Below, one piece after another: positions 1-64,000 of a stretch of DNA of 64,000 nt. The stretch lies in the NCBI RefSeq assembly GCF_000355905.1, contig NZ_APLF01000009.1, forward strand, positions 124,001-188,000, in the 5' to 3' direction. The position numbers and the translations under genes were made by a program. This DNA comes from Psychroflexus gondwanensis ACAM 44 (GTDB lineage: Bacteria; Bacteroidota; Bacteroidia; Flavobacteriales; Flavobacteriaceae). The notes under the pieces were generated by a model. The model had not been told where the DNA came from. It worked only from the letters and a program-made list of their open reading frames with translations, and made no database searches. The stretch's first letter is position 1. Each line of letters starts with the position of its first letter.

Positions 1-376
<376 letters not shown>

Positions 377-496
377 TTAGAGTATTGCATCTGATAAGAT
401 GTAATAGACGTTTTTTTAAAGGGAATCAAAAGACTTTAGTAGTAAAGTGGGTTTTGATGTTTCTAGTTGTCAATTTAATAATATTATAAGGTCTAC

Positions 497-570
497 AGTC
501 TCATAGCTCAGCTGGTTAGAGCGCTACACTGATAATGTAGAGGTCGGCAGTTCGAGTCTGCCTGAGACTA
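497..570 (+). tRNA. tRNA-Ile (GAT)
   Basis: A 74-nt cloverleaf lies in the 16S-23S spacer. Acceptor arms AGTCTCA and TGAGACT pair perfectly, the anticodon loop reads CTGATAA (anticodon GAT, Ile), and the T-loop TTCGAGT is present. CCA is not encoded. Flavobacterial rRNA spacers usually carry tRNA-Ile followed by tRNA-Ala; no tRNA-Ala is found here. The last 15 nt of this tRNA are copied twice more in the tandem repeat that follows. Confidence 0.96.
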
Positions 571-734
571 CTTAAGTCGAAGGAAGACGAGAAGTTTATC
601 CTGAGTAGCTCTTTTATTAAAGAGCGTATCGAAGGGAGTCTGCCTGAGACTACTTAAGTCGAAGGAAGACGAGAAGTTTATCCTGAGTAGCTCTTTTATT
701 AAAGAGCGTATCGAAGGAAGCTTGCCTGAGACTA
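571..734 (+). repeat. 82-bp tandem repeat in the rRNA spacer (two units)
   Basis: Units of 82 bp (571-652 and 653-734) follow tRNA-Ile. Each unit ends with a copy of the tRNA-Ile 3' end (TGCCTGAGACTA), so the tRNA tail appears three times with exact 82-bp spacing. Each unit contains a hairpin GCTCTTT-tatt-AAAGAGC inside a framework (CCTGAG ... GAGCGTATCGAAGGA) that resembles the dispersed CTGAGCG...TCGAAG elements elsewhere in the window. The unit occupies the place where tRNA-Ala would be expected. Only the 3' half-acceptor and part of the T arm are duplicated, so no extra functional tRNA is made. Confidence 0.93.
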
Positions 735-974
735 TTTTTTAGTCGTATTGGTAAATTGCAAAAACAGGAATTAGCTATGAAGACAACAGACATTACCTTA
801 TAATATAAAACAAGTAATATCTAATTGGTTTTAGATATTATAACGATTTCTAAGGACTTACTTTAAGGGTAAGTGTTTTAGAGGTAAACGTTCATTGACA
901 TATTGAAGATATATAAGAATACGAGAGTAAGAGAATTTTTACTTCTTTTAATTAAGGAGTAGGAGTACTTTAGA

Positions 975-1000
975 GTAAAATAAATAAATAATTATCGAAT

Positions 1001-1008
<8 letters not shown>
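975..1008 (+). other. 23S processing stalk, 5' arm
   Basis: GTAAAATAAA (975-984) is complementary to TTTATTTTAC (3865-3874), and AGATAAGC (1001-1008) is complementary to GCTTATCT (3841-3848). Together they close a long stem around 23S rRNA, the usual substrate for RNase III processing. The pairing also fixes the approximate ends of mature 23S. The 16S-23S spacer between 735 and 974 shows no gene. Confidence 0.75.
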
Positions 1009-3848
<2,840 letters not shown>

Positions 3849-3992
3849 ATGAGACGATTATTACTTTATTTTACCCTTGACTTTACGTTTTGTTATATAT
3901 CTTTAACTATGTCACGATATTAGAATTCCCGCAACAGCTGGAACTTTACTTTTAAAAGATAATTGAGAACTACTCAATTACCTTTAATAGCT

Positions 3993-4100
<108 letters not shown>

Positions 4101-4107
4101 TTATACT

Positions 4108-4146
4108 AAACCCTTCTTTACTTAACGTAATGAAGGGTTTTTTTTG
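4108..4146 (+). terminator. Rho-independent terminator of the rRNA operon
   Basis: AAACCCTTC (4108-4116) pairs with GAAGGGTTT (4132-4140) across a 15-nt loop and is followed by a run of T. It closes the rRNA operon about 8 nt after 5S. Confidence 0.9.
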
Positions 4147-4198
4147 TTTTAAGATTTCTTCAAATCCTCATTCTATTTAGTATTTTAGCATAAAAAAC

Positions 4199-6817
4199 GT
4201 GTCTAAAAAAAGTCCTCAAAAAGTAACTCCATTAATGAAGCAATACAATGCAATCAAGGATAAATATCCTGATGCCATGCTTCTCTTTAGAGTAGGTGAT
4301 TTTTATGAAACTTTTGGAGAAGATGCTGTTTCTGCTTCCCGTATTTTAAATATTGTCCTTACCAACCGCAATAATGGAGGTGAGCGTTCAGAGCTCGCTG
4401 GTTTTCCTCACCATTCTTTAAATACCTATCTGCCTAAACTGGTTAAGGCTGGATTAAGGGTCGCTATATGTGATCAGCTTGAAGATCCAAAGCAGACTAA
4501 AACAATCGTAAAGCGTGGCGTTACCGAATTGATAACTCCTGGAGTCTCTCTAAATGATGATGTCTTATCTAGGAATTCCAATAACTTTTTATGTTCTATA
4601 TTCCTTGGCTCCAAACAAAACTATGGGATTTCTTTTTTAGATGTTTCTACAGGCGAATTTCTAGTTTCTGAAGGGAACCTTGAAGATATCGATAAACTAA
4701 TTCAGAATTTTAGTCCTAGTGAAATTCTTATTTCTAAAAAACAAAAAAATATCCTTCACGATGCATTAGGTAAACAGCATCCATTCTTTTATTTAGACGA
4801 CTGGGTCTATAAATTTGATTTCTCCCAGGAAGCGATTCATTCCCATTTTAAAACAACTTCAGTAAAAGGCTTTGGTATTCAAGATTTTGAAGAAGGTCTT
4901 ATTGCTTCAGGTGCTATTCTTCACTACTTGTCTGAAACCAATCACTTTCAACTGGAGCATATCAACACCATTTCTAGAATAGCTAAAGAAGATTATGTTT
5001 GGATGGATAGGTTTACAATAAGGAATCTTGAATTATATCATTCAACTACGCCTGGTGCTGTCACCCTTATTGATGTGATAGACAAAACTGCTTCAGCAAT
5101 GGGAAGCAGGATGCTTAAACGCTGGTTAGCTTTCCCTTTAAAATCTGAATATAAGATAAATCAACGTCTTGAAAATGTTTTTTTGCTTAAAAGCAATTTT
5201 GATTTGCAAACTGAGATAAGATCCCACTTAAAGCAGATTAGTGATATCGAACGTTTAATTTCGAAAGTAGCCACCTTGAAAATAAATCCTAGAGAGTTAC
5301 TTCAGCTTAAAAATTCTATGGATGTTATCAATTCTTGTATGCTTTTGCTTTCGGAATCGGGTCATGACTCTCTAAAGACTATTGCAGACCAGTTAAATTC
5401 ATGCGATATACTTAGAGCTAAAATCGATTCAGCACTATCCGATGAACCTCCCGTTAATATTCTTAAAGGTAATACTATCAAAAGAGGATTTTCCGAGGAG
5501 TTAGATGAGTACAGAAAAATAGCATTTTCGGGTCACGACTTCTTAGATGAAATGTTAGAGAAAGAATCTAAGCTCAGTGGCATTCCTAGTTTGAAAATAG
5601 GCAGCAATAATGTCTATGGCTATTATATAGAAGTGAGGCATGCTCATAAGAATAAAGTACCGGAGGAGTGGACGCGAAAGCAAACCCTTGTCAACGCTGA
5701 ACGCTATATTACTGAGGAGCTTAAAGTGTATGAAGAAAAAATACTTTCCGCAGAGGAAAAAATTTCAACACTCGAGCAGCAGCTCTTTCATGAATTAGTG
5801 GTTTGGACCCAAGACTATATCAAAGTCATTCAGCAAAATGCAATTCAAATTGCACAATTAGATTGTCTTTCCGGATTTGCTCAATTGGCCATGGAGCATA
5901 ATTATTGTAGACCTAAAATCAATGGAAGTTTAGAACTCAACATTAAAGAGGGTAGGCATCCAGTCATTGAAAATCAACTGAAAGCGGAAGAAGAATACAT
6001 CAGTAATGATCTCTACTTGGATCAAGAGACTCACCAAATTATAATGATTACAGGTCCCAATATGAGTGGTAAATCTGCTTTACTAAGGCAAACAGCCCTC
6101 ATTGTCTTATTAGCTCAAATGGGAAGCTTTATACCGGCTTCTTCTGCAGAAATCGGCATTGTAGATAAAATATTTACCAGAGTAGGCGCCAGCGATAATA
6201 TCTCTATGGGAGAATCCACATTTATGGTAGAAATGAACGAATCTGCCAGTATTTTAAATAATTTATCGGAAAGAAGCTTAGTCTTACTCGATGAAATTGG
6301 ACGTGGTACGAGTACATACGATGGTATTTCTATCGCTTGGGCTATTGCTGAGTATATTCATGAGCATCCCACAAAAGCTAAAACACTTTTTGCAACACAT
6401 TATCATGAGCTCAATGAAATGTCTAAACAGTTTGAACGTATTAATAATTACAATGTCTCTGTCAAAGAGTTAAAAGACAAAGTTTTATTTTTAAGAAAAC
6501 TAGTCCCAGGCGGTAGTGAACATAGTTTTGGAATACATGTGGCTAAAATGGCAGGTATGCCTCAATTTGTCGTGCAGAAGGCTCATAAAATTCTAAAAAA
6601 ACTCGAATCTTATAGAGATTCAGAAGGGGATACGAGTCTATTAAAACAGGCCATCCAACCAGAGCCTCAGTTGAGCTTCTTCAATATGGACGATCCTTTA
6701 TTGGAAGAAATCAAGGATGAAATCCTCAGCTTAGATATTGACACTCTAACCCCTGTGGAAGCCTTGATGAAACTAAATGAAATAAAAAGACTACTTAAGC
6801 CTAAAGTAAAAAAGTAG
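4199..6817 (+). CDS. mutS: DNA mismatch repair protein MutS
   Basis: This 872-aa protein recognises mismatches and small loops and starts methyl-independent mismatch repair with MutL. The mismatch-contact motif F35-Y36-E37 lies in GDFYETFG, the Walker A motif GPNMSGKS is at about 619-626, and the Walker B motif LLDEIGRG is around D698. The C-terminal dimerisation region follows and the length is normal for MutS1. The start is GTG at 4199. The next ATG would remove the first 12 residues, just before the conserved TPLMKQYN segment, so GTG is preferred. It stands alone between the rRNA terminator and a tRNA pair. Every signature residue looked for is present. Confidence 0.97.
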   Translation: MSKKSPQKVTPLMKQYNAIKDKYPDAMLLFRVGDFYETFGEDAVSASRILNIVLTNRNNGGERSELAGFPHHSLNTYLPKLVKAGLRVAICDQLEDPKQTKTIVKRGVTELITPGVSLNDDVLSRNSNNFLCSIFLGSKQNYGISFLDVSTGEFLVSEGNLEDIDKLIQNFSPSEILISKKQKNILHDALGKQHPFFYLDDWVYKFDFSQEAIHSHFKTTSVKGFGIQDFEEGLIASGAILHYLSETNHFQLEHINTISRIAKEDYVWMDRFTIRNLELYHSTTPGAVTLIDVIDKTASAMGSRMLKRWLAFPLKSEYKINQRLENVFLLKSNFDLQTEIRSHLKQISDIERLISKVATLKINPRELLQLKNSMDVINSCMLLLSESGHDSLKTIADQLNSCDILRAKIDSALSDEPPVNILKGNTIKRGFSEELDEYRKIAFSGHDFLDEMLEKESKLSGIPSLKIGSNNVYGYYIEVRHAHKNKVPEEWTRKQTLVNAERYITEELKVYEEKILSAEEKISTLEQQLFHELVVWTQDYIKVIQQNAIQIAQLDCLSGFAQLAMEHNYCRPKINGSLELNIKEGRHPVIENQLKAEEEYISNDLYLDQETHQIIMITGPNMSGKSALLRQTALIVLLAQMGSFIPASSAEIGIVDKIFTRVGASDNISMGESTFMVEMNESASILNNLSERSLVLLDEIGRGTSTYDGISIAWAIAEYIHEHPTKAKTLFATHYHELNEMSKQFERINNYNVSVKELKDKVLFLRKLVPGGSEHSFGIHVAKMAGMPQFVVQKAHKILKKLESYRDSEGDTSLLKQAIQPEPQLSFFNMDDPLLEEIKDEILSLDIDTLTPVEALMKLNEIKRLLKPKVKK

Positions 6818-6873
6818 CTAGAGTTTAAGAAATCTTCTCTAAAAATTATCTTTTCAGATTTTACGAAAAAGGT

Positions 6874-6903
6874 TTTGAAAAATCAATTAATATCTTAAAT
6901 TTG
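6874..6903 (+). promoter_or_regulatory. Promoter of the tRNA-Gly/tRNA-Leu unit
   Basis: TTTG at 6874-6877, an 18-nt spacer and TAAATTTG at 6896-6903 fit the Bacteroidota housekeeping promoter (TTTG, about 19 nt, TAnnTTTG). The first tRNA base follows 18 nt after the -7 element. Confidence 0.6.
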
Positions 6904-6920
6904 CACTCGCAATTAACCAT

Positions 6921-6992
6921 GCGAAAGTAGCTCAGGGGTAGAGCATCACCTTGCCAAGGTGGGGGTCGCGGGTTCAAATCCCGTCTTTCGCT
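6921..6992 (+). tRNA. tRNA-Gly (GCC)
   Basis: A 72-nt cloverleaf with acceptor arms GCGAAAG and CTTTCGC, anticodon GCC in loop TTGCCAA, and T-loop TTCAAAT. CCA is not encoded. It is followed 7 nt later by tRNA-Leu, probably in one transcript. Confidence 0.95.
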
Positions 6993-6999
6993 CTGTTTC

Positions 7000-7087
7000 G
7001 CTCGGATGGTGGAATTGGTAGACACGTTGGACTTAAAATCCAATGACCATTGCGGTCGTGCGGGTTCAAGTCCCGCTCCGAGTACCA
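7000..7087 (+). tRNA. tRNA-Leu (TAA)
   Basis: An 88-nt class II tRNA with a long variable arm. Acceptor arms are GCTCGGA and TCCGAGT, the anticodon loop is CTTAAAA (anticodon TAA), and CCA is encoded at 7085-7087, unlike the neighbouring tRNA-Gly. Confidence 0.95.
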
Positions 7088-7118
7088 AACCCTTTGAGAA
7101 ATCAAAGGGTTTTTTTAT
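7087..7118 (+). terminator. Terminator after tRNA-Leu
   Basis: AAACCCTTTGA and TCAAAGGGTTT form a perfect 11-bp stem with a GAAA tetraloop, followed by a T run. It begins on the last base of the tRNA-Leu CCA end and so terminates the tRNA transcript just before the methyltransferase gene. Confidence 0.9.
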
Positions 7119-7130
7119 TTGATATGTCCT

Positions 7131-7667
7131 ATGCCTAGAAAACTAAAAAATAGAGAGCTCATTCGCAAAACAGATGAAGAATTTAAGGATTCTCAAAAGA
7201 CTCCACTGATCTTGATTCTTGATAACATAAGAAGTCTCAACAATATTGGCTCTGTTTTTCGGACGTCTGATGCCTTCCTCATTCAAAAGATCTATTTGTG
7301 TGGAATCACAGCAACACCACCTCATAAGGATATTCAAAAAACGGCTTTGGGAGCTACTCAGACAGTAGAGTGGGCTTATGCAGAAAACACTCTAGAACTC
7401 GTTAAAGATTTACAACAGCAGGGTGTGAAGGTGATGTCTATAGAGCAAGCTGAACACTCTATCTCTCTGAAGGATTTTAATCCTGAAAAAAACCAAACTT
7501 ATGCATTAATCTTAGGGAATGAGGTGAAAGGGGTCCAACAAGAGGTAGTGGACCAATCTGACGGGGTTATTGAAATTCCACAATTGGGAACCAAACATTC
7601 TTTAAATATTTCAGTAACCACAGGCATTTGTGTTTGGGATTTTATGTCAAAAACTCAGGGTATTTAA
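7131..7667 (+). CDS. SpoU/TrmH-family RNA methyltransferase
   Basis: A 178-aa SAM-dependent 2'-O-ribose methyltransferase of the SPOUT class, acting on tRNA or rRNA. The three SpoU motifs are visible: NIGSVFRTSDAF at 38-49 with the catalytic-type Arg, ALILGNEVKGV in the middle, and GTKHSLNISVTTG near the C terminus, which builds the trefoil knot. There is no N-terminal substrate-binding domain, so the exact target cannot be named. The ATG at 7131 is chosen because an upstream TTG at 7119 sits on the terminator's T run and adds only four residues. Confidence 0.88.
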   Translation: MPRKLKNRELIRKTDEEFKDSQKTPLILILDNIRSLNNIGSVFRTSDAFLIQKIYLCGITATPPHKDIQKTALGATQTVEWAYAENTLELVKDLQQQGVKVMSIEQAEHSISLKDFNPEKNQTYALILGNEVKGVQQEVVDQSDGVIEIPQLGTKHSLNISVTTGICVWDFMSKTQGI

Positions 7668-7710
7668 TTCACTGGATTTTTGAAAAGTTGAAGTCGTCCT
7701 AAATTCTCTT

Positions 7711-9717
7711 TTAGGCTTTTTCTTCCTCTAGTTTATTTTGTAGCATTTTCAATTCATCTCTAAATCGAGCAGCTTCCATAAAGTCAAGATCCTTAGCTGC
7801 TTTTTCCATAGATTTTCTCACCTTGGTCATTCTCTTTTTTAAGTCGCTTTCAGAATAGTTAGCGACAGCTTCTTCAGCAGCTTCAAGGGTTGGCATTTCT
7901 ATCACCTCGTATGGCTCCTTTTTCTTACCACTTAAGGCAGAATCCAAGGATTTTTTGACAGCCTGTGGTGTAATGTTATGTTTTGTATTATAATCAATTT
8001 GCTTTTGGCGTCTATAATCGGTCTGGTCCATGGTTTTCTGCATACTAACTGTAATTTTATCTGCATACAGTATGGCTCTGCCTTCGAGGTGTCTAGCGGC
8101 TCTCCCTATGGTTTGCGTCAGTGTTCTGTTACTTCTTAAAAAGCCCTCTTTATCCGCGTCCAAAATGGCCACCAAAGATACTTCAGGTAAATCAAGACCT
8201 TCTCTAAGTAAATTCACTCCCACCAAAACATCAAACACTCCTTTTCTTAAGTCAGACATAATTTCAACTCTTTCCAAAGTGTCGATATCACTGTGAATAT
8301 AGCGGGTTCTTATTTTTACTCTGGTTAAATACTTGGACAACTCTTCCGCCATTCGTTTAGTCAGTGTTGTTACCAATACTCTTTGATCTTTGTCCACTCT
8401 GATATTAATCTCTTTAATGAGATCATCAATTTGATTCAAACTAGGTCGAACTTCGATAACTGGATCCAACAATCCTGTTGGTCTTATGACCTGCTCAACA
8501 ACAACTCCACCAGTTTTTTGTAATTCATAATCTGCAGGAGTGGCACTCACATAAACGACCTGGTTTTGTAAAGCTTCGTATTCTTCTAGCCTTAGCGGTC
8601 TATTGTCCATCGCAGCAGGTAGTCTAAATCCATAATCTACCAAATTTTCCTTACGAGAACGGTCACCACCATACATAGCTCCTACTTGGGGAATGGTAAC
8701 GTGGCTTTCATCTACAATCATTAAATAATCGTCTGGAAAATAATCTAGCAAGCAGAATGGTCTTGTGCCTGGCTTTCTTCCGTCTAAATACCTAGAGTAG
8801 TTTTCAATTCCAGAGCAATAGCCCAATTCTTTTATCATTTCAAGGTCGAAGTTGGTACGTTCCTCGATACGTTTAGCTTCCAGAGGTTTTCCTATCTCTT
8901 TAAAGTATTCAATCTGTTTTCCAAGATCTATAGCAATTTGATCGATAGCTTGGTTCAAGACATCAGGGGAAGTCACAAAAATGTTGGCAGGATAAATATT
9001 TAATTTATCATATTTTGCCATAACCTCGTTGGTTTCCACATCAAAAGCTTCAATCTCTTCAATCTCGTCACCAAAGAAGTGAATGCGATAGGCATGATCG
9101 GCATAGCCTGGAAACACATCTAAGGTATCTCCTTTTATTCTGAAATTACCATGGTTAAATTGAGCTTCTGTTCTTGAGTATAAACTTTGTACTAAACGTT
9201 GAAGTAGTTTCGTTCTTGGAATCTGCTGATCCACTTCGATGGAAATCACATTTTTTTCAAATTCTGCCGGATTTCCAATACCATACAGACAACTTACGGA
9301 AGCTACTACCAAAACATCTCGGCGCCCTGAAAGCAAAGAAGAAGTTGTACTTAGTCTTAGTTTTTCAATTTCATCATTAATGGATAAATCCTTTTCAATA
9401 TAAGTTCCACTTGAAGGGATAAAAGCTTCTGGCTGGTAATAATCATAATAGGAGACAAAATACTCAATGGCACTATCAGGAAAAAACGCTTTGAATTCTG
9501 AATAAAGTTGTGCAGCCAGAGTTTTGTTATGAGCCAGAACTAGGGTAGGCTTTTGAACTTCTTCCACCACATTGGCCATGGTGAAGGTCTTTCCAGACCC
9601 TGTGACTCCCAATAAAGTTTGATACCTTTCATTACTATAAAGACCCTTTACCAGTTTATCGATCGCTTGAGGTTGGTCGCCAGTAGGTTTGAAATCTGAT
9701 TTCAGAGTGAACTTCAT
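7711..9717 (-). CDS. uvrB: Excinuclease ABC subunit UvrB
   Basis: UvrB (668 aa) verifies the lesion in nucleotide excision repair, working between UvrA and UvrC. Walker A GVTGSGKT is at 37-44. The damage-clamping beta-hairpin segment YYDYYQPEA follows, then the helicase motifs, including DESH and QTIGRAAR, and a C-terminal UVR domain (EAARFRDEL) that binds UvrC. A longer reading frame begins at 9735, but that codon lies in the -7 box of a near-perfect promoter. The ATG at 9717 matches the usual family N terminus and is used here. It faces the methyltransferase gene tail to tail. Confidence 0.97.
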   Translation of the reverse strand: MKFTLKSDFKPTGDQPQAIDKLVKGLYSNERYQTLLGVTGSGKTFTMANVVEEVQKPTLVLAHNKTLAAQLYSEFKAFFPDSAIEYFVSYYDYYQPEAFIPSSGTYIEKDLSINDEIEKLRLSTTSSLLSGRRDVLVVASVSCLYGIGNPAEFEKNVISIEVDQQIPRTKLLQRLVQSLYSRTEAQFNHGNFRIKGDTLDVFPGYADHAYRIHFFGDEIEEIEAFDVETNEVMAKYDKLNIYPANIFVTSPDVLNQAIDQIAIDLGKQIEYFKEIGKPLEAKRIEERTNFDLEMIKELGYCSGIENYSRYLDGRKPGTRPFCLLDYFPDDYLMIVDESHVTIPQVGAMYGGDRSRKENLVDYGFRLPAAMDNRPLRLEEYEALQNQVVYVSATPADYELQKTGGVVVEQVIRPTGLLDPVIEVRPSLNQIDDLIKEINIRVDKDQRVLVTTLTKRMAEELSKYLTRVKIRTRYIHSDIDTLERVEIMSDLRKGVFDVLVGVNLLREGLDLPEVSLVAILDADKEGFLRSNRTLTQTIGRAARHLEGRAILYADKITVSMQKTMDQTDYRRQKQIDYNTKHNITPQAVKKSLDSALSGKKKEPYEVIEMPTLEAAEEAVANYSESDLKKRMTKVRKSMEKAAKDLDFMEAARFRDELKMLQNKLEEEKA

Positions 9718-9732
9718 GAAGTAAATTTTTTG

Positions 9733-9763
9733 CAAAGATACTTGTAAAGGAAGTCATCGCAAA
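9733..9763 (-). promoter_or_regulatory. uvrB promoter
   Basis: On the minus strand TTTG (9763-9760), exactly 19 nt, then TATCTTTG (9740-9733) give a complete match to the Bacteroidota TTTG-N19-TAnnTTTG promoter. Transcription should start near 9727, leaving a leader of about 10 nt before the ATG at 9717. No LexA-like box is evident. Confidence 0.75.
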
Positions 9764-9839
9764 CTTTCTTTAGGTCCTTTGGCATTACTTTCACAAGTGA
9801 ATATACTTCAACATATAGGTAGCAATTCGACTCTTTATG

Positions 9840-10283
9840 TTACTGAAAAATAATCTCTTTATTGGTTTTTGGTATTTTTTTGACTTGATATGGAATCAAT
9901 AGAGGTAAGGTGACCATAGTGCCTTCAGGAGAGTTATTCTGAATCCTTAAAACAAGTGTGGTTTCATTTTCACTCTCAAATAAAATTTCAATAGAATACC
10001 CGCCAGTATTCCTAACTTGATCTGTAGCCATCAATAGTATATCTTGTTGAAAGTTGATTGGGTTTTCATCAAAATAACTTAGAAATGATTCTTGGTCTGT
10101 AAAGGTGTTTTCAAGTTCAGATTGACTGCTGATAGTGAAATTTCGATTGGCTAAAGATTGATTTTCATCATTAAAATTACCGTCTTTGACGAATTCTAAT
10201 CTAGAATCAACTCTGGCGTCATCATCATCTGAAGAGCAGCTGAAAAGTGCTATAGAAAGGAGTAGAAGAAAAACAGGTTTCAT
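9840..10283 (-). CDS. PrcB-like domain lipoprotein
   Basis: A 147-aa protein with a lipoprotein signal: hydrophobic residues 4-13 and lipobox LFSC with Cys16. SSDDDD follows, which matches the acidic lipoprotein export signal that sends Bacteroidota lipoproteins to the cell surface. The rest resembles the PrcB C-terminal domain, with the diagnostic NTGGYSIEI segment and a final PYQVKKIP strand. In Treponema PrcB assists the protease dentilisin; the function here is not known. It precedes no obvious protease and is separated by 50 bp from the SIMPL-domain gene upstream on the same strand. Confidence 0.75.
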   Translation of the reverse strand: MKPVFLLLLSIALFSCSSDDDDARVDSRLEFVKDGNFNDENQSLANRNFTISSQSELENTFTDQESFLSYFDENPINFQQDILLMATDQVRNTGGYSIEILFESENETTLVLRIQNNSPEGTMVTLPLLIPYQVKKIPKTNKEIIFQ

Positions 10284-10333
10284 AATTTATTTTTTATTTT
10301 TTAATAAGACGTTAAAAATGAGTAAAGGTTGCT

Positions 10334-11029
10334 TTAATTTAATGAAAACCTTACTAAAACTTCACTCTTCACTTCCATCTGATCAAAAGATAGGTTTGGA
10401 GAATAAGTTTCATTTTTAGAGGAAGCTCCTCTTATCTGAACACCAGAGGCTTTTCCTTGTAAAGCATAAGCATAGGAGTTGGTTTCCGAAATATATATCG
10501 CCTTACCAATATCTTGCCCTATGGCTTTAGACATTGCTCCTGCAGCTTCTTTTGCATTTGTCACTGCTTTCGCTTTCATCTGTGATTGAATAAGGTTGAT
10601 TTGCGAGTGTTCTGTTTTTCCTAAGTTGATATTAGAAATCTCAATGTCTTGTAATGCGTTTAAGACCTTACCTAAAGTAGAGGCCTTATAGACCAAAAGG
10701 CTGTAGGACTTATTTTTTAGAATTTTCTGACCAGACAAAAAATAAGATTTAAAGTTACTCCCAGCATCCGCTATAAAAAGTTGTTTTTCAATATCTATAG
10801 ATAGTTTTTCTAATTCTGAAATCATCTTTTGTTCCAGTTTTTCGAGGCTTGTTCTTCCATTGGTATCTTCTTCAGATATTAGAATATCCAAGTAAATTCT
10901 GTCTGGACTCACTAAAGTGTCGGCGCTACCTTTAACTTCTATATAAGGTTGATCTATAAAGTTTTTTTGCTGAGCTATAGCGTTGGAGATACTTGAGAAG
11001 AAAATTAAAAAGCTGAGTAAAGATTTCAT
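10334..11029 (-). CDS. SIMPL (DUF541) domain periplasmic protein
   Basis: A 231-aa exported protein with a signal peptide ending near residue 20 (AIAQQ). The mature part begins with an IEVKGSADTLVSPDRIYLD strand typical of SIMPL/DUF541 proteins and continues with the family's internal SQMKAKAVTNAKEAAGAMSK helix. Family members are periplasmic or outer-membrane associated and have been linked to oxidative stress and signalling, but no biochemical activity is established. It lies between the PrcB-like lipoprotein and a large T9SS substrate on the same strand. Confidence 0.82.
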   Translation of the reverse strand: MKSLLSFLIFFSSISNAIAQQKNFIDQPYIEVKGSADTLVSPDRIYLDILISEEDTNGRTSLEKLEQKMISELEKLSIDIEKQLFIADAGSNFKSYFLSGQKILKNKSYSLLVYKASTLGKVLNALQDIEISNINLGKTEHSQINLIQSQMKAKAVTNAKEAAGAMSKAIGQDIGKAIYISETNSYAYALQGKASGVQIRGASSKNETYSPNLSFDQMEVKSEVLVRFSLN

Positions 11030-11070
11030 AAGGTTTCAGTTTAAAAAAGATTAAGTTAGTTTTATACAGG

Positions 11071-14000
11071 TTAACGCTTCAAGGTGAAATTACCTGTTTC
11101 CACCCGACCATCCGAAAATTGGATGCGGAACCAATAGTCATCCGTGGGCATATTTTCGCTATTATAAGTTCCATCCCATCCTCGATCTTTACTGGTGAAG
11201 GAAGACAACAATTTTCCATAGCGATCATAGACTGCCAGCTGAATATTCTCTTGATTGGTTCCGGATAAACCGCTTATTTTCCAAATATCATTTATGCCAT
11301 CCCCATTAGGCGTAAAAAATTCCATAATTCCCAGCACACTCACTGTTTTTTGGGAAATTCCACACCCCAGTTGATCTCTTACATAAACGGTATAAATCCC
11401 AGGATTCAAATTTTCAAATCTATTGGATTCTTGAAAGTTAATAGGCTCATTTAATGCATACTCATAGATACCTAAACTAGAAGGATTAAGAGTAATTTCT
11501 ATAGATTTATTATCCCTTGAAGAATCTTCTACATTCACCTCAAAATCGGCGAGATTAGACTCGATAACTTCAAACTCCTTTATTAAGCTACAGCCAGAAT
11601 TTGAATCGATGATTTCAACTGAATAAGCGCCAGCCTGATTGATTTCTAAAGTTTGAGATGTTTCATCTGTAGACCATAAAAACTGATAGTTTGACAAATT
11701 TTGATTACCAGATAAAGCATCGATGACAATTGGGTTAGGGAAATCTTCTAAACAATAAGTGAGGAACTCGTTTTCTATATTAATACTAGGAAAATCAAAA
11801 GTAAATAAACCGATTTCAACCAAAGTTTCACAAGACTCAAAACCGGTAATCACAGCGTAAATTCTGTTTAGATTGTTTCTATTTTCAAAATTCTGAGGGT
11901 TTGAAATTTCGTTCAGGCCATTGATGGCATCGCTCTCAAATTCATAGAATGTAATGTCGATATTATTGGATGAAATCCCACTTACCCCATCAACCAATAG
12001 GTCTATAGAACTAGTAAGATTGAAAATACCGTAACCAAGGTCAAAATCCTTGCAGGTTTCTAGTTCAACGGAGTTATAATCAGGGCTAAAATTGAAATCT
12101 ACATTATATTCCCAAGTTTTTAAACAGCTTCCATCTTCTAGATCAACTTCCAGTATATATGTATTTGAAACGGGAAACGCAGTATCTTCAGGAATACTTA
12201 TAGTTAGGGAAGAAGATGTTTCATTAGGAATAAGTGTTCCGTTTTCAAACCATGAGAAAGAGGCTTGGTTAAATTCATTCATTTCTATAGTGTACTGATA
12301 TGTGTCACAAAGATTTATAGTTTCAGAATTAAATGTAGGTAGAGATTCTTCTACATTAAAAATTTTAGTCACTGGACAATCTTCACCAACAAATCTTATG
12401 TTTACAGAATATTCACCCGCAGAATTTATTTCTAAAAAAGGACTTGTCTCTCCCGTAGACCATAAATATTGGTAAAGAGAAGGATCTTCATTTTCATCTA
12501 AAGGCTTAATGGTAGTTGGGTTTGGGAAATCTTCCATGCAATAAATAACCAGCTCGTCATCCAAATTAACATCAGGAAACTCTTGGATAGTCAGCTCGAC
12601 CTCTACTATAGATGTGCAAACACCAAAAGTGATCGCTTTAGCAAATAGAGATTCTAATCCTTCGGAATTTATAAAACTAGGAGATGTTGGTATCGGATTA
12701 TTTTCTAATTCAGCATCCTCAAACCTTCTATAAAAAATCAAGTTTATCTCATTAGGGTCGACTTGAGCATCATCAGCGAGAATAGTCTTGATTTCAGTTA
12801 AATCAAAAGTAGCAAAGTCCTCTTGTACTTCTTTACAAGCAATGAGTTCTGTGTCGTTATACTCAGGACTTTTGTTGAAGGTGATTCGAGCTACACCTAT
12901 TAAGGGACAATCACCAGTATTCAAATCCACTTCTAGACTATAATTTTCTTGAAGAGGAAAAATTGAATTTAAAGGTACAGTGATATCTAAAAAATTTTCG
13001 GTTTCCCCGGGTAAAATAATGCCATCCTTCTTCCAGACATAACTAGCTCCAGGGATATCATCATAGCTCAGTGTATAGGAGTAAATGTCGCAAAGACTTA
13101 CTTGTTCTATCACTTCATCTGTGGGAGTATCAACAATAGGAATCCGTTTATTGAAAAGCGATTGGATGAAAGGAGGAAGTCCGAAAGTAGCAATTCTGCC
13201 ATTAAGAGAAATCGCTCCTTGAGAGCTGCTTTGGCTATAGTTGCTAGCAGTTCCAAGTTCGTTTGGATTATTGATGACGCCTAAAGTAGAAGTATTTATT
13301 ATAGAATGGTAAATTTTACCATCGGGCCCAAGCTGAAGTGCCGTCCTAGGCAAACCTAAATTGGTGATGGATGTGATAGAATTTGAGATATCTGTAGAAT
13401 TTAAATCCCATTGATAAATTTTATTGGATGTATCCTCTACTGTGGCATACGCTTTTGTCCCATCTTGGGAAAATTCTACTCCGTAAGCATTCACTCCAGC
13501 AATCAATTCAAGTGGGTTCGTAACGGTTCCAGTTAAATTATCAAAATCATAAACGTAGACATTCCCGTCGCCAGCATCTTGGGTTCCAGATTGGTCAAAA
13601 TTTGTAGTATTATGAGCGATAAGTAATTTGTCTCCAAGGGGAGAGGCTTTTAAGTAACCTATAGCGGCTCTACGATAATTATCAACTTCCAGTAGAGGCG
13701 GCACTTCTGAAATCACTGGCGTTTCATCTATCCCAGCTTGATCGATAAAAAACGTATAAAATTTATTTCTGAAGTGAGTAATTACCCATACTGAGTTGCA
13801 GTCGCGACCTCTTACGGCTGTTATTTTTTCGGAAGCCTTGTATTTTATCTGTTCAGAATCACTGGGATCGTAAGTAATCAGCTCATTGTTCCTTTCACTT
13901 GGGATCACGTTTCCTAATCCGCCGTCAAGGCTTAGGTCTACGACAGAGTAATTCAACCCATTATTAAATCCATCATCTGCTTCTGGTACACCTTGGTTAG

Positions 14001-14445
14001 TATCTGTATAAAGAGGGATTGAATTTCCATTTCTATCTGCAGGGCCTCGACTAGGATAAGCGTTGGCGTTTTCATGGTGAGGCTCATCGATGGTAAAGAC
14101 AAAATAAAGATTGGGATTTGTGGGATGGGGAACAATAAGTCCACTGGAGGTACTGGATGGATCGCCATTTAATCCTGTGCCATTAAAATAATCTGCATTG
14201 GACATGATTTGGTGATTTCGGTTCCAAATCGTTCTCCCATCGGTATATATCAAAAGATTACCATTAGCATCGGAAATCGAAGAGCAACCTTCATTAGTAC
14301 TCAGCTGTCCGTTACTAAGCGCTGTTGGAGGATTGGTGTTAAAGGTGATTCCAGCATTAAATCCAAAATACCAGTTATTGGCTTCGCCCTGAGCTAAAGC
14401 TCCCCAGAAGGATAATAGAAAAATAGAGATGATGACTTTATGCAA
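11071..14445 (-). CDS. T9SS type B sorting-domain surface protein
   Basis: A 1124-aa secreted protein with a short signal peptide (FWGALAQ, cleavage near 19). The N-terminal half looks like a beta-propeller-like domain (ANNWYFGFNAGI; repeats of LSPDGK/ISQDGTK type). The middle holds two long Ig-like repeats, each with CDxYxYT, an ILEVDL strand and an FPNP...FLWSTxETS module. The last 85 residues are the gliding-motility-associated C-terminal domain, with FFTPNGDGINDIW and a final TGNFTLKR, which routes the protein through the type IX secretion system. It is probably surface-attached or released. The start codon is TTG at 14445, about 10 nt below the predicted transcription start. Substrate and role are unknown. 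Confidence 0.9.
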   Translation of the reverse strand: MHKVIISIFLLSFWGALAQGEANNWYFGFNAGITFNTNPPTALSNGQLSTNEGCSSISDANGNLLIYTDGRTIWNRNHQIMSNADYFNGTGLNGDPSSTSSGLIVPHPTNPNLYFVFTIDEPHHENANAYPSRGPADRNGNSIPLYTDTNQGVPEADDGFNNGLNYSVVDLSLDGGLGNVIPSERNNELITYDPSDSEQIKYKASEKITAVRGRDCNSVWVITHFRNKFYTFFIDQAGIDETPVISEVPPLLEVDNYRRAAIGYLKASPLGDKLLIAHNTTNFDQSGTQDAGDGNVYVYDFDNLTGTVTNPLELIAGVNAYGVEFSQDGTKAYATVEDTSNKIYQWDLNSTDISNSITSITNLGLPRTALQLGPDGKIYHSIINTSTLGVINNPNELGTASNYSQSSSQGAISLNGRIATFGLPPFIQSLFNKRIPIVDTPTDEVIEQVSLCDIYSYTLSYDDIPGASYVWKKDGIILPGETENFLDITVPLNSIFPLQENYSLEVDLNTGDCPLIGVARITFNKSPEYNDTELIACKEVQEDFATFDLTEIKTILADDAQVDPNEINLIFYRRFEDAELENNPIPTSPSFINSEGLESLFAKAITFGVCTSIVEVELTIQEFPDVNLDDELVIYCMEDFPNPTTIKPLDENEDPSLYQYLWSTGETSPFLEINSAGEYSVNIRFVGEDCPVTKIFNVEESLPTFNSETINLCDTYQYTIEMNEFNQASFSWFENGTLIPNETSSSLTISIPEDTAFPVSNTYILEVDLEDGSCLKTWEYNVDFNFSPDYNSVELETCKDFDLGYGIFNLTSSIDLLVDGVSGISSNNIDITFYEFESDAINGLNEISNPQNFENRNNLNRIYAVITGFESCETLVEIGLFTFDFPSINIENEFLTYCLEDFPNPIVIDALSGNQNLSNYQFLWSTDETSQTLEINQAGAYSVEIIDSNSGCSLIKEFEVIESNLADFEVNVEDSSRDNKSIEITLNPSSLGIYEYALNEPINFQESNRFENLNPGIYTVYVRDQLGCGISQKTVSVLGIMEFFTPNGDGINDIWKISGLSGTNQENIQLAVYDRYGKLLSSFTSKDRGWDGTYNSENMPTDDYWFRIQFSDGRVETGNFTLKR

Positions 14446-14459
14446 ACTCAGTTTTTCCT

Positions 14460-14467
14460 CAAATATA
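14460..14467 (-). promoter_or_regulatory. -7 element for the T9SS protein gene
   Basis: TATATTTG on the minus strand matches TAnnTTTG and lies 15 nt upstream of the TTG start at 14445. No clear TTTG is seen at the -33 position. Confidence 0.4.
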
Positions 14468-14469
14468 AT

Positions 14470-15294
14470 TTAAAGATCTCTTTTCTGAAGGAGTTTCCAA
14501 GAGGAATAAATAAAAATGAAACTCCATCCTAGTACAATCAAAACGGCAGACCATTCTACATCATAGGATTTGGTAAACTCTGAGTTTAGTTGAACTGCAG
14601 TTGATTTTACAATCCCTAATCGGGTTAAGGGTTCCACAATAAGATTGCCCATGGCTTGAAGAGGGAGAAAGTCGAGAATAAAATCTAAAGACTCCGCCTG
14701 AAACTTAACCAAAAGCTGAACGATACCTTCAAACACCCAGATCAAAAATAAAAAGCCTAGTGCAAAGGCAGATCGCTTAAGGAGAATGCCAAAAAATAAA
14801 CACATGGAAAAAAATCCTACCAGTTTTAGAAAATAGGCCAGAATATACTCTAAGTCAGAGAAAATAATTCCGATTTCGTCGTAGTCAGAAAATATCAATC
14901 CCAAGGTTAAACTCACTATAAACAAGAGAAGTGTAGAGGCTAAGGCAAATGTAATAACGCCGTAAAACTTAGAAAGGATAAATTCTTTTTTGCTCAATCC
15001 ATCTATTAAATTCTGCTTCAAAGTCCTATTGGTATATTCGCTAGAGACCATAGAGACAATTACGATAGCTAAAAACAACTTTAGAAAAGCCACAAAATAC
15101 GCGTTGAAATGCCAGATGTAAGGAAAGTTAAAAATCCCTTGGTCGGCAAGCCTAAAGTCTATAGAGCCAAAGTTGAAACGTATAGAAGCAAATAAAGCGA
15201 TGGCACTAAAGAGTAAAAAATAAATAAGACTCAATACTTTGGCCGCTTTATTATTTTTTAATTTATGGAATTCAATGGATAGTAGTCTTAGCAT
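14470..15294 (-). CDS. ABC-2 type transporter permease
   Basis: A 274-aa membrane protein with about six hydrophobic segments (near 18-38, 60-82, 110-130, 150-172, 180-200, 245-265). The topology is that of ABC-2 permeases, with a conserved ANRTLKQNLIDGLSKKEF-like cytoplasmic coupling segment after the second helix (YTNRTLKQNLIDGLSK). The ATPase gene ends 9 bp upstream, so the two form one operon and one exporter. The substrate is unknown; relatives move peptides, antibiotics or lipids, or take part in gliding (GldF-like). Confidence 0.85.
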   Translation of the reverse strand: MLRLLSIEFHKLKNNKAAKVLSLIYFLLFSAIALFASIRFNFGSIDFRLADQGIFNFPYIWHFNAYFVAFLKLFLAIVIVSMVSSEYTNRTLKQNLIDGLSKKEFILSKFYGVITFALASTLLLFIVSLTLGLIFSDYDEIGIIFSDLEYILAYFLKLVGFFSMCLFFGILLKRSAFALGFLFLIWVFEGIVQLLVKFQAESLDFILDFLPLQAMGNLIVEPLTRLGIVKSTAVQLNSEFTKSYDVEWSAVLIVLGWSFIFIYSSWKLLQKRDL

Positions 15295-15303
15295 AACTGG
15301 AAA

Positions 15304-16203
15304 TTATTGTTCTTTGGTGAGTTTTAAAAATTGTTCCTCCAAGGTTTCTTTTCGTTGGACAAGGTGAGTGAGGACAATGTCTTTATCAAAACTTTCCTGA
15401 TTGAGTAATTGAGCGCTGTAAGGTTTTGAGAGGATTGCTTTTATAACATTTGCATCATCTTCCTCATAACTTTCTATAGCAGGATGAGCTTCTAGAAATA
15501 CTTTGAGCTCACTGTTAGATTCACTTTTCAATTCAAAAAAACCATGAGTGGCATTCATCTCATCTACAGGACCGGAATATAGTTTTACTCCTTTCCGTAT
15601 CACAACCACATGCGTACAGACTTTTTCAACTTCATCCAACAGGTGGGAAGCTAAAAGAATAGTCATGCCTTCGCTGGCAATTTTCTTGATGATTTCTCGA
15701 ATTTGATGAATTCCCTGTGGGTCTAATCCATTGGTAGGCTCATCTAGAATAAGAATTTCTGGGTTATTCAGCAAAGCAGAGGCAATCGCCAATCTCTGTT
15801 TCATCCCTAAGGAATAACTTTTAAAATGGTCTTTTTTACGATCCAGAAGACTTACAATCTCCAACACCTCGTTTATTCTTGAGCTATGAACGCCCTTAAT
15901 TTTACAAACCAACTTAAGATTATCCTCAGCACTCATGCTTGGATAAAAGTTTGGACTTTCAATAATAGCCCCTACTTTTTTAAGGGCTTCGTGGGTGTTA
16001 AGAGTTCCATCAAACCAATTAAATGATCCCGAAGTAGGGTTTACAACATTCAGCACCATGCCCAGAGTTGTAGATTTTCCACTCCCATTGGGGCCAAGAA
16101 TGCCATAAACGTTTCCTTTTTGAATGTCGAAGGATAAATTTTTAACGGCTGTCAGACTCCCGAATTTTTTAGACAGTCCTTTTAGTTGAAGTATGGTTTC
16201 CAA
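15304..16203 (-). CDS. ABC transporter ATP-binding protein
   Basis: This 299-aa ATPase pairs with the ABC-2 permease downstream. It carries Walker A GPNGSGKST (37-45), the signature YSLGMKQRLA, Walker B ILILDEPTNGLDP and the H-loop ILLASHLLDE, followed by a 75-residue C-terminal extension typical of ABC-2 exporters. The frame is open to 16263, but that would overlap the divergent gene and its promoter. The TTG at 16203 (LETILQLKGLSKKFG) gives the usual family N terminus, and I chose it. No convincing promoter was found on its side of the divergent junction. Confidence 0.88.
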   Translation of the reverse strand: METILQLKGLSKKFGSLTAVKNLSFDIQKGNVYGILGPNGSGKSTTLGMVLNVVNPTSGSFNWFDGTLNTHEALKKVGAIIESPNFYPSMSAEDNLKLVCKIKGVHSSRINEVLEIVSLLDRKKDHFKSYSLGMKQRLAIASALLNNPEILILDEPTNGLDPQGIHQIREIIKKIASEGMTILLASHLLDEVEKVCTHVVVIRKGVKLYSGPVDEMNATHGFFELKSESNSELKVFLEAHPAIESYEEDDANVIKAILSKPYSAQLLNQESFDKDIVLTHLVQRKETLEEQFLKLTKEQ

Positions 16204-16269
16204 AGTCGATCGATTTATTGTAGGACGAGAAGCATAGAGTATTGTTACAATTTGAGAAAGCAAATTTGC

Positions 16270-16277
16270 TACCTTTG
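16270..16277 (+). promoter_or_regulatory. -7 element for the kinase-like gene
   Basis: TACCTTTG matches TAnnTTTG and lies 12 nt before the first ATG (16290). A TTTG at 16251-16254 is only 15 nt upstream, shorter than usual, so the -33 box is uncertain. Confidence 0.4.
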
Positions 16278-16289
16278 AAAAAAAAGAAC

Positions 16290-17336
16290 ATGGAAAAGAA
16301 ACTCATGTCTAGGAAAAAACCAACGTTTCCTATCAACGAGCAACTCAATAGATACTTGCAGACCTACAATAGGAATACAAAGATCCCTGTGTCTTACGAT
16401 GACTTGTTGAGATTTTCTGGTTCGATTGTGGTATACGACAGAGCAGATGAAGATACCTTGTGGGTGAGATGCTACTATTCCGACTTCGAGCGGGAAGAAA
16501 TAGACAATAGCCTTAAAAGGGTTTACTTGATCCTTCATTCTGATGGTCGAAGTGAGCATATGGATTTCCTCAATGTGGATGCTATTGATTACTGCACCTT
16601 TGGAAATTCAAGGCCCTTTAGAATAAAGATAAGAAATGTCCTTAATGACAACTTCACTTACTTTTACGTCAAGAAAGCAGATGCTTCCAGAATATACGGA
16701 TTAGATTTTGAACACATATTGTCACCTAACCGCATCAATTTTTTGGTGTATAAAGACACTTTAATTGAAGAGCATATCGCTGGTATTCCAGGCGACGTTT
16801 TTATTAAGGAGCAGTTACCAAAGTGTAGCGATCGGGCTAGGAACGAAATTGCAAAACAATTTGTAAAATTTGATGAACGCTGTACTCTTAGGCTTTTAGG
16901 GGATATGCGTTCTTATAATTATGTGGTGATTCCTACTCACGATTTTGATCATGTGGATTATAAAATAAGGGCCATAGATTTTGATCAGCAGAATTACGAA
17001 GGCAACCTAAAGGTCTATCAGCCTCATTTTTTTAAAGAAAATCGGCCTATGGTCAAACTGGTCTCAGATCTTCTTCAGGAGTCTTCTATAGAACAATACC
17101 GAAAAGAGGAGCGCTCCCAAGTTGCCAAACGCCTTATTACTTCAGAAAAACGGTTTAGGATGTTGATTCGCAGTATGATTAAAGACAGAGTCTCTTCAGA
17201 AGAAAATGTAAAAATGCTAAGGAATCAACTGGTGGCCTATACCAGAGATATCCGATTTAAGCGTTGCAGAACGATGGGGCACATTCTGAAAACAGCTTTA
17301 GACTTTGTTAAGCGAAATTATTTGGAGGTAGAATAA
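16290..17336 (+). CDS. Conserved protein with protein-kinase-like fold signature
   Basis: I do not recognise a named family for this 348-aa cytoplasmic protein. After about 160 residues of mixed alpha/beta it shows three segments that read like a kinase/phosphotransferase active site. These are a hinge-like LIEEHIAGIPGD at 158-169, LLGDMRSYNYVV at 202-213 (catalytic-loop pattern D205 and N210), and IRAIDFD with D230/D232 in place of DFG. Spacing between the last two (about 20 residues) suits aminoglycoside- or HipA-like kinases. The Arg/Lys-rich C-terminal 80 residues are helical. The start is ATG 16290 (ATG 16305 is possible). It is transcribed divergently from the ABC exporter. Substrate and role are unknown, and the kinase assignment is an inference. 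Confidence 0.7.
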   Translation: MEKKLMSRKKPTFPINEQLNRYLQTYNRNTKIPVSYDDLLRFSGSIVVYDRADEDTLWVRCYYSDFEREEIDNSLKRVYLILHSDGRSEHMDFLNVDAIDYCTFGNSRPFRIKIRNVLNDNFTYFYVKKADASRIYGLDFEHILSPNRINFLVYKDTLIEEHIAGIPGDVFIKEQLPKCSDRARNEIAKQFVKFDERCTLRLLGDMRSYNYVVIPTHDFDHVDYKIRAIDFDQQNYEGNLKVYQPHFFKENRPMVKLVSDLLQESSIEQYRKEERSQVAKRLITSEKRFRMLIRSMIKDRVSSEENVKMLRNQLVAYTRDIRFKRCRTMGHILKTALDFVKRNYLEVE

Positions 17337-17403
17337 TTTAGAGATGACCTTCTTTTATACGCTTGGTTTTTCCTATTTTTAGGGCCAAATAAAATTTATA
17401 TAC

Positions 17404-19344
17404 ATGAAAAAAATCAGTTTTCTTTTCTTAGCTATAGGCTTTGGATTCTTATCTATGCCTTCAGCTCATGCTCAGCTAGACAATAATCAATCCGATTTTG
17501 ATGAATTTATGGACAGGTCTGGTAACCGATACCGATCGGCCTCAGGTAAACCTGGTCCAGACTATTTTCAAAATGAAGCCGATTATGATATCAAAGTCAG
17601 TTTAGACCCAGAAACCCATACAGTGACGGGTCAGCTGACGATGACTTACACCAATAACAGTCCAGAAAATTTAGAGTACATCTGGATGTATCTAGAACAA
17701 AATAGATTTACAGAAAATTCTAGAGGTACCTTAACTACTCCAGTCGAAGGCAATCGCTATAATGGAGATCCCTTAGATGGAGTTAAAATTACCAATCTCC
17801 AAGCCAAAGTAAAGGGATCGACCTCTAGCAAACACCTTATTACCGATACGCGTATGCAGGTGTTTTTCAATAAACCTTTGAAAGCAAAAGGGGGAACTGC
17901 AGAAGTTTCTATGAATTTTGAATTTGAAGTTCCTGTCAATGGAATGGATAGAATGGGGCGACTAAGCACAGAGAATGGAGAAATCTACGCTATGGCCCAA
18001 TGGTTTCCTCAGGTAGCCGTCTTCGATGATATCGAAGGTTGGAATATAGAGCCCTATCTAGGAGCGGGTGAATTCTATTATGATTACGGTGATTTTGACG
18101 TTGAAATTACGGTGCCTCATAATTATGTTGTTGTGGGCTCTGGTGAATTACAAAATCCTAAAGATGTGATGTCGTCTACTTTGTACGATAGATATAAAAA
18201 AGCTTTGGAAAGTCAAGAAACAGTAACTTTAATTTCTTCAGAAGAAATTGGTGAGTCAAAGATGTTTGCTAATCAAAGCGGCACTCAGACTTGGAATTAT
18301 GAAATTGAAAATGCTAGAGATTTTGCATTTGCTGCTTCCAAAGCTTTTATTTGGGATGGAGCACAATTCAATCTTCCTAGTGGTGAAACAGGTTTGGCCC
18401 ATTCGGTCTATCCTATCGAAAGCGATGGACAAGACGCTTGGTCTAGATCTACAGAATACAGCAAAGCTTCTATTGAGTATTATTCTGAAAAATGGTATGA
18501 ATACCCTTATTCATCGGCTGTCAACGTTGCCGCGGATATAGGTGGTATGGAATACCCTGCTTTAAATTTTTGTAGCTGGAAGAGTAAAGGCGGTCGCCTT
18601 TGGGGAGTTACCGATCACGAATTTGGTCATAACTGGTTCCCTATGATTGTGGGGAGTAACGAAAGACGTTATGCTTGGATGGACGAAGGTTTTAATACCT
18701 TTATCAATTACTACAGTACTCAAGCCTTTAACGATGGCGAATATCCTACCCGCCTGAATCAACCAAGAAGTTTAACCGGTTGGTTTTTAGGCGAAGGTCG
18801 AGAAGGAATTGATACCTATCCAGATATGGCTAATCTTAGAAACCTAGGAATGATAGCTTATTACAAGCCAGCATTGGGATTGTTGATGTTAAGAGAATAC
18901 ATTTTAGGGGAGGAGCGCTTTGATTATGCATTCAGATCTTATATTGAAACCTGGGCCTTCAAACATCCGCAACCTCAAGATTTCTTTAATCATATGGAAA
19001 ATGCTGCTGGAGAAAATCTGTCCTGGTATTTTAATGCTTGGTTCTACGGCACAGGAAATATTGATTTAGCAATTGATTCCCTAACAGAGAAGGATGGTGC
19101 ATATTTTCTAACAGTCTCCAATAAGGGCGAGATCCCAATGCCTATGCACATGCAAATTACCTTTGAAGATGGTTCCACTGAAATGAAAAGTCTTCCTGTT
19201 GAAATATGGCAAAGAGGGGACACCTGGACCCATAAGTTTGAAACTGAGAAATCTATAAAATCGATTGAACTTGACCCTGAAAAAATCTTGATGGACGTTA
19301 ATTTCTCTAATGATAAATGGCCTTTAGATATTTATGAAGATTAA
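17404..19344 (+). CDS. M1 family metallopeptidase (gluzincin)
   Basis: A 646-aa exported zinc aminopeptidase. The signal peptide ends near residue 24 (SAHAQ). The M1 N-terminal beta domain follows, with GGMEYPALNF as the substrate-binding GxMEN-like loop. The zinc site is H405-EFGH409 with the third ligand E428 (HExxH-18-E), all intact, and a catalytic Tyr region and C-terminal helical/beta domain complete the fold. It would trim peptides in the periplasm or at the cell surface. It is a single gene with its own terminator. Confidence 0.93.
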   Translation: MKKISFLFLAIGFGFLSMPSAHAQLDNNQSDFDEFMDRSGNRYRSASGKPGPDYFQNEADYDIKVSLDPETHTVTGQLTMTYTNNSPENLEYIWMYLEQNRFTENSRGTLTTPVEGNRYNGDPLDGVKITNLQAKVKGSTSSKHLITDTRMQVFFNKPLKAKGGTAEVSMNFEFEVPVNGMDRMGRLSTENGEIYAMAQWFPQVAVFDDIEGWNIEPYLGAGEFYYDYGDFDVEITVPHNYVVVGSGELQNPKDVMSSTLYDRYKKALESQETVTLISSEEIGESKMFANQSGTQTWNYEIENARDFAFAASKAFIWDGAQFNLPSGETGLAHSVYPIESDGQDAWSRSTEYSKASIEYYSEKWYEYPYSSAVNVAADIGGMEYPALNFCSWKSKGGRLWGVTDHEFGHNWFPMIVGSNERRYAWMDEGFNTFINYYSTQAFNDGEYPTRLNQPRSLTGWFLGEGREGIDTYPDMANLRNLGMIAYYKPALGLLMLREYILGEERFDYAFRSYIETWAFKHPQPQDFFNHMENAAGENLSWYFNAWFYGTGNIDLAIDSLTEKDGAYFLTVSNKGEIPMPMHMQITFEDGSTEMKSLPVEIWQRGDTWTHKFETEKSIKSIELDPEKILMDVNFSNDKWPLDIYED

Positions 19345-19366
19345 TTTCTGAGTCAAACTATACACC

Positions 19367-19397
19367 AAAAACGACCTCAATTTGAGGTCGTTTTTTT
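19367..19397 (+). terminator. Terminator after the M1 peptidase
   Basis: AAAACGACCTCAA and TTGAGGTCGTTTT form a long perfect stem with a minimal loop and a T run of seven. It can also serve the converging ParDE unit on the other strand, since the stem is preceded by an A-rich run. Confidence 0.88.
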
Positions 19398-19437
19398 ATT
19401 CACTTAGCTTAGGAATGCAGTTTATAAAAACTCAGTT

Positions 19438-19737
19438 TCAATTGATCGTATCAAAGTCGTTTATAGATATTTTGTATCCCAATGATTGCCATGATTTCAA
19501 CACCATTATCAGTAGTTCTGAAGTAGATACTATCAAGCTACAAACACAGCGCCTGTATCCTTTTCTTATAAATTCAATGGATTCAAAAGAAAACGGTTGT
19601 TTGGCAATTATTTCAAAGTAACCAAAAAAAGTATCAAAATAAATATCAGCTTGAATTTGGCCGAATTTTTCAATACCATAGTGGTGAATTCTTATTAAGT
19701 CCTCTTTTGCAACCTGACTTAATTTATAGCTAGCCAT
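19438..19737 (-). pseudogene. Frameshifted ParE/RelE-type toxin
   Basis: The first 66 residues (MASYKLSQVAKEDLIRI ... RKGYRRCVC) are a normal ParE toxin. The frame then drifts into an unrelated tail and ends at 19438. One base missing near 19541 explains this: the other frame reads LDSIYFR, then GVEIMAIIG, the standard ParE C-terminal strands, and stops at 19451. So the ancestral gene was 19451-19737 and carries a -1 frameshift that removes the last two beta strands, which hold active residues. It overlaps the antitoxin gene by 8 bp. It could be a real inactivated toxin or a sequencing error. Confidence 0.85.
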
Positions 19738-19969
19738 TATTCAAAGCCTTTAATTCCGCTAGAATTTGTTCTTTACTTTGATTAGTGAAACCACTATTTT
19801 CAGCTTTTTTAAGTTTTGAATTAATCCAATCAATTTGTATTTGTTGTTTTCTAGCTTGTCTTATTAAGTCATTTACAAGTTCGCTTTTACTAGCATATTC
19901 TTTAGAATTGACTTGATCTTTCAACCATTCATCATTTGGTTCAGTAAATGATATACTCTGCCTGCCCAT
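19730..19969 (-). CDS. ParD/CopG-like antitoxin
   Basis: A 79-aa protein with an N-terminal ribbon-helix-helix (RQSISFTEPNDEWLKDQV, then YASKSELVNDLIRQARK), which would bind the operator, and a C-terminal arm that would wrap the ParE toxin. The toxin gene starts inside its last codons (8-bp overlap), the usual antitoxin-first order. The antitoxin is intact although the toxin is frameshifted. Confidence 0.88.
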   Translation of the reverse strand: MGRQSISFTEPNDEWLKDQVNSKEYASKSELVNDLIRQARKQQIQIDWINSKLKKAENSGFTNQSKEQILAELKALNNG

Positions 19970-19985
19970 AGATTATATTTTTGAG

Positions 19986-20008
19986 ATAGGTTTTAATTAA
20001 ACACCTAT
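19986..20008 (-). promoter_or_regulatory. Candidate ParD operator
   Basis: An inverted repeat ATAGGT ... ACCTAT frames the self-complementary core TTTAATTAAA, 17 bp upstream of parD and just downstream of its -7 box. Its placement over the transcription start fits autorepression by a ribbon-helix-helix antitoxin. Confidence 0.55.
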
Positions 20009-20009
20009 T

Positions 20010-20017
20010 CAAATATA
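20010..20017 (-). promoter_or_regulatory. -7 element of the parDE unit
   Basis: TATATTTG on the minus strand matches TAnnTTTG, 41 nt before the parD ATG and adjacent to the inverted repeat. The -33 box is not clear. Confidence 0.45.
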
Positions 20018-20057
20018 AGCCAAGCCGAAGAGTTTTTCTCCTCCAATTGGTATTGGA

Positions 20058-20942
20058 TTAAAGTCCAGAAATGCTATCAGCAGTAACTTGTCTATCTACT
20101 TTTCTCAATAAGCCCTGTAAAACTTTTCCAGGGCCAACTTCTGTAAAGTCAGTAGCACCATCGGCAAGCATCTGTCGCATGGTTTGTGTCCATTTGACGG
20201 GGGCAGTTAATTGTTTGATCAAATTGATTTTGATCTCCTCAGGATCGGATACCGCAGTGGTCGTCACATTTTGATACACAGGACATTTTGGAGTTTGGAA
20301 GGGCGTAGACTCTATCGCTTTAGCAAGTTCTTCTCTAGCAGGCTCCATGAGAGGAGAGTGAAAAGCTCCACCTACTGGAAGCATCATAGCCCGTTTTGCG
20401 CCTTTTTCTTTCAAAGCTTCACAGGCTTTTTCAACAGCATCATGCGTCCCTGAAATCACCAACTGCCCAGGACAGTTATAGTTAGCAGGAACCACAATAC
20501 CTCCTATGGTTTTGCAAACGTCTTCTACGACTTTGTCTTCAAGACCTAGTACGGCGGCCATGGTAGATGGATTGATTTCACAGGCTTTTTGCATCGCCAA
20601 AGCTCGTTTATGAACCAGTCTCAAGGCATCCTCAAACTCTAAAGTCCCGTTAGCGACCAAGGCCGAAAACTCACCTAAAGAGTGTCCGGCAACCATATTG
20701 GGTTGAAACGATGTGCCTAAGACTTTACTTAAGATGACGGAGTGTAGAAAAATAGCAGGTTGAGTCACTTTAGTTTCTTTTAAGTCTTCTGCGGAGCCTT
20801 CAAACATGATTTTGGAAATATCAAAGCCAAGGATGTCGTTGGCTTGATGAAATAAAGCTCTAGCTTCTTCAGATGAATTGTAAAGATCTTGACCCATGCC
20901 AGTAAACTGAGCACCTTGTCCTGGAAATATATATGCTTTCAT
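20058..20942 (-). CDS. fabD: Malonyl-CoA:ACP transacylase
   Basis: FabD (294 aa) transfers malonyl groups from CoA to acyl carrier protein to start fatty-acid elongation. The N-terminal FPGQGAQ loop, the nucleophile S88 in GHSLGEFS, the catalytic His in GGAFHSPLM near 200 and the GPGKVL segment near the C terminus are all present. Length is normal. It is not clustered with other fab genes here; it has its own promoter and the minisatellite array begins about 45 bp upstream. Confidence 0.95.
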   Translation of the reverse strand: MKAYIFPGQGAQFTGMGQDLYNSSEEARALFHQANDILGFDISKIMFEGSAEDLKETKVTQPAIFLHSVILSKVLGTSFQPNMVAGHSLGEFSALVANGTLEFEDALRLVHKRALAMQKACEINPSTMAAVLGLEDKVVEDVCKTIGGIVVPANYNCPGQLVISGTHDAVEKACEALKEKGAKRAMMLPVGGAFHSPLMEPAREELAKAIESTPFQTPKCPVYQNVTTTAVSDPEEIKINLIKQLTAPVKWTQTMRQMLADGATDFTEVGPGKVLQGLLRKVDRQVTADSISGL

Positions 20943-20968
20943 AAAGTTGTGTTTTAAATTTTAAGATT

Positions 20969-20976
20969 CAAATATA
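20969..20976 (-). promoter_or_regulatory. -7 element of fabD
   Basis: TATATTTG on the minus strand lies 27 nt before the fabD ATG. The -33 region already overlaps the edge of the repeat array, so the array could influence this promoter. Confidence 0.45.
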
Positions 20977-20985
20977 CTATTTTGA

Positions 20986-21590
20986 TGGACTATTCGAAAG
21001 GGGGTTCTCGACTCCGCTCGAACATAAACAAGGTGTCAAGTAGCACAGGGTTCTCGACTCCGCTCGAACGTAAACAAGTAGGGCAGGGTTCTCGACTCCG
21101 CTCGAACATAAACAAGTAGGGCAAGGTTCTCGACTCCGCCTGCCAAACAAAAAAGGTTCTCGACTCCGCTCGAACGTAAACAAGTAGCGCAGGGTTCTCG
21201 ACTCCGCCTGCCTAATAAAAAAGGTTCTCGACTCCGCTCGAACGTAAACAAGTAGCGCAGGGTTCTCGACTCCGCTCGAACATAAACAGGGAGTAAAGTA
21301 GCGCAAGGTTCTCGACTCCGCTCGAACATAAACAAGGAGAACAGTAGGGCAGGGTTCTCGGCTTCGCTCGAACATAAACATGGTGTCAGGGTTCTCGACT
21401 CCGCTCGAACGTAAACATGGTGTCAGTAAGGCTCGAACATAAACAAGGTTCTCGACTCCGCTCGAACATAAACAAGGAGTAAAGTAGGGTAGGGTTCTCG
21501 ACTCCGCTCGAACGTAAACAAGTAGCACAGGGTTCTCGACTCCGCTCGTACGTAAACAAGGAGTCATAAAAGCTCGAACACAAATCACTA
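20986..21590. repeat. Minisatellite array 1 (about 14 copies)
   Basis: About 14 copies of a unit whose constant core is GTTCTCGACTCCGCTCGAAC followed by (A/G)TAAACA and a short variable linker such as AGTAGCGCAG, GGTGTCA or GGAGTAAA. Units recur at about 43-45 bp. Two units are shortened (CTCCGCCTGCC), and one has CGGCTTCGC. The core starts with GTTC and ends with GAAC and contains two TCGA words, so it can fold as an imperfect hairpin. The array starts after GGACTATTCGAAAG, exactly as array 2 does. The minus strand is open in several frames, giving peptides such as ERSREPC and SSGVENP, which are repeat artefacts. Confidence 0.95.
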
Positions 21591-21638
21591 ATAAAAATTG
21601 GATATAGATGTTTATATTTATAAGACTTATCCTTAAAA

Positions 21639-21950
21639 ATGAAAACTTATTACGTTTATATCCTTAAATGTTCAGATGACAGTTTTTACACTGGAATGAC
21701 GAATGATTTGGAACGAAGGTTTGAAGAGCATAGTTATGGACATAACAAACTAGCATACACTTTTAATAAGCGCCCTTTAGAACTCAAGTTTTTTGAAACA
21801 TTCAATGACGTTGTTCAAGCGTTTTATTTTGAGAGAAAAATCAAAAAATGGAGCAAAGCAAAAAAGCAAGCCCTAATCGATCAGAACTGGGATAGGTTAA
21901 AAGAACTTTCAATATGTAAAAATGACACTCATTATTCAAATAAGAAGTAG
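21639..21950 (+). CDS. Small GIY-YIG nuclease family protein
   Basis: A 103-aa single-domain GIY-YIG protein. The YVYILKC and FYTGMTNDLERR segments carry the two Tyr motifs and the catalytic-type Arg, and FYFERKIKKW supplies the metal-binding Glu. The length equals that of stand-alone YhbQ-like members, which are putative structure-specific DNases without a target-recognition domain. It is the only gene between the two minisatellite arrays, whose units have hairpin potential. A link between nuclease and repeats is a hypothesis. Confidence 0.88.
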   Translation: MKTYYVYILKCSDDSFYTGMTNDLERRFEEHSYGHNKLAYTFNKRPLELKFFETFNDVVQAFYFERKIKKWSKAKKQALIDQNWDRLKELSICKNDTHYSNKK

Positions 21951-21959
21951 TTCTTTTAA

Positions 21960-22690
21960 GGGACTATTCGAAAGAGGGTTCTCGACTCCGCCTGTCTAAT
22001 AAAAAGGTTCTCGACTTCGCTCGAACATAAACAATGTGTCAGGTAGCGTAGGGTTCTCGACTCCGCTCGAACGTAAACATGGTGTCAGAAAGGTTCGAAC
22101 ATAAAAAAGGTTCTCGACTCCGCTCGAACGTAAACAAGGTGTCAAGTAGGGTAGGGTTCTCGACTCCGCTCGAACGTAAACAAGGTTCTCGACTCCGCTC
22201 GAACATAAACAAGGTTCTCGACTCCGCTCGAACATAAACAAGGATGGCAGGGTTCTCGACTCCGCTCGAACGTAAACAAGTAGCACAGGGTTCTCGACTC
22301 CGCTCGCATAACAAAATTTCTCGACTCCGCTCGAACATAAACAAGGAGAAAAGTAGGGCAGGGTTCTCGACTCCGCTTGCATAACAAAAAGTTCTCGACT
22401 CCGCTCGAACGTAAACAAGTAGCGCAAGGTTCTCGACTCCGCTCGAACGTAAACATGGTGTCAGGAAGGCTCGAACATAAACAGGGAGAAAAGTAGCGCA
22501 GGGTTCTCGACTCCGCTCGAACGTAAACAAGTAGCGCAAGGTTCTCGACTCCGCTCGAACGTAAACAAGTAGCGCAAGGTTCTCGACTCCGCTCGAACGT
22601 AAACAAGTAGCGCAGGGTTCTCGACTCCGCTCGAACGTAAACATGGTGTCAGGAAGGCTCGAACATAAACAAGGAGTCAGAAAGGCTTGA
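21960..22690. repeat. Minisatellite array 2 (about 18 copies)
   Basis: About 18 copies of the same core as array 1, with the same linker repertoire. It begins with GGACTATTCGAAAG followed by GGGTTCTCGACTCC and ends with AACAAGGAGTCA and a diverged GCTTGAGC, matching both edges of array 1. Runs of identical consecutive units (for example near 22500-22620) point to recent unit amplification. Ends 60 bp before the trp promoter. Confidence 0.95.
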
Positions 22691-22751
22691 GCTTAAAATA
22701 AGCAACAAAATTTTAACACCTGTCCAAATCAGGATAAATAAATATTATTCC

Positions 22752-22759
22752 TATGTTTG
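22752..22759 (+). promoter_or_regulatory. -7 element of the trp operon
   Basis: TATGTTTG matches TAnnTTTG. Transcription would start within a few bases of the leader ATG at 22764, so the leader peptide may be translated from a nearly leaderless mRNA. No TTTG is seen at -33, which makes the call moderate. Confidence 0.5.
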
Positions 22760-22763
22760 CACC

Positions 22764-22820
22764 ATGCTTAAAACAAATAACAATTCTTGGTGGTGGTCTT
22801 TATTACGTCAAACGTCGTGA
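22764..22820 (+). CDS. trpL: trp leader peptide
   Basis: An 18-codon reading frame, MLKTNNNSWWWSLLRQTS, with three consecutive TGG codons in its middle. It sits just downstream of the promoter and just upstream of a terminator hairpin in front of trpE. Such a peptide senses charged tRNA-Trp through ribosome stalling. It was found by reading the leader directly and is too short for ordinary gene callers. Confidence 0.85.
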   Translation: MLKTNNNSWWWSLLRQTS

Positions 22821-22879
22821 CCTAGATCCTGCTATGTAAATATATCATAAAGGCTTGTCTATCACGACAAGCCTTTTTT
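22814..22879 (+). promoter_or_regulatory. trp operon attenuator
   Basis: The terminator is AAGGCTTGTC (22850-22859) paired with GACAAGCCTT (22866-22875) followed by T residues. GTCGTGA at 22814-22820, which includes the stop codon of the leader peptide, is perfectly complementary to TCACGAC (22862-22868), the loop and the base of the 3' arm. A ribosome finishing the peptide would cover GTCGTGA and let the terminator form. A ribosome stalled on the Trp codons would leave it free to break the terminator. The mechanism is inferred; the pairings are seen. Confidence 0.8.
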
Positions 22880-22904
22880 CATTTATAACATTTGAACCAA
22901 CACT

Positions 22905-24287
22905 ATGAGTTATTCACTTAAAACCACTTACAAAAAGCTTCTGGCCGATACCTTTACGCCAGTAAGTGCCTATCTAAAAATAAGGGATAGATACCCAAAT
23001 TCTCTTCTTTTGGAAAGTAGCGATTACCATACCAACGATAACAGTTTTAGTTATATCTGTTGTAATCCTATTGCCCATTTTAAGGTTGAAAACGAACGGA
23101 TAGAACTCAAGTATCCCGATGGCAGCTTTAAACATATCGATATCGATGCTGAGGTGAATGTTACCGATGAGCTTCAAAAGTATTTGGCTGAATACGATGT
23201 GGAAGAACAAGATTTTAAATTTTTAACGCAGGGTCTTTTTGGCTTTACCACTTACGATGCGGTAAGGTATTTTGAGAAACTGACAATCGATAAGAGCAAG
23301 TCCAAACTCGGCTTACCTGATATGCTTTACAATGTCTTTCAAAATGTGATTGTGATCAACCATTTCAATGATGAAGCTTATATTTTTGATCATAGTTATA
23401 ATGGATCTAGTCGCCTTTCAGAATTGAAATCTTTGCTTAAGAATCAAAATTATACCGAATATGATTTTGAACTGGATGGGGAAGAGGAGTCCAATATTAC
23501 CGATGAAGAATTTATGGCTTCCGTGAGTAAAGCGAAGGTGCACTGCCAACGTGGAGATGTTTTTCAAATGGTGATGTCCAGACGATTTTCTCAAGGTTTT
23601 AAAGGCGATGAATTTAATGTATATCGCAAATTGAGAAGCATCAACCCAAGTCCGTATTTGTTTTATTTCGATTTTGGTGACTATAAAATTTTTGGAAGTT
23701 CTCCGGAAGCCCACTTGGTGGTTCAAGACGGAAGAGCAGAAATACACCCTATTGCTGGGACTTTTAAGCGAACCGGGAACGATCAAGACGATGCTGTTAT
23801 GGCCTTGAAATTGTCTGAAGATGCTAAAGAAAACTCTGAGCACGTGATGCTGGTCGATTTAGCCAGAAACGATCTAAGCCGAAATGGGAAAAAGGTCAAG
23901 GTAGAAACCTATAAAGAGGTGCAATATTTTTCGCACGTGATTCACTTGGTGAGTAAAGTAACGGCGGAGGTAAAGCAAGAAGACAGCTTAAAGCTCCTCG
24001 GCGATACCTTTCCTGCGGGAACGCTAAGCGGCGCTCCAAAACACAATGCGATGACTTTAATTGAGAGCTACGAAAACATAAGCCGTGAAGCTTATGGCGG
24101 AGCTCTAGGGGTTATTGATTTTAAAGGAAATATGAACCAAGCGATTATCATCCGTAGTTTTGTGAGCAAAGATTTGAAATTACATTACCAAGCGGGAGCA
24201 GGAGTCGTGAGCGACAGTACAGAAGAAAATGAATTACAAGAAGTCATCAACAAACTTGGTGCTTTGCGCAAAGCTTTAGACCACTAA
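22905..24287 (+). CDS. trpE: Anthranilate synthase component I
   Basis: TrpE (460 aa) converts chorismate to anthranilate, using ammonia delivered by TrpG. The N-terminal domain keeps the LLLES segment that forms the Trp feedback pocket in known enzymes. The C-terminal chorismate-binding domain holds HPIAGTFKRTG, ENSEHVMLVDLARND and AGAGVVSDS. It is first in a seven-gene operon and is controlled by the attenuator directly upstream. trpG follows after 10 bp. Confidence 0.95.
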   Translation: MSYSLKTTYKKLLADTFTPVSAYLKIRDRYPNSLLLESSDYHTNDNSFSYICCNPIAHFKVENERIELKYPDGSFKHIDIDAEVNVTDELQKYLAEYDVEEQDFKFLTQGLFGFTTYDAVRYFEKLTIDKSKSKLGLPDMLYNVFQNVIVINHFNDEAYIFDHSYNGSSRLSELKSLLKNQNYTEYDFELDGEEESNITDEEFMASVSKAKVHCQRGDVFQMVMSRRFSQGFKGDEFNVYRKLRSINPSPYLFYFDFGDYKIFGSSPEAHLVVQDGRAEIHPIAGTFKRTGNDQDDAVMALKLSEDAKENSEHVMLVDLARNDLSRNGKKVKVETYKEVQYFSHVIHLVSKVTAEVKQEDSLKLLGDTFPAGTLSGAPKHNAMTLIESYENISREAYGGALGVIDFKGNMNQAIIIRSFVSKDLKLHYQAGAGVVSDSTEENELQEVINKLGALRKALDH

Positions 24288-24297
24288 AATTGAAACC

Positions 24298-24864
24298 ATG
24301 AAAAAAATATTAGTTATAGATAATTATGATTCTTTTGTGTACAACTTGGTGCATTATTTGGAAGAATTTGGTGCAGATGTGACCGTTAAGCGAAACGATG
24401 AGGTCAGTTTAGAAGAGGTGGAGTTTTACGATAAAATTTTACTCTCTCCTGGTCCTGGTATTCCTGAGGAAGCTGGCCAGTTGAAGGCGATTATCAAAGC
24501 CTATGCTCACCAAAAACCAATGCTAGGTGTTTGCCTTGGTCAACAAGCTATCATGGAAGTCTTTGGTGGTGAGTTGTTGAATTTAGACAAAGTACACCAC
24601 GGCGTGGCTACTGAAATTAAAACCCTGGTAGACGATGAGATTTTATACAAAGATCTGCCTAAAGCTATGATGGTAGGGCGTTACCATTCTTGGGTTGTTA
24701 AGCCGGAATTACCAGACTGCCTTATGGCAACCTCCATCGATGAGGAGGGACAAATCATGTCGCTACGACATAGGGAATTTGACGTGAGAGGGGTTCAGTT
24801 TCACCCGGAGTCGGTGCTGACACCAGAAGGAAAACAAATGATTAAAAACTGGATCGAAAGCTAA
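24298..24864 (+). CDS. trpG: Anthranilate synthase component II (glutamine amidotransferase)
   Basis: TrpG (188 aa) is a class I glutamine amidotransferase that supplies ammonia to TrpE. The nucleophile C79 lies in GVCLGQQ, and the His-Glu pair is H169/E171 in QFHPES. The oxyanion region PGPGIP is near 51-56. It lies between trpE and trpD and is not fused to either, unlike in some bacteria. Confidence 0.95.
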   Translation: MKKILVIDNYDSFVYNLVHYLEEFGADVTVKRNDEVSLEEVEFYDKILLSPGPGIPEEAGQLKAIIKAYAHQKPMLGVCLGQQAIMEVFGGELLNLDKVHHGVATEIKTLVDDEILYKDLPKAMMVGRYHSWVVKPELPDCLMATSIDEEGQIMSLRHREFDVRGVQFHPESVLTPEGKQMIKNWIES

Positions 24865-24887
24865 TTCACTCTCAAAACGACTATAAA

Positions 24888-25883
24888 ATGAAATATATAC
24901 TCAATCGCTTAATTCAACAGGAACAGCTTTCTAAAGAGGAAGCCAAAGAAGCTCTTTTACAGATCTCCAATGGTGAGTTTAGTGATTTGCAAATCGCCTC
25001 TTTTCTAACTGTTTTTATGATGAGAAGCATCAGTGTCGAGGAACTAGAAGGCTTTCGCGATGCCTTGCTCGAGCTTTGTATTCCTGTAGATTTTCAAGGA
25101 GAAACCCTTATGGATTTGTGTGGTACTGGTGGTGATGGTCAAAACACCTTCAATGTGTCTACAGCGGCTTCGTTTGTAGTGGCTGCGATGGATGTAAAAG
25201 TTGCTAAACACGGTAACTACGGGGTATCTTCGGTGAGTGGGAGCTCAAATGTTTTGGAGGCGATGGGCATCAAATTTTCCAACGAACAAGGCTTTTTAGA
25301 TTCTTGTCTGGAGAAAGCCAATATTGCCATTCTTCATGCACCGCTGTTTCATCCCGCTATGAAAAACGTAGCGCCTATCCGGCAGTCCTTAGCCCTAAAG
25401 ACATTTTTTAATATGTTAGGACCTATGGTGAATCCCGCTCGTCCAGACTTGCAGTTAGTTGGAGTTTATGATTTGGAGCTCTTAAGAAAGTACCAATACC
25501 TCTACCAAAAAACGTCTAAGACCTATTGTATTTTGCATGATCTCAACCAGTATGATGAGATTTCGTTGACGGCGAAAACCAAATGCGTGACTAATTCCAA
25601 AGAAATCTTTCTTTCTGCTGAAGATTTTGGAGTCTTACCTGTGTCGAAAGAAGAGATTTATGGCGGTGATACGATAGAAGCTGCTGCCGCTATTTTTTAT
25701 CAAATCCTCAGCGGAAAAGGGACAGCTGCTCAAAATCACGTGGTATGTGCCAATGCCGCCGCGGCTATTTCCACAGCAAAGCCAGTAGCGATAGGGGATG
25801 CCTTTATAGAAGCTAAAGCTATTTTGGAAGGTGGTAAAGCTTTAGAAGTATTAAATCAACTAAAAACCATAAGTCAGTCATGA
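24888..25883 (+). CDS. trpD: Anthranilate phosphoribosyltransferase
   Basis: TrpD (331 aa) joins anthranilate to phosphoribosyl pyrophosphate. The PRPP-binding GTGGDGQNTFN, the KHGNYGVSS loop and the NMLGPMVNPA segment mark the family. Its TGA overlaps the ATG of trpC by 4 bp, so translation is probably coupled. Confidence 0.95.
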   Translation: MKYILNRLIQQEQLSKEEAKEALLQISNGEFSDLQIASFLTVFMMRSISVEELEGFRDALLELCIPVDFQGETLMDLCGTGGDGQNTFNVSTAASFVVAAMDVKVAKHGNYGVSSVSGSSNVLEAMGIKFSNEQGFLDSCLEKANIAILHAPLFHPAMKNVAPIRQSLALKTFFNMLGPMVNPARPDLQLVGVYDLELLRKYQYLYQKTSKTYCILHDLNQYDEISLTAKTKCVTNSKEIFLSAEDFGVLPVSKEEIYGGDTIEAAAAIFYQILSGKGTAAQNHVVCANAAAAISTAKPVAIGDAFIEAKAILEGGKALEVLNQLKTISQS

Positions 25884-26638
25884 AGCGGATTTTAGAAGAA
25901 ATCATAGAGTACCAATATGTGGTAGTCAAACATAAGAAACTCAGTATGCCAGTGGAGGTTTTAAAATCCTTGCCTGAGTTTTCAAGCCCCACACGAAGTT
26001 TTAAGTCAGCAGTGGCAAATTCAGAATTGGGTATCATTTCAGAATTTAAGAGACGTTCCCCAAGTAAAGAAGCCATCCATCTAAAAGCAGATGTGATGGA
26101 GATTGCTCAAGCTTACGAACGGATGGGTGCAGCAGGCATGTCAGTTTTAACCAATCAGCGTTATTTTGGAGGGAGTCTAGAAGATTTACAATTGGCAAAA
26201 TCGGTTTGTGACTTGCCTTTATTACGCAAAGATTTTATGGTCGATGCTTATCAGGTTTATGAAGCTAAAGCCTATGGCGCCGATGCTATTTTATTAATAG
26301 CGAATGCTTTGCCTGCTCAAAAACTAGAAGAATTGGCGGTTTTGGCGCATAATTTAGGTTTAGAAGTGCTTTATGAAATTCACGAAGCGGAAGAAATTTA
26401 TAAATTATCAGAATCGCTTATCGACCTCATTGGAGTGAATAATCGGAATCTTCAAACTTTTGAGGTGTCCCTTCAGCAAGGCTTGGATATGTTGCCACAT
26501 TTACCAAAAGACCTTCTAAAGATCTCCGAAAGTGGGATAGAAGATGAGGACACTATCAAACGTCTTATCGAACAAGGCTTTAATGGCGTTTTAGTAGGTG
26601 AGTTTTTTATGAAACAACATAAATCTAGCAAGTCATGA
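25880..26638 (+). CDS. trpC: Indole-3-glycerol-phosphate synthase
   Basis: This 252-aa TIM barrel closes the indole ring. The catalytic EFKRRSPSK, LLRKDFMVD, IGVNNRNLQTFEV and SESGIEDEDTI segments are intact. It is a single-function enzyme, not fused to trpF, with ATGA overlaps on both sides. Confidence 0.95.
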   Translation: MKRILEEIIEYQYVVVKHKKLSMPVEVLKSLPEFSSPTRSFKSAVANSELGIISEFKRRSPSKEAIHLKADVMEIAQAYERMGAAGMSVLTNQRYFGGSLEDLQLAKSVCDLPLLRKDFMVDAYQVYEAKAYGADAILLIANALPAQKLEELAVLAHNLGLEVLYEIHEAEEIYKLSESLIDLIGVNNRNLQTFEVSLQQGLDMLPHLPKDLLKISESGIEDEDTIKRLIEQGFNGVLVGEFFMKQHKSSKS

Positions 26639-27276
26639 AGATAAAGGTATGCGGAATGAAAGACGCACAAAACATTGAGGCTATAAGTCAGTTGGAGGTA
26701 GATTACCTGGGTTTTATATTTTACAAAGCTTCCCCTCGATATGCCGAGACTCCAGTTAAACTATCGGAGGCTATCCGAAAAGTGGGAGTGTTCGTGAACG
26801 AAACTGAGGAGATCATCTTGGAGAAAGTCAAGCAATTCGATCTAGATGTGATTCAGCTTCATGGTCACGAAACCCCAGAGTTTTGCGAAAATATTTCTGA
26901 AGCTTTAGCTAAAAATGGATGTCCTAAGGTTGAACTTTGGAAGGTGTTTTCGATCAAAACCCCAGAGGATTTTGTAGGTATGGAGGCTTATAGTTTTTAT
27001 GTCAATAAGTATCTTCTGGACACCAAAGGACAATACAGAGGCGGTAATGGACAAAAATTCGATTGGCAGATGCTATATCAGAAGGACTTTTCAAAACCCG
27101 TGATGTTAAGTGGAGGGATAGGTCCTGAGGATGCCAAAGCGGTCGTAAAACTGTATCAAGATGGTATAATAGAAGGTGTAGACGTTAATAGTGGCTTCGA
27201 AGACGAGCCCGGATTTAAAAATAAAACAGCATTAAAAAAATTCATTAAAACCATTAGAACTTATGAGCAAGTATAG
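26635..27276 (+). CDS. trpF: Phosphoribosylanthranilate isomerase
   Basis: TrpF (213 aa) rearranges phosphoribosylanthranilate. The N-terminal [11 protein letters not shown] contains the catalytic Cys, and [13 protein letters not shown] with a Val-Asp-Val-Asn-Ser-Gly-Phe-Glu segment forms the phosphate end of the barrel (catalytic Asp in GVDVNSG). It overlaps trpB by 14 bp. Confidence 0.94.
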
Positions 27277-28447
27277 CGCGAATGACAAAGGATTTTATGG
27301 TGATTTTGGGGGAGCTTACATCCCAGAATTATTGTATCCTAATGTGGAGGAATTAAGACAAAACTACAAGCAGATTATTGCTACGGATGATTTTCAGAAG
27401 CAATTTAAAAGTCTCTTAAAAGATTACGTAGGGCGACCAACGCCTTTATATCTAGCCGAAAATCTCAGCGAAAAGTATAAGGCTAAGATTTACCTAAAGC
27501 GTGAAGATTTATGTCACACTGGCGCACATAAAATCAATAACACCGTTGGGCAGATCCTACTGGCTAAGGCATTGGGCAAGCACCGCATTATTGCGGAGAC
27601 AGGAGCAGGTCAACACGGGGTGGCAACAGCTACAGTTTGTGCATTAATGGGACTGGAGTGTATCGTCTATATGGGAGCTGTCGACATCGAGCGTCAAGCC
27701 CCTAACGTGGCGAGGATGAAAATGTTGGGAGCGACGGTTGTCCCAGCAAATTCAGGGAGTAAAACCTTGAAAGATGCTACTAACGAGGCGATTCGGGATT
27801 GGATTAACCATCCTAAAGACACCCATTACATTATCGGTTCTGTGGTAGGACCGCATCCGTATCCAGATATGGTCACTCAGCTGCAAAGTGTTATTTCCAA
27901 GGAAGTCAAAACGCAGTTATTAGAGAAGGAAGGTCGAGAATTACCCGATTATGTCATCGCCTGTGTTGGTGGTGGAAGTAATGCTGCGGGATTGTTTGCA
28001 GATTTTATGGATCACGAAGAGGTAGGGATTATCGGTGTAGAAGCATCTGGGAAAGGAGTGGAAACGAATGAGTCTGCGGCGACAACTATTTTAGGTCGAG
28101 AAGGCATCATCCACGGGAGTAAAACCTTGCTGATGCAAAATACCGATGGACAAATCACCGAGCCGTATTCTATTTCTGCAGGACTGGACTACCCAGGAAT
28201 TGGACCTATGCACGCGCATCTCTATAAAACGGGGCGAGGCAAATTTGTCTCTATTACCGATGCTGAAGCTATGGAAGCAGGCTTAGAGTTGAGCCGAATT
28301 GAAGGGATTATCCCTGCGATAGAAACGGCACATGCCTTTGCGATTTTCAAGTATTTGGATTTCAAAGAAGACGATGTGTTGGTCTTTAACTGCTCAGGAC
28401 GTGGCGATAAAGATTTAGATACCTATAGAACGTATTTCGGATATTAA
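27263..28447 (+). CDS. trpB: Tryptophan synthase beta chain
   Basis: TrpB (394 aa) condenses indole with serine on pyridoxal phosphate. The PLP lysine is K90 in HTGAHKINN. The phosphate-binding GGGSNAAG loop and the C-terminal NCSGRGDKD are present. It is the TrpB1 type that pairs with TrpA. The ATG at 27263 (MSKYSAN) lies inside the end of trpF. Confidence 0.96.
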
Positions 28448-28506
28448 GATCTTCGGAAAGACATACCGCTAGCTTAGACGCTTAGCAAATTTAATTTAAA
28501 CCTCTT

Positions 28507-29268
28507 ATGAATAGAATTAATAGAGCCTTGGCTCAAGATAAAAAATTGATTTCCATTTATTTCACCGCGGGATACCCGCAGTTGGAAGATACCACTGAAG
28601 TCATTAAACGCCTTACCGACTCGGGTACCGATGTGATTGAAATCGGGTTGCCGTATAGCGACCCTTTGGCGGATGGGCCTGTGATCCAAAAAAGCTCAGA
28701 GCAAGCCTTAAGAAATGGCATGAGTACCAAAAAACTATTTCAACAGCTGGAAGGTATTCGCAAAACGGTAGATATTCCTCTCATTGTGATGGGGTATTTC
28801 AATGCGATGTTACAGTTTGGAGTGGAAGATTTCTGTAAAGAATGTGAAGCTATTGGGATTGATGGGATAATTATGCCCGATTTACCCATCGATATTTTTG
28901 AAGTGGATTACAAAGAATTATTCGAGGCACATGGCTTAAAATTTATTCCGCTCATCACGCCAGAAACCTCTCCAAACCGAATTAATACCATCGATGCTTT
29001 AGGCGATAGTTTTGTCTATATGGTAAGTTCATCCAGCACCACTGGGGGCCAACAAGGCTTTGGAGACGAGGCCTTGTCTTATTTCAAACGCATAGCCGAT
29101 ATGCAACTTACTAATAAGTTGATGGTAGGCTTTGGCATCAAAGATGCGTTGAGTTTTGAACAAGCGAGCCGGTACACGAGTGGTTGTATAATTGGGTCAG
29201 CTTTTATTCAAACCCTCACCAAAACAGGATTGGACGGCATCCCAGGGTTTATTCAGTCGTTGAAGTAG
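28507..29268 (+). CDS. trpA: Tryptophan synthase alpha chain
   Basis: TrpA (253 aa) cleaves indole-3-glycerol phosphate to indole. The catalytic pair is E45 and D56 in IEIGLPYSDPLADGP, and the phosphate site is GFGIKDA with GCIIGSAF. It is last in the operon, separated from trpB by 59 bp. No T-run terminator follows; a hairpin repeat begins within 25 bp. Confidence 0.96.
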   Translation: MNRINRALAQDKKLISIYFTAGYPQLEDTTEVIKRLTDSGTDVIEIGLPYSDPLADGPVIQKSSEQALRNGMSTKKLFQQLEGIRKTVDIPLIVMGYFNAMLQFGVEDFCKECEAIGIDGIIMPDLPIDIFEVDYKELFEAHGLKFIPLITPETSPNRINTIDALGDSFVYMVSSSSTTGGQQGFGDEALSYFKRIADMQLTNKLMVGFGIKDALSFEQASRYTSGCIIGSAFIQTLTKTGLDGIPGFIQSLK

Positions 29269-29396
29269 GGTTGAGGTGATTTCCGTGCAAGCGATAGCGA
29301 GACACGGAATCTTTTCAAGTGGTGCACTAAGATTGAATAAAACTACTTTTTGAATTAAAAATTCTTAATTATTAATTGATAATTATTTTGACTCAC

Positions 29397-29684
29397 TTGT
29401 CACTTCGAGTGATTTTCGATAGAAAATTGTATCGAGAAGTGCTTTTAAGCTATGGGATTAATCGATGTCTCTATAACATTTACGTTCTCTTTCTTTTTTG
29501 CATCGCCCAAAAAAGAAACAAATCCCCAAAGCTTTGGGGACTAGGCTTACGAAATTCCTCCTAAAATTATCGCTCACCCTCTAAATTTTAGAAACTCACC
29601 CTCCTAAAGTCGGTCTCAGACAGTCTAAAATTTTACGAGGCTTTTGCCTCAATTTTTACGGCTGAATTTAGTAGGCCGTTTTCT
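29397..29684. repeat. Long dispersed repeat, copy A (type 1 middle)
   Basis: The copy starts with GTCACTTCGAGTGATTTTCG, then GATAGAAAATTGTATCGAGA, and ends with TAGGCCGTTTTCT. The middle contains CCCCAAAGCTTTGGGG, a perfect palindrome, and TCGGTCTCAGACAGTC. The same ends and the same kind of middle occur in copy B. Confidence 0.85.
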
Positions 29685-30008
29685 ATGTATCGAGAAGCTT
29701 GCCACCTCGAACCTACAATTGTCATCTCGAGGGAAACGAAGTGACGAGAGAACTCTGTCCACCACTCACTATTACACCATTATACTAACACACTATTACA
29801 CCATTATACTACTACACCACTATACCAACCCACCACTCACTATTACACCATTATACCACTACACCACTATACTAACCAACCACTCACTACTTACCACTCA
29901 CTACTACACCATTATACTATTACACCACTATACTAACCAACCACTCACCACTCACTACTACACCACTATACGATTACACCATTATACTAACCCACCACTC
30001 ACGACTCA

Positions 30009-30298
30009 CTTGTCACTTCGAGTGATTTTCGATAGAAAATTGTATCGAGAAGTTATTTGAAGTCACGATATTAGTCCAGGTCTCTATAACATTTACGTCC
30101 TTATTCATTTTTTCCATTGATGAAAAAACGAACCAATCCCCAAAGCTTTGGGGACTAGGCTTACGAACTTCAGTCTAAAATTTACGTTTGATGTCTAAAT
30201 TTTAGAAACTCTACCTCCTTAAGTCGGTCTCAGACAGTCTAAAATTTTACGACACCTTCACTTTAATTTTTACGCCCTCTTTTCGTAGGCCGTTTTCT
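30009..30298. repeat. Long dispersed repeat, copy B (type 1 middle)
   Basis: The same boundaries as copy A, with the CCCCAAAGCTTTGGGG palindrome and the CGGTCTCAGACAGTC segment. In its left part it carries CATTTTTTCCATTGATG, shared with copy D, where copy A has TTTTTTGCATCGCCC, shared with copies C and F. The copies are therefore chimeric with respect to one another. Confidence 0.85.
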
Positions 30299-30771
30299 AA
30301 CTATCAAGTGACCGTTTTCATAAAAATTTGAATTTTGAATTTTGAAATTTTAAATATGAAATGATCAGTCTTAATGTGGCTTCGATACAATTTTTCAAAA
30401 GAAAAACCACTCAGCCACCGGTCCACCAGTTAACCAGTCTACCAGTCAACTACTCACTACAGACAGACAACAGACAACTGAAAACTGAAAACAGAGAACT
30501 CACCTCTCACGACTCACTTCTCACCACTCACCATTCACCAAAAATCCACTAAACCACTATACTAACCAACCACTCACTATTACACCATTATACTACTACA
30601 CCACTATACTAATCCACCACTCACCACTCAACTCCAATCCCTCCCTTAGGCTTAATCGAGTTCTCGATACAATGGCTTTGGTCTATCGACACAAACCCAT
30701 CACTCGAACTGACAAGGTTCTCATTACAACTTTTTTACTTACCTTTAGCGTTAGTAATGTAAAAGAGTAGT

Positions 30772-31053
30772 ATGATTGTTTCTTTTCGCTCGAAAGAGAC
30801 CAAGCAAATTTGGAATGGTAATCGGGTAAAGAAAATACCGATTGAAATTCAAAGAATAGGTCGCAGAAAATTGAGAATGTTGAACAATTCACAAGATATA
30901 ACTGACTTAAGAATTCCTCCATCCAATCGACTTGAGAAACTAAGTGGAAATTTAAGCGGTTTTTACAGCATACGGATCAACAAGCAATGGAGAATAATTT
31001 TTAAGTGGGATAAGGGACTCGCAAGCGAGGTAGACATAAAAGATTATCACTAA
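30772..31053 (+). CDS. higB: HigB/RelE-type toxin
   Basis: A 93-aa toxin of the RelE superfamily, plasmid-maintenance killer type: MIVSFRSKETKQIWNG at the start, RRKLRMLNNSQDITDLR in the middle, and GFYSIRINKQWRIIFKW as the final catalytic strands with conserved Arg. HigB toxins cleave mRNA on the ribosome. The gene precedes its antitoxin by 11 bp, the reversed order typical of higBA. It appears intact and sits in a repeat-rich stretch. Confidence 0.9.
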   Translation: MIVSFRSKETKQIWNGNRVKKIPIEIQRIGRRKLRMLNNSQDITDLRIPPSNRLEKLSGNLSGFYSIRINKQWRIIFKWDKGLASEVDIKDYH

Positions 31054-31064
31054 AATCAAAGACA

Positions 31065-31370
31065 ATGGAAAAGTTAGAAAATGTACATCCAGGTGAAATT
31101 TTATTATACGAATTTTTGAAACCACTCGACATTTCTGCCTATCGACTCTCGAAAGATTTGAGCATACCGCAAACACGAATTTCTGAAATCGTAAAAGGCC
31201 GTCGAAGAATAACAGCGGATACCGCTCTGCGTTTGAGTAAATATTTTGGGAATTCTGCAAAATTTTGGCTCGGACTTCAAGATGACTTTGATATCGAAGA
31301 AGGAAAAGAGCAGAAAAAAAGTGAGCTTAATTCAATAAAGAAATACGTTGATAAAAATGTTGCCCTTTAA
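31065..31370 (+). CDS. higA: HigA-type antitoxin
   Basis: A 101-aa XRE-type helix-turn-helix antitoxin. HPGEILLYEFLKPLDISAYRLSKDL and RISEIVKGRRRITADTALRL are the family's hallmark segments, and the recognition helix lies around residues 40-55. It would neutralise HigB and repress the operon. Confidence 0.92.
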   Translation: MEKLENVHPGEILLYEFLKPLDISAYRLSKDLSIPQTRISEIVKGRRRITADTALRLSKYFGNSAKFWLGLQDDFDIEEGKEQKKSELNSIKKYVDKNVAL

Positions 31371-32178
31371 AAGTTAGGGGTGAATAGCGAGCATGTTAAA
31401 TTTTATTACTTATCAGTTTACAGTCTTCAGTCTACCAGTCTACCAGTTCATCCTTGTCATCTCGAGGGAAACGCAGTGACGAGAGATCTCTATCTACCAG
31501 TCTACAGTCACCGGACCACCGGTCTACTTGTCAACCAGTCTACCAGTTCACCAGTTTACCGCAAAGCGATAGCGCGACACGGAATCTTTTCAAGTGGTGC
31601 ACTAAGGTTGAATACGTTATGTCACTTCGAGCCTGCCTGCGTTCCTTGGAAGGCAGGTGATTTTCGATAGAAAATTGTATCGAGAGGTTCTTTAATGTTA
31701 GGAGATTAGTCGAGGTCTACATAATATTTATATTCTTTTTCTTTTTTGCATCGCCCAAAAAAGAAACAAAAAAGACTAGGCTTATTTTTATGTCTTTGAA
31801 AACTACAAAAGCGGTTCCTCCACGCAAAGCAAACCGTTTCACTAGCGCTTTGCTCCTTTATCCTTTCTTCACCACTTTTTTGTTTTCTAACTTCCATAAA
31901 AAATAGGCCGTTTTCTAACTATCAAGTGACCGTTTTCATAAAAATTTGAATTGTCAATTTTGAAATTTTAAATATGAAATCTAATCCACCACTCATCTCT
32001 AATAGCTCCCTTAGGCTTAATCGAGTTCTCGATACAATGGCTTTGGTCTATCGACACAAACCCATCACTCGAACTGACAGAAACAACTGACAACTCACCA
32101 CTCACCACTCACTTGTCACCACAGACAGACAACAGATAACAGACAACTCACGTCTCACGACTCACCACTCACCATTCA
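31371..32178. repeat. Repeat region between higBA and mazEF
   Basis: No gene is seen in 0.8 kb. It holds CAGTCTAC/CAGTTCAC-type 8-bp words (31420-31560), a second hairpin repeat (about 31562-31612), long repeat copy C, a segment (31909-31980) also found at 30291-30362, the 58-bp segment (near 32021-32078), and 7-mer words of the ACTCACC and ACAGACA kind up to the mazF stop. Confidence 0.82.
31618..31915. repeat. Long dispersed repeat, copy C (type 2 middle)
   Basis: It has the same left end as copies A and B, with CCTGCCTGCGTTCCTTGGAA and GGCAGG inserted after CACTTCGAG, and the same TAGGCCGTTTTCT right end. The middle is different: GAAAACTACAAAAGCGGTTC, then GCAAAGC ... GCTTTGC arms that can pair. 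This type 2 middle recurs in copies D and F. Confidence 0.85.
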
Positions 32179-32502
32179 CTAATCCACAAAAGTTTCTTTT
32201 AAAACCTCTTTACAATGGTCTATTTCAGATTGTTTAAGGGGGTCAAAAACGTTAAGGACTCTTTGTTTGTCGATGGTTCGGACTTGATCTATGACTATCA
32301 TTCCTTTTTTACCATTGGATTCAACAGGTACTCGAGTGGGATAAGCTTTTAGAGTTGTTGTCATGGGTGCTATAACAATGGTCCTTATAAATTTATTCAT
32401 TTCGTTTGGTGAAATAATGACACAAGGCCTTGTTTTTTTGATCTCGCTTCCCATTGTGGGATCTAAATTGACGAGGACAACTGAATATTGATTTAGTTCC
32501 AT
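32179..32502 (-). CDS. mazF: MazF/PemK-type toxin endoribonuclease
   Basis: A 107-aa MazF-like toxin that would cleave mRNA at short motifs. YSVVLVNLDPTMGSEIKKTRPCVIIS is the family N terminus with the catalytic-type Arg, and VIAPMTT and GMIVIDQVRTIDKQRV complete the SH3-like barrel. It starts 10 bp inside the antitoxin gene, so the two are co-translated. Confidence 0.92.
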   Translation of the reverse strand: MELNQYSVVLVNLDPTMGSEIKKTRPCVIISPNEMNKFIRTIVIAPMTTTLKAYPTRVPVESNGKKGMIVIDQVRTIDKQRVLNVFDPLKQSEIDHCKEVLKETFVD

Positions 32503-32738
32503 TCCTCAAAGGTATCTTCATCAAAAACATCATTGATAAGAAGCGTATCGTCATTATTTTTCGACATTTCTTTGAACTTTTTCTCCCAGTTTTTTCTAGG
32601 AGTATCCACAGGCCTAAGAATAATTTGACCTTTTTCTAAAATGAGCTCAACTTTATCTTTAATCTGGTATTTTTCCAATATAGTTTTACTCAACCTTAAT
32701 CCTTTAGAGTTTCCTATTTTTATAATTGATACTTCCAT
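32493..32738 (-). CDS. mazE: MazE-like AbrB-type antitoxin
   Basis: An 81-aa antitoxin with an AbrB/SpoVT swapped-hairpin domain (IIKIGNSKGLRLSKTILEKY, VELILEKGQIILRPV), which would bind DNA as a dimer. The acidic tail (NDDTLLINDVFDEDTFEEW) would occupy the MazF active site. A perfect 12-bp palindrome lies 10 bp upstream of its start. Confidence 0.9.
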   Translation of the reverse strand: MEVSIIKIGNSKGLRLSKTILEKYQIKDKVELILEKGQIILRPVDTPRKNWEKKFKEMSKNNDDTLLINDVFDEDTFEEWN

Positions 32739-32748
32739 ATGTTGTAAA

Positions 32749-32760
32749 TTGTATATACAA
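32749..32760 (-). promoter_or_regulatory. Candidate MazE operator
   Basis: TTGTATATACAA is a perfect palindrome located 10 bp upstream of the mazE ATG. An AbrB-type dimer would be expected to bind such a site and repress its own operon. Confidence 0.5.
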
Positions 32761-34054
32761 AGTTATTACTTTTATTGTTGTTTTGTTCTATTATTATGAA
32801 ATTTATAGCAGACTCAAGACTTATTGTAATATGGCTTCGATACAATTTTTCAAAAGAAAAATCACTCAGCCACCCCCTCTCCCTTGACATACCGACAGAG
32901 AAGCCCTTTTTCTTCGACGAGGAATCTCTCCCATTCCGTGCAAGCGATAGCGAGATACGGAATCTTTTCAAGTGGTGTACTAAGTTTTAATGCTTTATGT
33001 CACTTCGAGTGATTTTCGATAGAAAATTGTATCGAGAAGTTCTTTAATTTTAGGAGATTAGTCCATGTCTCTATAACATTTACGTCCTTATTCATTTTTT
33101 CCATTGATGAAAAAACGAACCAAAAAAATCTAGGCTTATTTTTATGTCTTTGAAAACTACAAAAGCGGTTCCCCCACGCAAAGCAAACCGTTTCACTAGC
33201 GCTTTGCTCCTTTATCCTTTCTTCACCACTTTTTTGTTTTCTAACCTCCATAAAAAGTAGGCCGTTTTCTTTACATCGAGAAACTTGTCACTTCAAGCTG
33301 TCACTTCGAGTGATTTTCGATAGAAAATTGTATCGAGAAGTAGTTTGAAGTTATGGGCTAAAAAGAGTTCTCGATACAATGGCTTTGGTCTATCGACACA
33401 AACCCATTACTCGAACTGACAGAAAGAACTCACGACTCACGTCTCACCACTCACTATTATTCCATTATACTACTACACCACTATACAAACCCACCACTCA
33501 CGACTCACCACTCACGACTCACGACTCACGTCTCACGACTCACTACTCACTATTTCACCATTATACTACTATACCACTACTCCTTTAAACTATTACACTA
33601 CTTAATAACGCATACAAAGTCATTATTATCAAACTTTAACACTTAGCTAAAGTGCCTAATAATCGTCTTTTTAGTCTTTTTGTTGCAGTCTTAAGTCCTA
33701 ATGTGGTACAAACATGTACAATAGTTGTATCATTTATACTATATTTGTCTTGACAGTCGATAGGGTGGAAGTTATCGGGTTTCACTAACAAATACTTAGC
33801 TCAACAATCAGCGATCTTACTAGCTCTCTCGATTTTTGAGCTTTTTTATGCTTAAAATTTAGGGTACGTGAAATTCGAGCTGATGCTTGTAGACAGCCAT
33901 GGGGTTGGTTTTTAAATTCGAGCTGAAGATTTGAGTTAGCCGAGAGGTCGAAATGAACCAGTCGAGAAGAGTAAATCACGATAAGGAAAAGTGAAGACTA
34001 TTACTCATGAAGTTAAATTTTTCATTTGAATAAGAAGAGCTCTAACTAGACTGC
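32761..34054. repeat. Repeat region between mazEF and the HU gene
   Basis: No gene is seen in about 1.3 kb. It contains a CTTCGATACAATTTTTC element (32836), a third hairpin repeat (about 32935-32985), long repeat copy D, a partial left end (33297-33345, copy E), the 58-bp segment (33367-33424) and ACTCACG heptamers (33424-33600). From 33600 to 34054 there is unique AT-rich sequence. It includes a partial copy (33796-33826) of the segment at the 3' end of the HU gene (TCAGCGATCTTACTAGCTC). Confidence 0.8.
32998..33270. repeat. Long dispersed repeat, copy D (type 2 middle)
   Basis: The left end reads GTCACTTCGAGTGATTTTCG; the middle has GAAAACTACAAAAGCGGTTC and the GCAAAGC/GCTTTGC arms; the right end is AGTAGGCCGTTTTCT. 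It lacks the CCTGCC insertion of copies C and F. Confidence 0.85.
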
Positions 34055-34095
34055 ATAAAAAAGCCCTCTGGCGGGTGGAATTTACCAGAGGGCTT
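34055..34095 (-). terminator. Terminator of the HU-like gene
   Basis: Read on the minus strand, AAGCCCTCTGG (34095-34085) pairs with CCAGAGGGCTT (34071-34061) and is followed by a T run. It lies about 35 bp after the HU stop codon. Confidence 0.85.
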
Positions 34096-34128
34096 CACTA
34101 ACACTTGGTTAGCTCATCAGCGATCTTA

Positions 34129-34509
34129 CTAGCTCACTTTTTTGTAATTGACCGTCTGCAGTAAGTCCCTTAGGGCTTTTGCAGGTCTAAAGGAAATTTT
34201 AGCCTTCCTCACTAAGTTAGAAGTAACCTCTTCTTCGGTATCTACCGCGTCTGAACTTACTCCTATCTGGAAGTTGCCGATGTTGCCTAACTCGATGATT
34301 CTCCCTTCTCTAAGCTCATCCATCATGTTGTGTAATAAAGCCTCAAGGACAGCATAGCAGTCGGGCTTACGCACGGTGGACTGATTGGAGATTAGGTAGG
34401 CCAAACGGTCTAGATCAGTTTTACCAGCGCCAACGGCTTGGACATAAAACTTCTTTGGAGCTTCCACATCCCGTGGATTGACTCTCTGCAATGATTTTAA
34501 TTGAATCAT
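34129..34509 (-). CDS. HU-like DNA-binding protein (HU-HIG type)
   Basis: A 126-aa member of the Bacteroidota branch of the HU/IHF family. The HU core is recognisable (LAYLISNQSTVRKPDCYAVL, LREGRIIELGNIGNFQI, KISFRPAKALRDLL), with an N-terminal extension and a long charged strand (SSDAVDTEEEVTS). Such proteins bend and compact DNA; several paralogues per genome are usual. It is an isolated gene in a repeat-rich stretch with its own terminator. Confidence 0.9.
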   Translation of the reverse strand: MIQLKSLQRVNPRDVEAPKKFYVQAVGAGKTDLDRLAYLISNQSTVRKPDCYAVLEALLHNMMDELREGRIIELGNIGNFQIGVSSDAVDTEEEVTSNLVRKAKISFRPAKALRDLLQTVNYKKVS

Positions 34510-34827
34510 AACTTTTGAATTTATGGAACCTTAAGTTCCTGATTTATAATAAGGTAAAGATAATGCTCCCTACAAATGTTTATTTGAAAATGGTACAAAA
34601 GTTATCCACAAAGTTATCCACATTGGATCTGCCTCCTATGGTTACAAGGATTTGCGACTTTGACAAGAAAGAATTTATGAGTCTTAAATCGTTATTTGTT
34701 AAGCAAGATAATTTTGAGCTGTTGAAATCATGATGATTTGATAGGGTAATGACTGTATTAAACTAATGTAGATGCTAAAAGACTCCTAAAACCTCTAGGC
34801 AGCATAAAAAAGCTTTATGAAGTGATA

Positions 34828-35120
34828 CCTCGAGCCTGCCTGCGTTCCTTGGAAGGCAGGTGATTTTCGATAGAAAATCGTATCGAGAAGTGCTTTTAAG
34901 CTATGGGATTAATCGATGTCTCTATAACATTTATGTTCTCTTTCTTTTTTGCATCGCCCAAAAAAGAAACAAAAAAGACTAGGCTTATTTTTATGTCTTT
35001 GAAAACTACAAAAGCGGTTCCCCCACGCAAAGCAAACCGTTTCACTAGTGCTTTGCTCCTTTATCCTTTCTTCACCACTTTTTTGTTTTCTAACCTCCAT
35101 AAAAAGTAGGCCGTTTTCTT
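34828..35120. repeat. Long dispersed repeat, copy F (type 2 middle)
   Basis: It has the CCTGCCTGCG insertion shared with copy C, then a stretch (GCTTTTAAGCTATGGGATTA) shared with copy A, the type 2 middle, and the TAGGCCGTTTTCT right end. Copy F therefore mixes parts of C-like and A-like copies. Confidence 0.85.
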
Positions 35121-35668
35121 TCTATTGAGAGGTGGTCTAATGTTAGGTGCTCAATCGAGTTCTCGATACAATCGCTTTGGTCTATCGACACAAACCCATC
35201 ACTCGAACTGACAGAAACTACTTACTAGTCGACAGTCCACAGTTATCAGTCACCAGTTCACTAGTCTACCAGTATACCAGTATACCAGTTCACCACTCAC
35301 CATTCACCATTATACCACTACACCACTATACTAACCAACCACTCACCACTCACTATTCTACAACTCACAACTCACCATTCACCACTCACAACTCACCACT
35401 CACAACTACACCATTATACAACTACACCACTATACTAACCCACCATTCACCATTCACCACTCACGACTCACCACTCACCACTATACTAACCCACCACTCA
35501 CCACTCACCACAGACAGACAACTGTCAACAGACAACAGAGAACCCCACCACTCACCACTCACCACAGACAACAGACAACTGACAACTGACAACAGACAAC
35601 TGAAAACACACAACTGTCAACTGAAAACAGAAAACTGAGAACTCACCACTCAATACCAACAAAAATTG

Positions 35669-35676
35669 TAAATTTG
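35669..35676 (+). promoter_or_regulatory. Possible -7 element of the glycan locus
   Basis: TAAATTTG matches TAnnTTTG right after the low-complexity tract and about 100 bp before the permease start. No -33 box is visible. Confidence 0.3.
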
Positions 35677-35774
35677 GCCCAGAATTATAAATTTAAATCT
35701 CATCTCTACCAGGCAAGCTTAGCGTATAAGTTTGGATGGTTTGCAATGAGAGACTACAGTTAACGAAACGCTTT

Positions 35775-36650
35775 ATGAACAGCACCAAAACTTCCTCTCA
35801 AGATTCTGATTGGTTATACGAGATTAAAGCAGAGAAGAAACTTCTAGATTTTAATTTTAAGGAAATTTGGAGGTACCGAGATCTACTGGTTTTATTTGTG
35901 AAACGGGATATAGTAACCGTGTATAAGCAAACTATACTCGGCCCGCTTTGGTTTTTAATTCAGCCGCTATTTACTTCTGTTATTTTTACATTGGTGTTCA
36001 ATAATGTGGCTAATATCCAAACGGGTACTGTGCCAAGTTTTCTGTTCAACTTAGCGGGGATTACCGCTTGGACCTATTTTAGAGAATGTCTTACGGGTAC
36101 TTCGGGCACCTTTACAAAAAACGCGGGTATCTTCGGCAAGGTGTATTTTCCTAGGGTCATTATGCCGATGTCGGTGACTATCTCCAACCTACTTAAGCTG
36201 GGTATACAACTTAGTATATTTGCGGGGTTTTACATTTACTTCGTGGCATCTGGTAAAGACATCAGCCCCAATGCCAATTTGGTGCTGTTCCCCGCTTATG
36301 TCTTTATAATGGGAATGACGGGTTTGGGTTTGGGCATGATCTTATCCTCTTTGACCACCAAATACAGAGATTTTACGGTGTTGATCACCTTCGGTGTACA
36401 ATTACTGATGTATATCTCGGCTGTTCCTTTTCCTATGTCTGAGATCTTGGAAAAGAAACCAGAATACTTTTGGGTGTTTAAGTACAACCCTATCGCCCAG
36501 ATCATAGAAGGCTTCCGGTATATGACTTTAGACACAGGACTTTTTACGTGGTGGGGCTTTTTCTATGCCTTAGGTTTTTCCTTAGTGGTGTTTTTTATGG
36601 GCTTAGCTATTTTTAACAGGACGGAGAAGAGTTTTATAGATACGGTGTAG
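35775..36650 (+). CDS. Polysaccharide ABC exporter, permease (Wzm-like)
   Basis: A 291-aa ABC-2 permease of the O-antigen/teichoic-acid exporter class. The DLLVLFVKRDIVTVYKQTILGPLW segment before the first membrane helix and the YRDFTVLI coupling region are typical of Wzm. About six membrane segments follow. The matching ATPase gene is downstream at 37267, but a four-helix-bundle gene and two heptamer arrays lie between them. The ATG at 35775 is chosen over an upstream start at 35736 because homologues begin close to the KAEKKLLDFNFKEIWRYRDL segment. Confidence 0.92.
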   Translation: MNSTKTSSQDSDWLYEIKAEKKLLDFNFKEIWRYRDLLVLFVKRDIVTVYKQTILGPLWFLIQPLFTSVIFTLVFNNVANIQTGTVPSFLFNLAGITAWTYFRECLTGTSGTFTKNAGIFGKVYFPRVIMPMSVTISNLLKLGIQLSIFAGFYIYFVASGKDISPNANLVLFPAYVFIMGMTGLGLGMILSSLTTKYRDFTVLITFGVQLLMYISAVPFPMSEILEKKPEYFWVFKYNPIAQIIEGFRYMTLDTGLFTWWGFFYALGFSLVVFFMGLAIFNRTEKSFIDTV

Positions 36651-36687
36651 CGCCAGAGGCGCGGTTAACAGTTAACAGTTGATAGTT

Positions 36688-36785
36688 AACCGACAACCAA
36701 CAACTGATAACCGACAACTGATAACCAACAACCGATAACTGACAACTGACAACCGACAACCAACAACTGATAACCGATAACCGAA
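36688..36785. repeat. Degenerate heptamer array 1
   Basis: Fourteen consecutive 7-bp units, all fitting AAC[CT][GA]A[CT] (last unit AACCGAA), with no slippage. Unit types seen are AACCGAC, AACCAAC, AACTGAT, AACCGAT and AACTGAC; AACTA types are absent. The array ends 2 bp before the ATG of the four-helix-bundle gene. It is preceded by partly palindromic GTTAACAGTTAACAG sequence. Confidence 0.95.
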
Positions 36786-36787
36786 TA

Positions 36788-37156
36788 ATGAAATCTCATA
36801 AAGATTTAGACATATATAATCTAGCATTCGAGTATGCTGTTGAGGTTCATAAACTGACCTTGAAGCTACCTAAGTATGAGTTATATGAACAAGGGAGCCA
36901 GGTAAGACGTTCATCAAAAAGCATTAAAGACAATATTATAGAAGGTTATGGGCGTAAGGCTTATAAGAATGATTTTATAAAATTCTTGATCTACGCTTAC
37001 GCTTCTTTGTTGGAGTGTAAATCACAATTGGAAATGATAAGTCAACTTTACCCTGATCTAGAGGTGGAATCAATGATTGTGAAATATGATGAATTAGGTG
37101 CAAAAATTTATAAATTTACCAACTATGTTGAATCTAATTGGAAAACCAACAGATAA
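36788..37156 (+). CDS. Four-helix-bundle protein (23S-IVP/Avd-like)
   Basis: A 122-aa all-helical protein of the family once called S23 or 23S rRNA intervening-sequence protein. MKSHKDLDIYNLAFEYAVEV, the RRSSKSIKDNIIEGYGRK turn and the long helix with YASLLECKSQLEMI are diagnostic. A relative, Avd, binds nucleic acid and assists diversity-generating retroelements, but no reverse transcriptase is seen here. It sits between wzm and wzt, with heptamer arrays touching both ends. The last codons (ACC AAC AGA TAA) already belong to the downstream array. Confidence 0.9.
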   Translation: MKSHKDLDIYNLAFEYAVEVHKLTLKLPKYELYEQGSQVRRSSKSIKDNIIEGYGRKAYKNDFIKFLIYAYASLLECKSQLEMISQLYPDLEVESMIVKYDELGAKIYKFTNYVESNWKTNR

Positions 37157-37266
37157 CCAACAACTGACAACTGATAACCAACAACCGATAACCAACAACC
37201 GACAACCGATAACCGACAACTGACAACCAACAACTGACAACTGACAACCGATAACCGACAACCGAA
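37155..37266. repeat. Degenerate heptamer array 2
   Basis: Sixteen consecutive units of AAC[CT][GA]A[CT], beginning inside the stop codon of the four-helix-bundle gene and ending with AACCGAA directly against the ATG of the wzt-like gene. Unit order differs from array 1, so the two are not simple copies. Confidence 0.95.
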
Positions 37267-38535
37267 ATGAATAACATTATTCTAACCGCCCAAAACATCT
37301 CCAAACAATACCGCCTTGGTGTGGTAGGAACGGGGACGCTGAGTCACGACCTCAACCGGTGGTGGGCGAGTTTAAGGGGTAAAGAAGATCCGTACCTAAA
37401 AATTGGGGCTGAAAACGACCGCAGTAAAAAAGCAGAGACTGACTATGTGTGGGCTCTACGCGATATCAATTTTGACGTTTACGATGGCGATGTGTTAGGG
37501 ATTATTGGGAAAAATGGTGCAGGAAAATCTACTTTGCTCAAAATCTTATCGCGAGTGACTTCTCCCACTACGGGAACCATCAAGACCAAAGGAAGAATCG
37601 CTTCGCTACTGGAGGTGGGCACAGGGTTTCATCCCGAATTGACTGGTCGTGAAAACATTTACTTGAATGGAGCTATTTTAGGGATGACCAAAGCAGAAAT
37701 CAGAGAAAAGGAAGAAGAGATCATTGAGTTTTCAGGATGCCAGCTGTATGTGGATACGCCCGTGAAGCGGTATTCCTCAGGAATGCGGGTGAGATTGGCT
37801 TTTGCGGTAGCGGCTCACCTCGAGCCAGATATTCTGGTGGTGGACGAAGTCCTTGCCGTAGGCGATGCCGAGTTCCAAAAGAAAGCCATTGGTAAAATGA
37901 AAGATATCTCTGGTAACGATGGGCGAACCGTCCTGTTTGTCAGTCATAATATGGCGGCGGTAAAAAGTTTATGTACCCGAGGGATTGTCTTGGAAAATGG
38001 GAAAATAGCTTTTGAAGGTGGGACAGATGATTGTGTTAGTTATTATTTGAGTAAAAAAGATAATGATGCTACTGAAACTTTTCCAATTAAATTTGATGAG
38101 GGCGAAATATCGAAATTTGTAGTCCTTGATTTTATTGGAAATAACTCAAACTTGTTGTTGGGTGAAAGATGCTCATTTGAATTAAACTTAAGAATTAAAA
38201 ATCCAAAATCAACCAGAATTAATGTTAGGTATCAGGTTTTTGATAAAGACGAAAAATTAATTACCACACTAAATACATTTCATCTAAATGCTAATAAAGT
38301 TTTAGAAAAATTCGATCAAAGTTTTGTTTGTTTTATTTCTAAACTTAAAATTTCACCTGGATTATATGACCTTGGAATTCAAATTTTAGATTTAAACTCC
38401 AAAAAAGTTTTGTATCAAAACGATGTTTTTAGTGAGGTTGTAGTAGAATCTGGCGATGTATTCAAAACAGGAAAAATTCCTTCTAAAGAAAATCTCGGAG
38501 TATTTTTATCTGATCAAACTTGGCAAATCAAATAA
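37267..38535 (+). CDS. Polysaccharide ABC exporter, ATPase (Wzt-like)
   Basis: This 422-aa protein energises glycan export with the Wzm-like permease. Walker A GKNGAGKST is at 81-89, the signature YSSGMRVRLAFAVA lies near 170, and Walker B is ILVVDEVLAVGD. Residues from about 260 form an immunoglobulin-like Wzt C-terminal domain (NVRYQVFDKD, LKISPGLYDLGIQI), which in studied systems binds the modified glycan end. The DNA is clearly more AT-rich from about 38030, at the domain border, suggesting that the C-terminal domain was exchanged together with the genes that follow. Confidence 0.92.
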   Translation: MNNIILTAQNISKQYRLGVVGTGTLSHDLNRWWASLRGKEDPYLKIGAENDRSKKAETDYVWALRDINFDVYDGDVLGIIGKNGAGKSTLLKILSRVTSPTTGTIKTKGRIASLLEVGTGFHPELTGRENIYLNGAILGMTKAEIREKEEEIIEFSGCQLYVDTPVKRYSSGMRVRLAFAVAAHLEPDILVVDEVLAVGDAEFQKKAIGKMKDISGNDGRTVLFVSHNMAAVKSLCTRGIVLENGKIAFEGGTDDCVSYYLSKKDNDATETFPIKFDEGEISKFVVLDFIGNNSNLLLGERCSFELNLRIKNPKSTRINVRYQVFDKDEKLITTLNTFHLNANKVLEKFDQSFVCFISKLKISPGLYDLGIQILDLNSKKVLYQNDVFSEVVVESGDVFKTGKIPSKENLGVFLSDQTWQIK

Positions 38536-38540
38536 AAGAA

Positions 38541-39230
38541 ATGATTTCACATAAGCATAAGTTTATATTTATACATATTCCTAAATGTGCGGGTTCATCA
38601 ATAGAAACTGCGTTTGGTATCGATGTTAATGTAAACGAACTTAATAATGAACATCTATTTGGGTGGGATCCGACTTATAAAATCTATTTGCAACATGCCA
38701 CTCCTCAGCAATTATTGGATTATAAATTTGTGACACCTCAGCAATGGGACACTTATTATAAATTTATTATTGTAAGAAATACTTGGGATAAAGTCATGTC
38801 AGATTTTTTTTGGTTTAGAGAAACTAAAAGGTTTTCAGGGTCTTTTGATGATTATTTATTTGGCAAAAATGATTTTTCAAGATTTATGAATAAGGGAGAA
38901 AAGAAATATAGGGGAGACCACCTCACCTCTCAGACTGATTTTATGTTTTTGAATTCCAAGGAAATTAAATTTGACAAAATAATTTATTTTGATAAAAAAA
39001 ATCTTGATAAAGAATTTGATGGTCTAGTAAAAGATCTCGAATTGTCTGATGGTTTTTTTAAAAGAAGAGTACAAGTTGGTAAAAAATTCAAGAAGCATTA
39101 CTCTAAATTTTATACCAATAAAATGAAAAATCAGGCGTATAAAAAGTATAAAAAAGATGTATATTTTTTTGACTTTAATTTTGAAGATAAAAGAAATTGG
39201 TTGGATTTTTTGAAACTAAAATTCAATTAA
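38541..39230 (+). CDS. Sulfotransferase family 2-like protein
   Basis: A 229-aa protein with the PAPS-binding signatures of carbohydrate sulfotransferases: FIFIHIPKCAGSSIE at the N terminus (5'-phosphosulfate loop) and FIIVRNTWDKVMSDFFWF (3'-phosphate segment) around residue 80. It would add sulfate to the surface glycan. The ATG at 38541 is used because the frame's earlier TTG at 38520 overlaps wzt. Strongly AT-rich. Confidence 0.85.
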   Translation: MISHKHKFIFIHIPKCAGSSIETAFGIDVNVNELNNEHLFGWDPTYKIYLQHATPQQLLDYKFVTPQQWDTYYKFIIVRNTWDKVMSDFFWFRETKRFSGSFDDYLFGKNDFSRFMNKGEKKYRGDHLTSQTDFMFLNSKEIKFDKIIYFDKKNLDKEFDGLVKDLELSDGFFKRRVQVGKKFKKHYSKFYTNKMKNQAYKKYKKDVYFFDFNFEDKRNWLDFLKLKFN

Positions 39231-39231
39231 T

Positions 39232-40155
39232 ATGAAGCATAAAAGGGTTTTTTGGGTATTAATTGGTAATGAGAACACTGGAAGTTCCAGAATTCATGGT
39301 CATAAAGTACATCAAGCATTACTTCGTAAAGGGATAAAATCTAAAATACTAAAGCAAGGAAATAGTACTCTTACTCTTAAAAAAAAAATATGGATGCTTC
39401 TTTTTCTTAAAAAAGGAGATTTATTAATTCTTCAAAAAAGGAAAGAATTATCACTAAGGAAGTTACTAAGTTTATTGAAATTTAAAAGAGTTAATATTGC
39501 TTTTATTGATTGTGATTTGCCAAAATGTGATGATTCCTTGGTTAAATATTTCGATTATATAATCGGTACTTCAAAAAATTTATTTCAATTATATCAGCGA
39601 CATCATCCACAAAAAAAAGTTAGGTATATTCCTGATGCCGTAGAATATTTTGAGAAGAAAAAATATATACATAATAAAAAGGCTATATTTTTTGGATGGT
39701 TGACTGAATCTAGAATTGAAAAAATTAATTCATTAAAAAAACTTTTTGAATCATTAGGCTGGGAAATTCATACTATGTCAAACAATCCCCAAGCAGACAT
39801 AAAATGGAATGATTGGAAGAAGATAGAAACTTTCGAGATAATCAGTCAATACAGTGCTAGTTTAATAGCTGTTGATGATGATATGTTATCAAAATATAAA
39901 TCTTCTAATAGAGTTTTACAATCTCTTGCAGTTGGGAATATTGTTCTTTGTAGCGATATTGAGGCTTATAGAGAAGTTATTGTTGAAGGTGAGAATGGAT
40001 TTATTTGCTCCAGTGCTTTGGAATGGAAAAATGCGCTAAATCAAATTTCAGATCAAAATAAACGTAATAAAATTATTGAGAGAGGCTATGAAACCGCCCA
40101 AAATTATACTATGGATAAAGTTATTTTGAAATGGATTTATTATTTAGAATTGTAA
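39232..40155 (+). CDS. Glycosyltransferase (GT-B, GT4-like)
   Basis: A 307-aa GT-B type protein. The C-terminal half has FFGWLTESRIEKINSLKKLF and SNRVLQSLAVGNIVLCSDIEAYREV followed by a GENGF segment, equivalent to the nucleotide-sugar site of GT4. The N-terminal domain is short and the usual glycine-rich start is replaced by IGNENTGSSR. It follows the sulfotransferase after 1 bp. Sugar specificity cannot be read. Confidence 0.75.
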   Translation: MKHKRVFWVLIGNENTGSSRIHGHKVHQALLRKGIKSKILKQGNSTLTLKKKIWMLLFLKKGDLLILQKRKELSLRKLLSLLKFKRVNIAFIDCDLPKCDDSLVKYFDYIIGTSKNLFQLYQRHHPQKKVRYIPDAVEYFEKKKYIHNKKAIFFGWLTESRIEKINSLKKLFESLGWEIHTMSNNPQADIKWNDWKKIETFEIISQYSASLIAVDDDMLSKYKSSNRVLQSLAVGNIVLCSDIEAYREVIVEGENGFICSSALEWKNALNQISDQNKRNKIIERGYETAQNYTMDKVILKWIYYLEL

Positions 40156-40161
40156 ATAAAC

Positions 40162-41310
40162 ATGTTTAAAAGGCATAAAGTCAAAATTTTATTTGCAATT
40201 AACAATCTGACTTACGGTGGAATTCAGACGCAAGCTCTAACTTTAGCAAAAGAATTTCAAAAGAAAGGGGCTAAGATTTATTTTTTTTGGACTACAAAAT
40301 ATGAAGAAGACTTTGTTAAGAAAGAATTGATAAAAAATGGCTTTAACATTATTGACGGTAGATTCATAAAAGACAAGTTTTGGGGAAAATATTCATGGCG
40401 TTTGCAGCGTTACGTGCCATTGATAAAAACAATTTTATTATCAAGATTCTACGGTTTTGATTATGTTATACCCTACCATGATAATCTGTGCCATTTTTTC
40501 GGGACTATACTTCCATATACAGGTGCTAAAAAAACTATCTTTCATATTCGGAACACCGTACTAGAAAATAAACCAAGACAAAGTTGGTATTTAAAGAAGG
40601 CCTTGCATAACCAACCTGTAATAATTGCTAACTCAATACACGCAGGATTGAAATTCCAAGAGGTGTATGGTAATTCGTATAACTTAAATATAAGTACTAT
40701 TTATAACGGGCTTAGATTAAGAAATATAGACCATTCAAAAAATTGGAAGTCGTTTTTTGGAGTTGATAGATATGATTTTGTTGTGTCTTCAATCGCTAAT
40801 TTTTTTAAAGAAAAAGATTATAGTACAGTTTTTAAGGCTTGGAAGCTTTTTTTAGAATCTACAAATTCCAATGCAGTACTATTAATCGCAGGAGATGAGG
40901 GTGCGGAAGGAATGATGAAACTATATAAGCAAGAAGTTAAACAACTAGGAATTGATAGTAATGTAATTTTTTTAGGGAGGTCATTTTACAACATGGAACT
41001 ACTTTCTATAACAAACTGTAATATTTTAAGCACACAGAATGAAGGTTTACCTAATGTAGTTATTGAAACAATTGGTATTGGTGCGCCGTTTATTGGAACA
41101 AATGTAGAAGGTGTAAGAGAAGTTGTTGGAGAAAATTATCCAATACCTTTATTTAAAGTTGGAAACGAAGAAGCACTTTGTCAAACCTTGACTGACTTTT
41201 TTGATAAGAAATACGATTTAGATAAAATTAAAAAATATTCAGCACTGAGGTTTCAAAAATTTTCTACTGAAGCATTGATAAAAAGTTATTCTAAGATTAT
41301 AAAAGTATAA
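40162..41310 (+). CDS. Glycosyltransferase family 4 protein
   Basis: A 382-aa retaining GT-B enzyme. LFAINNLTYGGIQTQALTLA is the N-terminal glycine loop, and the C-terminal EGLPNVVIETIGIGAPFIGT with EGVREVV is the EX7E nucleotide-sugar motif. It belongs to the same AT-rich block as its neighbours and probably adds one sugar of the repeat unit at the cytoplasmic face. Confidence 0.9.
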   Translation: MFKRHKVKILFAINNLTYGGIQTQALTLAKEFQKKGAKIYFFWTTKYEEDFVKKELIKNGFNIIDGRFIKDKFWGKYSWRLQRYVPLIKTILLSRFYGFDYVIPYHDNLCHFFGTILPYTGAKKTIFHIRNTVLENKPRQSWYLKKALHNQPVIIANSIHAGLKFQEVYGNSYNLNISTIYNGLRLRNIDHSKNWKSFFGVDRYDFVVSSIANFFKEKDYSTVFKAWKLFLESTNSNAVLLIAGDEGAEGMMKLYKQEVKQLGIDSNVIFLGRSFYNMELLSITNCNILSTQNEGLPNVVIETIGIGAPFIGTNVEGVREVVGENYPIPLFKVGNEEALCQTLTDFFDKKYDLDKIKKYSALRFQKFSTEALIKSYSKIIKV

Positions 41311-41336
41311 TATATGAGTCGTAACTAAACATCACA

Positions 41337-42800
41337 ATGCTCTTCAACTCACTTGACTTCGCCATATTTCTACCTATAGTATTTTTACTCTATTGGTTTG
41401 TATTTCAAAAACATTTGCGAGCACAAAATGCCTTAATTGCGGCAGCAAGTTATCTCTTTTATGGATGGTGGGATTGGCGGTTTTTAACTTTAATTATATT
41501 TAGTTCACTTGTAGATTACATAGTTGGCTTACAATTGGAAAAAACTGATGGAAAGCAAAGGCGGAAAGTCTTGTTATGGATAAGTATTATTATCAATTTA
41601 GGCTTTCTTGGCTTTTTTAAGTACTTCAATTTTTTTATTGATAATTTTGTTAGTGCATTTAGTTTCTTCGGTTATCAAATCCCTTCAACTAGTTTAAATA
41701 TAATTCTTCCTGTTGGAATAAGCTTTTATACATTTCAAACCTTAAGCTACACCATAGATGTTTATAGAAAAAAATTAAAACCAACAAAAGATTTCGTTGC
41801 CTTTACAGCTTTTGTAAGTTTTTTTCCACAATTAGTAGCTGGCCCAATCGAGCGTGCCACTAATTTATTGCCTCAGTTTTATACGAAGCGAAAATTTGAC
41901 TACAACGAAGCTGTGTTAGGGATGCGCCAAATTTTATGGGGTTTATTTAAAAAGGTGGTCATTGCAGATAACTGTGCTCAATTGGCAAATGATATTTTTA
42001 ACAATTCAGCAGATTATGGTGGTACGAGTTTAGCTCTTGGGGCATTAATGTTCACATTTCAGATTTATGGAGATTTTTCAGGTTATTCTGATATTGCTAT
42101 TGGTACAGCTCGTTTATTTGGTTTTAAATTGATGAAAAACTTCGCATTCCCCTATTTTTCAAGAGATATTGCCGAGTTTTGGCGTCGGTGGCATATTTCA
42201 TTATCCACTTGGTTTAGGGATTATTTATACATTCCACTTGGTGGTAGTCGTGGAGGCACTTTGATGAAAGTACGCAATACCTTTATTATTTTTATAGTGA
42301 GTGGATTTTGGCATGGTGCTAATTGGACTTTTATTGTTTGGGGTGCTTTAAATGCCATTTACTTTTTACCTTTATTATTACGAAATAAAAATAGAGTCCA
42401 TACTGGTGGTATTGCAGAAAATAGAGTTCTGCCAACCTTTAAAGAATTGAGAGGTATGCTTTTGACCTTTTCTTTAACGGTTCTAGCGTGGGTTTTTTTT
42501 AGAGCTGAAGACATGGCACATGCAGGTCAGTTCCTAATGGATTTGTTTTTAGGTTTAGCGGATTATATGAATTATTATAAAACTTATCGCTTGCTTTATA
42601 ATTTCAACCCTTCCTTAGTGTTTTTAATAATTTTCTTCTATCTAATAGAGTGGTTTGGAAGGCATAATGATTTTGCAATACAAAAACTCTTAAAAAACTC
42701 ACCAAGAATTATACGTTTCATTTTTTACAGTTTACTAATTTATTTAATTTTTAATTTCATGGTAGCGGAAGAAACACCGTTCATATATTTTCAATTTTAA
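41337..42800 (+). CDS. MBOAT family O-acyltransferase (AlgI-like)
   Basis: A 487-aa polytopic membrane protein of the membrane-bound O-acyltransferase family. QLVAGPIERATNLLPQF, the FWRRWHISLSTWFRDYLYIPLGG block and the catalytic H326 in SGFWHGANW are all present, with about ten membrane helices. Such proteins pass acetyl groups across the membrane for attachment to glycans. The adjacent SGNH-like gene is the expected extracytoplasmic partner. Confidence 0.94.
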   Translation: MLFNSLDFAIFLPIVFLLYWFVFQKHLRAQNALIAAASYLFYGWWDWRFLTLIIFSSLVDYIVGLQLEKTDGKQRRKVLLWISIIINLGFLGFFKYFNFFIDNFVSAFSFFGYQIPSTSLNIILPVGISFYTFQTLSYTIDVYRKKLKPTKDFVAFTAFVSFFPQLVAGPIERATNLLPQFYTKRKFDYNEAVLGMRQILWGLFKKVVIADNCAQLANDIFNNSADYGGTSLALGALMFTFQIYGDFSGYSDIAIGTARLFGFKLMKNFAFPYFSRDIAEFWRRWHISLSTWFRDYLYIPLGGSRGGTLMKVRNTFIIFIVSGFWHGANWTFIVWGALNAIYFLPLLLRNKNRVHTGGIAENRVLPTFKELRGMLLTFSLTVLAWVFFRAEDMAHAGQFLMDLFLGLADYMNYYKTYRLLYNFNPSLVFLIIFFYLIEWFGRHNDFAIQKLLKNSPRIIRFIFYSLLIYLIFNFMVAEETPFIYFQF

Positions 42801-42806
42801 ACTATT

Positions 42807-43733
42807 ATGAAACGCTTTATAAAAGATTTTTTTATTTTTTCCTTAGTATCATCATTAATATTGGGTTTGTTTTTTTTGGTTGGTTTTGAACTACTTCCTT
42901 TTAGAGTTATGCCTAATATTAAGTATATAGGAGAAGGCTATGGTTTTAGTGACATAAGATTTAAAGAAGTTGATACTTTAAATGATATTGATATTTTATT
43001 TTTAGGTTCATCACATGCTTACAGGGGCTTTGATACACGCAATTTTGATAGTATAGGCTTTAGAGCATTTAACTTAGGTTCAAGTGCTCAAACCCATGAT
43101 CAAACTCAAATATTACTTAAAAGATATCTGAAAGAATTAAACCCAAAATTGGTTGTTTATGAAGTATTCCCTAATGTATTTAAAAACTCAGGTATAGAGT
43201 CAAATTTGGACTTGATAAACAATGATATTGTTGACTATTTAAATTTTAAATCAGCTCTTAGGGTAAATAATGTCCAAGTTTATCAAACTTTAGCTCATGC
43301 TTATTACAAGCAAAAATTTAAGTCTCAAAATAAAATTAAATCGTACACAAGATCAAACGACACTTACATTAGAGGTGGCTATGTAGAAAAAGCCATTAAA
43401 CCTAAATACACAAATTTTAAACCACAAAAAGGGTGGGAATTAAATAAACTACAAAAATCAAGCTTCAAACAAAACATTGAAATGTTTAAGAGTGAAAATA
43501 TTAAATACATTTTAGTGTTTGCTCCTGTAAGTTCGAGTTTCTATAAATCTATTGACTTAAAAAAGTTTAATAATTTTATAAGATCCTACGGGAATTATTA
43601 TGATTTTAATAGAATTTCGAATATGAATGATTCTTTACATTTTTACGATCCTCATCATTTAACTCAAGAAGGAGTAGATAAGTTTAATACTGATTTTATT
43701 CATATTTTAAAAGATCATGTATTAATTAAATAA
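42807..43733 (+). CDS. SGNH-hydrolase-like acyltransferase partner
   Basis: A 308-aa protein with one N-terminal membrane anchor (residues 9-30). The remainder has an SGNH-like active site: LFLGSSHAYRGFD with candidate Ser68/69 near the anchor, and YDPHHLTQEG with D281 and H283/H284 at the C terminus. It follows the MBOAT gene after 6 bp. By analogy with AlgJ/AlgX and related pairs it would transfer acetyl groups to the exported glycan. Annotation by similarity of pattern only. Confidence 0.72.
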   Translation: MKRFIKDFFIFSLVSSLILGLFFLVGFELLPFRVMPNIKYIGEGYGFSDIRFKEVDTLNDIDILFLGSSHAYRGFDTRNFDSIGFRAFNLGSSAQTHDQTQILLKRYLKELNPKLVVYEVFPNVFKNSGIESNLDLINNDIVDYLNFKSALRVNNVQVYQTLAHAYYKQKFKSQNKIKSYTRSNDTYIRGGYVEKAIKPKYTNFKPQKGWELNKLQKSSFKQNIEMFKSENIKYILVFAPVSSSFYKSIDLKKFNNFIRSYGNYYDFNRISNMNDSLHFYDPHHLTQEGVDKFNTDFIHILKDHVLIK

Positions 43734-43923
43734 TTCTAATACTATTCAAACTTAATTCAATGCTCAACCCAGACAGTTCTTATTCTTAATTAATAGACTA
43801 AAGCAGAAGTCGGGACAGCATGATAATAATCAAAAACAAAATGGAAAAAACAACCACGAAAATTCGGATAAATTAATAACTCATCCCTAAAATTCGTAAT
43901 ATTGCAATACTAATTTATTATCC

Positions 43924-44889
43924 ATGAGTGACCAGCCTTTAGTCTCCATCATTATCCCCACTTACAACCGAGCCCATCTGATCGGGGAGACCCTGGACTC
44001 GGTAGTAGCCCAGACTTACGAGAATTGGGAATGTATTATTGTGGATGATGGTTCTAGTGACAACACCGATGAGGTTGTTGGGGCTTATGTTGAAAAAGAT
44101 GCTCGTTTTAAATATTTTCATCGGCCTGAGGAACATCTTCCCGGTGGGAATGGTGCTCGTAATTATGGGTTTAAAATGAGTCAAGGGGAGTATATCCAAT
44201 GGTTTGATTCTGATGATTTGATGCTTAAGGAAAAAATTGCTGAACAATATAAAGATATTCTAAAAGAAAAATCAGATTTACAAATTTGTACCGGGTTTAA
44301 AGATAAAGAGGGTGTGTTATTACCAATCAAACAAAATTTAAAAATTTCTTTGTTTAAACAATTTGCTTTAAATAAAACTGAAATATTGACACCTACTGCT
44401 CTATTTAAAAAAAAATTTCTTAAAAAAAATGATATAATTTTCAATGAAAAAATAAAAAGAGGTCAGGAAGCTGTTTTTTTTCTAGATGTTCTATCAAAAA
44501 TTATGGTAAGTAATGTCCATCAATCTTCCAAAAAACTTTTTGTGTATAAACTTCATAACTCATCTATTAGCGGTAAGGATAGAAAATTTTCAGAAGAAAA
44601 CTCTCAATCAAAATTTTTTCTTTACAAAGAAATTTTTAACAACAATAAAAAAACATATCAGGATGATGAAATTAAGATTAAAATGTTAAAAAAAATGGCT
44701 AGAATCTTCTTGACTTCTATTTATTATAATGACCCTAAAGCAACCGAATATTACAACTTTCTAATTCAAAACTTAAATAGAAACCTTTATAAAATCAAAA
44801 CTATTTTTTGTTATTACAAGTGTATAGGTTTCAGGTCAATAAAGATTAGAAACCTATTTAACAATTTTGTTTTAAAAAATTTTTCATGA
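43924..44889 (+). CDS. Glycosyltransferase family 2 protein
   Basis: A 321-aa inverting GT-A enzyme. VSIIIPTYNRAHLIGETL and WECIIVDDGSSDNT form the nucleotide-binding start, and WFDSDD is the metal-binding DxD. The first 100 codons are GC-richer and resemble the trp-type background, whereas from about 44220 the DNA becomes strongly AT-rich, so the gene looks like a recombination product with a foreign acceptor-binding half. It overlaps the next gene by 4 bp. Confidence 0.9.
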   Translation: MSDQPLVSIIIPTYNRAHLIGETLDSVVAQTYENWECIIVDDGSSDNTDEVVGAYVEKDARFKYFHRPEEHLPGGNGARNYGFKMSQGEYIQWFDSDDLMLKEKIAEQYKDILKEKSDLQICTGFKDKEGVLLPIKQNLKISLFKQFALNKTEILTPTALFKKKFLKKNDIIFNEKIKRGQEAVFFLDVLSKIMVSNVHQSSKKLFVYKLHNSSISGKDRKFSEENSQSKFFLYKEIFNNNKKTYQDDEIKIKMLKKMARIFLTSIYYNDPKATEYYNFLIQNLNRNLYKIKTIFCYYKCIGFRSIKIRNLFNNFVLKNFS

Positions 44890-45737
44890 AATTAATTTCC
44901 GTCATAATACCTACGAGAAATAGGAATAAATATATTATAGACCTATTAGACGACTTGCAAAATCAAGTTTTACCTAGTAATTGCAAATTAGAGATAATTG
45001 TTGTTGACCAATCAGATAAACCCACAGTTTACAATCATTGCCGTTATTATCATTTATCAACTACTGGGCCTTGCCAATCAAGGAATTATGGAGTTAGAAA
45101 ATCAAAAGGTGAGATCTTAATTTTTTTAGATGATGATGCACGTGTAGAGTCTGATTTTATCAAAGAATTGGTGCAACCTATTCTAGAAAGCAATTATGAT
45201 GCAAGTGCTGGAGCCAACTGTGATGTTGAAGGTAATTATCCTCTAGGTGAAGAACAATTTTTCAAAATGAAAAGCTTCAATTTTATTCAAACTATAACTG
45301 CGAATCCCAACTCTCCAAAATCTAGGCCTACAATTGCCATCCCAGGGTGTTGCTGTGCAGTTACTAAAAAAGTGTTCAACGAAGTAGGAGGGTTTGATGA
45401 AAGTTTTGATCCAACTGGGGCCGGTGAAGATAGAGACTTTGCATTAAATCTATTCACAAGTGGTTACAAGATGTATTACAATCATAAAGCTCGTCTCTTT
45501 CACATTGGCGCAAGTAGTGGTGGAAGCAGAGATGTAGGTAGTAGAAGTTTTAATTTGCAGGTTAATACTCACAAGATCGCCAAGAAATATTTTTCTGACG
45601 TGCAAGCTGATGCTTTAAAATATTTGATACTAAGGGAATATAAATCAAAAATATTTAAAAAAATATTGAAACCGAAATTATCAATTTATCATTATAAGAA
45701 ATATTTATCAATGAAAAAAGAATTGAACCAAAATTGA
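44886..45737 (+). CDS. Glycosyltransferase family 2 protein
   Basis: A 283-aa GT-A enzyme. ISVIIPTRNRNKYI and EIIVVDQSDKPT open the fold, IFLDDDARV is the DxD site, and GGFDESFDPTGAGEDRDFAL is the catalytic ED region. It is coupled to the preceding GT2 by an ATGA overlap. AT-rich block. Confidence 0.9.
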   Translation: MKLISVIIPTRNRNKYIIDLLDDLQNQVLPSNCKLEIIVVDQSDKPTVYNHCRYYHLSTTGPCQSRNYGVRKSKGEILIFLDDDARVESDFIKELVQPILESNYDASAGANCDVEGNYPLGEEQFFKMKSFNFIQTITANPNSPKSRPTIAIPGCCCAVTKKVFNEVGGFDESFDPTGAGEDRDFALNLFTSGYKMYYNHKARLFHIGASSGGSRDVGSRSFNLQVNTHKIAKKYFSDVQADALKYLILREYKSKIFKKILKPKLSIYHYKKYLSMKKELNQN

Positions 45738-46169
45738 TTTTAAAGAATAGTAATATTCAGTTGTCTTATTTGGTTAATCATGCAGTTAATAACCTCTTCT
45801 TTTATTGAAGCAAAAAAGGATGTCTATTTATCATTTGATTAAATGCTTGACTTCTAACATTAAAATTGTAATGATCTACCAAAACAATTAGAAATAATTT
45901 GAAATCGGTTTTTAGTTGTGTAATTTACCAATTATCTATATCACACAGTTCTCATGAATGCATACTAAAAAATTCGTCAATTCAAAATTTACTTCTTTAT
46001 TAAACTCAAATCAATAAGGTAGAGTAATTTTATTAGGCTGTAGATAAAGTTATTAAATAATTCGGTAAATAATTTTACTACTATTATAAATTTATTTAGA
46101 AAACTATTGGTTTTTCTAAGATTTATGGTTTAAGAGGTTGGAAATTATGTAAGCCTTATCTTTTAAGGT
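45738..46169. other. AT-rich intergenic stretch
   Basis: This stretch of 432 bp is AT-rich without a credible gene, tandem array or clear terminator. It separates the plus-strand GT2 pair from the convergent methyltransferase and may be the scar of an insertion or deletion. Confidence 0.6.
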
Positions 46170-46880
46170 CTATTTTTTTTTTTGAGCTATGCAAACAATA
46201 TTTAGACCTAAGAGCGATTTACTCATAATCCGTTGAAGTAAAAACTCAGCTTTAAGAGCTGAAAACCCATATCTTATAATTAAGCTACCCAGAAGTTTAT
46301 AAATGCCATAATCACCTTTAGGATGAATAATAGTGTAAAAATCTAAAAGTCTAAAATCTTTCGCGAGTAAGTCTTTTAGTTGTGATGGGTTCAATATGTT
46401 TTCTATTGGTTGGTTTGAGTAATTGCCACCTTTTCTCCTGTCAAAATAATATTTATTTGGTGTAGTCAAAATTAAAACTCCATTGTGCGATAACAGCCTT
46501 TGACATTCTTTTACGTACTCATGTTGGATTTCAATGTGTTCTATTACCTCTTGTGATATGATAATATCGAAGGCGCCATCTTTAAATTCTGTTTTTGTTG
46601 CATCACCTGCATGAAAATCTATGAAAGGATACCTTTTTGAAGCCATATCCATCGCTTTTGTTGAAAGATCCATGCCGACAGTTTCTCCAACTTCATTCCA
46701 AACTGCACAGAATCTTCCATCTCCACAACCTAGATCCAGAATTTTAGGATTTCTCTTGATTTTTCTTACTTGTTCCAAAATTTTGACTATTTCACTCAAT
46801 CTCTGAAGTTTATAGGATCCAAAATTTTTATAATCCTTCCAGTATTTATTATAAAATTCGGTTTGTTCTTTTAATTCCAT
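46170..46880 (-). CDS. Class I SAM-dependent methyltransferase
   Basis: A 236-aa UbiG/UbiE-like methyltransferase. ILDLGCGDGRFC is SAM motif I, VGMDLSTKAMDMA motif II, and DIIISQEVIEHIE the acidic loop and post-motif. The substrate is unknown; glycan or lipid methylation is plausible from context. It is the only minus-strand gene in the glycan locus, flanked by AT-rich gaps. The ATG at 46880 (MELKEQT) is chosen over one five codons upstream. Confidence 0.88.
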   Translation of the reverse strand: MELKEQTEFYNKYWKDYKNFGSYKLQRLSEIVKILEQVRKIKRNPKILDLGCGDGRFCAVWNEVGETVGMDLSTKAMDMASKRYPFIDFHAGDATKTEFKDGAFDIIISQEVIEHIEIQHEYVKECQRLLSHNGVLILTTPNKYYFDRRKGGNYSNQPIENILNPSQLKDLLAKDFRLLDFYTIIHPKGDYGIYKLLGSLIIRYGFSALKAEFLLQRIMSKSLLGLNIVCIAQKKK

Positions 46881-47169
46881 CTGTATAATTGTCAACGGGA
46901 GTCTCGATTATTATGGAAGTAATCAAGATGTCTTGTTTTAGAAGCTGAATATAATCATAAGAAATGACTAAGTTTAGTCATTTTAATAAGTATTTTAGCG
47001 TACTAGCTTTTATTAATCTAAAGTACGAGTTGTTTTGCTCTTCGGTGAGATATATTATTGATTCTCCCAAAATCCAACAATACATAGTAATAATATTTAC
47101 ATAAAGCACCGTAACTTGCAGTACGAAAAATCCAAATAAAACATACATGCAACATTTAATATCATTGCT

Positions 47170-48189
47170 ATGGAGGTAATTCTGATAACAGGAGCTGCTG
47201 GCTTTATCGGATTTCATGTTACCAGAAATTTGCTGGAACAAGGTTTTAAAGTTATAGGAATTGATAGTCTAAATACATACTATGATGTAGACTTAAAATA
47301 TGCCCGATTAAATCAGTTGGGAATCGCTAAAAAAGACTCAGAGTTTTATAATCGAGAGGTTAAATCTACTGTCTATGACCAGTTGAGTTTTTACCAACTC
47401 AAATTGGAAGATCGAGCTAACTTGCCGAGTTTGTTTGAGGATCGTCAAATCAATGTGGTATGTAATTTAGCCGCTCAAGCGGGGGTTCGGTACAGTATAG
47501 AAAATCCAAAAGTCTACATCGATACCAACATCACCGGCTTTCTAAATGTCTTGCAATGTATGCGAGAATTTCAGGTAAGTAAAATCGTTTATGCTAGTAG
47601 CTCTAGCGTTTACGGAAATTCTGATGAGGTGCCTTTTAAAGAAGATCAATCGGTAGATCTCCCCATTAGTGTTTATGCAGCTACCAAGAAGACTAACGAG
47701 CTTTTAGCGCATACCTATAGCCATCTCTTTGGAATCCAAAGTATAGGTTTACGTTTCTTTACGGTTTATGGCCCTTGGGGAAGACCAGATATGGCCATGC
47801 ATTTATTTGCTGAAGCCATTACCAAGAATAAGCCCATCAAGGTATTTAATAACGGAGACTTATCTCGAGATTTTACCTATATCGACGATATCGTAGAAGG
47901 AGTTATAGCCACGATCGAAAAAGATTTGCCACATCAAAAAAAGTATGGCATCTATAATATAGGTAATTCCAAGCCTGTTCAACTTTTGGAATTTATCAAA
48001 GCTTTAGAGCTAGCATTTGGTCAAGAAGCGATTAAAGAGATGTATCCAATGCAAGATGGAGATGTAAACCAAACCTGGGCAGATGTAAGTGAGTTGCAGA
48101 AAGATTTCGGATATGCACCAAGCACAGATATTCAAACTGGAATCGATAGATTTGTGGAGTGGTATAAGGAGTATTATGGATTAGTTTAG
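47170..48189 (+). CDS. NAD-dependent epimerase, UDP-glucuronate 4-epimerase type
   Basis: A 339-aa extended short-chain dehydrogenase. GAAGFIG near residue 8 binds NAD; the YAATKK motif carries the catalytic Tyr and Lys after ASSSSVYG. NTYYDVDLKYARL and the GRPDMAMHLF loop are characteristic of UDP-glucuronic acid 4-epimerases (CapI/GAE group), which make UDP-galacturonic acid. It implies an acidic sugar in the polysaccharide. GC content is back to the genome average here. Confidence 0.88.
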   Translation: MEVILITGAAGFIGFHVTRNLLEQGFKVIGIDSLNTYYDVDLKYARLNQLGIAKKDSEFYNREVKSTVYDQLSFYQLKLEDRANLPSLFEDRQINVVCNLAAQAGVRYSIENPKVYIDTNITGFLNVLQCMREFQVSKIVYASSSSVYGNSDEVPFKEDQSVDLPISVYAATKKTNELLAHTYSHLFGIQSIGLRFFTVYGPWGRPDMAMHLFAEAITKNKPIKVFNNGDLSRDFTYIDDIVEGVIATIEKDLPHQKKYGIYNIGNSKPVQLLEFIKALELAFGQEAIKEMYPMQDGDVNQTWADVSELQKDFGYAPSTDIQTGIDRFVEWYKEYYGLV

Positions 48190-48245
48190 CGTTTTTCGTT
48201 TACTGTTCAACGTAAAACGAGAAACTACCAACTAAAAACGAAATT
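48187..48245. repeat. Degenerate short-word linker before the second four-helix-bundle gene
   Basis: GTTTTTC, GTTTACT, GTTCAAC, GTAAAAC, then ACCAACT and AAAAACG words fill the gap from the epimerase stop to 3 bp before the next ATG. The linker after that gene (48599-48646) uses similar words (GTTTACC, GTTTAAC, GAACAAC, AACAACT). Confidence 0.65.
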
Positions 48246-48596
48246 ATGAATTACAAAGAACTTGATGCGTGGAAAGAATCCATGGAGCTTGTACAATTAG
48301 TATATGAAATCACGCAGAAGTTTCCAAGTGAGGAAAAATTTGGTTTAGTCAGTCAATTGAGGAGAGCTTCAGTTTCTGTACCATCAAATATTGCGGAAGG
48401 TTGCAGTAGAAGTTCGAACAAAGAATATAAAAGATTTGTTGAAATTGCGTTAGGCTCAATTTTAGAATTAGAAACTCAGCTTATCATTGCTGCAAAATTA
48501 AAACTGATCCACAGTGAACATCCAGTTTTTAAGAAAATAGAAAATACAATAAAAATAATGCACGGCCTCATTCGCTTTTTGAAAAAGAATAGCTGA
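48246..48596 (+). CDS. Four-helix-bundle protein (23S-IVP/Avd-like)
   Basis: A 116-aa second member of the family, of the more canonical type: MNYKELDAWKESMELVQLVY, then LVSQLRRASVSVPSNIAEGCSR and ALGSILELETQLIIA. It lies between the epimerase and a glycosyltransferase, with short degenerate repeat words on both sides, the same arrangement as the paralogue between wzm and wzt. The two proteins are clearly different in sequence, so this is not a recent duplication. Function unknown. Confidence 0.93.
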   Translation: MNYKELDAWKESMELVQLVYEITQKFPSEEKFGLVSQLRRASVSVPSNIAEGCSRSSNKEYKRFVEIALGSILELETQLIIAAKLKLIHSEHPVFKKIENTIKIMHGLIRFLKKNS

Positions 48597-48647
48597 TATA
48601 CTTTAGCGTTTACCGTTTAACGAACAACGCCCAACTAACAACTTATC

Positions 48648-49805
48648 ATGAAAATCATCATCTTCGACGGTTCTTTTAAAACCACAGCCTTTATCAATCG
48701 CTTGGTTGAAGGTTTGGTGAGCAATGACGTTGAGGTCTTTGTGTTAGGCTTTAATGAAGAACTTAAGCAACCTCTTAAAGGGGTGAAATATATTGCTTTA
48801 GGCAGTAGTGCCAGTAAATGGAAATTTATGTGGACCAGTCTGATTTGGGGTTTAAGATCTAAGTCACTTTTAAAGACTCTTAAGCGTTTGACATCCGGAG
48901 ATAAATCTCAACTCAAACGACAAAACCTAACAGCAGCTTTAGAGTATATTCAACCCGATGTGGTTCATGTGCAATGGGTCTCCAATATTAGTTTGTTTGA
49001 AGATTTACTCAAACCCCAAACCTATAAATTTGTCTTATCACAACGCGGATATCAAACCAACGTGAGGCCTTTTGTGGATAAAGCTAATTTTGAGTATCTC
49101 CAACACTGGCTACCTCGATTTTCAGGATTTCATTCAGTCTCTCAAGCGATCTCCAAAGAAGGGAATAAGATTTATAATAGCCCAAATAAAATTGACCATG
49201 TTGTGTATACAGGGTTGGAGCTATCTAAATTTGAATTTAATCCTCTAGTTGTCCAAAACGAAGTATTAGAAATTATTTCTGTAGGTCGTCCCCATTGGAA
49301 AAAAGGTTACGATATCGCTTTAAAGGCTTTAGCTCTTTTAAAGAAGAAAGGTCTTCAACTCAATTACCAAATAATTGGTGCAGAAGGTAACCAAGAATTG
49401 TTATTTTTAAGAAATGAGTTAGATTTGGAGACTGAAGTGGAATTTTTACCGAAATTACCACAACAAAAGGTTTTTGAAATGATGTCTTCGTCAGATATTT
49501 TTTTATTATCAAGTATAGAAGAAGGCATTGCCAACGTAGCGGTGGAGGCTATGGCTTTGGGTTGTCCAGTCATCTCCACCAATTGTGGGGGAATGGAAGA
49601 ACTCATTACTCATCAAAAAGAAGGCTGGATCGTCCCGGTTTATGATTATAAAGCCATGGCAGCTCAAATTTTGGAATTTAGCCAACTGGATTCAGAATAT
49701 ATCAAAAACATAAAACATGCTGCTCGCTTAAAAGTTGAGCAACAGCATACTGAAATGGAAATGGTAGAGGGGATGATGAGGTTGTATAATCGAGTAGTAA
49801 GGTAG
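48648..49805 (+). CDS. Glycosyltransferase family 4 protein
   Basis: A 385-aa GT-B enzyme. The N-terminal half has the PDVVHVQWVSNISLF interior strand, and the C-terminal half has SVGRPHWKKGYDIALKAL and EEGIANVAVEAMALGCPVISTNCGGMEEL, the EX7E nucleotide-sugar site. The N-terminal glycine loop is reduced (DGSFKTTAFINRL). Probably adds one sugar of the repeat unit. Confidence 0.9.
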   Translation: MKIIIFDGSFKTTAFINRLVEGLVSNDVEVFVLGFNEELKQPLKGVKYIALGSSASKWKFMWTSLIWGLRSKSLLKTLKRLTSGDKSQLKRQNLTAALEYIQPDVVHVQWVSNISLFEDLLKPQTYKFVLSQRGYQTNVRPFVDKANFEYLQHWLPRFSGFHSVSQAISKEGNKIYNSPNKIDHVVYTGLELSKFEFNPLVVQNEVLEIISVGRPHWKKGYDIALKALALLKKKGLQLNYQIIGAEGNQELLFLRNELDLETEVEFLPKLPQQKVFEMMSSSDIFLLSSIEEGIANVAVEAMALGCPVISTNCGGMEELITHQKEGWIVPVYDYKAMAAQILEFSQLDSEYIKNIKHAARLKVEQQHTEMEMVEGMMRLYNRVVR

Positions 49806-50230
49806 TTGAGGGTCAAAGAGTCGAGAGTTGAAGAGTCGAAGAGTTGCGAGTCAATGAGTCGAGAGTTGAAGATTCGAGGGTCAAGGAGTCGAAGGGTCGA
49901 AGAGTTGTAATATGTTTCAACATCGAGCGGAGTCGAGATGGAGTTTGTTCTCGATACTTCGACTTTCGCTCAGCACTGGCAAGCTCGAACGTAAACAATG
50001 ATAACGGTTTCATTTATTGAAGATCTGAATCGAACCTAAACAAGATGGTGGTGTTTTCTCTCATGTTTCAACATCGAGCACTTAAACTCTTCAGCATAAA
50101 CTCTGTCGAGATACATTTAACTTACATTATACAAAAGTTCTCGACTCCGTTCGAACATAAACAAATTGGAAATACTATTTTTGAATCCTTATAACCGATT
50201 TCACGAATAAACCAGTGTTTGAATACTCTA
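49806..50230. repeat. GAGTC-word array and dispersed elements
   Basis: 49806-49905 is a tract of 7-8-bp words such as GAAGAGTC, GAGAGTT and GAGGGTC. Then come TGTTTCAACATCGAGC elements (two of eight copies in the locus), a TTCGACTTTCGCTCAGCACT element and one copy of the GTTCTCGACTCCG minisatellite core. The last roughly 110 bp before the start codon are nearly identical to those before 53069. No gene. Confidence 0.85.
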
Positions 50231-51628
50231 ATGAAAAAAATAAAAACTCCCATCATCCCCATCCACCAAACTTTCGTCAAGATCAAAAACGAACCTGAGG
50301 AGTTGGACCATAAAGCGATTTGCTTGTTCGCCGCTACCGGTTTCTTTTGGGATGATAGCACGTATTGGAAACATAAAAAAGTCTTACGTCCAGGAACGAT
50401 TAGTGAGATTGATAACAACGGCTACTTGGTAAGCTCGAAAGCTTGGTTTAAGTGGTATTATAAACCCAGAACTCAAAGCTTTGTTGCTTCTTTACAGCAA
50501 TACCAAGAGTTATTTGAGCAAATCATAGAGGAGCAAATCGGAGATCAACAAGCGATTTTGCCTTTGTCTGGAGGTTTGGATAGCCGAAGTCAGGCCGTGG
50601 CTTTAAAAAAATTAGGAAAAAAGGTGGCGTCCTATTCCTATTCGTTCCAAGGTGGTTACAAAGAGCATAAGATCAGCCAGCAAATCGCTAAAGTTTGTGA
50701 TTTTGAGTTTCAGGCTTTTGAGATTCCACCCCATTATTTATGGGATAGTATAGATGAGTTAGCCGAGATCAATCAATGCTATTCTGAGTTTACGCATCCC
50801 CGTCAGATGGGAGTGTTGGAGGAGCTTAAAAAAATGGAAGGACTGTTTTCTCTAGGCCATTGGGGAGATGTTTTATTTGATAAGGGCGGTGATGAAGGTA
50901 TTCAAGACCAGGATTTAGTGGATTATATCCATAAAAAAGTAATCAAGAAAGGAGGAATGGAATTGGCACAATCCATATGGCAGTCCTGGAATTTAGAAGG
51001 TGATTTTAAGACTTATTTGAAGGAGACTACTCAGACCTTGCTCAAACGAATTGACATCCAAAACACCTCAGCTAAAGTAAGAGCATTTAAATCGATGTAC
51101 TGGGCGCCTCGCTGGACCAGTATTAATTTAAGTGTGTTTGCAGCGGCTCATCCAATTACTTTGCCTTATTATGATGATCGCATGTGCGAGTTAATTTGTC
51201 AGCTTCCAGAAGCCCATTTGGCCGATCGAAAATTACAAATCGAATACATCAAGCAAAACAATCCGCAGGTCGCTAAAATTGTTTGGCAAGATCAAAAGCC
51301 TTTTAATCTGACTAATTTTCAAAAGAACAAAACACCCTATAATTTACCATATCGAGTTGTCGACAAACTCAAACGTGAAGTCCAAGCCAAACTAGGCAAG
51401 AAATTCATTCAGCGCAATTGGGAATTGCAGTTTTTAGGAAAAGAGAATGAAAGACAATTAGAATCGCATTTATTTAATTCCAATTTTAAAGACTTTGTGG
51501 ATCCGAGTCTAGTCAAAGATCTGTATACTAAATTTAAAACCCAAGATCAAGTGTTTTATTCGCATCCTGTGAGTATGTTGTTGACGTTGAGTGTTTGGAA
51601 TAGCAGGGAGTTGAGTAGTCGTGAGTAG
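50231..51628 (+). CDS. Asparagine-synthase-like amidotransferase domain protein
   Basis: A 465-aa protein with the ATP-pyrophosphatase loop PLSGGLDSRSQ at 111-121 and further asparagine synthase segments (GHWGDVLFDKGG, YYDDRMCELICQLPEAHLADRKL). The N-terminal 95 residues resemble the second half of the glutaminase domain (TGFFWDDSTYWKHKKVLRPGTI), but the catalytic N-terminal Cys is absent. It should adenylate a carboxylate and may use ammonia or another amine, for example to amidate a uronic acid. Start 50231 is supported by the duplicated upstream block shared with 53069; an ATG at 50219 is less likely. Confidence 0.82.
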   Translation: MKKIKTPIIPIHQTFVKIKNEPEELDHKAICLFAATGFFWDDSTYWKHKKVLRPGTISEIDNNGYLVSSKAWFKWYYKPRTQSFVASLQQYQELFEQIIEEQIGDQQAILPLSGGLDSRSQAVALKKLGKKVASYSYSFQGGYKEHKISQQIAKVCDFEFQAFEIPPHYLWDSIDELAEINQCYSEFTHPRQMGVLEELKKMEGLFSLGHWGDVLFDKGGDEGIQDQDLVDYIHKKVIKKGGMELAQSIWQSWNLEGDFKTYLKETTQTLLKRIDIQNTSAKVRAFKSMYWAPRWTSINLSVFAAAHPITLPYYDDRMCELICQLPEAHLADRKLQIEYIKQNNPQVAKIVWQDQKPFNLTNFQKNKTPYNLPYRVVDKLKREVQAKLGKKFIQRNWELQFLGKENERQLESHLFNSNFKDFVDPSLVKDLYTKFKTQDQVFYSHPVSMLLTLSVWNSRELSSRE

Positions 51629-53068
51629 TGTTGAGTCGTGAGTAGGTAGTTAAAGAGTCAAGTAGACAAGGATCGAGGGTCAAAGAGTAGAAGGGTCGAG
51701 AGTCAATGAGTCGAGAGTCAATGAGTCGAGAGTCAAAGTTTGAAGGATTTTACTATGTTTCAACATCGAGCTGCCTGTACTGAGCGTAGACGTAGTAGGG
51801 TCGAGATGCATTTAACTTACATTATACAAAAGTTCTCGATACTTCGACTTTCGCTCAGCACTGGCAAGCTTGAACATAAACAAGGGTAGAAGGGTTTAAA
51901 GCTAAAATATCGAAAGGTGAATAACTTTATTTTCTTTTGCCCCTCCCTAAAGGGTGAGAAAATAAAGCATTTGAAATAAAAGGATTATTTTAGTAAGATT
52001 GAAGCCATCCACCCTTTAGGGTCGGGGCCAAGATGGCGGAGTTTTCTCCCGTGTTTCAACATCGAGCACTTCAACTCTGCAGCATAAAGTCTGTCGAGAT
52101 GGATTTTGTTGTCGATACTTTAACTTTCGCTCAGCACTTGCAAGCTCGAACATAAACAACGATATCGGTTTTAATTATTAAAGATCTGAATTGAACCTAA
52201 ATATAATGGCGGTGTTTTCTCCCATGTTTCAACATCGAGCTGCCTGAATTGAGCGGAGACCTAGTAGAGTCGAGAGTCGAGCGTCAAGGAGTCGAGGGTA
52301 AACTAGTCGAGAGTCAATGGGTCAAAGAGTCGAAGGTTAAAAGGTCAAGTTTTGAAGAGTTGTAATATGTTTCAACATCGAGCGGAGTCGAGATGCATTT
52401 AACTCACATTATACAAAAGTTCTGGATACTTCAACTTTCGCTCAGCACGAGCAAATTCGAACATAAACTACGTGGAAGGATCTCAATTGTCTGTTTTTCT
52501 GATTCTAACACTTAAGCGAACAAGAATAAATAAAAAGTTCTCGATACTTCGACTTTCGCTAAGCACTGGCAAGCTCGAACATAAACAAGGGTAGAAGGGT
52601 TTAAAGCTAAAATATCGAAAGGTGAATAACTTTATTTTCTTTTGCCCCTCCCTAAAAGGTGAGAAAATAAAGCATTTGAAATAAAAGGATTATTTTAGTA
52701 AGATTGAAGCCATCCACCCTTTAGGGTCGGGGCCAAGATGGCGGTATTTTCTCTCATGTTTCAACATCGAGCTGCCTGAATTGAGCGGAGACCTAGTAGA
52801 GTCGAGAGTCGAGAGTCGAGCGTCAAGGAGTCGAGGGTAAACTAGTCGAGAGTCAAAGAGTCGAAGGTTAAAAGGTCAAGGTTTGAAGAGTTGTAATATG
52901 TTTCAACATCGAGCTGCCTGTACTGAGCGAAGACGTAGTAGGGTCGAGATGCATTTAACTTACATTATACAAAAGTTCTCGACTCCGCTCGAACATAAAC
53001 AAAAGAGAAATACTATTTTTGAATACTTATAACCGATTACACGAATAAACCAGTATTCGAATATTCTA
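51629..53068. repeat. Large repeat mosaic between glycan genes
   Basis: A stretch of 1.44 kb without a gene. It has GAGTCAATGAGTCGA-type word tracts (51629-51745, 52258-52365, 52795-52895), six of the eight TGTTTCAACATCGAGC elements, CTTCGACTTTCGCTCAGCAC elements, and a 212-bp block (51828-52039) repeated at 52533-52744 with only a few mismatches. The block includes a CTTTATTTTCT...AGAAAATAAAG hairpin. It ends with the minisatellite core and the block shared with the region before 50231. Confidence 0.9.
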
Positions 53069-54169
53069 ATGAAAAAACTAAAAATCCTATACACTATCCC
53101 CAACTTCGATACTGCCGGGAGTGGCAAGGTGGTTTATGATTTAGTGAAGGGCTTAGATAAAACGCGATTTGAACCAGAGATTTTAGTTAAGCATAACCGA
53201 GGTGAGTTTTTTAAAGAGGTGGAAAAGTTAGGAGTGCCTATTCATGTATTCAATTACGAGACAGACTACTATCCGCTGTGGAGTTTTCCTAGGCGACTAT
53301 GGAAAGTGGTCCGATTTTTTAAAGGATTAGATGTGGATATCATTCATTCTTGGCATTGGAGTTCAGATTTTTCTGAACCTCTCGCTGCACGCTTAGCTGG
53401 AAAATCCTTTATCTATACCAAGAAAGCTATGGGTTGGGGCAATAAAGCTTGGATTTGGAGGTCAAAACTTAGCCATCACGTCATTGCAATTAATAAAGCA
53501 ATGATGACTGAGTTTTTCGGGAATTCTTCACGTATAAAAGCGACCTACTTGCCCTTGGGTTTGGATACCGAAGTCTATAAACCCAGACCTTATAATCAAG
53601 TGATTGCAGATCAGTATGACTTTCAAAAAACTGACTTCGTAGTGATTTCGGTGGTAAATATGGTGGAAGTCAAAGGCATTGAAATTTTAATTGAGGCCGT
53701 TATCCAGTCTCAAATTCCAAATATAAAATTACTCTTAGTGGGTAATGATCAAACGGATTATGTGGATATGTTAAGAGTTCAGTCTAAAATGCATTCCAAC
53801 ATTATTTTTACTGGAAAACAAGCGGAGGTTCAAAACTTCTTATCGGTAGCTGATGTCTTTGTGATCCCAACCAAGAATGAAGGCGAAGGTATGCCTATGG
53901 CACCTGTTGAAGCTATGGCAATGGGAATACCAGTTATCGGCTCTGGGGTTGCTGGGATAGAAGATATTTTAGAAGGCTTCGACGACTGGCTATTTGAAGC
54001 AAGTAACATTGAAGAACTTGCTAAATTACTGCAAAAAATTCACCAGTTACCTCAACATGACTTGAGAAAACTTAGAGAGCAAATACGTCAAAAAGTTGCA
54101 AGGAGTTATCCTATCGAAATGTTTATAAAAACAAGAAGTAATCTTTATGAAAAACTCTATAATAAATAA
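53069..54169 (+). CDS. Glycosyltransferase family 4 protein
   Basis: A 366-aa GT-B enzyme. ILYTIPNFDTAGSGKVVYDL is the N-terminal glycine loop, DIIHSWHWSSDF the interior, and EGEGMPMAPVEAMAMGIPVIGS the nucleotide-sugar EX7E site. The last seven codons overlap the following sulfotransferase gene. Its upstream 110 bp and first codons match those of the asparagine-synthase-like gene. Confidence 0.92.
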   Translation: MKKLKILYTIPNFDTAGSGKVVYDLVKGLDKTRFEPEILVKHNRGEFFKEVEKLGVPIHVFNYETDYYPLWSFPRRLWKVVRFFKGLDVDIIHSWHWSSDFSEPLAARLAGKSFIYTKKAMGWGNKAWIWRSKLSHHVIAINKAMMTEFFGNSSRIKATYLPLGLDTEVYKPRPYNQVIADQYDFQKTDFVVISVVNMVEVKGIEILIEAVIQSQIPNIKLLLVGNDQTDYVDMLRVQSKMHSNIIFTGKQAEVQNFLSVADVFVIPTKNEGEGMPMAPVEAMAMGIPVIGSGVAGIEDILEGFDDWLFEASNIEELAKLLQKIHQLPQHDLRKLREQIRQKVARSYPIEMFIKTRSNLYEKLYNK

Positions 54170-54959
54170 AGTTAAAAGCTCAAGTAAATTTAAGAAATTT
54201 AATAGGTCTTTTAAAGTTTTCTATGCAAACAACTTTATTAATAATTCTAAATGGTTACCTGAGAAATATGATAGAATATATCATCTTCATATTAGAAAAT
54301 CTGGAGGTACATCTATAAATTCTGCTTTCTGGAATTTATCTGATTTACATCTTGATATGTTTGGAAGAGAACCTATTATAAATAAGAAAGGAAAGACTTT
54401 TGTAAGAATGAGCAAAGAATTAATAGAACACTCTAATTATTTTTATGCAAGTTCACATTTTCCGTTGTGGCAGATTACGTTAAGGCCTAATACGTATTCT
54501 TTTACAGTTTTAAGGGATCCATACAAGAGGTTAGTTTCCTTGTATAAATATTACAATTGGGTAAGTCAAGTCGACCCAGAAGTAGGTCCAAAATTGGATC
54601 CAACTTATCCAATACTTTATAATCAAAAATCATTGTTGAATAAGTCTTTTAAGGAGTTTATGCTTAATCTAAGTGACAAATACCTTTTTGGTCAACTTTA
54701 CTTTTACAGCAAAAATAAAGATGTAAAAGAAGCAATTCAAAGCTTAACGGAAATCAATAAAGTGTTTTTCCTAAGTGATTATGAGACTGTTTTACCTGCA
54801 TTAAATAAAGATCTAAATTTAAGCCTTAGAGAGCCTGGTAGAAAAAGAGATTTTGGGGATGTAAATTTTAATATTGATGATGAAGAAAAAGAATATGCTA
54901 TCCATATTTTAAGGGATGAGATCAAATTTTATAATAAAGCTAAACAAATATATAGTTGA
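54147..54959 (+). CDS. Sulfotransferase family protein
   Basis: A 270-aa protein with YHLHIRKSGGTSINSAFW as the 5'-phosphosulfate loop at about 45-62 and FTVLRDPYKRLVSLYKYYN as the 3'-phosphate segment near 110-130, as in sulfotransferase family 2. A basic N terminus precedes the domain. AT-rich compared with the glycosyltransferase before it, with which it overlaps by 23 bp. Likely sulfates the surface glycan. Confidence 0.85.
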   Translation: MKNSIINKVKSSSKFKKFNRSFKVFYANNFINNSKWLPEKYDRIYHLHIRKSGGTSINSAFWNLSDLHLDMFGREPIINKKGKTFVRMSKELIEHSNYFYASSHFPLWQITLRPNTYSFTVLRDPYKRLVSLYKYYNWVSQVDPEVGPKLDPTYPILYNQKSLLNKSFKEFMLNLSDKYLFGQLYFYSKNKDVKEAIQSLTEINKVFFLSDYETVLPALNKDLNLSLREPGRKRDFGDVNFNIDDEEKEYAIHILRDEIKFYNKAKQIYS

Positions 54960-55807
54960 AAAGGTTTAATAAACACACCTTAGTTGTAGGCTCTGCTAGA
55001 AGTGGAACCAGTTGGTTAAGTGAGAACATGGCTAAAGTGTTTCGTTACAGAATGCTTTTTGAACCAGAACATACCGATAATACAAAGCAGGGTCACTTGG
55101 TAGCCGACCAAATGATCACCAATAAAAATCAAGACAATTATACTGAAGGGTTGAGATATCTGCAACGGGTATTAAGTAATCGAGTAGATTCTGACTGGAT
55201 TGCACAAAACTCAAATAGAACCTACAAAAGGCATTTATGGCCCTTTATTCCTAAGCATTTTGTCATTAAACTGGTGAGAGGAAACCTTTTGGCTCCTTTT
55301 ATAAGCCAGTATTTTGAAATTCCTGTAGTGCATGTCGTTCGTCATCCTCTAGAGGTTATCAAATCTCAACAACGGGTCAGATTTCCTTGGTTGTATGATT
55401 TATCTTACTTTTTGAAGCAAGAAGAGTTAATAGATATAATCTATAATAAATACGATATAAATATCAAAGACTTTATTCACAAAAGTAAAGTTGAAATTTT
55501 GGCGTTGCGCTGGTGTATAGAAAATGTTGTGGTTTTGGAAGATTTAAAAGCAGGACAATCAGATCAATACCATGTAGTCAAACATGAAGATTTACGAAAA
55601 GACGTTGAGGTCTATAAGGCTTTATGTCAAACACTAGGGATTGAAGTCTTAGGGCACATAGATAATGAATATAAAAAGCCTTCCACAAAAGCCCATCCTA
55701 AATCTTCGGTTCGTGGAGGGTTAGAATTAGATAACTTATCAGAAGTCGAGTTAGAAAACATAAAAGTAGTGCTGGATCAGTTTAATCAATCCCTTTATAG
55801 CTTATGA
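54956..55807 (+). CDS. Sulfotransferase family protein
   Basis: A 283-aa protein of a different sulfotransferase branch. LVVGSARSGTSWLSENMAKV is the PAPS loop and VVHVVRHPLEVIKSQQRVRFPW the 3'-phosphate segment with Arg and Ser ligands; the C-terminal AHPKSSVRGG resembles the RKG-type lid. The start is TTG at 54956 within a TTGA overlap with the preceding gene, and the stop overlaps the next ATG, so four genes from 53069 appear coupled. Confidence 0.86.
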   Translation: MKRFNKHTLVVGSARSGTSWLSENMAKVFRYRMLFEPEHTDNTKQGHLVADQMITNKNQDNYTEGLRYLQRVLSNRVDSDWIAQNSNRTYKRHLWPFIPKHFVIKLVRGNLLAPFISQYFEIPVVHVVRHPLEVIKSQQRVRFPWLYDLSYFLKQEELIDIIYNKYDINIKDFIHKSKVEILALRWCIENVVVLEDLKAGQSDQYHVVKHEDLRKDVEVYKALCQTLGIEVLGHIDNEYKKPSTKAHPKSSVRGGLELDNLSEVELENIKVVLDQFNQSLYSL

Positions 55808-56979
55808 CCATAGCTTTAATCCTTCCTCAACCTCCTGGGTATTCTGAAACCTTTTTTCGTTCTAAAATTAAAGGCCTACAGACTAATGGATATCAGGTGG
55901 TTTTGGTGACGGCAGCTACCAACAAAACTTTCGACTTATGTGAGCATATCCAACATCCTAAGGTGTATAAAAATCCCATTAGGCAATTGTTAAGTATGCT
56001 ATTAGTGTTTGTAGGCTTATTGCCTTATTGGGCAAAGGTGAATCGATACATCAACCTAGAGCAAAAAGAGGGGACGTCTTTTAAGCGTTTAATAGAGAAA
56101 ATCTATATCAATGCCAGTCTTTTAAAGTTAAATGCCGATTGGATCCACTTTGGTTTTGCCACTATGGCACTAGACCGTGAGACTGTCCCTAAAGCTATTG
56201 GAGCAAAACTTGCGGTAAGCTTTCGAGGCTATGATATAGAGGTCTTCCCCTTAAAGAATAGAGATTGCTATCAAAGCTTATGGACGCATGTTGATAAAGT
56301 ACATAGTATTTCTAATTATTTATTAAAAAAAGCATTTGACTTAGGTCTTTCTAAGTCGGTCGATAGTGAAGTGATTTATCCTGCAGTAGATTTGAATTTG
56401 TTAAATAATATTAAAGATTCTAGTAATACTTTAGGTGTTAAGCTTAAACTTTTAACGATCGCAAGGTTGCATTGGATCAAAGGAATAGATGATTTAGTTG
56501 AAACAGCTCAATATCTAAAGTCAAAGCAAATTGATTTTGAGTGGAAGGTCATCGGTGAGGGAGATCAGAAACACACCGAGAGGTATGCCTATCATATTTA
56601 TAAAGCAGGTTTACAAGAGCAAGTTCTTTTATTAGGGAAGCTTAGTCATGCCAAGACCTTAAAAGAACTTTCTACAACAGAGCTTTATGTTCAGACAAGT
56701 TTAAGTGAAGGCTTTTGTAATGCAGTTTTAGAAGCTCAGGCTTTAGGAAAGCTTTGCTTAGCCTACGATGCTGGTGCTTTATCTGAAAACATAGATAGCA
56801 ATATAACTGGGTTCTTATCTCCTAAAGGTAACCCCCAATTGTTAGCTCAAAAGATTTTAGAGGTAGAGCAGATATCTAATCAGCAAAAAAAACAGATAAG
56901 TCAAAAGGCTATTCAACGGGTTCATGATCACTTTAGCTTAGAACAACAAAAACAAGAGTTTAATTTTTTTTATAAATAA
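55804..56979 (+). CDS. Glycosyltransferase family 4 protein
   Basis: A 391-aa GT-B enzyme resembling colanic-acid-type glycosyltransferases. PQPPGYSETFFRSKIKGLQ opens the acceptor domain, LLTIARLHWIKGIDDLVETA the donor domain, and SEGFCNAVLEAQALGKLCLAYDAGAL is the nucleotide-sugar site. It overlaps the sulfotransferase gene by 4 bp. Confidence 0.92.
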   Translation: MTIALILPQPPGYSETFFRSKIKGLQTNGYQVVLVTAATNKTFDLCEHIQHPKVYKNPIRQLLSMLLVFVGLLPYWAKVNRYINLEQKEGTSFKRLIEKIYINASLLKLNADWIHFGFATMALDRETVPKAIGAKLAVSFRGYDIEVFPLKNRDCYQSLWTHVDKVHSISNYLLKKAFDLGLSKSVDSEVIYPAVDLNLLNNIKDSSNTLGVKLKLLTIARLHWIKGIDDLVETAQYLKSKQIDFEWKVIGEGDQKHTERYAYHIYKAGLQEQVLLLGKLSHAKTLKELSTTELYVQTSLSEGFCNAVLEAQALGKLCLAYDAGALSENIDSNITGFLSPKGNPQLLAQKILEVEQISNQQKKQISQKAIQRVHDHFSLEQQKQEFNFFYK

Positions 56980-56988
56980 TAAATAAAA

Positions 56989-58053
56989 GTGAAGATACAT
57001 TATTCCAAAGCTTCTTATGATGCTAAAAGTAGGAGGCAATTATTCCCATTGCTCAAAGCTTTTATAAAAAAAGAAAGTTTTACAGACGAAGAAAGACAAG
57101 CCATGTATCAAATTTCTGACAAAGAAGTTGAGCTTGTAGAGGAGATTAGTGATTCTGATATTTGTATTCTGACCATGTCCTGGAACTATTATTACAGTCA
57201 AAATTGTATAGACGATGCGAAACAGTATATAAAAAAAGCAAACGCTTCAGGTAAAAAGGTTTGGACATGGATGTCTGGTGACTTCGGTGTGGATCTTAGA
57301 TTTAAAGGCAATTACGTTATTTTTCGAAATTCTGGACACAAAAGCCAGCTATCCAATCAACATATAGGAATGCCAGTTTTCATTAGTGATCCACTAAAAA
57401 TGATATATAATACCACAGAATTACTTATGCCAAAGTATAACTCTAAACCTACGGTTGGATTTTGTGGGCAAGCCAATTCAAGTTTTAAACAAAGTCTCAA
57501 AGAAATTGCAATTCGTTTAAAGTATTATATTGATCATCAACTTGGAAGGACCTACAATTCTCCACAACCAATTCAATCGACTTCTTTACTAAGAGCCAAA
57601 CTTTTAAAAATACTAGAAGCGTCCAAGTTTATAAAAAGTAACTTCATTAAGCGTCAAAAATATAGAGCAGGAATTAAAGAAAATAAGGCTAAACATAAGA
57701 CAACTCATGAATTTTACGATAATATACTTGAATCCCATTATGTTTTATGTGTCAGAGGTGGAGGGAATTTTTCAGTGAGATTTTACGAAACATTAGCTAT
57801 GGGCCGTATACCGATATTTATAAATACTGATTGTTTGCTACCTTTGGCTAATCGGATAGATTGGAAAAATAACTGTGTTTGGGTGGAGAATAATGATAAA
57901 GAGAAAATAGCAGATAAGGTAATTGAATTTCATCAGCAGCATACAAAAGAATCTTTATATCAACTTATGGAAGAAAACAGAGAATTATGGGAAAGTAGAA
58001 TGAGAATAGGTGCTTTTTTTAAATACATTTACGATACTAAAATAAATTTATGA
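56989..58053 (+). CDS. Exostosin (GT47)-like glycosyltransferase
   Basis: A 354-aa protein. The C-terminal half (ESHYVLCVRGGGNFSVRFYE, AMGRIPIFINTDCLLP) is typical of exostosin-like and related glycosyltransferases, and KPTVGFCGQANSSFK marks the start of the donor domain. The start is GTG at 56989. The stop overlaps the ATG of a truncated sulfotransferase frame. Specificity unknown. Confidence 0.78.
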   Translation: MKIHYSKASYDAKSRRQLFPLLKAFIKKESFTDEERQAMYQISDKEVELVEEISDSDICILTMSWNYYYSQNCIDDAKQYIKKANASGKKVWTWMSGDFGVDLRFKGNYVIFRNSGHKSQLSNQHIGMPVFISDPLKMIYNTTELLMPKYNSKPTVGFCGQANSSFKQSLKEIAIRLKYYIDHQLGRTYNSPQPIQSTSLLRAKLLKILEASKFIKSNFIKRQKYRAGIKENKAKHKTTHEFYDNILESHYVLCVRGGGNFSVRFYETLAMGRIPIFINTDCLLPLANRIDWKNNCVWVENNDKEKIADKVIEFHQQHTKESLYQLMEENRELWESRMRIGAFFKYIYDTKINL

Positions 58054-58208
58054 ATACCATAATTCATGTTTCAGGACGCTTAGGAAGCACCTTATCTAAT
58101 AAGATATTTTCATACTATCCAGAATTTATATGGATTTCTTTTGGGTTAAATAAACACCTTAATCAAGCTTGTTTGAGTAAGTTCAATGCGACCTATCAAG
58201 ACCAATGA
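58050..58208 (+). pseudogene. Truncated sulfotransferase-like remnant
   Basis: A 52-codon frame, beginning in an ATGA overlap with the preceding gene, reads MNTIIHVSGRLGSTLSNKIF and ends at a TGA after YQDQ. The start looks like a sulfotransferase 5'-phosphosulfate loop (compare VVGSARSGTSW in the gene at 54956), but the rest of the domain is missing. The 77 bp up to the next gene show no continuation that I can read. Likely the 5' stump of a deleted gene. Confidence 0.55.
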
Positions 58209-58285
58209 TTTGATCTGAAGGGGACTAGTAAAAAGTTTAGTCTTAAACTTTTAATAGATTATAAATTTTTAAAATATAGAAGAGA

Positions 58286-58804
58286 TTGAAACAATTTCGA
58301 TATTTATTTAAGGACATAAATTCTCTATTGGGTAGAAATAAATATAGGGTTATTGTTTTGTTGTTTAACCGTGCATTTTGGGGAGTTTTGTCTTATCGGC
58401 TAGATAGATTTTTTTATGGCATGTTTAAAAGTTATTACAAATTTATAAGGATACTATTCTCACCCTTTTTTTATTTACTTCAAATTATCTCCAATTGTGA
58501 CATACATCACAAAGCCGAAATTCAAGGAGGAATAAACATACATCATCCATCTGCCGGTATTGTAATTTCAGGAAAAGCTAAAATAGGGGAGATGCTAACC
58601 TTAACAGGTGGAAATATTATAGGAGTTAAGAATGGTTCTAAAGGAATAATAATTGGAAATAATTGTAATATTGGAGCAAATGCTTGTATTATTGGACCAC
58701 TTCAATTAGGTAATAACATCAAAATCGCGGCGATGGCTTGTGTTGTAAAAAGCTTTTACGATGATAATTTATCATTAATTGGTGTACCTGCAAAAATTAA
58801 TTAG
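58286..58804 (+). CDS. Serine acetyltransferase-like hexapeptide protein
   Basis: A 172-aa left-handed beta-helix acyltransferase. Two hydrophobic segments near 20-70 are followed by hexapeptide turns (IHHKAEIQGGINIHHPSAGI, IIIGNNCNIGANACIIGPLQ) and a CysE-like GVPAK end. It lacks the full CysE N-terminal domain and in this setting probably acetylates a sugar, using acetyl-CoA. The start is TTG at 58286; the earliest in-frame ATG would remove most of the N terminus. Confidence 0.85.
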   Translation: MKQFRYLFKDINSLLGRNKYRVIVLLFNRAFWGVLSYRLDRFFYGMFKSYYKFIRILFSPFFYLLQIISNCDIHHKAEIQGGINIHHPSAGIVISGKAKIGEMLTLTGGNIIGVKNGSKGIIIGNNCNIGANACIIGPLQLGNNIKIAAMACVVKSFYDDNLSLIGVPAKIN

Positions 58805-58808
58805 TTTT

Positions 58809-60137
58809 ATGCCTTTTAAATTCCTCACCTATCTTCAGCCAACCCATTATTTCCGTCTTTTTATAAAAGACCGACACAGCGTGTTTCCAAAAGTTGAAGA
58901 ACTTCCAGAATCGGCCTTAGTTCATCTTTCTAAAGACGACTCTTACCGCTCTCCACTAGCAAAAAACTATGATCTCTCTTGGCAAGCGATTCAAAAGGGC
59001 TATATCGGGGAGGCAGATACCTACATCAATTTTGAAAAATTACCCCTTAGTGATGAATATCGCTTTATCCGTAAAAACTTTCATCAGGCTTGGGTGCTTT
59101 ACACTCTCTTAATACGTTTACTATCCCTTAAAAATCCAATTAAGGAGCTGGGTGCTTTCTTTAAAACTAGACAGACCCAGCGTCAATTTTTATCACAAGA
59201 GTATATTTCTTATCCAAGTTATTCCAATTATGAGTCCAGCCTGGTCGCCTCCAAGCCTTTAGTAAGCATCGTTATTCCAACCTTAAACCGCTATCCCTAC
59301 TTGAAAGATGTTCTCATCGATCTGGAGCAACAGGATTATAAACATTTCGAAGTGATTGTCGTAGACCAGTCAGAGCCTTTTCAAAAGGATTTTTATAAGG
59401 ACTTTAAACTCGACTTAAAGCTGATTCATCAGGAAGAAAAAGCCCTTTGGTTGGCTAGAAACACAGCAATTAAAAATGCTAAAGGGTCAATAATTTTGTT
59501 GTCCGAAGACGATGTTAGGATAAATGATGATTGGATTGTTCAGCATTTGAAATGCCTAGATTTTTTTGGCGCTAAGGTTTCAGCTGGTGTTTTTTATCCA
59601 CAGGGCATGAATATACCTAAGGATAGTAATTATTTTAAGCTAGCGTCACAATTCGCAACTGGAAATGCAGCTTTATACAAATCTGTATTTCAAGACGTTG
59701 GTTTGTTTGATCGTCAATTTGAGAAGCAGCGAATGGGCGATGGTGAATTTGGATTGCGTGTTTATTTGAAAGGGATTAAAAGTATTTCAAATCCTTTAGC
59801 TTCATGCATAGATGTAAAAGCAGGCTCTGGTGGCTTGCGCGAAATGGGGAGTTGGGATGCTTTTCGACCTCGAAAATGGTTAGATCCGCGACCTATACCA
59901 AGTGTGGTTTATCTGTTTAGAAAATATCATGGGAATAAAGCTGCACGCTTGGCGTTGCTAAAGACGGTTCCAAGCTCAATTATGCCTTATCGCTATAAGC
60001 GTAATTCTTATATGATGGTTTTAGGAATGTTAATCAGTATTATAATTTCACCGCTTGTCTTTTTACAGGTCTATAAGTCCTGGTCATTAGCCAGTAAAAA
60101 GCTTCAAGAAGGTGCTAAAATTGAAAAGTTGATGTAG
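58809..60137 (+). CDS. Glycosyltransferase family 2 protein with N-terminal extension
   Basis: A 442-aa protein. About 145 residues without a recognised domain precede the GT-A fold: VSIVIPTLNRYPYLKDVLID, EVIVVDQSEPF, LSEDDVRIND as the DxD equivalent, and GDGEFGLRVYLKG. A C-terminal hydrophobic segment near 400-425 may anchor it to the membrane. The ATG at 58809 starts just after the previous stop codon; an upstream frame extension overlaps that gene and is not used. Confidence 0.88.
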   Translation: MPFKFLTYLQPTHYFRLFIKDRHSVFPKVEELPESALVHLSKDDSYRSPLAKNYDLSWQAIQKGYIGEADTYINFEKLPLSDEYRFIRKNFHQAWVLYTLLIRLLSLKNPIKELGAFFKTRQTQRQFLSQEYISYPSYSNYESSLVASKPLVSIVIPTLNRYPYLKDVLIDLEQQDYKHFEVIVVDQSEPFQKDFYKDFKLDLKLIHQEEKALWLARNTAIKNAKGSIILLSEDDVRINDDWIVQHLKCLDFFGAKVSAGVFYPQGMNIPKDSNYFKLASQFATGNAALYKSVFQDVGLFDRQFEKQRMGDGEFGLRVYLKGIKSISNPLASCIDVKAGSGGLREMGSWDAFRPRKWLDPRPIPSVVYLFRKYHGNKAARLALLKTVPSSIMPYRYKRNSYMMVLGMLISIIISPLVFLQVYKSWSLASKKLQEGAKIEKLM

Positions 60138-60648
60138 TTGGGAGTCTTATAGCCGGAGGTTTGTAGTTTTATAGTCGTGTAATAGAATTATCGTAAGGTC
60201 GGCAGGGCGAATATATCAATACACGAAGCAACGAATACCGTTTAGTCGTATAATAGAATAGTTGGAAAATAGAATTAACTATATTTCGATACAATTTTTA
60301 ATTAGCTTCAAAAAAGCAAAATAAAAACCACTCGATATGACAAGTACACAAAACAATGAATAGTCGTATAGTAGTATAGTCGATATCTCGATACAATTTT
60401 TAATTAGCTTGAAAAAAGCAAAATAAAAACCACTCGATATGACAAGTACATCTAAGAACGAATAGTCGTTTAGTCGTATAGTAGTTTAATCGTATAATTG
60501 TATAGTAGGTATCTCGATACAATTTTTAATTAGCTTGAAAAAAGCAAAGTAAAAATCACTCGATATGACAAGTACACGAAATAACGAATACACCATTAGA
60601 GACAAAGTCTTGCCGAATAATCGAATACACGAATAAAAGAACAACGCA
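60138..60648. repeat. TAGTCGTA-word tracts and three 68-bp repeats
   Basis: A gap of 511 bp without a gene. Tracts of TAGTCGTA/TAGTAGTA-type 8-mers alternate with three copies (about 60284-60350, 60385-60450, 60511-60575) of a segment that begins TCTCGATACAATTTTTAATT and ends CACTCGATATGACAAGTACA. The segment is a relative, in opposite orientation, of the left end of the long repeats at 29-35 kb. Confidence 0.88.
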
Positions 60649-61770
60649 TTGAAAACCATCCTACTCATCACCTCCGAATTTCCTCCACAACCTGGTGGGA
60701 TTGGCAACCATGCTTATCATTTTGCTCAGCAATTGTCATTGCACTACAAAGTAAAAGTGCTGGCCGATCAACGGTCTGAAGACGGAGTGGAGGAAAAGGA
60801 ATTTGATCAACTTCAAAAATTTTCTAGTCATCGCGTTCAACGTTATCCCTTTATTTTATGGACTTATCTCTTAAGACTGGTTTCTGCGTTTCAGTCTGCT
60901 AAACAGGCTGACTTGATTCTGGTTTCTGGTAAATTTTCACTTTGGACTGGAGGACTCTTATCCTTATTTTATTCAAAACCTTATGTGGCGATTATTCATG
61001 GGAGTGAAATTCAATTATCTAACTCCTTAGCCAGAGGATTTACCAATTGGTCTTTGCAACGGTTCGATCATGTGATTGGAGTGTCCAACTTCACCTTAAA
61101 TCTCGTGTCTCATTTGGATATAAAGCAAAAATCTGTGATCCCAAATGGCTTTGACCTGTCTCAGCTTAATGAGGTGCATAAAAAACCTGAGTATAAAGAG
61201 AAGACAAAGAGTGACTCCCTGCACTTAATCACCGTTGGAAATCTTACCCAGCGCAAAGGGCAACACAATGTGCTTAAAGCTTTGCCTTTACTTATAAAAA
61301 CTTACCCAAATCTTATCTATCATATCGTAGGTCTCCCCACAGATCAGGAACGCTTAGAAAACTTAGCTAGCAAGCTTAAGATCAACGAGTATATTCGCTA
61401 TCATGGGAGGCAGGCAGAAGAGGAAAAAATAAAGCTATTACTTGCTTCGGATGTTTTTATTATGCTAAGTGAACAGACCTCGACAGGAGATGTAGAAGGT
61501 TTCGGGATTGCTATTTTAGAAGCCAATGCTCTAGGACTCCCAGCTGTGGGAAGTCTCAATTGTGGTATTGAAGATGCGATTAAGGCCGATTATTCAGGGC
61601 AGCTCGTCGATCCTCATGATCCTCAGGCCATTCTAGAGGCCGTAGATAAAATTACATCTCAGCAGGAAACCTATGCAAAGCATGCTAAAGCTTGGAGCAC
61701 TAAGTTTACTTGGGATAAGATTGGAAAGCAATATGTGGAGATTTTGGAAGAGTTTTTTAAAAGAATCTAA
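60649..61770 (+). CDS. Glycosyltransferase family 4 protein
   Basis: A 373-aa GT-B enzyme. LLITSEFPPQPGGIGNHAYH is a textbook N-terminal glycine loop, IHGSEIQLSNSLARG the acceptor side, TVGNLTQRKGQHNVLKAL the donor domain, and EGFGIAILEANALGLPAVGS the EX7E motif. The start is TTG at 60649; no in-frame ATG precedes the conserved N terminus. Confidence 0.92.
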   Translation: MKTILLITSEFPPQPGGIGNHAYHFAQQLSLHYKVKVLADQRSEDGVEEKEFDQLQKFSSHRVQRYPFILWTYLLRLVSAFQSAKQADLILVSGKFSLWTGGLLSLFYSKPYVAIIHGSEIQLSNSLARGFTNWSLQRFDHVIGVSNFTLNLVSHLDIKQKSVIPNGFDLSQLNEVHKKPEYKEKTKSDSLHLITVGNLTQRKGQHNVLKALPLLIKTYPNLIYHIVGLPTDQERLENLASKLKINEYIRYHGRQAEEEKIKLLLASDVFIMLSEQTSTGDVEGFGIAILEANALGLPAVGSLNCGIEDAIKADYSGQLVDPHDPQAILEAVDKITSQQETYAKHAKAWSTKFTWDKIGKQYVEILEEFFKRI

Positions 61771-61931
61771 TCGAATAATCGATTAATTGTATATTCGTTT
61801 TAATATTTGTTGAGTTCTTAGGTAAGTTGTTTTTTACACTAGCTTCGAGGTGAAAATAAACAGAGTTTTCATTCTGAATTCATTTCAGAAACTAAAATCT
61901 TTTCGACATAAATAAATTTAAGAAGCTTAGA

Positions 61932-63056
61932 ATGAAATTAGCAATTATATCTCATACAGAGCATTATAAAGATGAAAATGGAAGAATTGTTGGTTGGGGG
62001 CCAACTATTTCTGAAATAAACCATTTAGCCAAGCATTTTGAAGTGATTTATCATTTAGCTTTTTTTTATAATGAACTTCCTAAAAAAAGCTCATTGCCTT
62101 ATACAAGTGATAATATAATATTTGTAAGCCTACCTGTTTCTGGAGGAAAAACTATTTACGAAAAGCTTGGTATACTGAGAAATATGCCAGTGCTTTTGTC
62201 AAAGGTTAATTACTTTTTGAAAAAAGTTGACGTTTATCAGTTTAGAACTCCTGTAGGGTTTGGTGTTTATTTAATTCCTTTTCTAACTCTCTTTACTAAT
62301 AAGCAAGGCTGGTTTAAATATGCAGGTAATTGGAATCAAAAAAAACCTCCTATAGGTTATGCATTGCAGCGACTATTTTTAAAATGGCAAAAGAGAAAAG
62401 TTACAATCAATGGAGAATGGCCTGAACAGCTAACACATTGCTACACATTTGAAAATCCTTGTTTAACAAATGAAGAACGTGAATTTGGTAAAACTTTAAT
62501 TGCAAATAAGGATTATTCACCACCTTACAGCTTTTGTTTTGTAGGGAGACTAGAAGATGAGAAAGGGGTACGGCGTATTATTGATGCAGTAAAAAAAACA
62601 GTTGATCATTCTTTTATAAAATGTATTCATCTTATAGGTGATGGAGAAAAAAAGAATGAGTATTTGAAAGACATAAAAGAAAATGATTTACCCATTTATA
62701 TTCATGGGTTTTTAAAACGTGACCAGGTTTTCGAAATTTATAAAAAATCACATTTTTTATTATTACCCTCAACTGCTTCCGAAGGATTTCCTAAAGTGAT
62801 AGCAGAAGGGATGAATTATGGTTGTATTCCTATTGTGTCTGCCGTATCAAGCATAGGACAATATGTTAATGAGGATAATGGGTTTATAGTTGAACCTACA
62901 AACTATGAAAAATTAGCTCAGATATTTGAAGATTTAAAAGGTATTAAAGAAGAGGAATTGAAAAGTAAAGCTGATTTTTCTTATCATGTAGCCAAAAATT
63001 TCACATTTGAGCATTATATAAAACGAATTAAAGAAGATATACTTATAAATTATTAA
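61932..63056 (+). CDS. Glycosyltransferase family 4 protein
   Basis: A 374-aa GT-B enzyme in AT-rich DNA. SHTEHYKDENGRIVGWGPTI replaces the usual glycine loop; CFVGRLEDEKGVRRIIDAV and ASEGFPKVIAEGMNYGCIPIVS give the donor domain and nucleotide-sugar site. It is separated by 161 bp from the gene before and by 335 bp from the one after. Confidence 0.9.
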   Translation: MKLAIISHTEHYKDENGRIVGWGPTISEINHLAKHFEVIYHLAFFYNELPKKSSLPYTSDNIIFVSLPVSGGKTIYEKLGILRNMPVLLSKVNYFLKKVDVYQFRTPVGFGVYLIPFLTLFTNKQGWFKYAGNWNQKKPPIGYALQRLFLKWQKRKVTINGEWPEQLTHCYTFENPCLTNEEREFGKTLIANKDYSPPYSFCFVGRLEDEKGVRRIIDAVKKTVDHSFIKCIHLIGDGEKKNEYLKDIKENDLPIYIHGFLKRDQVFEIYKKSHFLLLPSTASEGFPKVIAEGMNYGCIPIVSAVSSIGQYVNEDNGFIVEPTNYEKLAQIFEDLKGIKEEELKSKADFSYHVAKNFTFEHYIKRIKEDILINY

Positions 63057-63391
63057 AAAAGTTTTTTTTCTTAATAACAGAAGGTCTTTTTAGTCTTCTG
63101 CTGTATTTTCAAATTTAAAAGTGATGTTCTATTTTAATCTAAAAATTTTAAAACACTTAAAATTTGTCAAAGTTCTTAATCAGATTTACTTATAACATTC
63201 AAGACAAAACAAATAGGGGGAATAATAAATTTATTTTAGTAATTCTATCTCATGGATTTTAGATATAAGTTTACTTAATTTAATCTAAGTATGTAAGATT
63301 TAATTTAAAAAGCTTAGGCTTAAAAATTATAACTTTGTCAATCGTTTTACTTATGAATATTATACCCAAGCGATAAACGAAAAAATTATCA
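63057..63391. other. AT-rich intergenic stretch with possible promoter
   Basis: No gene or tandem array is seen. TAACTTTG at 63330-63337 fits TAnnTTTG and could drive the ligase gene 55 bp later. No TTTG is seen at the right distance upstream. Confidence 0.4.
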
Positions 63392-64000
63392 ATGTTCGGC
63401 TTAGACAAAGACACCACCTTATATCTCCAGCGCTTACTCCTTCACGTGGGGATAGGTATTTTGGTGAGTAAATTCCGAGTCTTAGCTCAGGTTTACTTAT
63501 TAGTGATTGTGGTGTATTTTGTGTTTCAAATCATAAAACGGACCGATAAAACCTATTATGCCTTAGGCGCTGCAGCTTATATCGCCGCTGCGGAGATCTT
63601 TTTAAGGATGACTAGTGCAATGCCATTTTGGGAACTGGGTAAATACTTGGTCATTTTTTTTATGCTTTTAGGGATGTTCTACGAAGGCTTTAAATTGAAA
63701 GCCTGGCCTGTGTTAGCCTTTTTATTCTTGCTATTACCTAGTGTTGTAGTCGGTTACCTTAACTTCGACTATTTTGAAGAAAGTTTTAGAAAAGCGGTCT
63801 TATTTAATCTTTCCGGACCCTTATCCTTATTTGCGACAGCTCTCTTTTGTTACCAGCGGGAAATCAAATTCAAAACCTTATTAAAGGTGGTTGATGTTAT
63901 GATGCTTCCAGTGCTAAGCATGGTGGTGTATATTATTTTATATTCGCCTCCATTGGAGCAAATTGTGTTTACCACAGAGTCCAATGAGGCAGCCTCTGGA
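63392..64000 (+). CDS. O-antigen ligase-like membrane protein, 5' part
   Basis: An open frame of 203 codons runs off the window from an ATG at 63392. It encodes a highly hydrophobic protein with at least six membrane segments, starting MFGLDKDTTLYLQRLL. The last residues, ESNEAASG, match the onset of the SN-x-x-ASGG segment conserved in Bacteroidota O-antigen ligase/polymerase-like proteins. It would polymerise or attach the glycan on the periplasmic side. The C terminus is not in the window. Confidence 0.78.
   Translation, partial: MFGLDKDTTLYLQRLLLHVGIGILVSKFRVLAQVYLLVIVVYFVFQIIKRTDKTYYALGAAAYIAAAEIFLRMTSAMPFWELGKYLVIFFMLLGMFYEGFKLKAWPVLAFLFLLLPSVVVGYLNFDYFEESFRKAVLFNLSGPLSLFATALFCYQREIKFKTLLKVVDVMMLPVLSMVVYIILYSPPLEQIVFTTESNEAASG

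Follow-up and report, generated by a model that had tools for sequence, protein, structure and literature searches.

The locus between the wzm and wzt genes of Psychroflexus gondwanensis ACAM 44, at which a small gene lies between two arrays of degenerate heptamers, raises the question of whether the gene and the repeats belong together, and if so, as what. Two ideas had been put forward from the sequence of the window (the whole stretch of 64,000 nucleotides that was analysed): that the arrays are an A-rich, unstructured translation-initiation spacer free of a Shine-Dalgarno (SD) site, or that they are the footprint of a repeat-targeting element that encodes the Avd-like four-helix protein. 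The features of the locus, and of a second unit in the window, are collected in Table 1.

Table 1. Features of the wzm-wzt locus and of the second PF05635 unit (positions in the window)
Feature	Position	Strand	Basis
Upstream host gene, a wzm-like polysaccharide export permease of ABC-2 type	35736..36650	+	PF01061 E 2.8e-14
Short G/T-rich 5' arm of GTT units, complementary to AAC units; GGTTAACAGTTAACAGTTGATAGTT	36663..36687	+	Sequence; predicted RNA fold
Upstream heptamer array, 14 units (13 AACYRAY and AACCGAA), 2 bp short of ATG	36688..36785	+	Sequence
PF05635/TIGR02436 four-helix-bundle (23S-IVP/S23) gene, 122 aa	36788..37156	+	Profiles, AF2, Foldseek, dN/dS
Downstream heptamer array, 16 units (15 AACYRAY and AACCGAA), touching wzt ATG	37155..37266	+	Sequence
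wzt-like ABC transporter ATPase, downstream host gene	37267..38535	+	PF00005; Wzt/TagH-type NCBIfam matches below cut-offs
Second PF05635 unit in the window, with its gene at 48246-48596 flanked on either side by CGTTTxCGTTT / AACGAACAACG spacers	48190..48647	+	PF05635; spacer sequence; U:D duplex

Both arrays keep one phase throughout, the first running through 14 heptamers to a TA and then the ATG at 36788, and the second running through 16 heptamers to a last unit that abuts the wzt ATG at 37267. As described, both end in AACCGAA, at the ATG or 2 bp before it; this final unit, which ends in A, is also where each array departs from the pattern AAC[CT][GA]A[CT], which had been described as strict and is obeyed by 28 of the 30 units. 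The YR pair was CG in 13 units, TG in 10, CA in 7, and TA in none. The downstream array had also been said to supply the end of the four-helix ORF, which holds for the stop (TAA, 37154-37156) but not for the last codons, which come from an off-consensus AACAGAT (37148-37154). Matches to three consecutive AACYRAY units numbered 24 in the window versus none in each of 100 dinucleotide shuffles, and a pattern search of the whole 3.31-Mb genome placed all 24 at this locus, while the opposite strand and a reversed control pattern yielded no match; a chance origin of the arrays was rejected because such triple units were absent from the shuffles and from the rest of the genome. The GGTTAACAGTTAACAGTTGATAGTT arm sits between the wzm stop codon and the first array. 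Arrays without an IVP gene (that is, a gene of the PF05635, or 23S-IVP/S23, family) also occur within the window.

The placement of a four-helix-bundle gene between wzm and wzt was borne out by profile matches to PF05635 (E 4.7e-24, 85.1 bits against a cut-off of 33.8) and TIGR02436 (E 3.1e-26, 91.7 bits against a cut-off of 24). In Pfam the protein has PF05635 as its sole match, and in NCBIfam it matches TIGR02436 / PRK12275-type families, with no match to a REP-associated tyrosine (Y1) transposase, and no transposase-like domain was found in its 122 aa with Pfam, NCBIfam, or Foldseek. Its AF2 model consists of four helices (pLDDT 94.2), for which the best Foldseek match was XCC0516 (2gsc; TM 0.87, E 7e-5), a solved relative that is an assembly of five bundles, followed by BT_0352 (2rld) and then, weakly, by Avd of diversity-generating retroelements (DGR Avd; 8ubb, 4dwl). 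The dN/dS against the ortholog in the close relative G006 was 0.04; among pairs of IVP ORFs, of which 144 of 220 were usable, the median was 0.157 and no pair exceeded 0.5, and judged by these ratios IVP ORFs are under purifying selection. PF05635/S23 proteins were found in 61 of 80 genomes sampled from Bacteroidota. A known structured RNA at the locus was rejected, since there was no Rfam match at gathering score within 35000-38600, and a phage origin was rejected, since 36640-37280 had no blastn match among phage records. The element is located between wzm and wzt and not inside a 23S rRNA gene.

The same site was compared in related genomes through 20 wzt matches in 27 genomes of the genus, of which the start side of 19 was inspected by eye (L046 was left out). 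A PF05635 gene lies on the start side of wzt at 10 of the 19 sites. Three protein families are represented: the home type in G000 (the home genome), G006, G009, and G010, a second family in G004, G013, G018, and G026, and a third in G007 and G011. In the relative G016 there are repeats at the site and no IVP gene, and at the remaining 8 sites no PF05635 gene was seen by eye or was present among the matches listed. The expectation that wzm and wzt are normally contiguous when the insert is lacking was not borne out, as the spacer is not simply contiguous; three of these 8 gene-less sites, of a distant type, are nearly so. The repeats at the site vary between species and families, and the two sides are alike in most of the ten IVP-bearing sites, L092 (G011) being a case in which the upstream side differs in its part next to the IVP gene. 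The home-type genes of G000 and G006 have a dS of 0.075, and their arrays differ in unit number and order, a point that had been put forward for checking.

The home arrays are not a local oddity, as comparable anatomy recurs elsewhere in Psychroflexus, in other phyla, on cyanobacterial plasmids, and in the published intervening sequences (IVSs) of 23S rRNA. The home genome has seven PF05635 genes, each between low-complexity spacers, and by eye the two spacers of a locus are more alike than either is to spacers at the remaining six. For the second unit of the window, the duplex predicted between upstream and downstream spacer RNA (U:D duplex) was -15.1 versus -7.8 for mismatched partners (rank 0.08). 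The Psychroflexus loci are a sample from at least 171 PF05635 matches in the 27 genomes; 60 regions together with the search loci gave 120 ORF hits, 109 of them distinct. In one conserved operon (g15...g1), IVP genes occupy up to four spacers and are present or absent depending on the species; for instance, the unit between g10 and g9 is absent in G000 and present in G006, G013, G009, G007, G026, and G003. The simplest loci have plain inverted repeats around the IVP gene (for example GAGAGGTGAGT...ACTCACCTCTC, GTTTTGAAACAGGAC...GTCCTGTTTCAAAAC, and GATTAACGATTG...CAATCGTTAATC).

IVP genes were co-directional with both neighbours in 87 of the 91 loci that had both (96%), compared with 238 of 311 controls. 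A direct local score of at least 30 between the flanks was reached by 49% of the 72 IVP loci with both spacers of at least 40 bp, by 7% of 159 control genes, and by 3% of 1403 mismatched pairs. When both spacers were at least 20 bp and both neighbours were called (84 loci), 49% of loci versus 12% of 189 controls had a U:D duplex ranking among the best 5% of mismatched partners, with a mean dG of -22.2 versus -12.6 for mismatched partners, and the U:D pairing had a shuffle z<-2 in 60 of the 102 Psychroflexus loci (out of 109) used for this score. The control genes were drawn from the same loci as the IVP genes and are conservative, because some of them share an arm with an IVP gene. The best period in the 74 loci with a clear one was 7 in 50, 8 in 15, 9 in 6, and another value in 3. 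The flanks of neighbouring control genes likewise had an elevated period 7. The IVP family is not alone in having small genes between inverted repeats: among GIY-YIG control genes (23 of 30 loci used), 8 of 23 had z<-2, 6 had z<-3, and 7 had a direct score of at least 30. In the HigB control 0 of 15 loci were usable (no ORF found or a spacer below 20 bp). The strongest GIY-YIG flanks listed are REP-type palindromes in appearance and not heptamer words, and the association is similar to, but different from, that of the IVP flanks.

The repeats also vary with the protein. The IVP proteins were grouped into 33 clusters at 60% identity or more, and sites were called different when they had no flanking-gene cluster in common at the same level. 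With one locus per family and site (59 loci, 34 pairs), the k-mer cosine between the arms of same-family loci at different sites was 0.287 versus 0.107, a value that 0 of 5000 shuffles reached. The period agreed in 0.85 of all same-family pairs versus 0.50 after shuffling (0 of 2000 as high) and, with one locus per family and site, in 0.78 versus 0.50; the latter was reached by 108 of 5000 shuffles, and the agreement in period taken alone is therefore moderate evidence. Among individual families, period 8 was found in 7 of 7 loci of fam2 and period 9 in 5 of 5 loci of fam7. The link between family and repeat is uneven and does not hold in every family: the median cosine was 0.19-0.45 in 7 of the 10 families with different-site pairs, and 0.12, 0.13, and 0.02 in fam0, fam4, and fam9, near or below the background median of 0.089. 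An enrichment of AACYRAY beside PF05635 genes, for which a check had been suggested, is found once it is generalised to family-specific repeats; AACYRAY itself is nearly confined to the home family, with two or more units in the downstream spacer of 3 of 105 loci of other families. Most of the family branches examined have a repeat dialect of their own, an indication that the gene and its repeats act together as a unit.

Beyond the genus, homologs of the home protein at E<=1e-25 were found in 7 of 199 Flavobacteriaceae genomes, including G000 and G003, the latter homolog being a fam7 member 42% identical to the home protein. Five homologs of the home family, from five other genera, have 61-72% identity, one of them (L299) being a broken copy. 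Their arms are of GTT type, AAC type, or both; period 7 was found in the four intact copies, in L298 upstream only. AACCGAC-type units occur in 4 of the 5 copies (in L299 by eye), with 4 units downstream in L297, 12 downstream in L300, and 8 upstream, as the reverse complement, in L298, and the units of L301 are shifted to AACACAC. Fourfold sites of the four intact copies were identical at 4/14, 5/11, and 4/10, and at 7/13 in L297. In the first three of these copies the fourfold sites are close to random, so that the repeats appear to outlast neutral sequence. Period 9 has been kept by a fam7 homolog (68%) from another genus. Fam2 relatives in other genera at 55-58% identity can have other words, such as AGTGAAT in L144 and L172 instead of CGAATA, and a cross-genus search with a fam3 protein gave no match at E<=1e-38.

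In other phyla, z<-2 was obtained for 42 of 66 loci and z<-3 for 32, versus 7 and 5 of 53 control genes from the same loci. The 66 were those used out of 80 loci from named genomes (L173, L189, and L198 had no ORF, L179 contained N, and ten had a spacer below 20 bp), and the 80 are not a random sample because they were picked by a conserved motif and by similarity to one family. Examples of such flanks are GTGAATC / GATTTCAC in Desulfosoma, GTATTGA / TCAATAC in Ignavibacteria, and GTAGTCA / TGACTAC in a deltaproteobacterium. A less selected, Bacteroidota-wide sample (24 of 29 loci used) gave z<-2 in 11 of 24 only. On cyanobacterial plasmids (10 loci, from 10 of 32 plasmid records), z<-2 was found in 4 of 10, including a Nostoc plasmid locus with GGGAGTA/TACTCCC and a z of -6.6. 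The heptamer repeats of cyanobacteria carry the name STRR, and those of the plasmids are of this kind.

In the predicted minimum free energy (MFE) fold of the home RNA, GGUUA and CAGUU of the GTT arm are paired with UAACC and AACUG from the array downstream, and an outer stem closes over the ORF. This fold is mildly unusual (z -1.82, with 2 of 20 shuffles as good), and the locus lies outside the best 60 of the 84 U:D duplex ranks, for which its upstream spacer was limited to 100 nt. The home locus is a complicated member of the group and an expanded case, with AAC units on each side, a short GTT arm, and a weak fold z. When orthologs were compared, a locus's own U:D pairing beat the cross-species pairing in 127 of 220 ordered pairs, lost in 83, and tied in 10, and in 40 of 72 loci it surpassed the average of the crosses; because this excess is weak, compensatory change is not claimed.

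These sequence statistics show PF05635 genes to be, in many cases, the core of a composite unit of 5' repeat arm, ORF, and 3' repeat arm with co-directional neighbours. The arms are short quasi-periodic repeats, mostly of period 7 and in some families of 8 or 9; they are frequently inverted, so that the transcript can form a long imperfect stem whose loop holds the ORF. Arm sequence and period go with the protein family from one site to another and, in the two families tested, from one genus to another. The best reading, and one that we consider modestly probable, is that of an IVS-type element, a protein with its cognate repeat stem, residing between cistrons. The four-helix protein would bind its cognate repeats, most likely as RNA, as the IVS precedent and the co-variation of family and repeat suggest; a double-strand-specific RNase would cut the stem, as in 23S IVSs, and the unit would leave the polycistronic mRNA at small cost to the host operon. 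Protein and repeats would spread or be replaced together, and array length would change in steps of one unit. RNA cleavage, protein binding, and mobility of PF05635 units are here inferred from that precedent and that co-variation.

The precedent is that of the 23S rRNA IVSs of Leptospira, Coxiella, and others, which gave the protein its name and have the anatomy predicted for many of the PF05635 units, a PF05635-type ORF in the loop of a terminal-inverted-repeat stem. According to the available text on Coxiella (PMC4990558), its IVS has a 28-bp terminal stem, which RNase III cleaves in vitro, and ahead of the S23 ORF it has tandem heptamers whose number varies by strain; its authors considered that S23p is probably not produced in vivo. 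Unlike these IVSs, the units described here lie between protein genes and not in rRNA, there are many families per genome, most with a repeat of their own, the arms are often long quasi-periodic arrays, the ORF is under purifying selection, and cleavage is putative.

The main rival is a mobile element at the DNA level, in which the repeats are recombination or insertion ends, the protein assists as a DNA-binding factor and relies on an enzyme of the host or one acting in trans, and inverted ends yield the RNA stem as a by-product. This is possible but, in our judgement, unlikely. The linkage of family and repeat at different sites, the presence or absence of units in one conserved operon (as between g10 and g9 in G000), and the three IVP families at one wzm-wzt site would all fit such an element, as would the GIY-YIG nuclease genes between REP-like palindromes in the same genomes. 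It would also accommodate 3 of the 10 cyanobacterial plasmid loci (L306, L307, and L308), in which the IVP gene is antisense to both neighbours, an orientation that clashes with removal from an operon mRNA. REP sequences serve as ends for RAYT transposases, and in REP/REPIN-RAYT systems a gene family likewise has cognate flanking inverted repeats and solo repeats elsewhere. However, the nuclease or transposase domain of those systems was not found in the IVP protein, whose repeats are short-period arrays and not single palindromes and whose mobility is presumed; transposon ends are fixed, unlike these degenerate, quasi-periodic arms; no obvious target-site duplication was noticed; and the 96% co-directional position in operons would be odd for a DNA transposon unless selection filters the insertions. 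Co-direction within operons and the IVS precedent favour the RNA reading over the DNA reading.

An A/C-rich unstructured array might instead act as a leader that replaces the Shine-Dalgarno site or binds a post-transcriptional regulator. Both home arrays end at an ATG or 2 bp before it, and TAACTGA heptamers, which the available text of MacGregor 2015 (PMC4679880) describes from Beggiatoaceae, Cyanobacteria, and Bacteroidetes as proposed binding sites of a post-transcriptional regulator, were in one genome mostly located just upstream of start codons. These and the STRR heptamers resemble the present repeats as intergenic heptamer arrays, often near start codons and in overlapping phyla, whereas the PF05635 arrays are tied to four-helix genes and have period 9 in one gene family and 8 in another. 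Single TAACTGA words are present in the home arrays, which are nevertheless not a TAACTGA direct repeat, because no two AACTGAT units are adjacent among the 30. A leader does not account for the match between the spacers before and after the gene, for the inverted arms, or for the way in which sequence and period vary with the IVP family, and the arm that follows the wzm stop codon is G/T-rich; as the whole explanation it is improbable, while a leader role of the 3' arm may remain. The original prediction is upheld in part. Its idea of an element with an Avd-like protein fares better than the leader, as PF05635 genes commonly have matching flanks, with repeats that follow the protein family in both sequence and period; that the protein targets the repeats is what we infer.

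Neutral slippage, by which arrays drift in spacers, small genes lie there by chance, and the sides match since an insertion split one array, is already disfavoured and very unlikely. It could account for arrays without IVP genes in the window and in G016, for the arrays of G000 and G006 differing in length and order, for the raised period 7 beside control genes, and for the three families with little similarity between sites, but not for repeats that stay specific to the family from site to site and, despite near-saturated synonymous divergence, in further genera, for sides related by inversion and not just directly, or for the matching anatomy in other phyla. A DGR relic, an Avd-like protein with template-driven repeat variation, is hardly credible despite the fold match and a weak NCBIfam match of the second IVP of the window to Avd (a resemblance of PF05635 to Avd is also noted in the available text of PMC10053308), since the only reverse transcriptase (RT; PF00078) match of the genome lies on another contig (C29) and none at the home locus, for which a DGR cassette was set aside, and since the units vary by C/T and A/G at fixed positions and not in an adenine-directed manner. 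The RT on C29 resembles group II intron proteins.

More broadly, it is conceivable, if short of probable, that PF05635 proteins and short-period arms are cross-phylum two-part elements in which each family recognises its own word and period (7, 8, or 9 nt), that the 23S rRNA IVSs are a special case that landed in rRNA, and that the heptamer arrays of Bacteroidota, Cyanobacteria (STRR), and, putatively, Beggiatoaceae are largely their footprints, with the gene present or not. A family-specific repeat partner would be a concrete, testable ligand for the widespread PF05635/S23 proteins, and operons may hold co-directional insertions that could be excised at the RNA level. Three separate literatures are joined in this way, those on 23S IVSs, on Avd-fold proteins, and on the heptamer repeats of cyanobacteria and sulfur bacteria. 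A link between IVP genes and repeats was not found in print among open-licence PMC papers (preprints lay outside this search), and the main text of MacGregor 2015 (PMC4679880) has no mention of four helix, 23S, S23, intervening, or IVS. PF05635 genes within CRISPR-cas loci, for example between cmr2 and cmr3, were noted in 2013 (PMC3936711), a case of the same family between operon genes in which, in the available text, the co-occurrence is described and flanking repeats are not given. PF05635 genes amid CRISPR-cas operon genes were found again in L309, L310, and L312.

Across the 30 units of the two AACYRAY arrays that bracket the PF05635 four-helix-bundle (IVP) gene between wzm and wzt (36688-37266), the YR pair was CG, TG or CA, and TA was absent. 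Transitions alone separated the unit variants, with the exception of the two end units; by G-U wobble, such variants could all remain paired to one unchanging G/U-rich strand. Another array is located 5' of wzm (35240-35643) without an IVP gene, and its 3' portion (35517-35643), with GACAACT/GACAACA units near the dialect of the wzm-wzt arrays, resembles a solo array. In the closest relative, a genome of the same genus (G006; loci L033/L137), the end of an ORF lying between wzm and the array resembles, as read from the sequence, a putative IS transposase C-terminus.

The window GIY-YIG gene has tandem copies of the GGTTCTCGACTCCGCTCGAACATAAACAA unit on either side. In the genus-wide sample, complementary flanks were found at 8 of the 23 usable GIY-YIG loci, and REP-like palindromes were present in the flanks of some. 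The GIY-YIG gene and its flanking repeats are possibly a second gene-plus-cognate-repeat system.

Outside the window, truncated or broken PF05635 copies (L127, 13648-13830; L119, 2107-2295; and L299, from another genus) were surrounded by repeat-like spacers. The IVP genes of three cyanobacterial plasmid loci (L309, L310 and L312) lie within CRISPR-cas operons (cas10/cmr3, cas6/cas4), an arrangement previously described in PMC3936711.

Genes and repeat arrays of the window
Feature	Position	Setting
GIY-YIG gene	21639-21950	within repeat region 21037-22687
Accessory stretch	29644-34509	ACTCACC/ACCACTAT arrays interspersed with genes
HigB-HigA	30772-31370	amid ACTCACC/ACCACTAT arrays
PemK/MazF-type gene	32179-32502	amid ACTCACC/ACCACTAT arrays
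HU-like gene	34129-34509	amid ACTCACC/ACCACTAT arrays

AGAGTCG-type arrays lie on both sides of ORF 50219-51628 as matched flanks, and a PF05635 gene was not found in that region (49804-52864). A tandem duplication of approximately 102-126 bp, which includes TCGTATAGTAGTATAG repeats, is located at 60281-60590.
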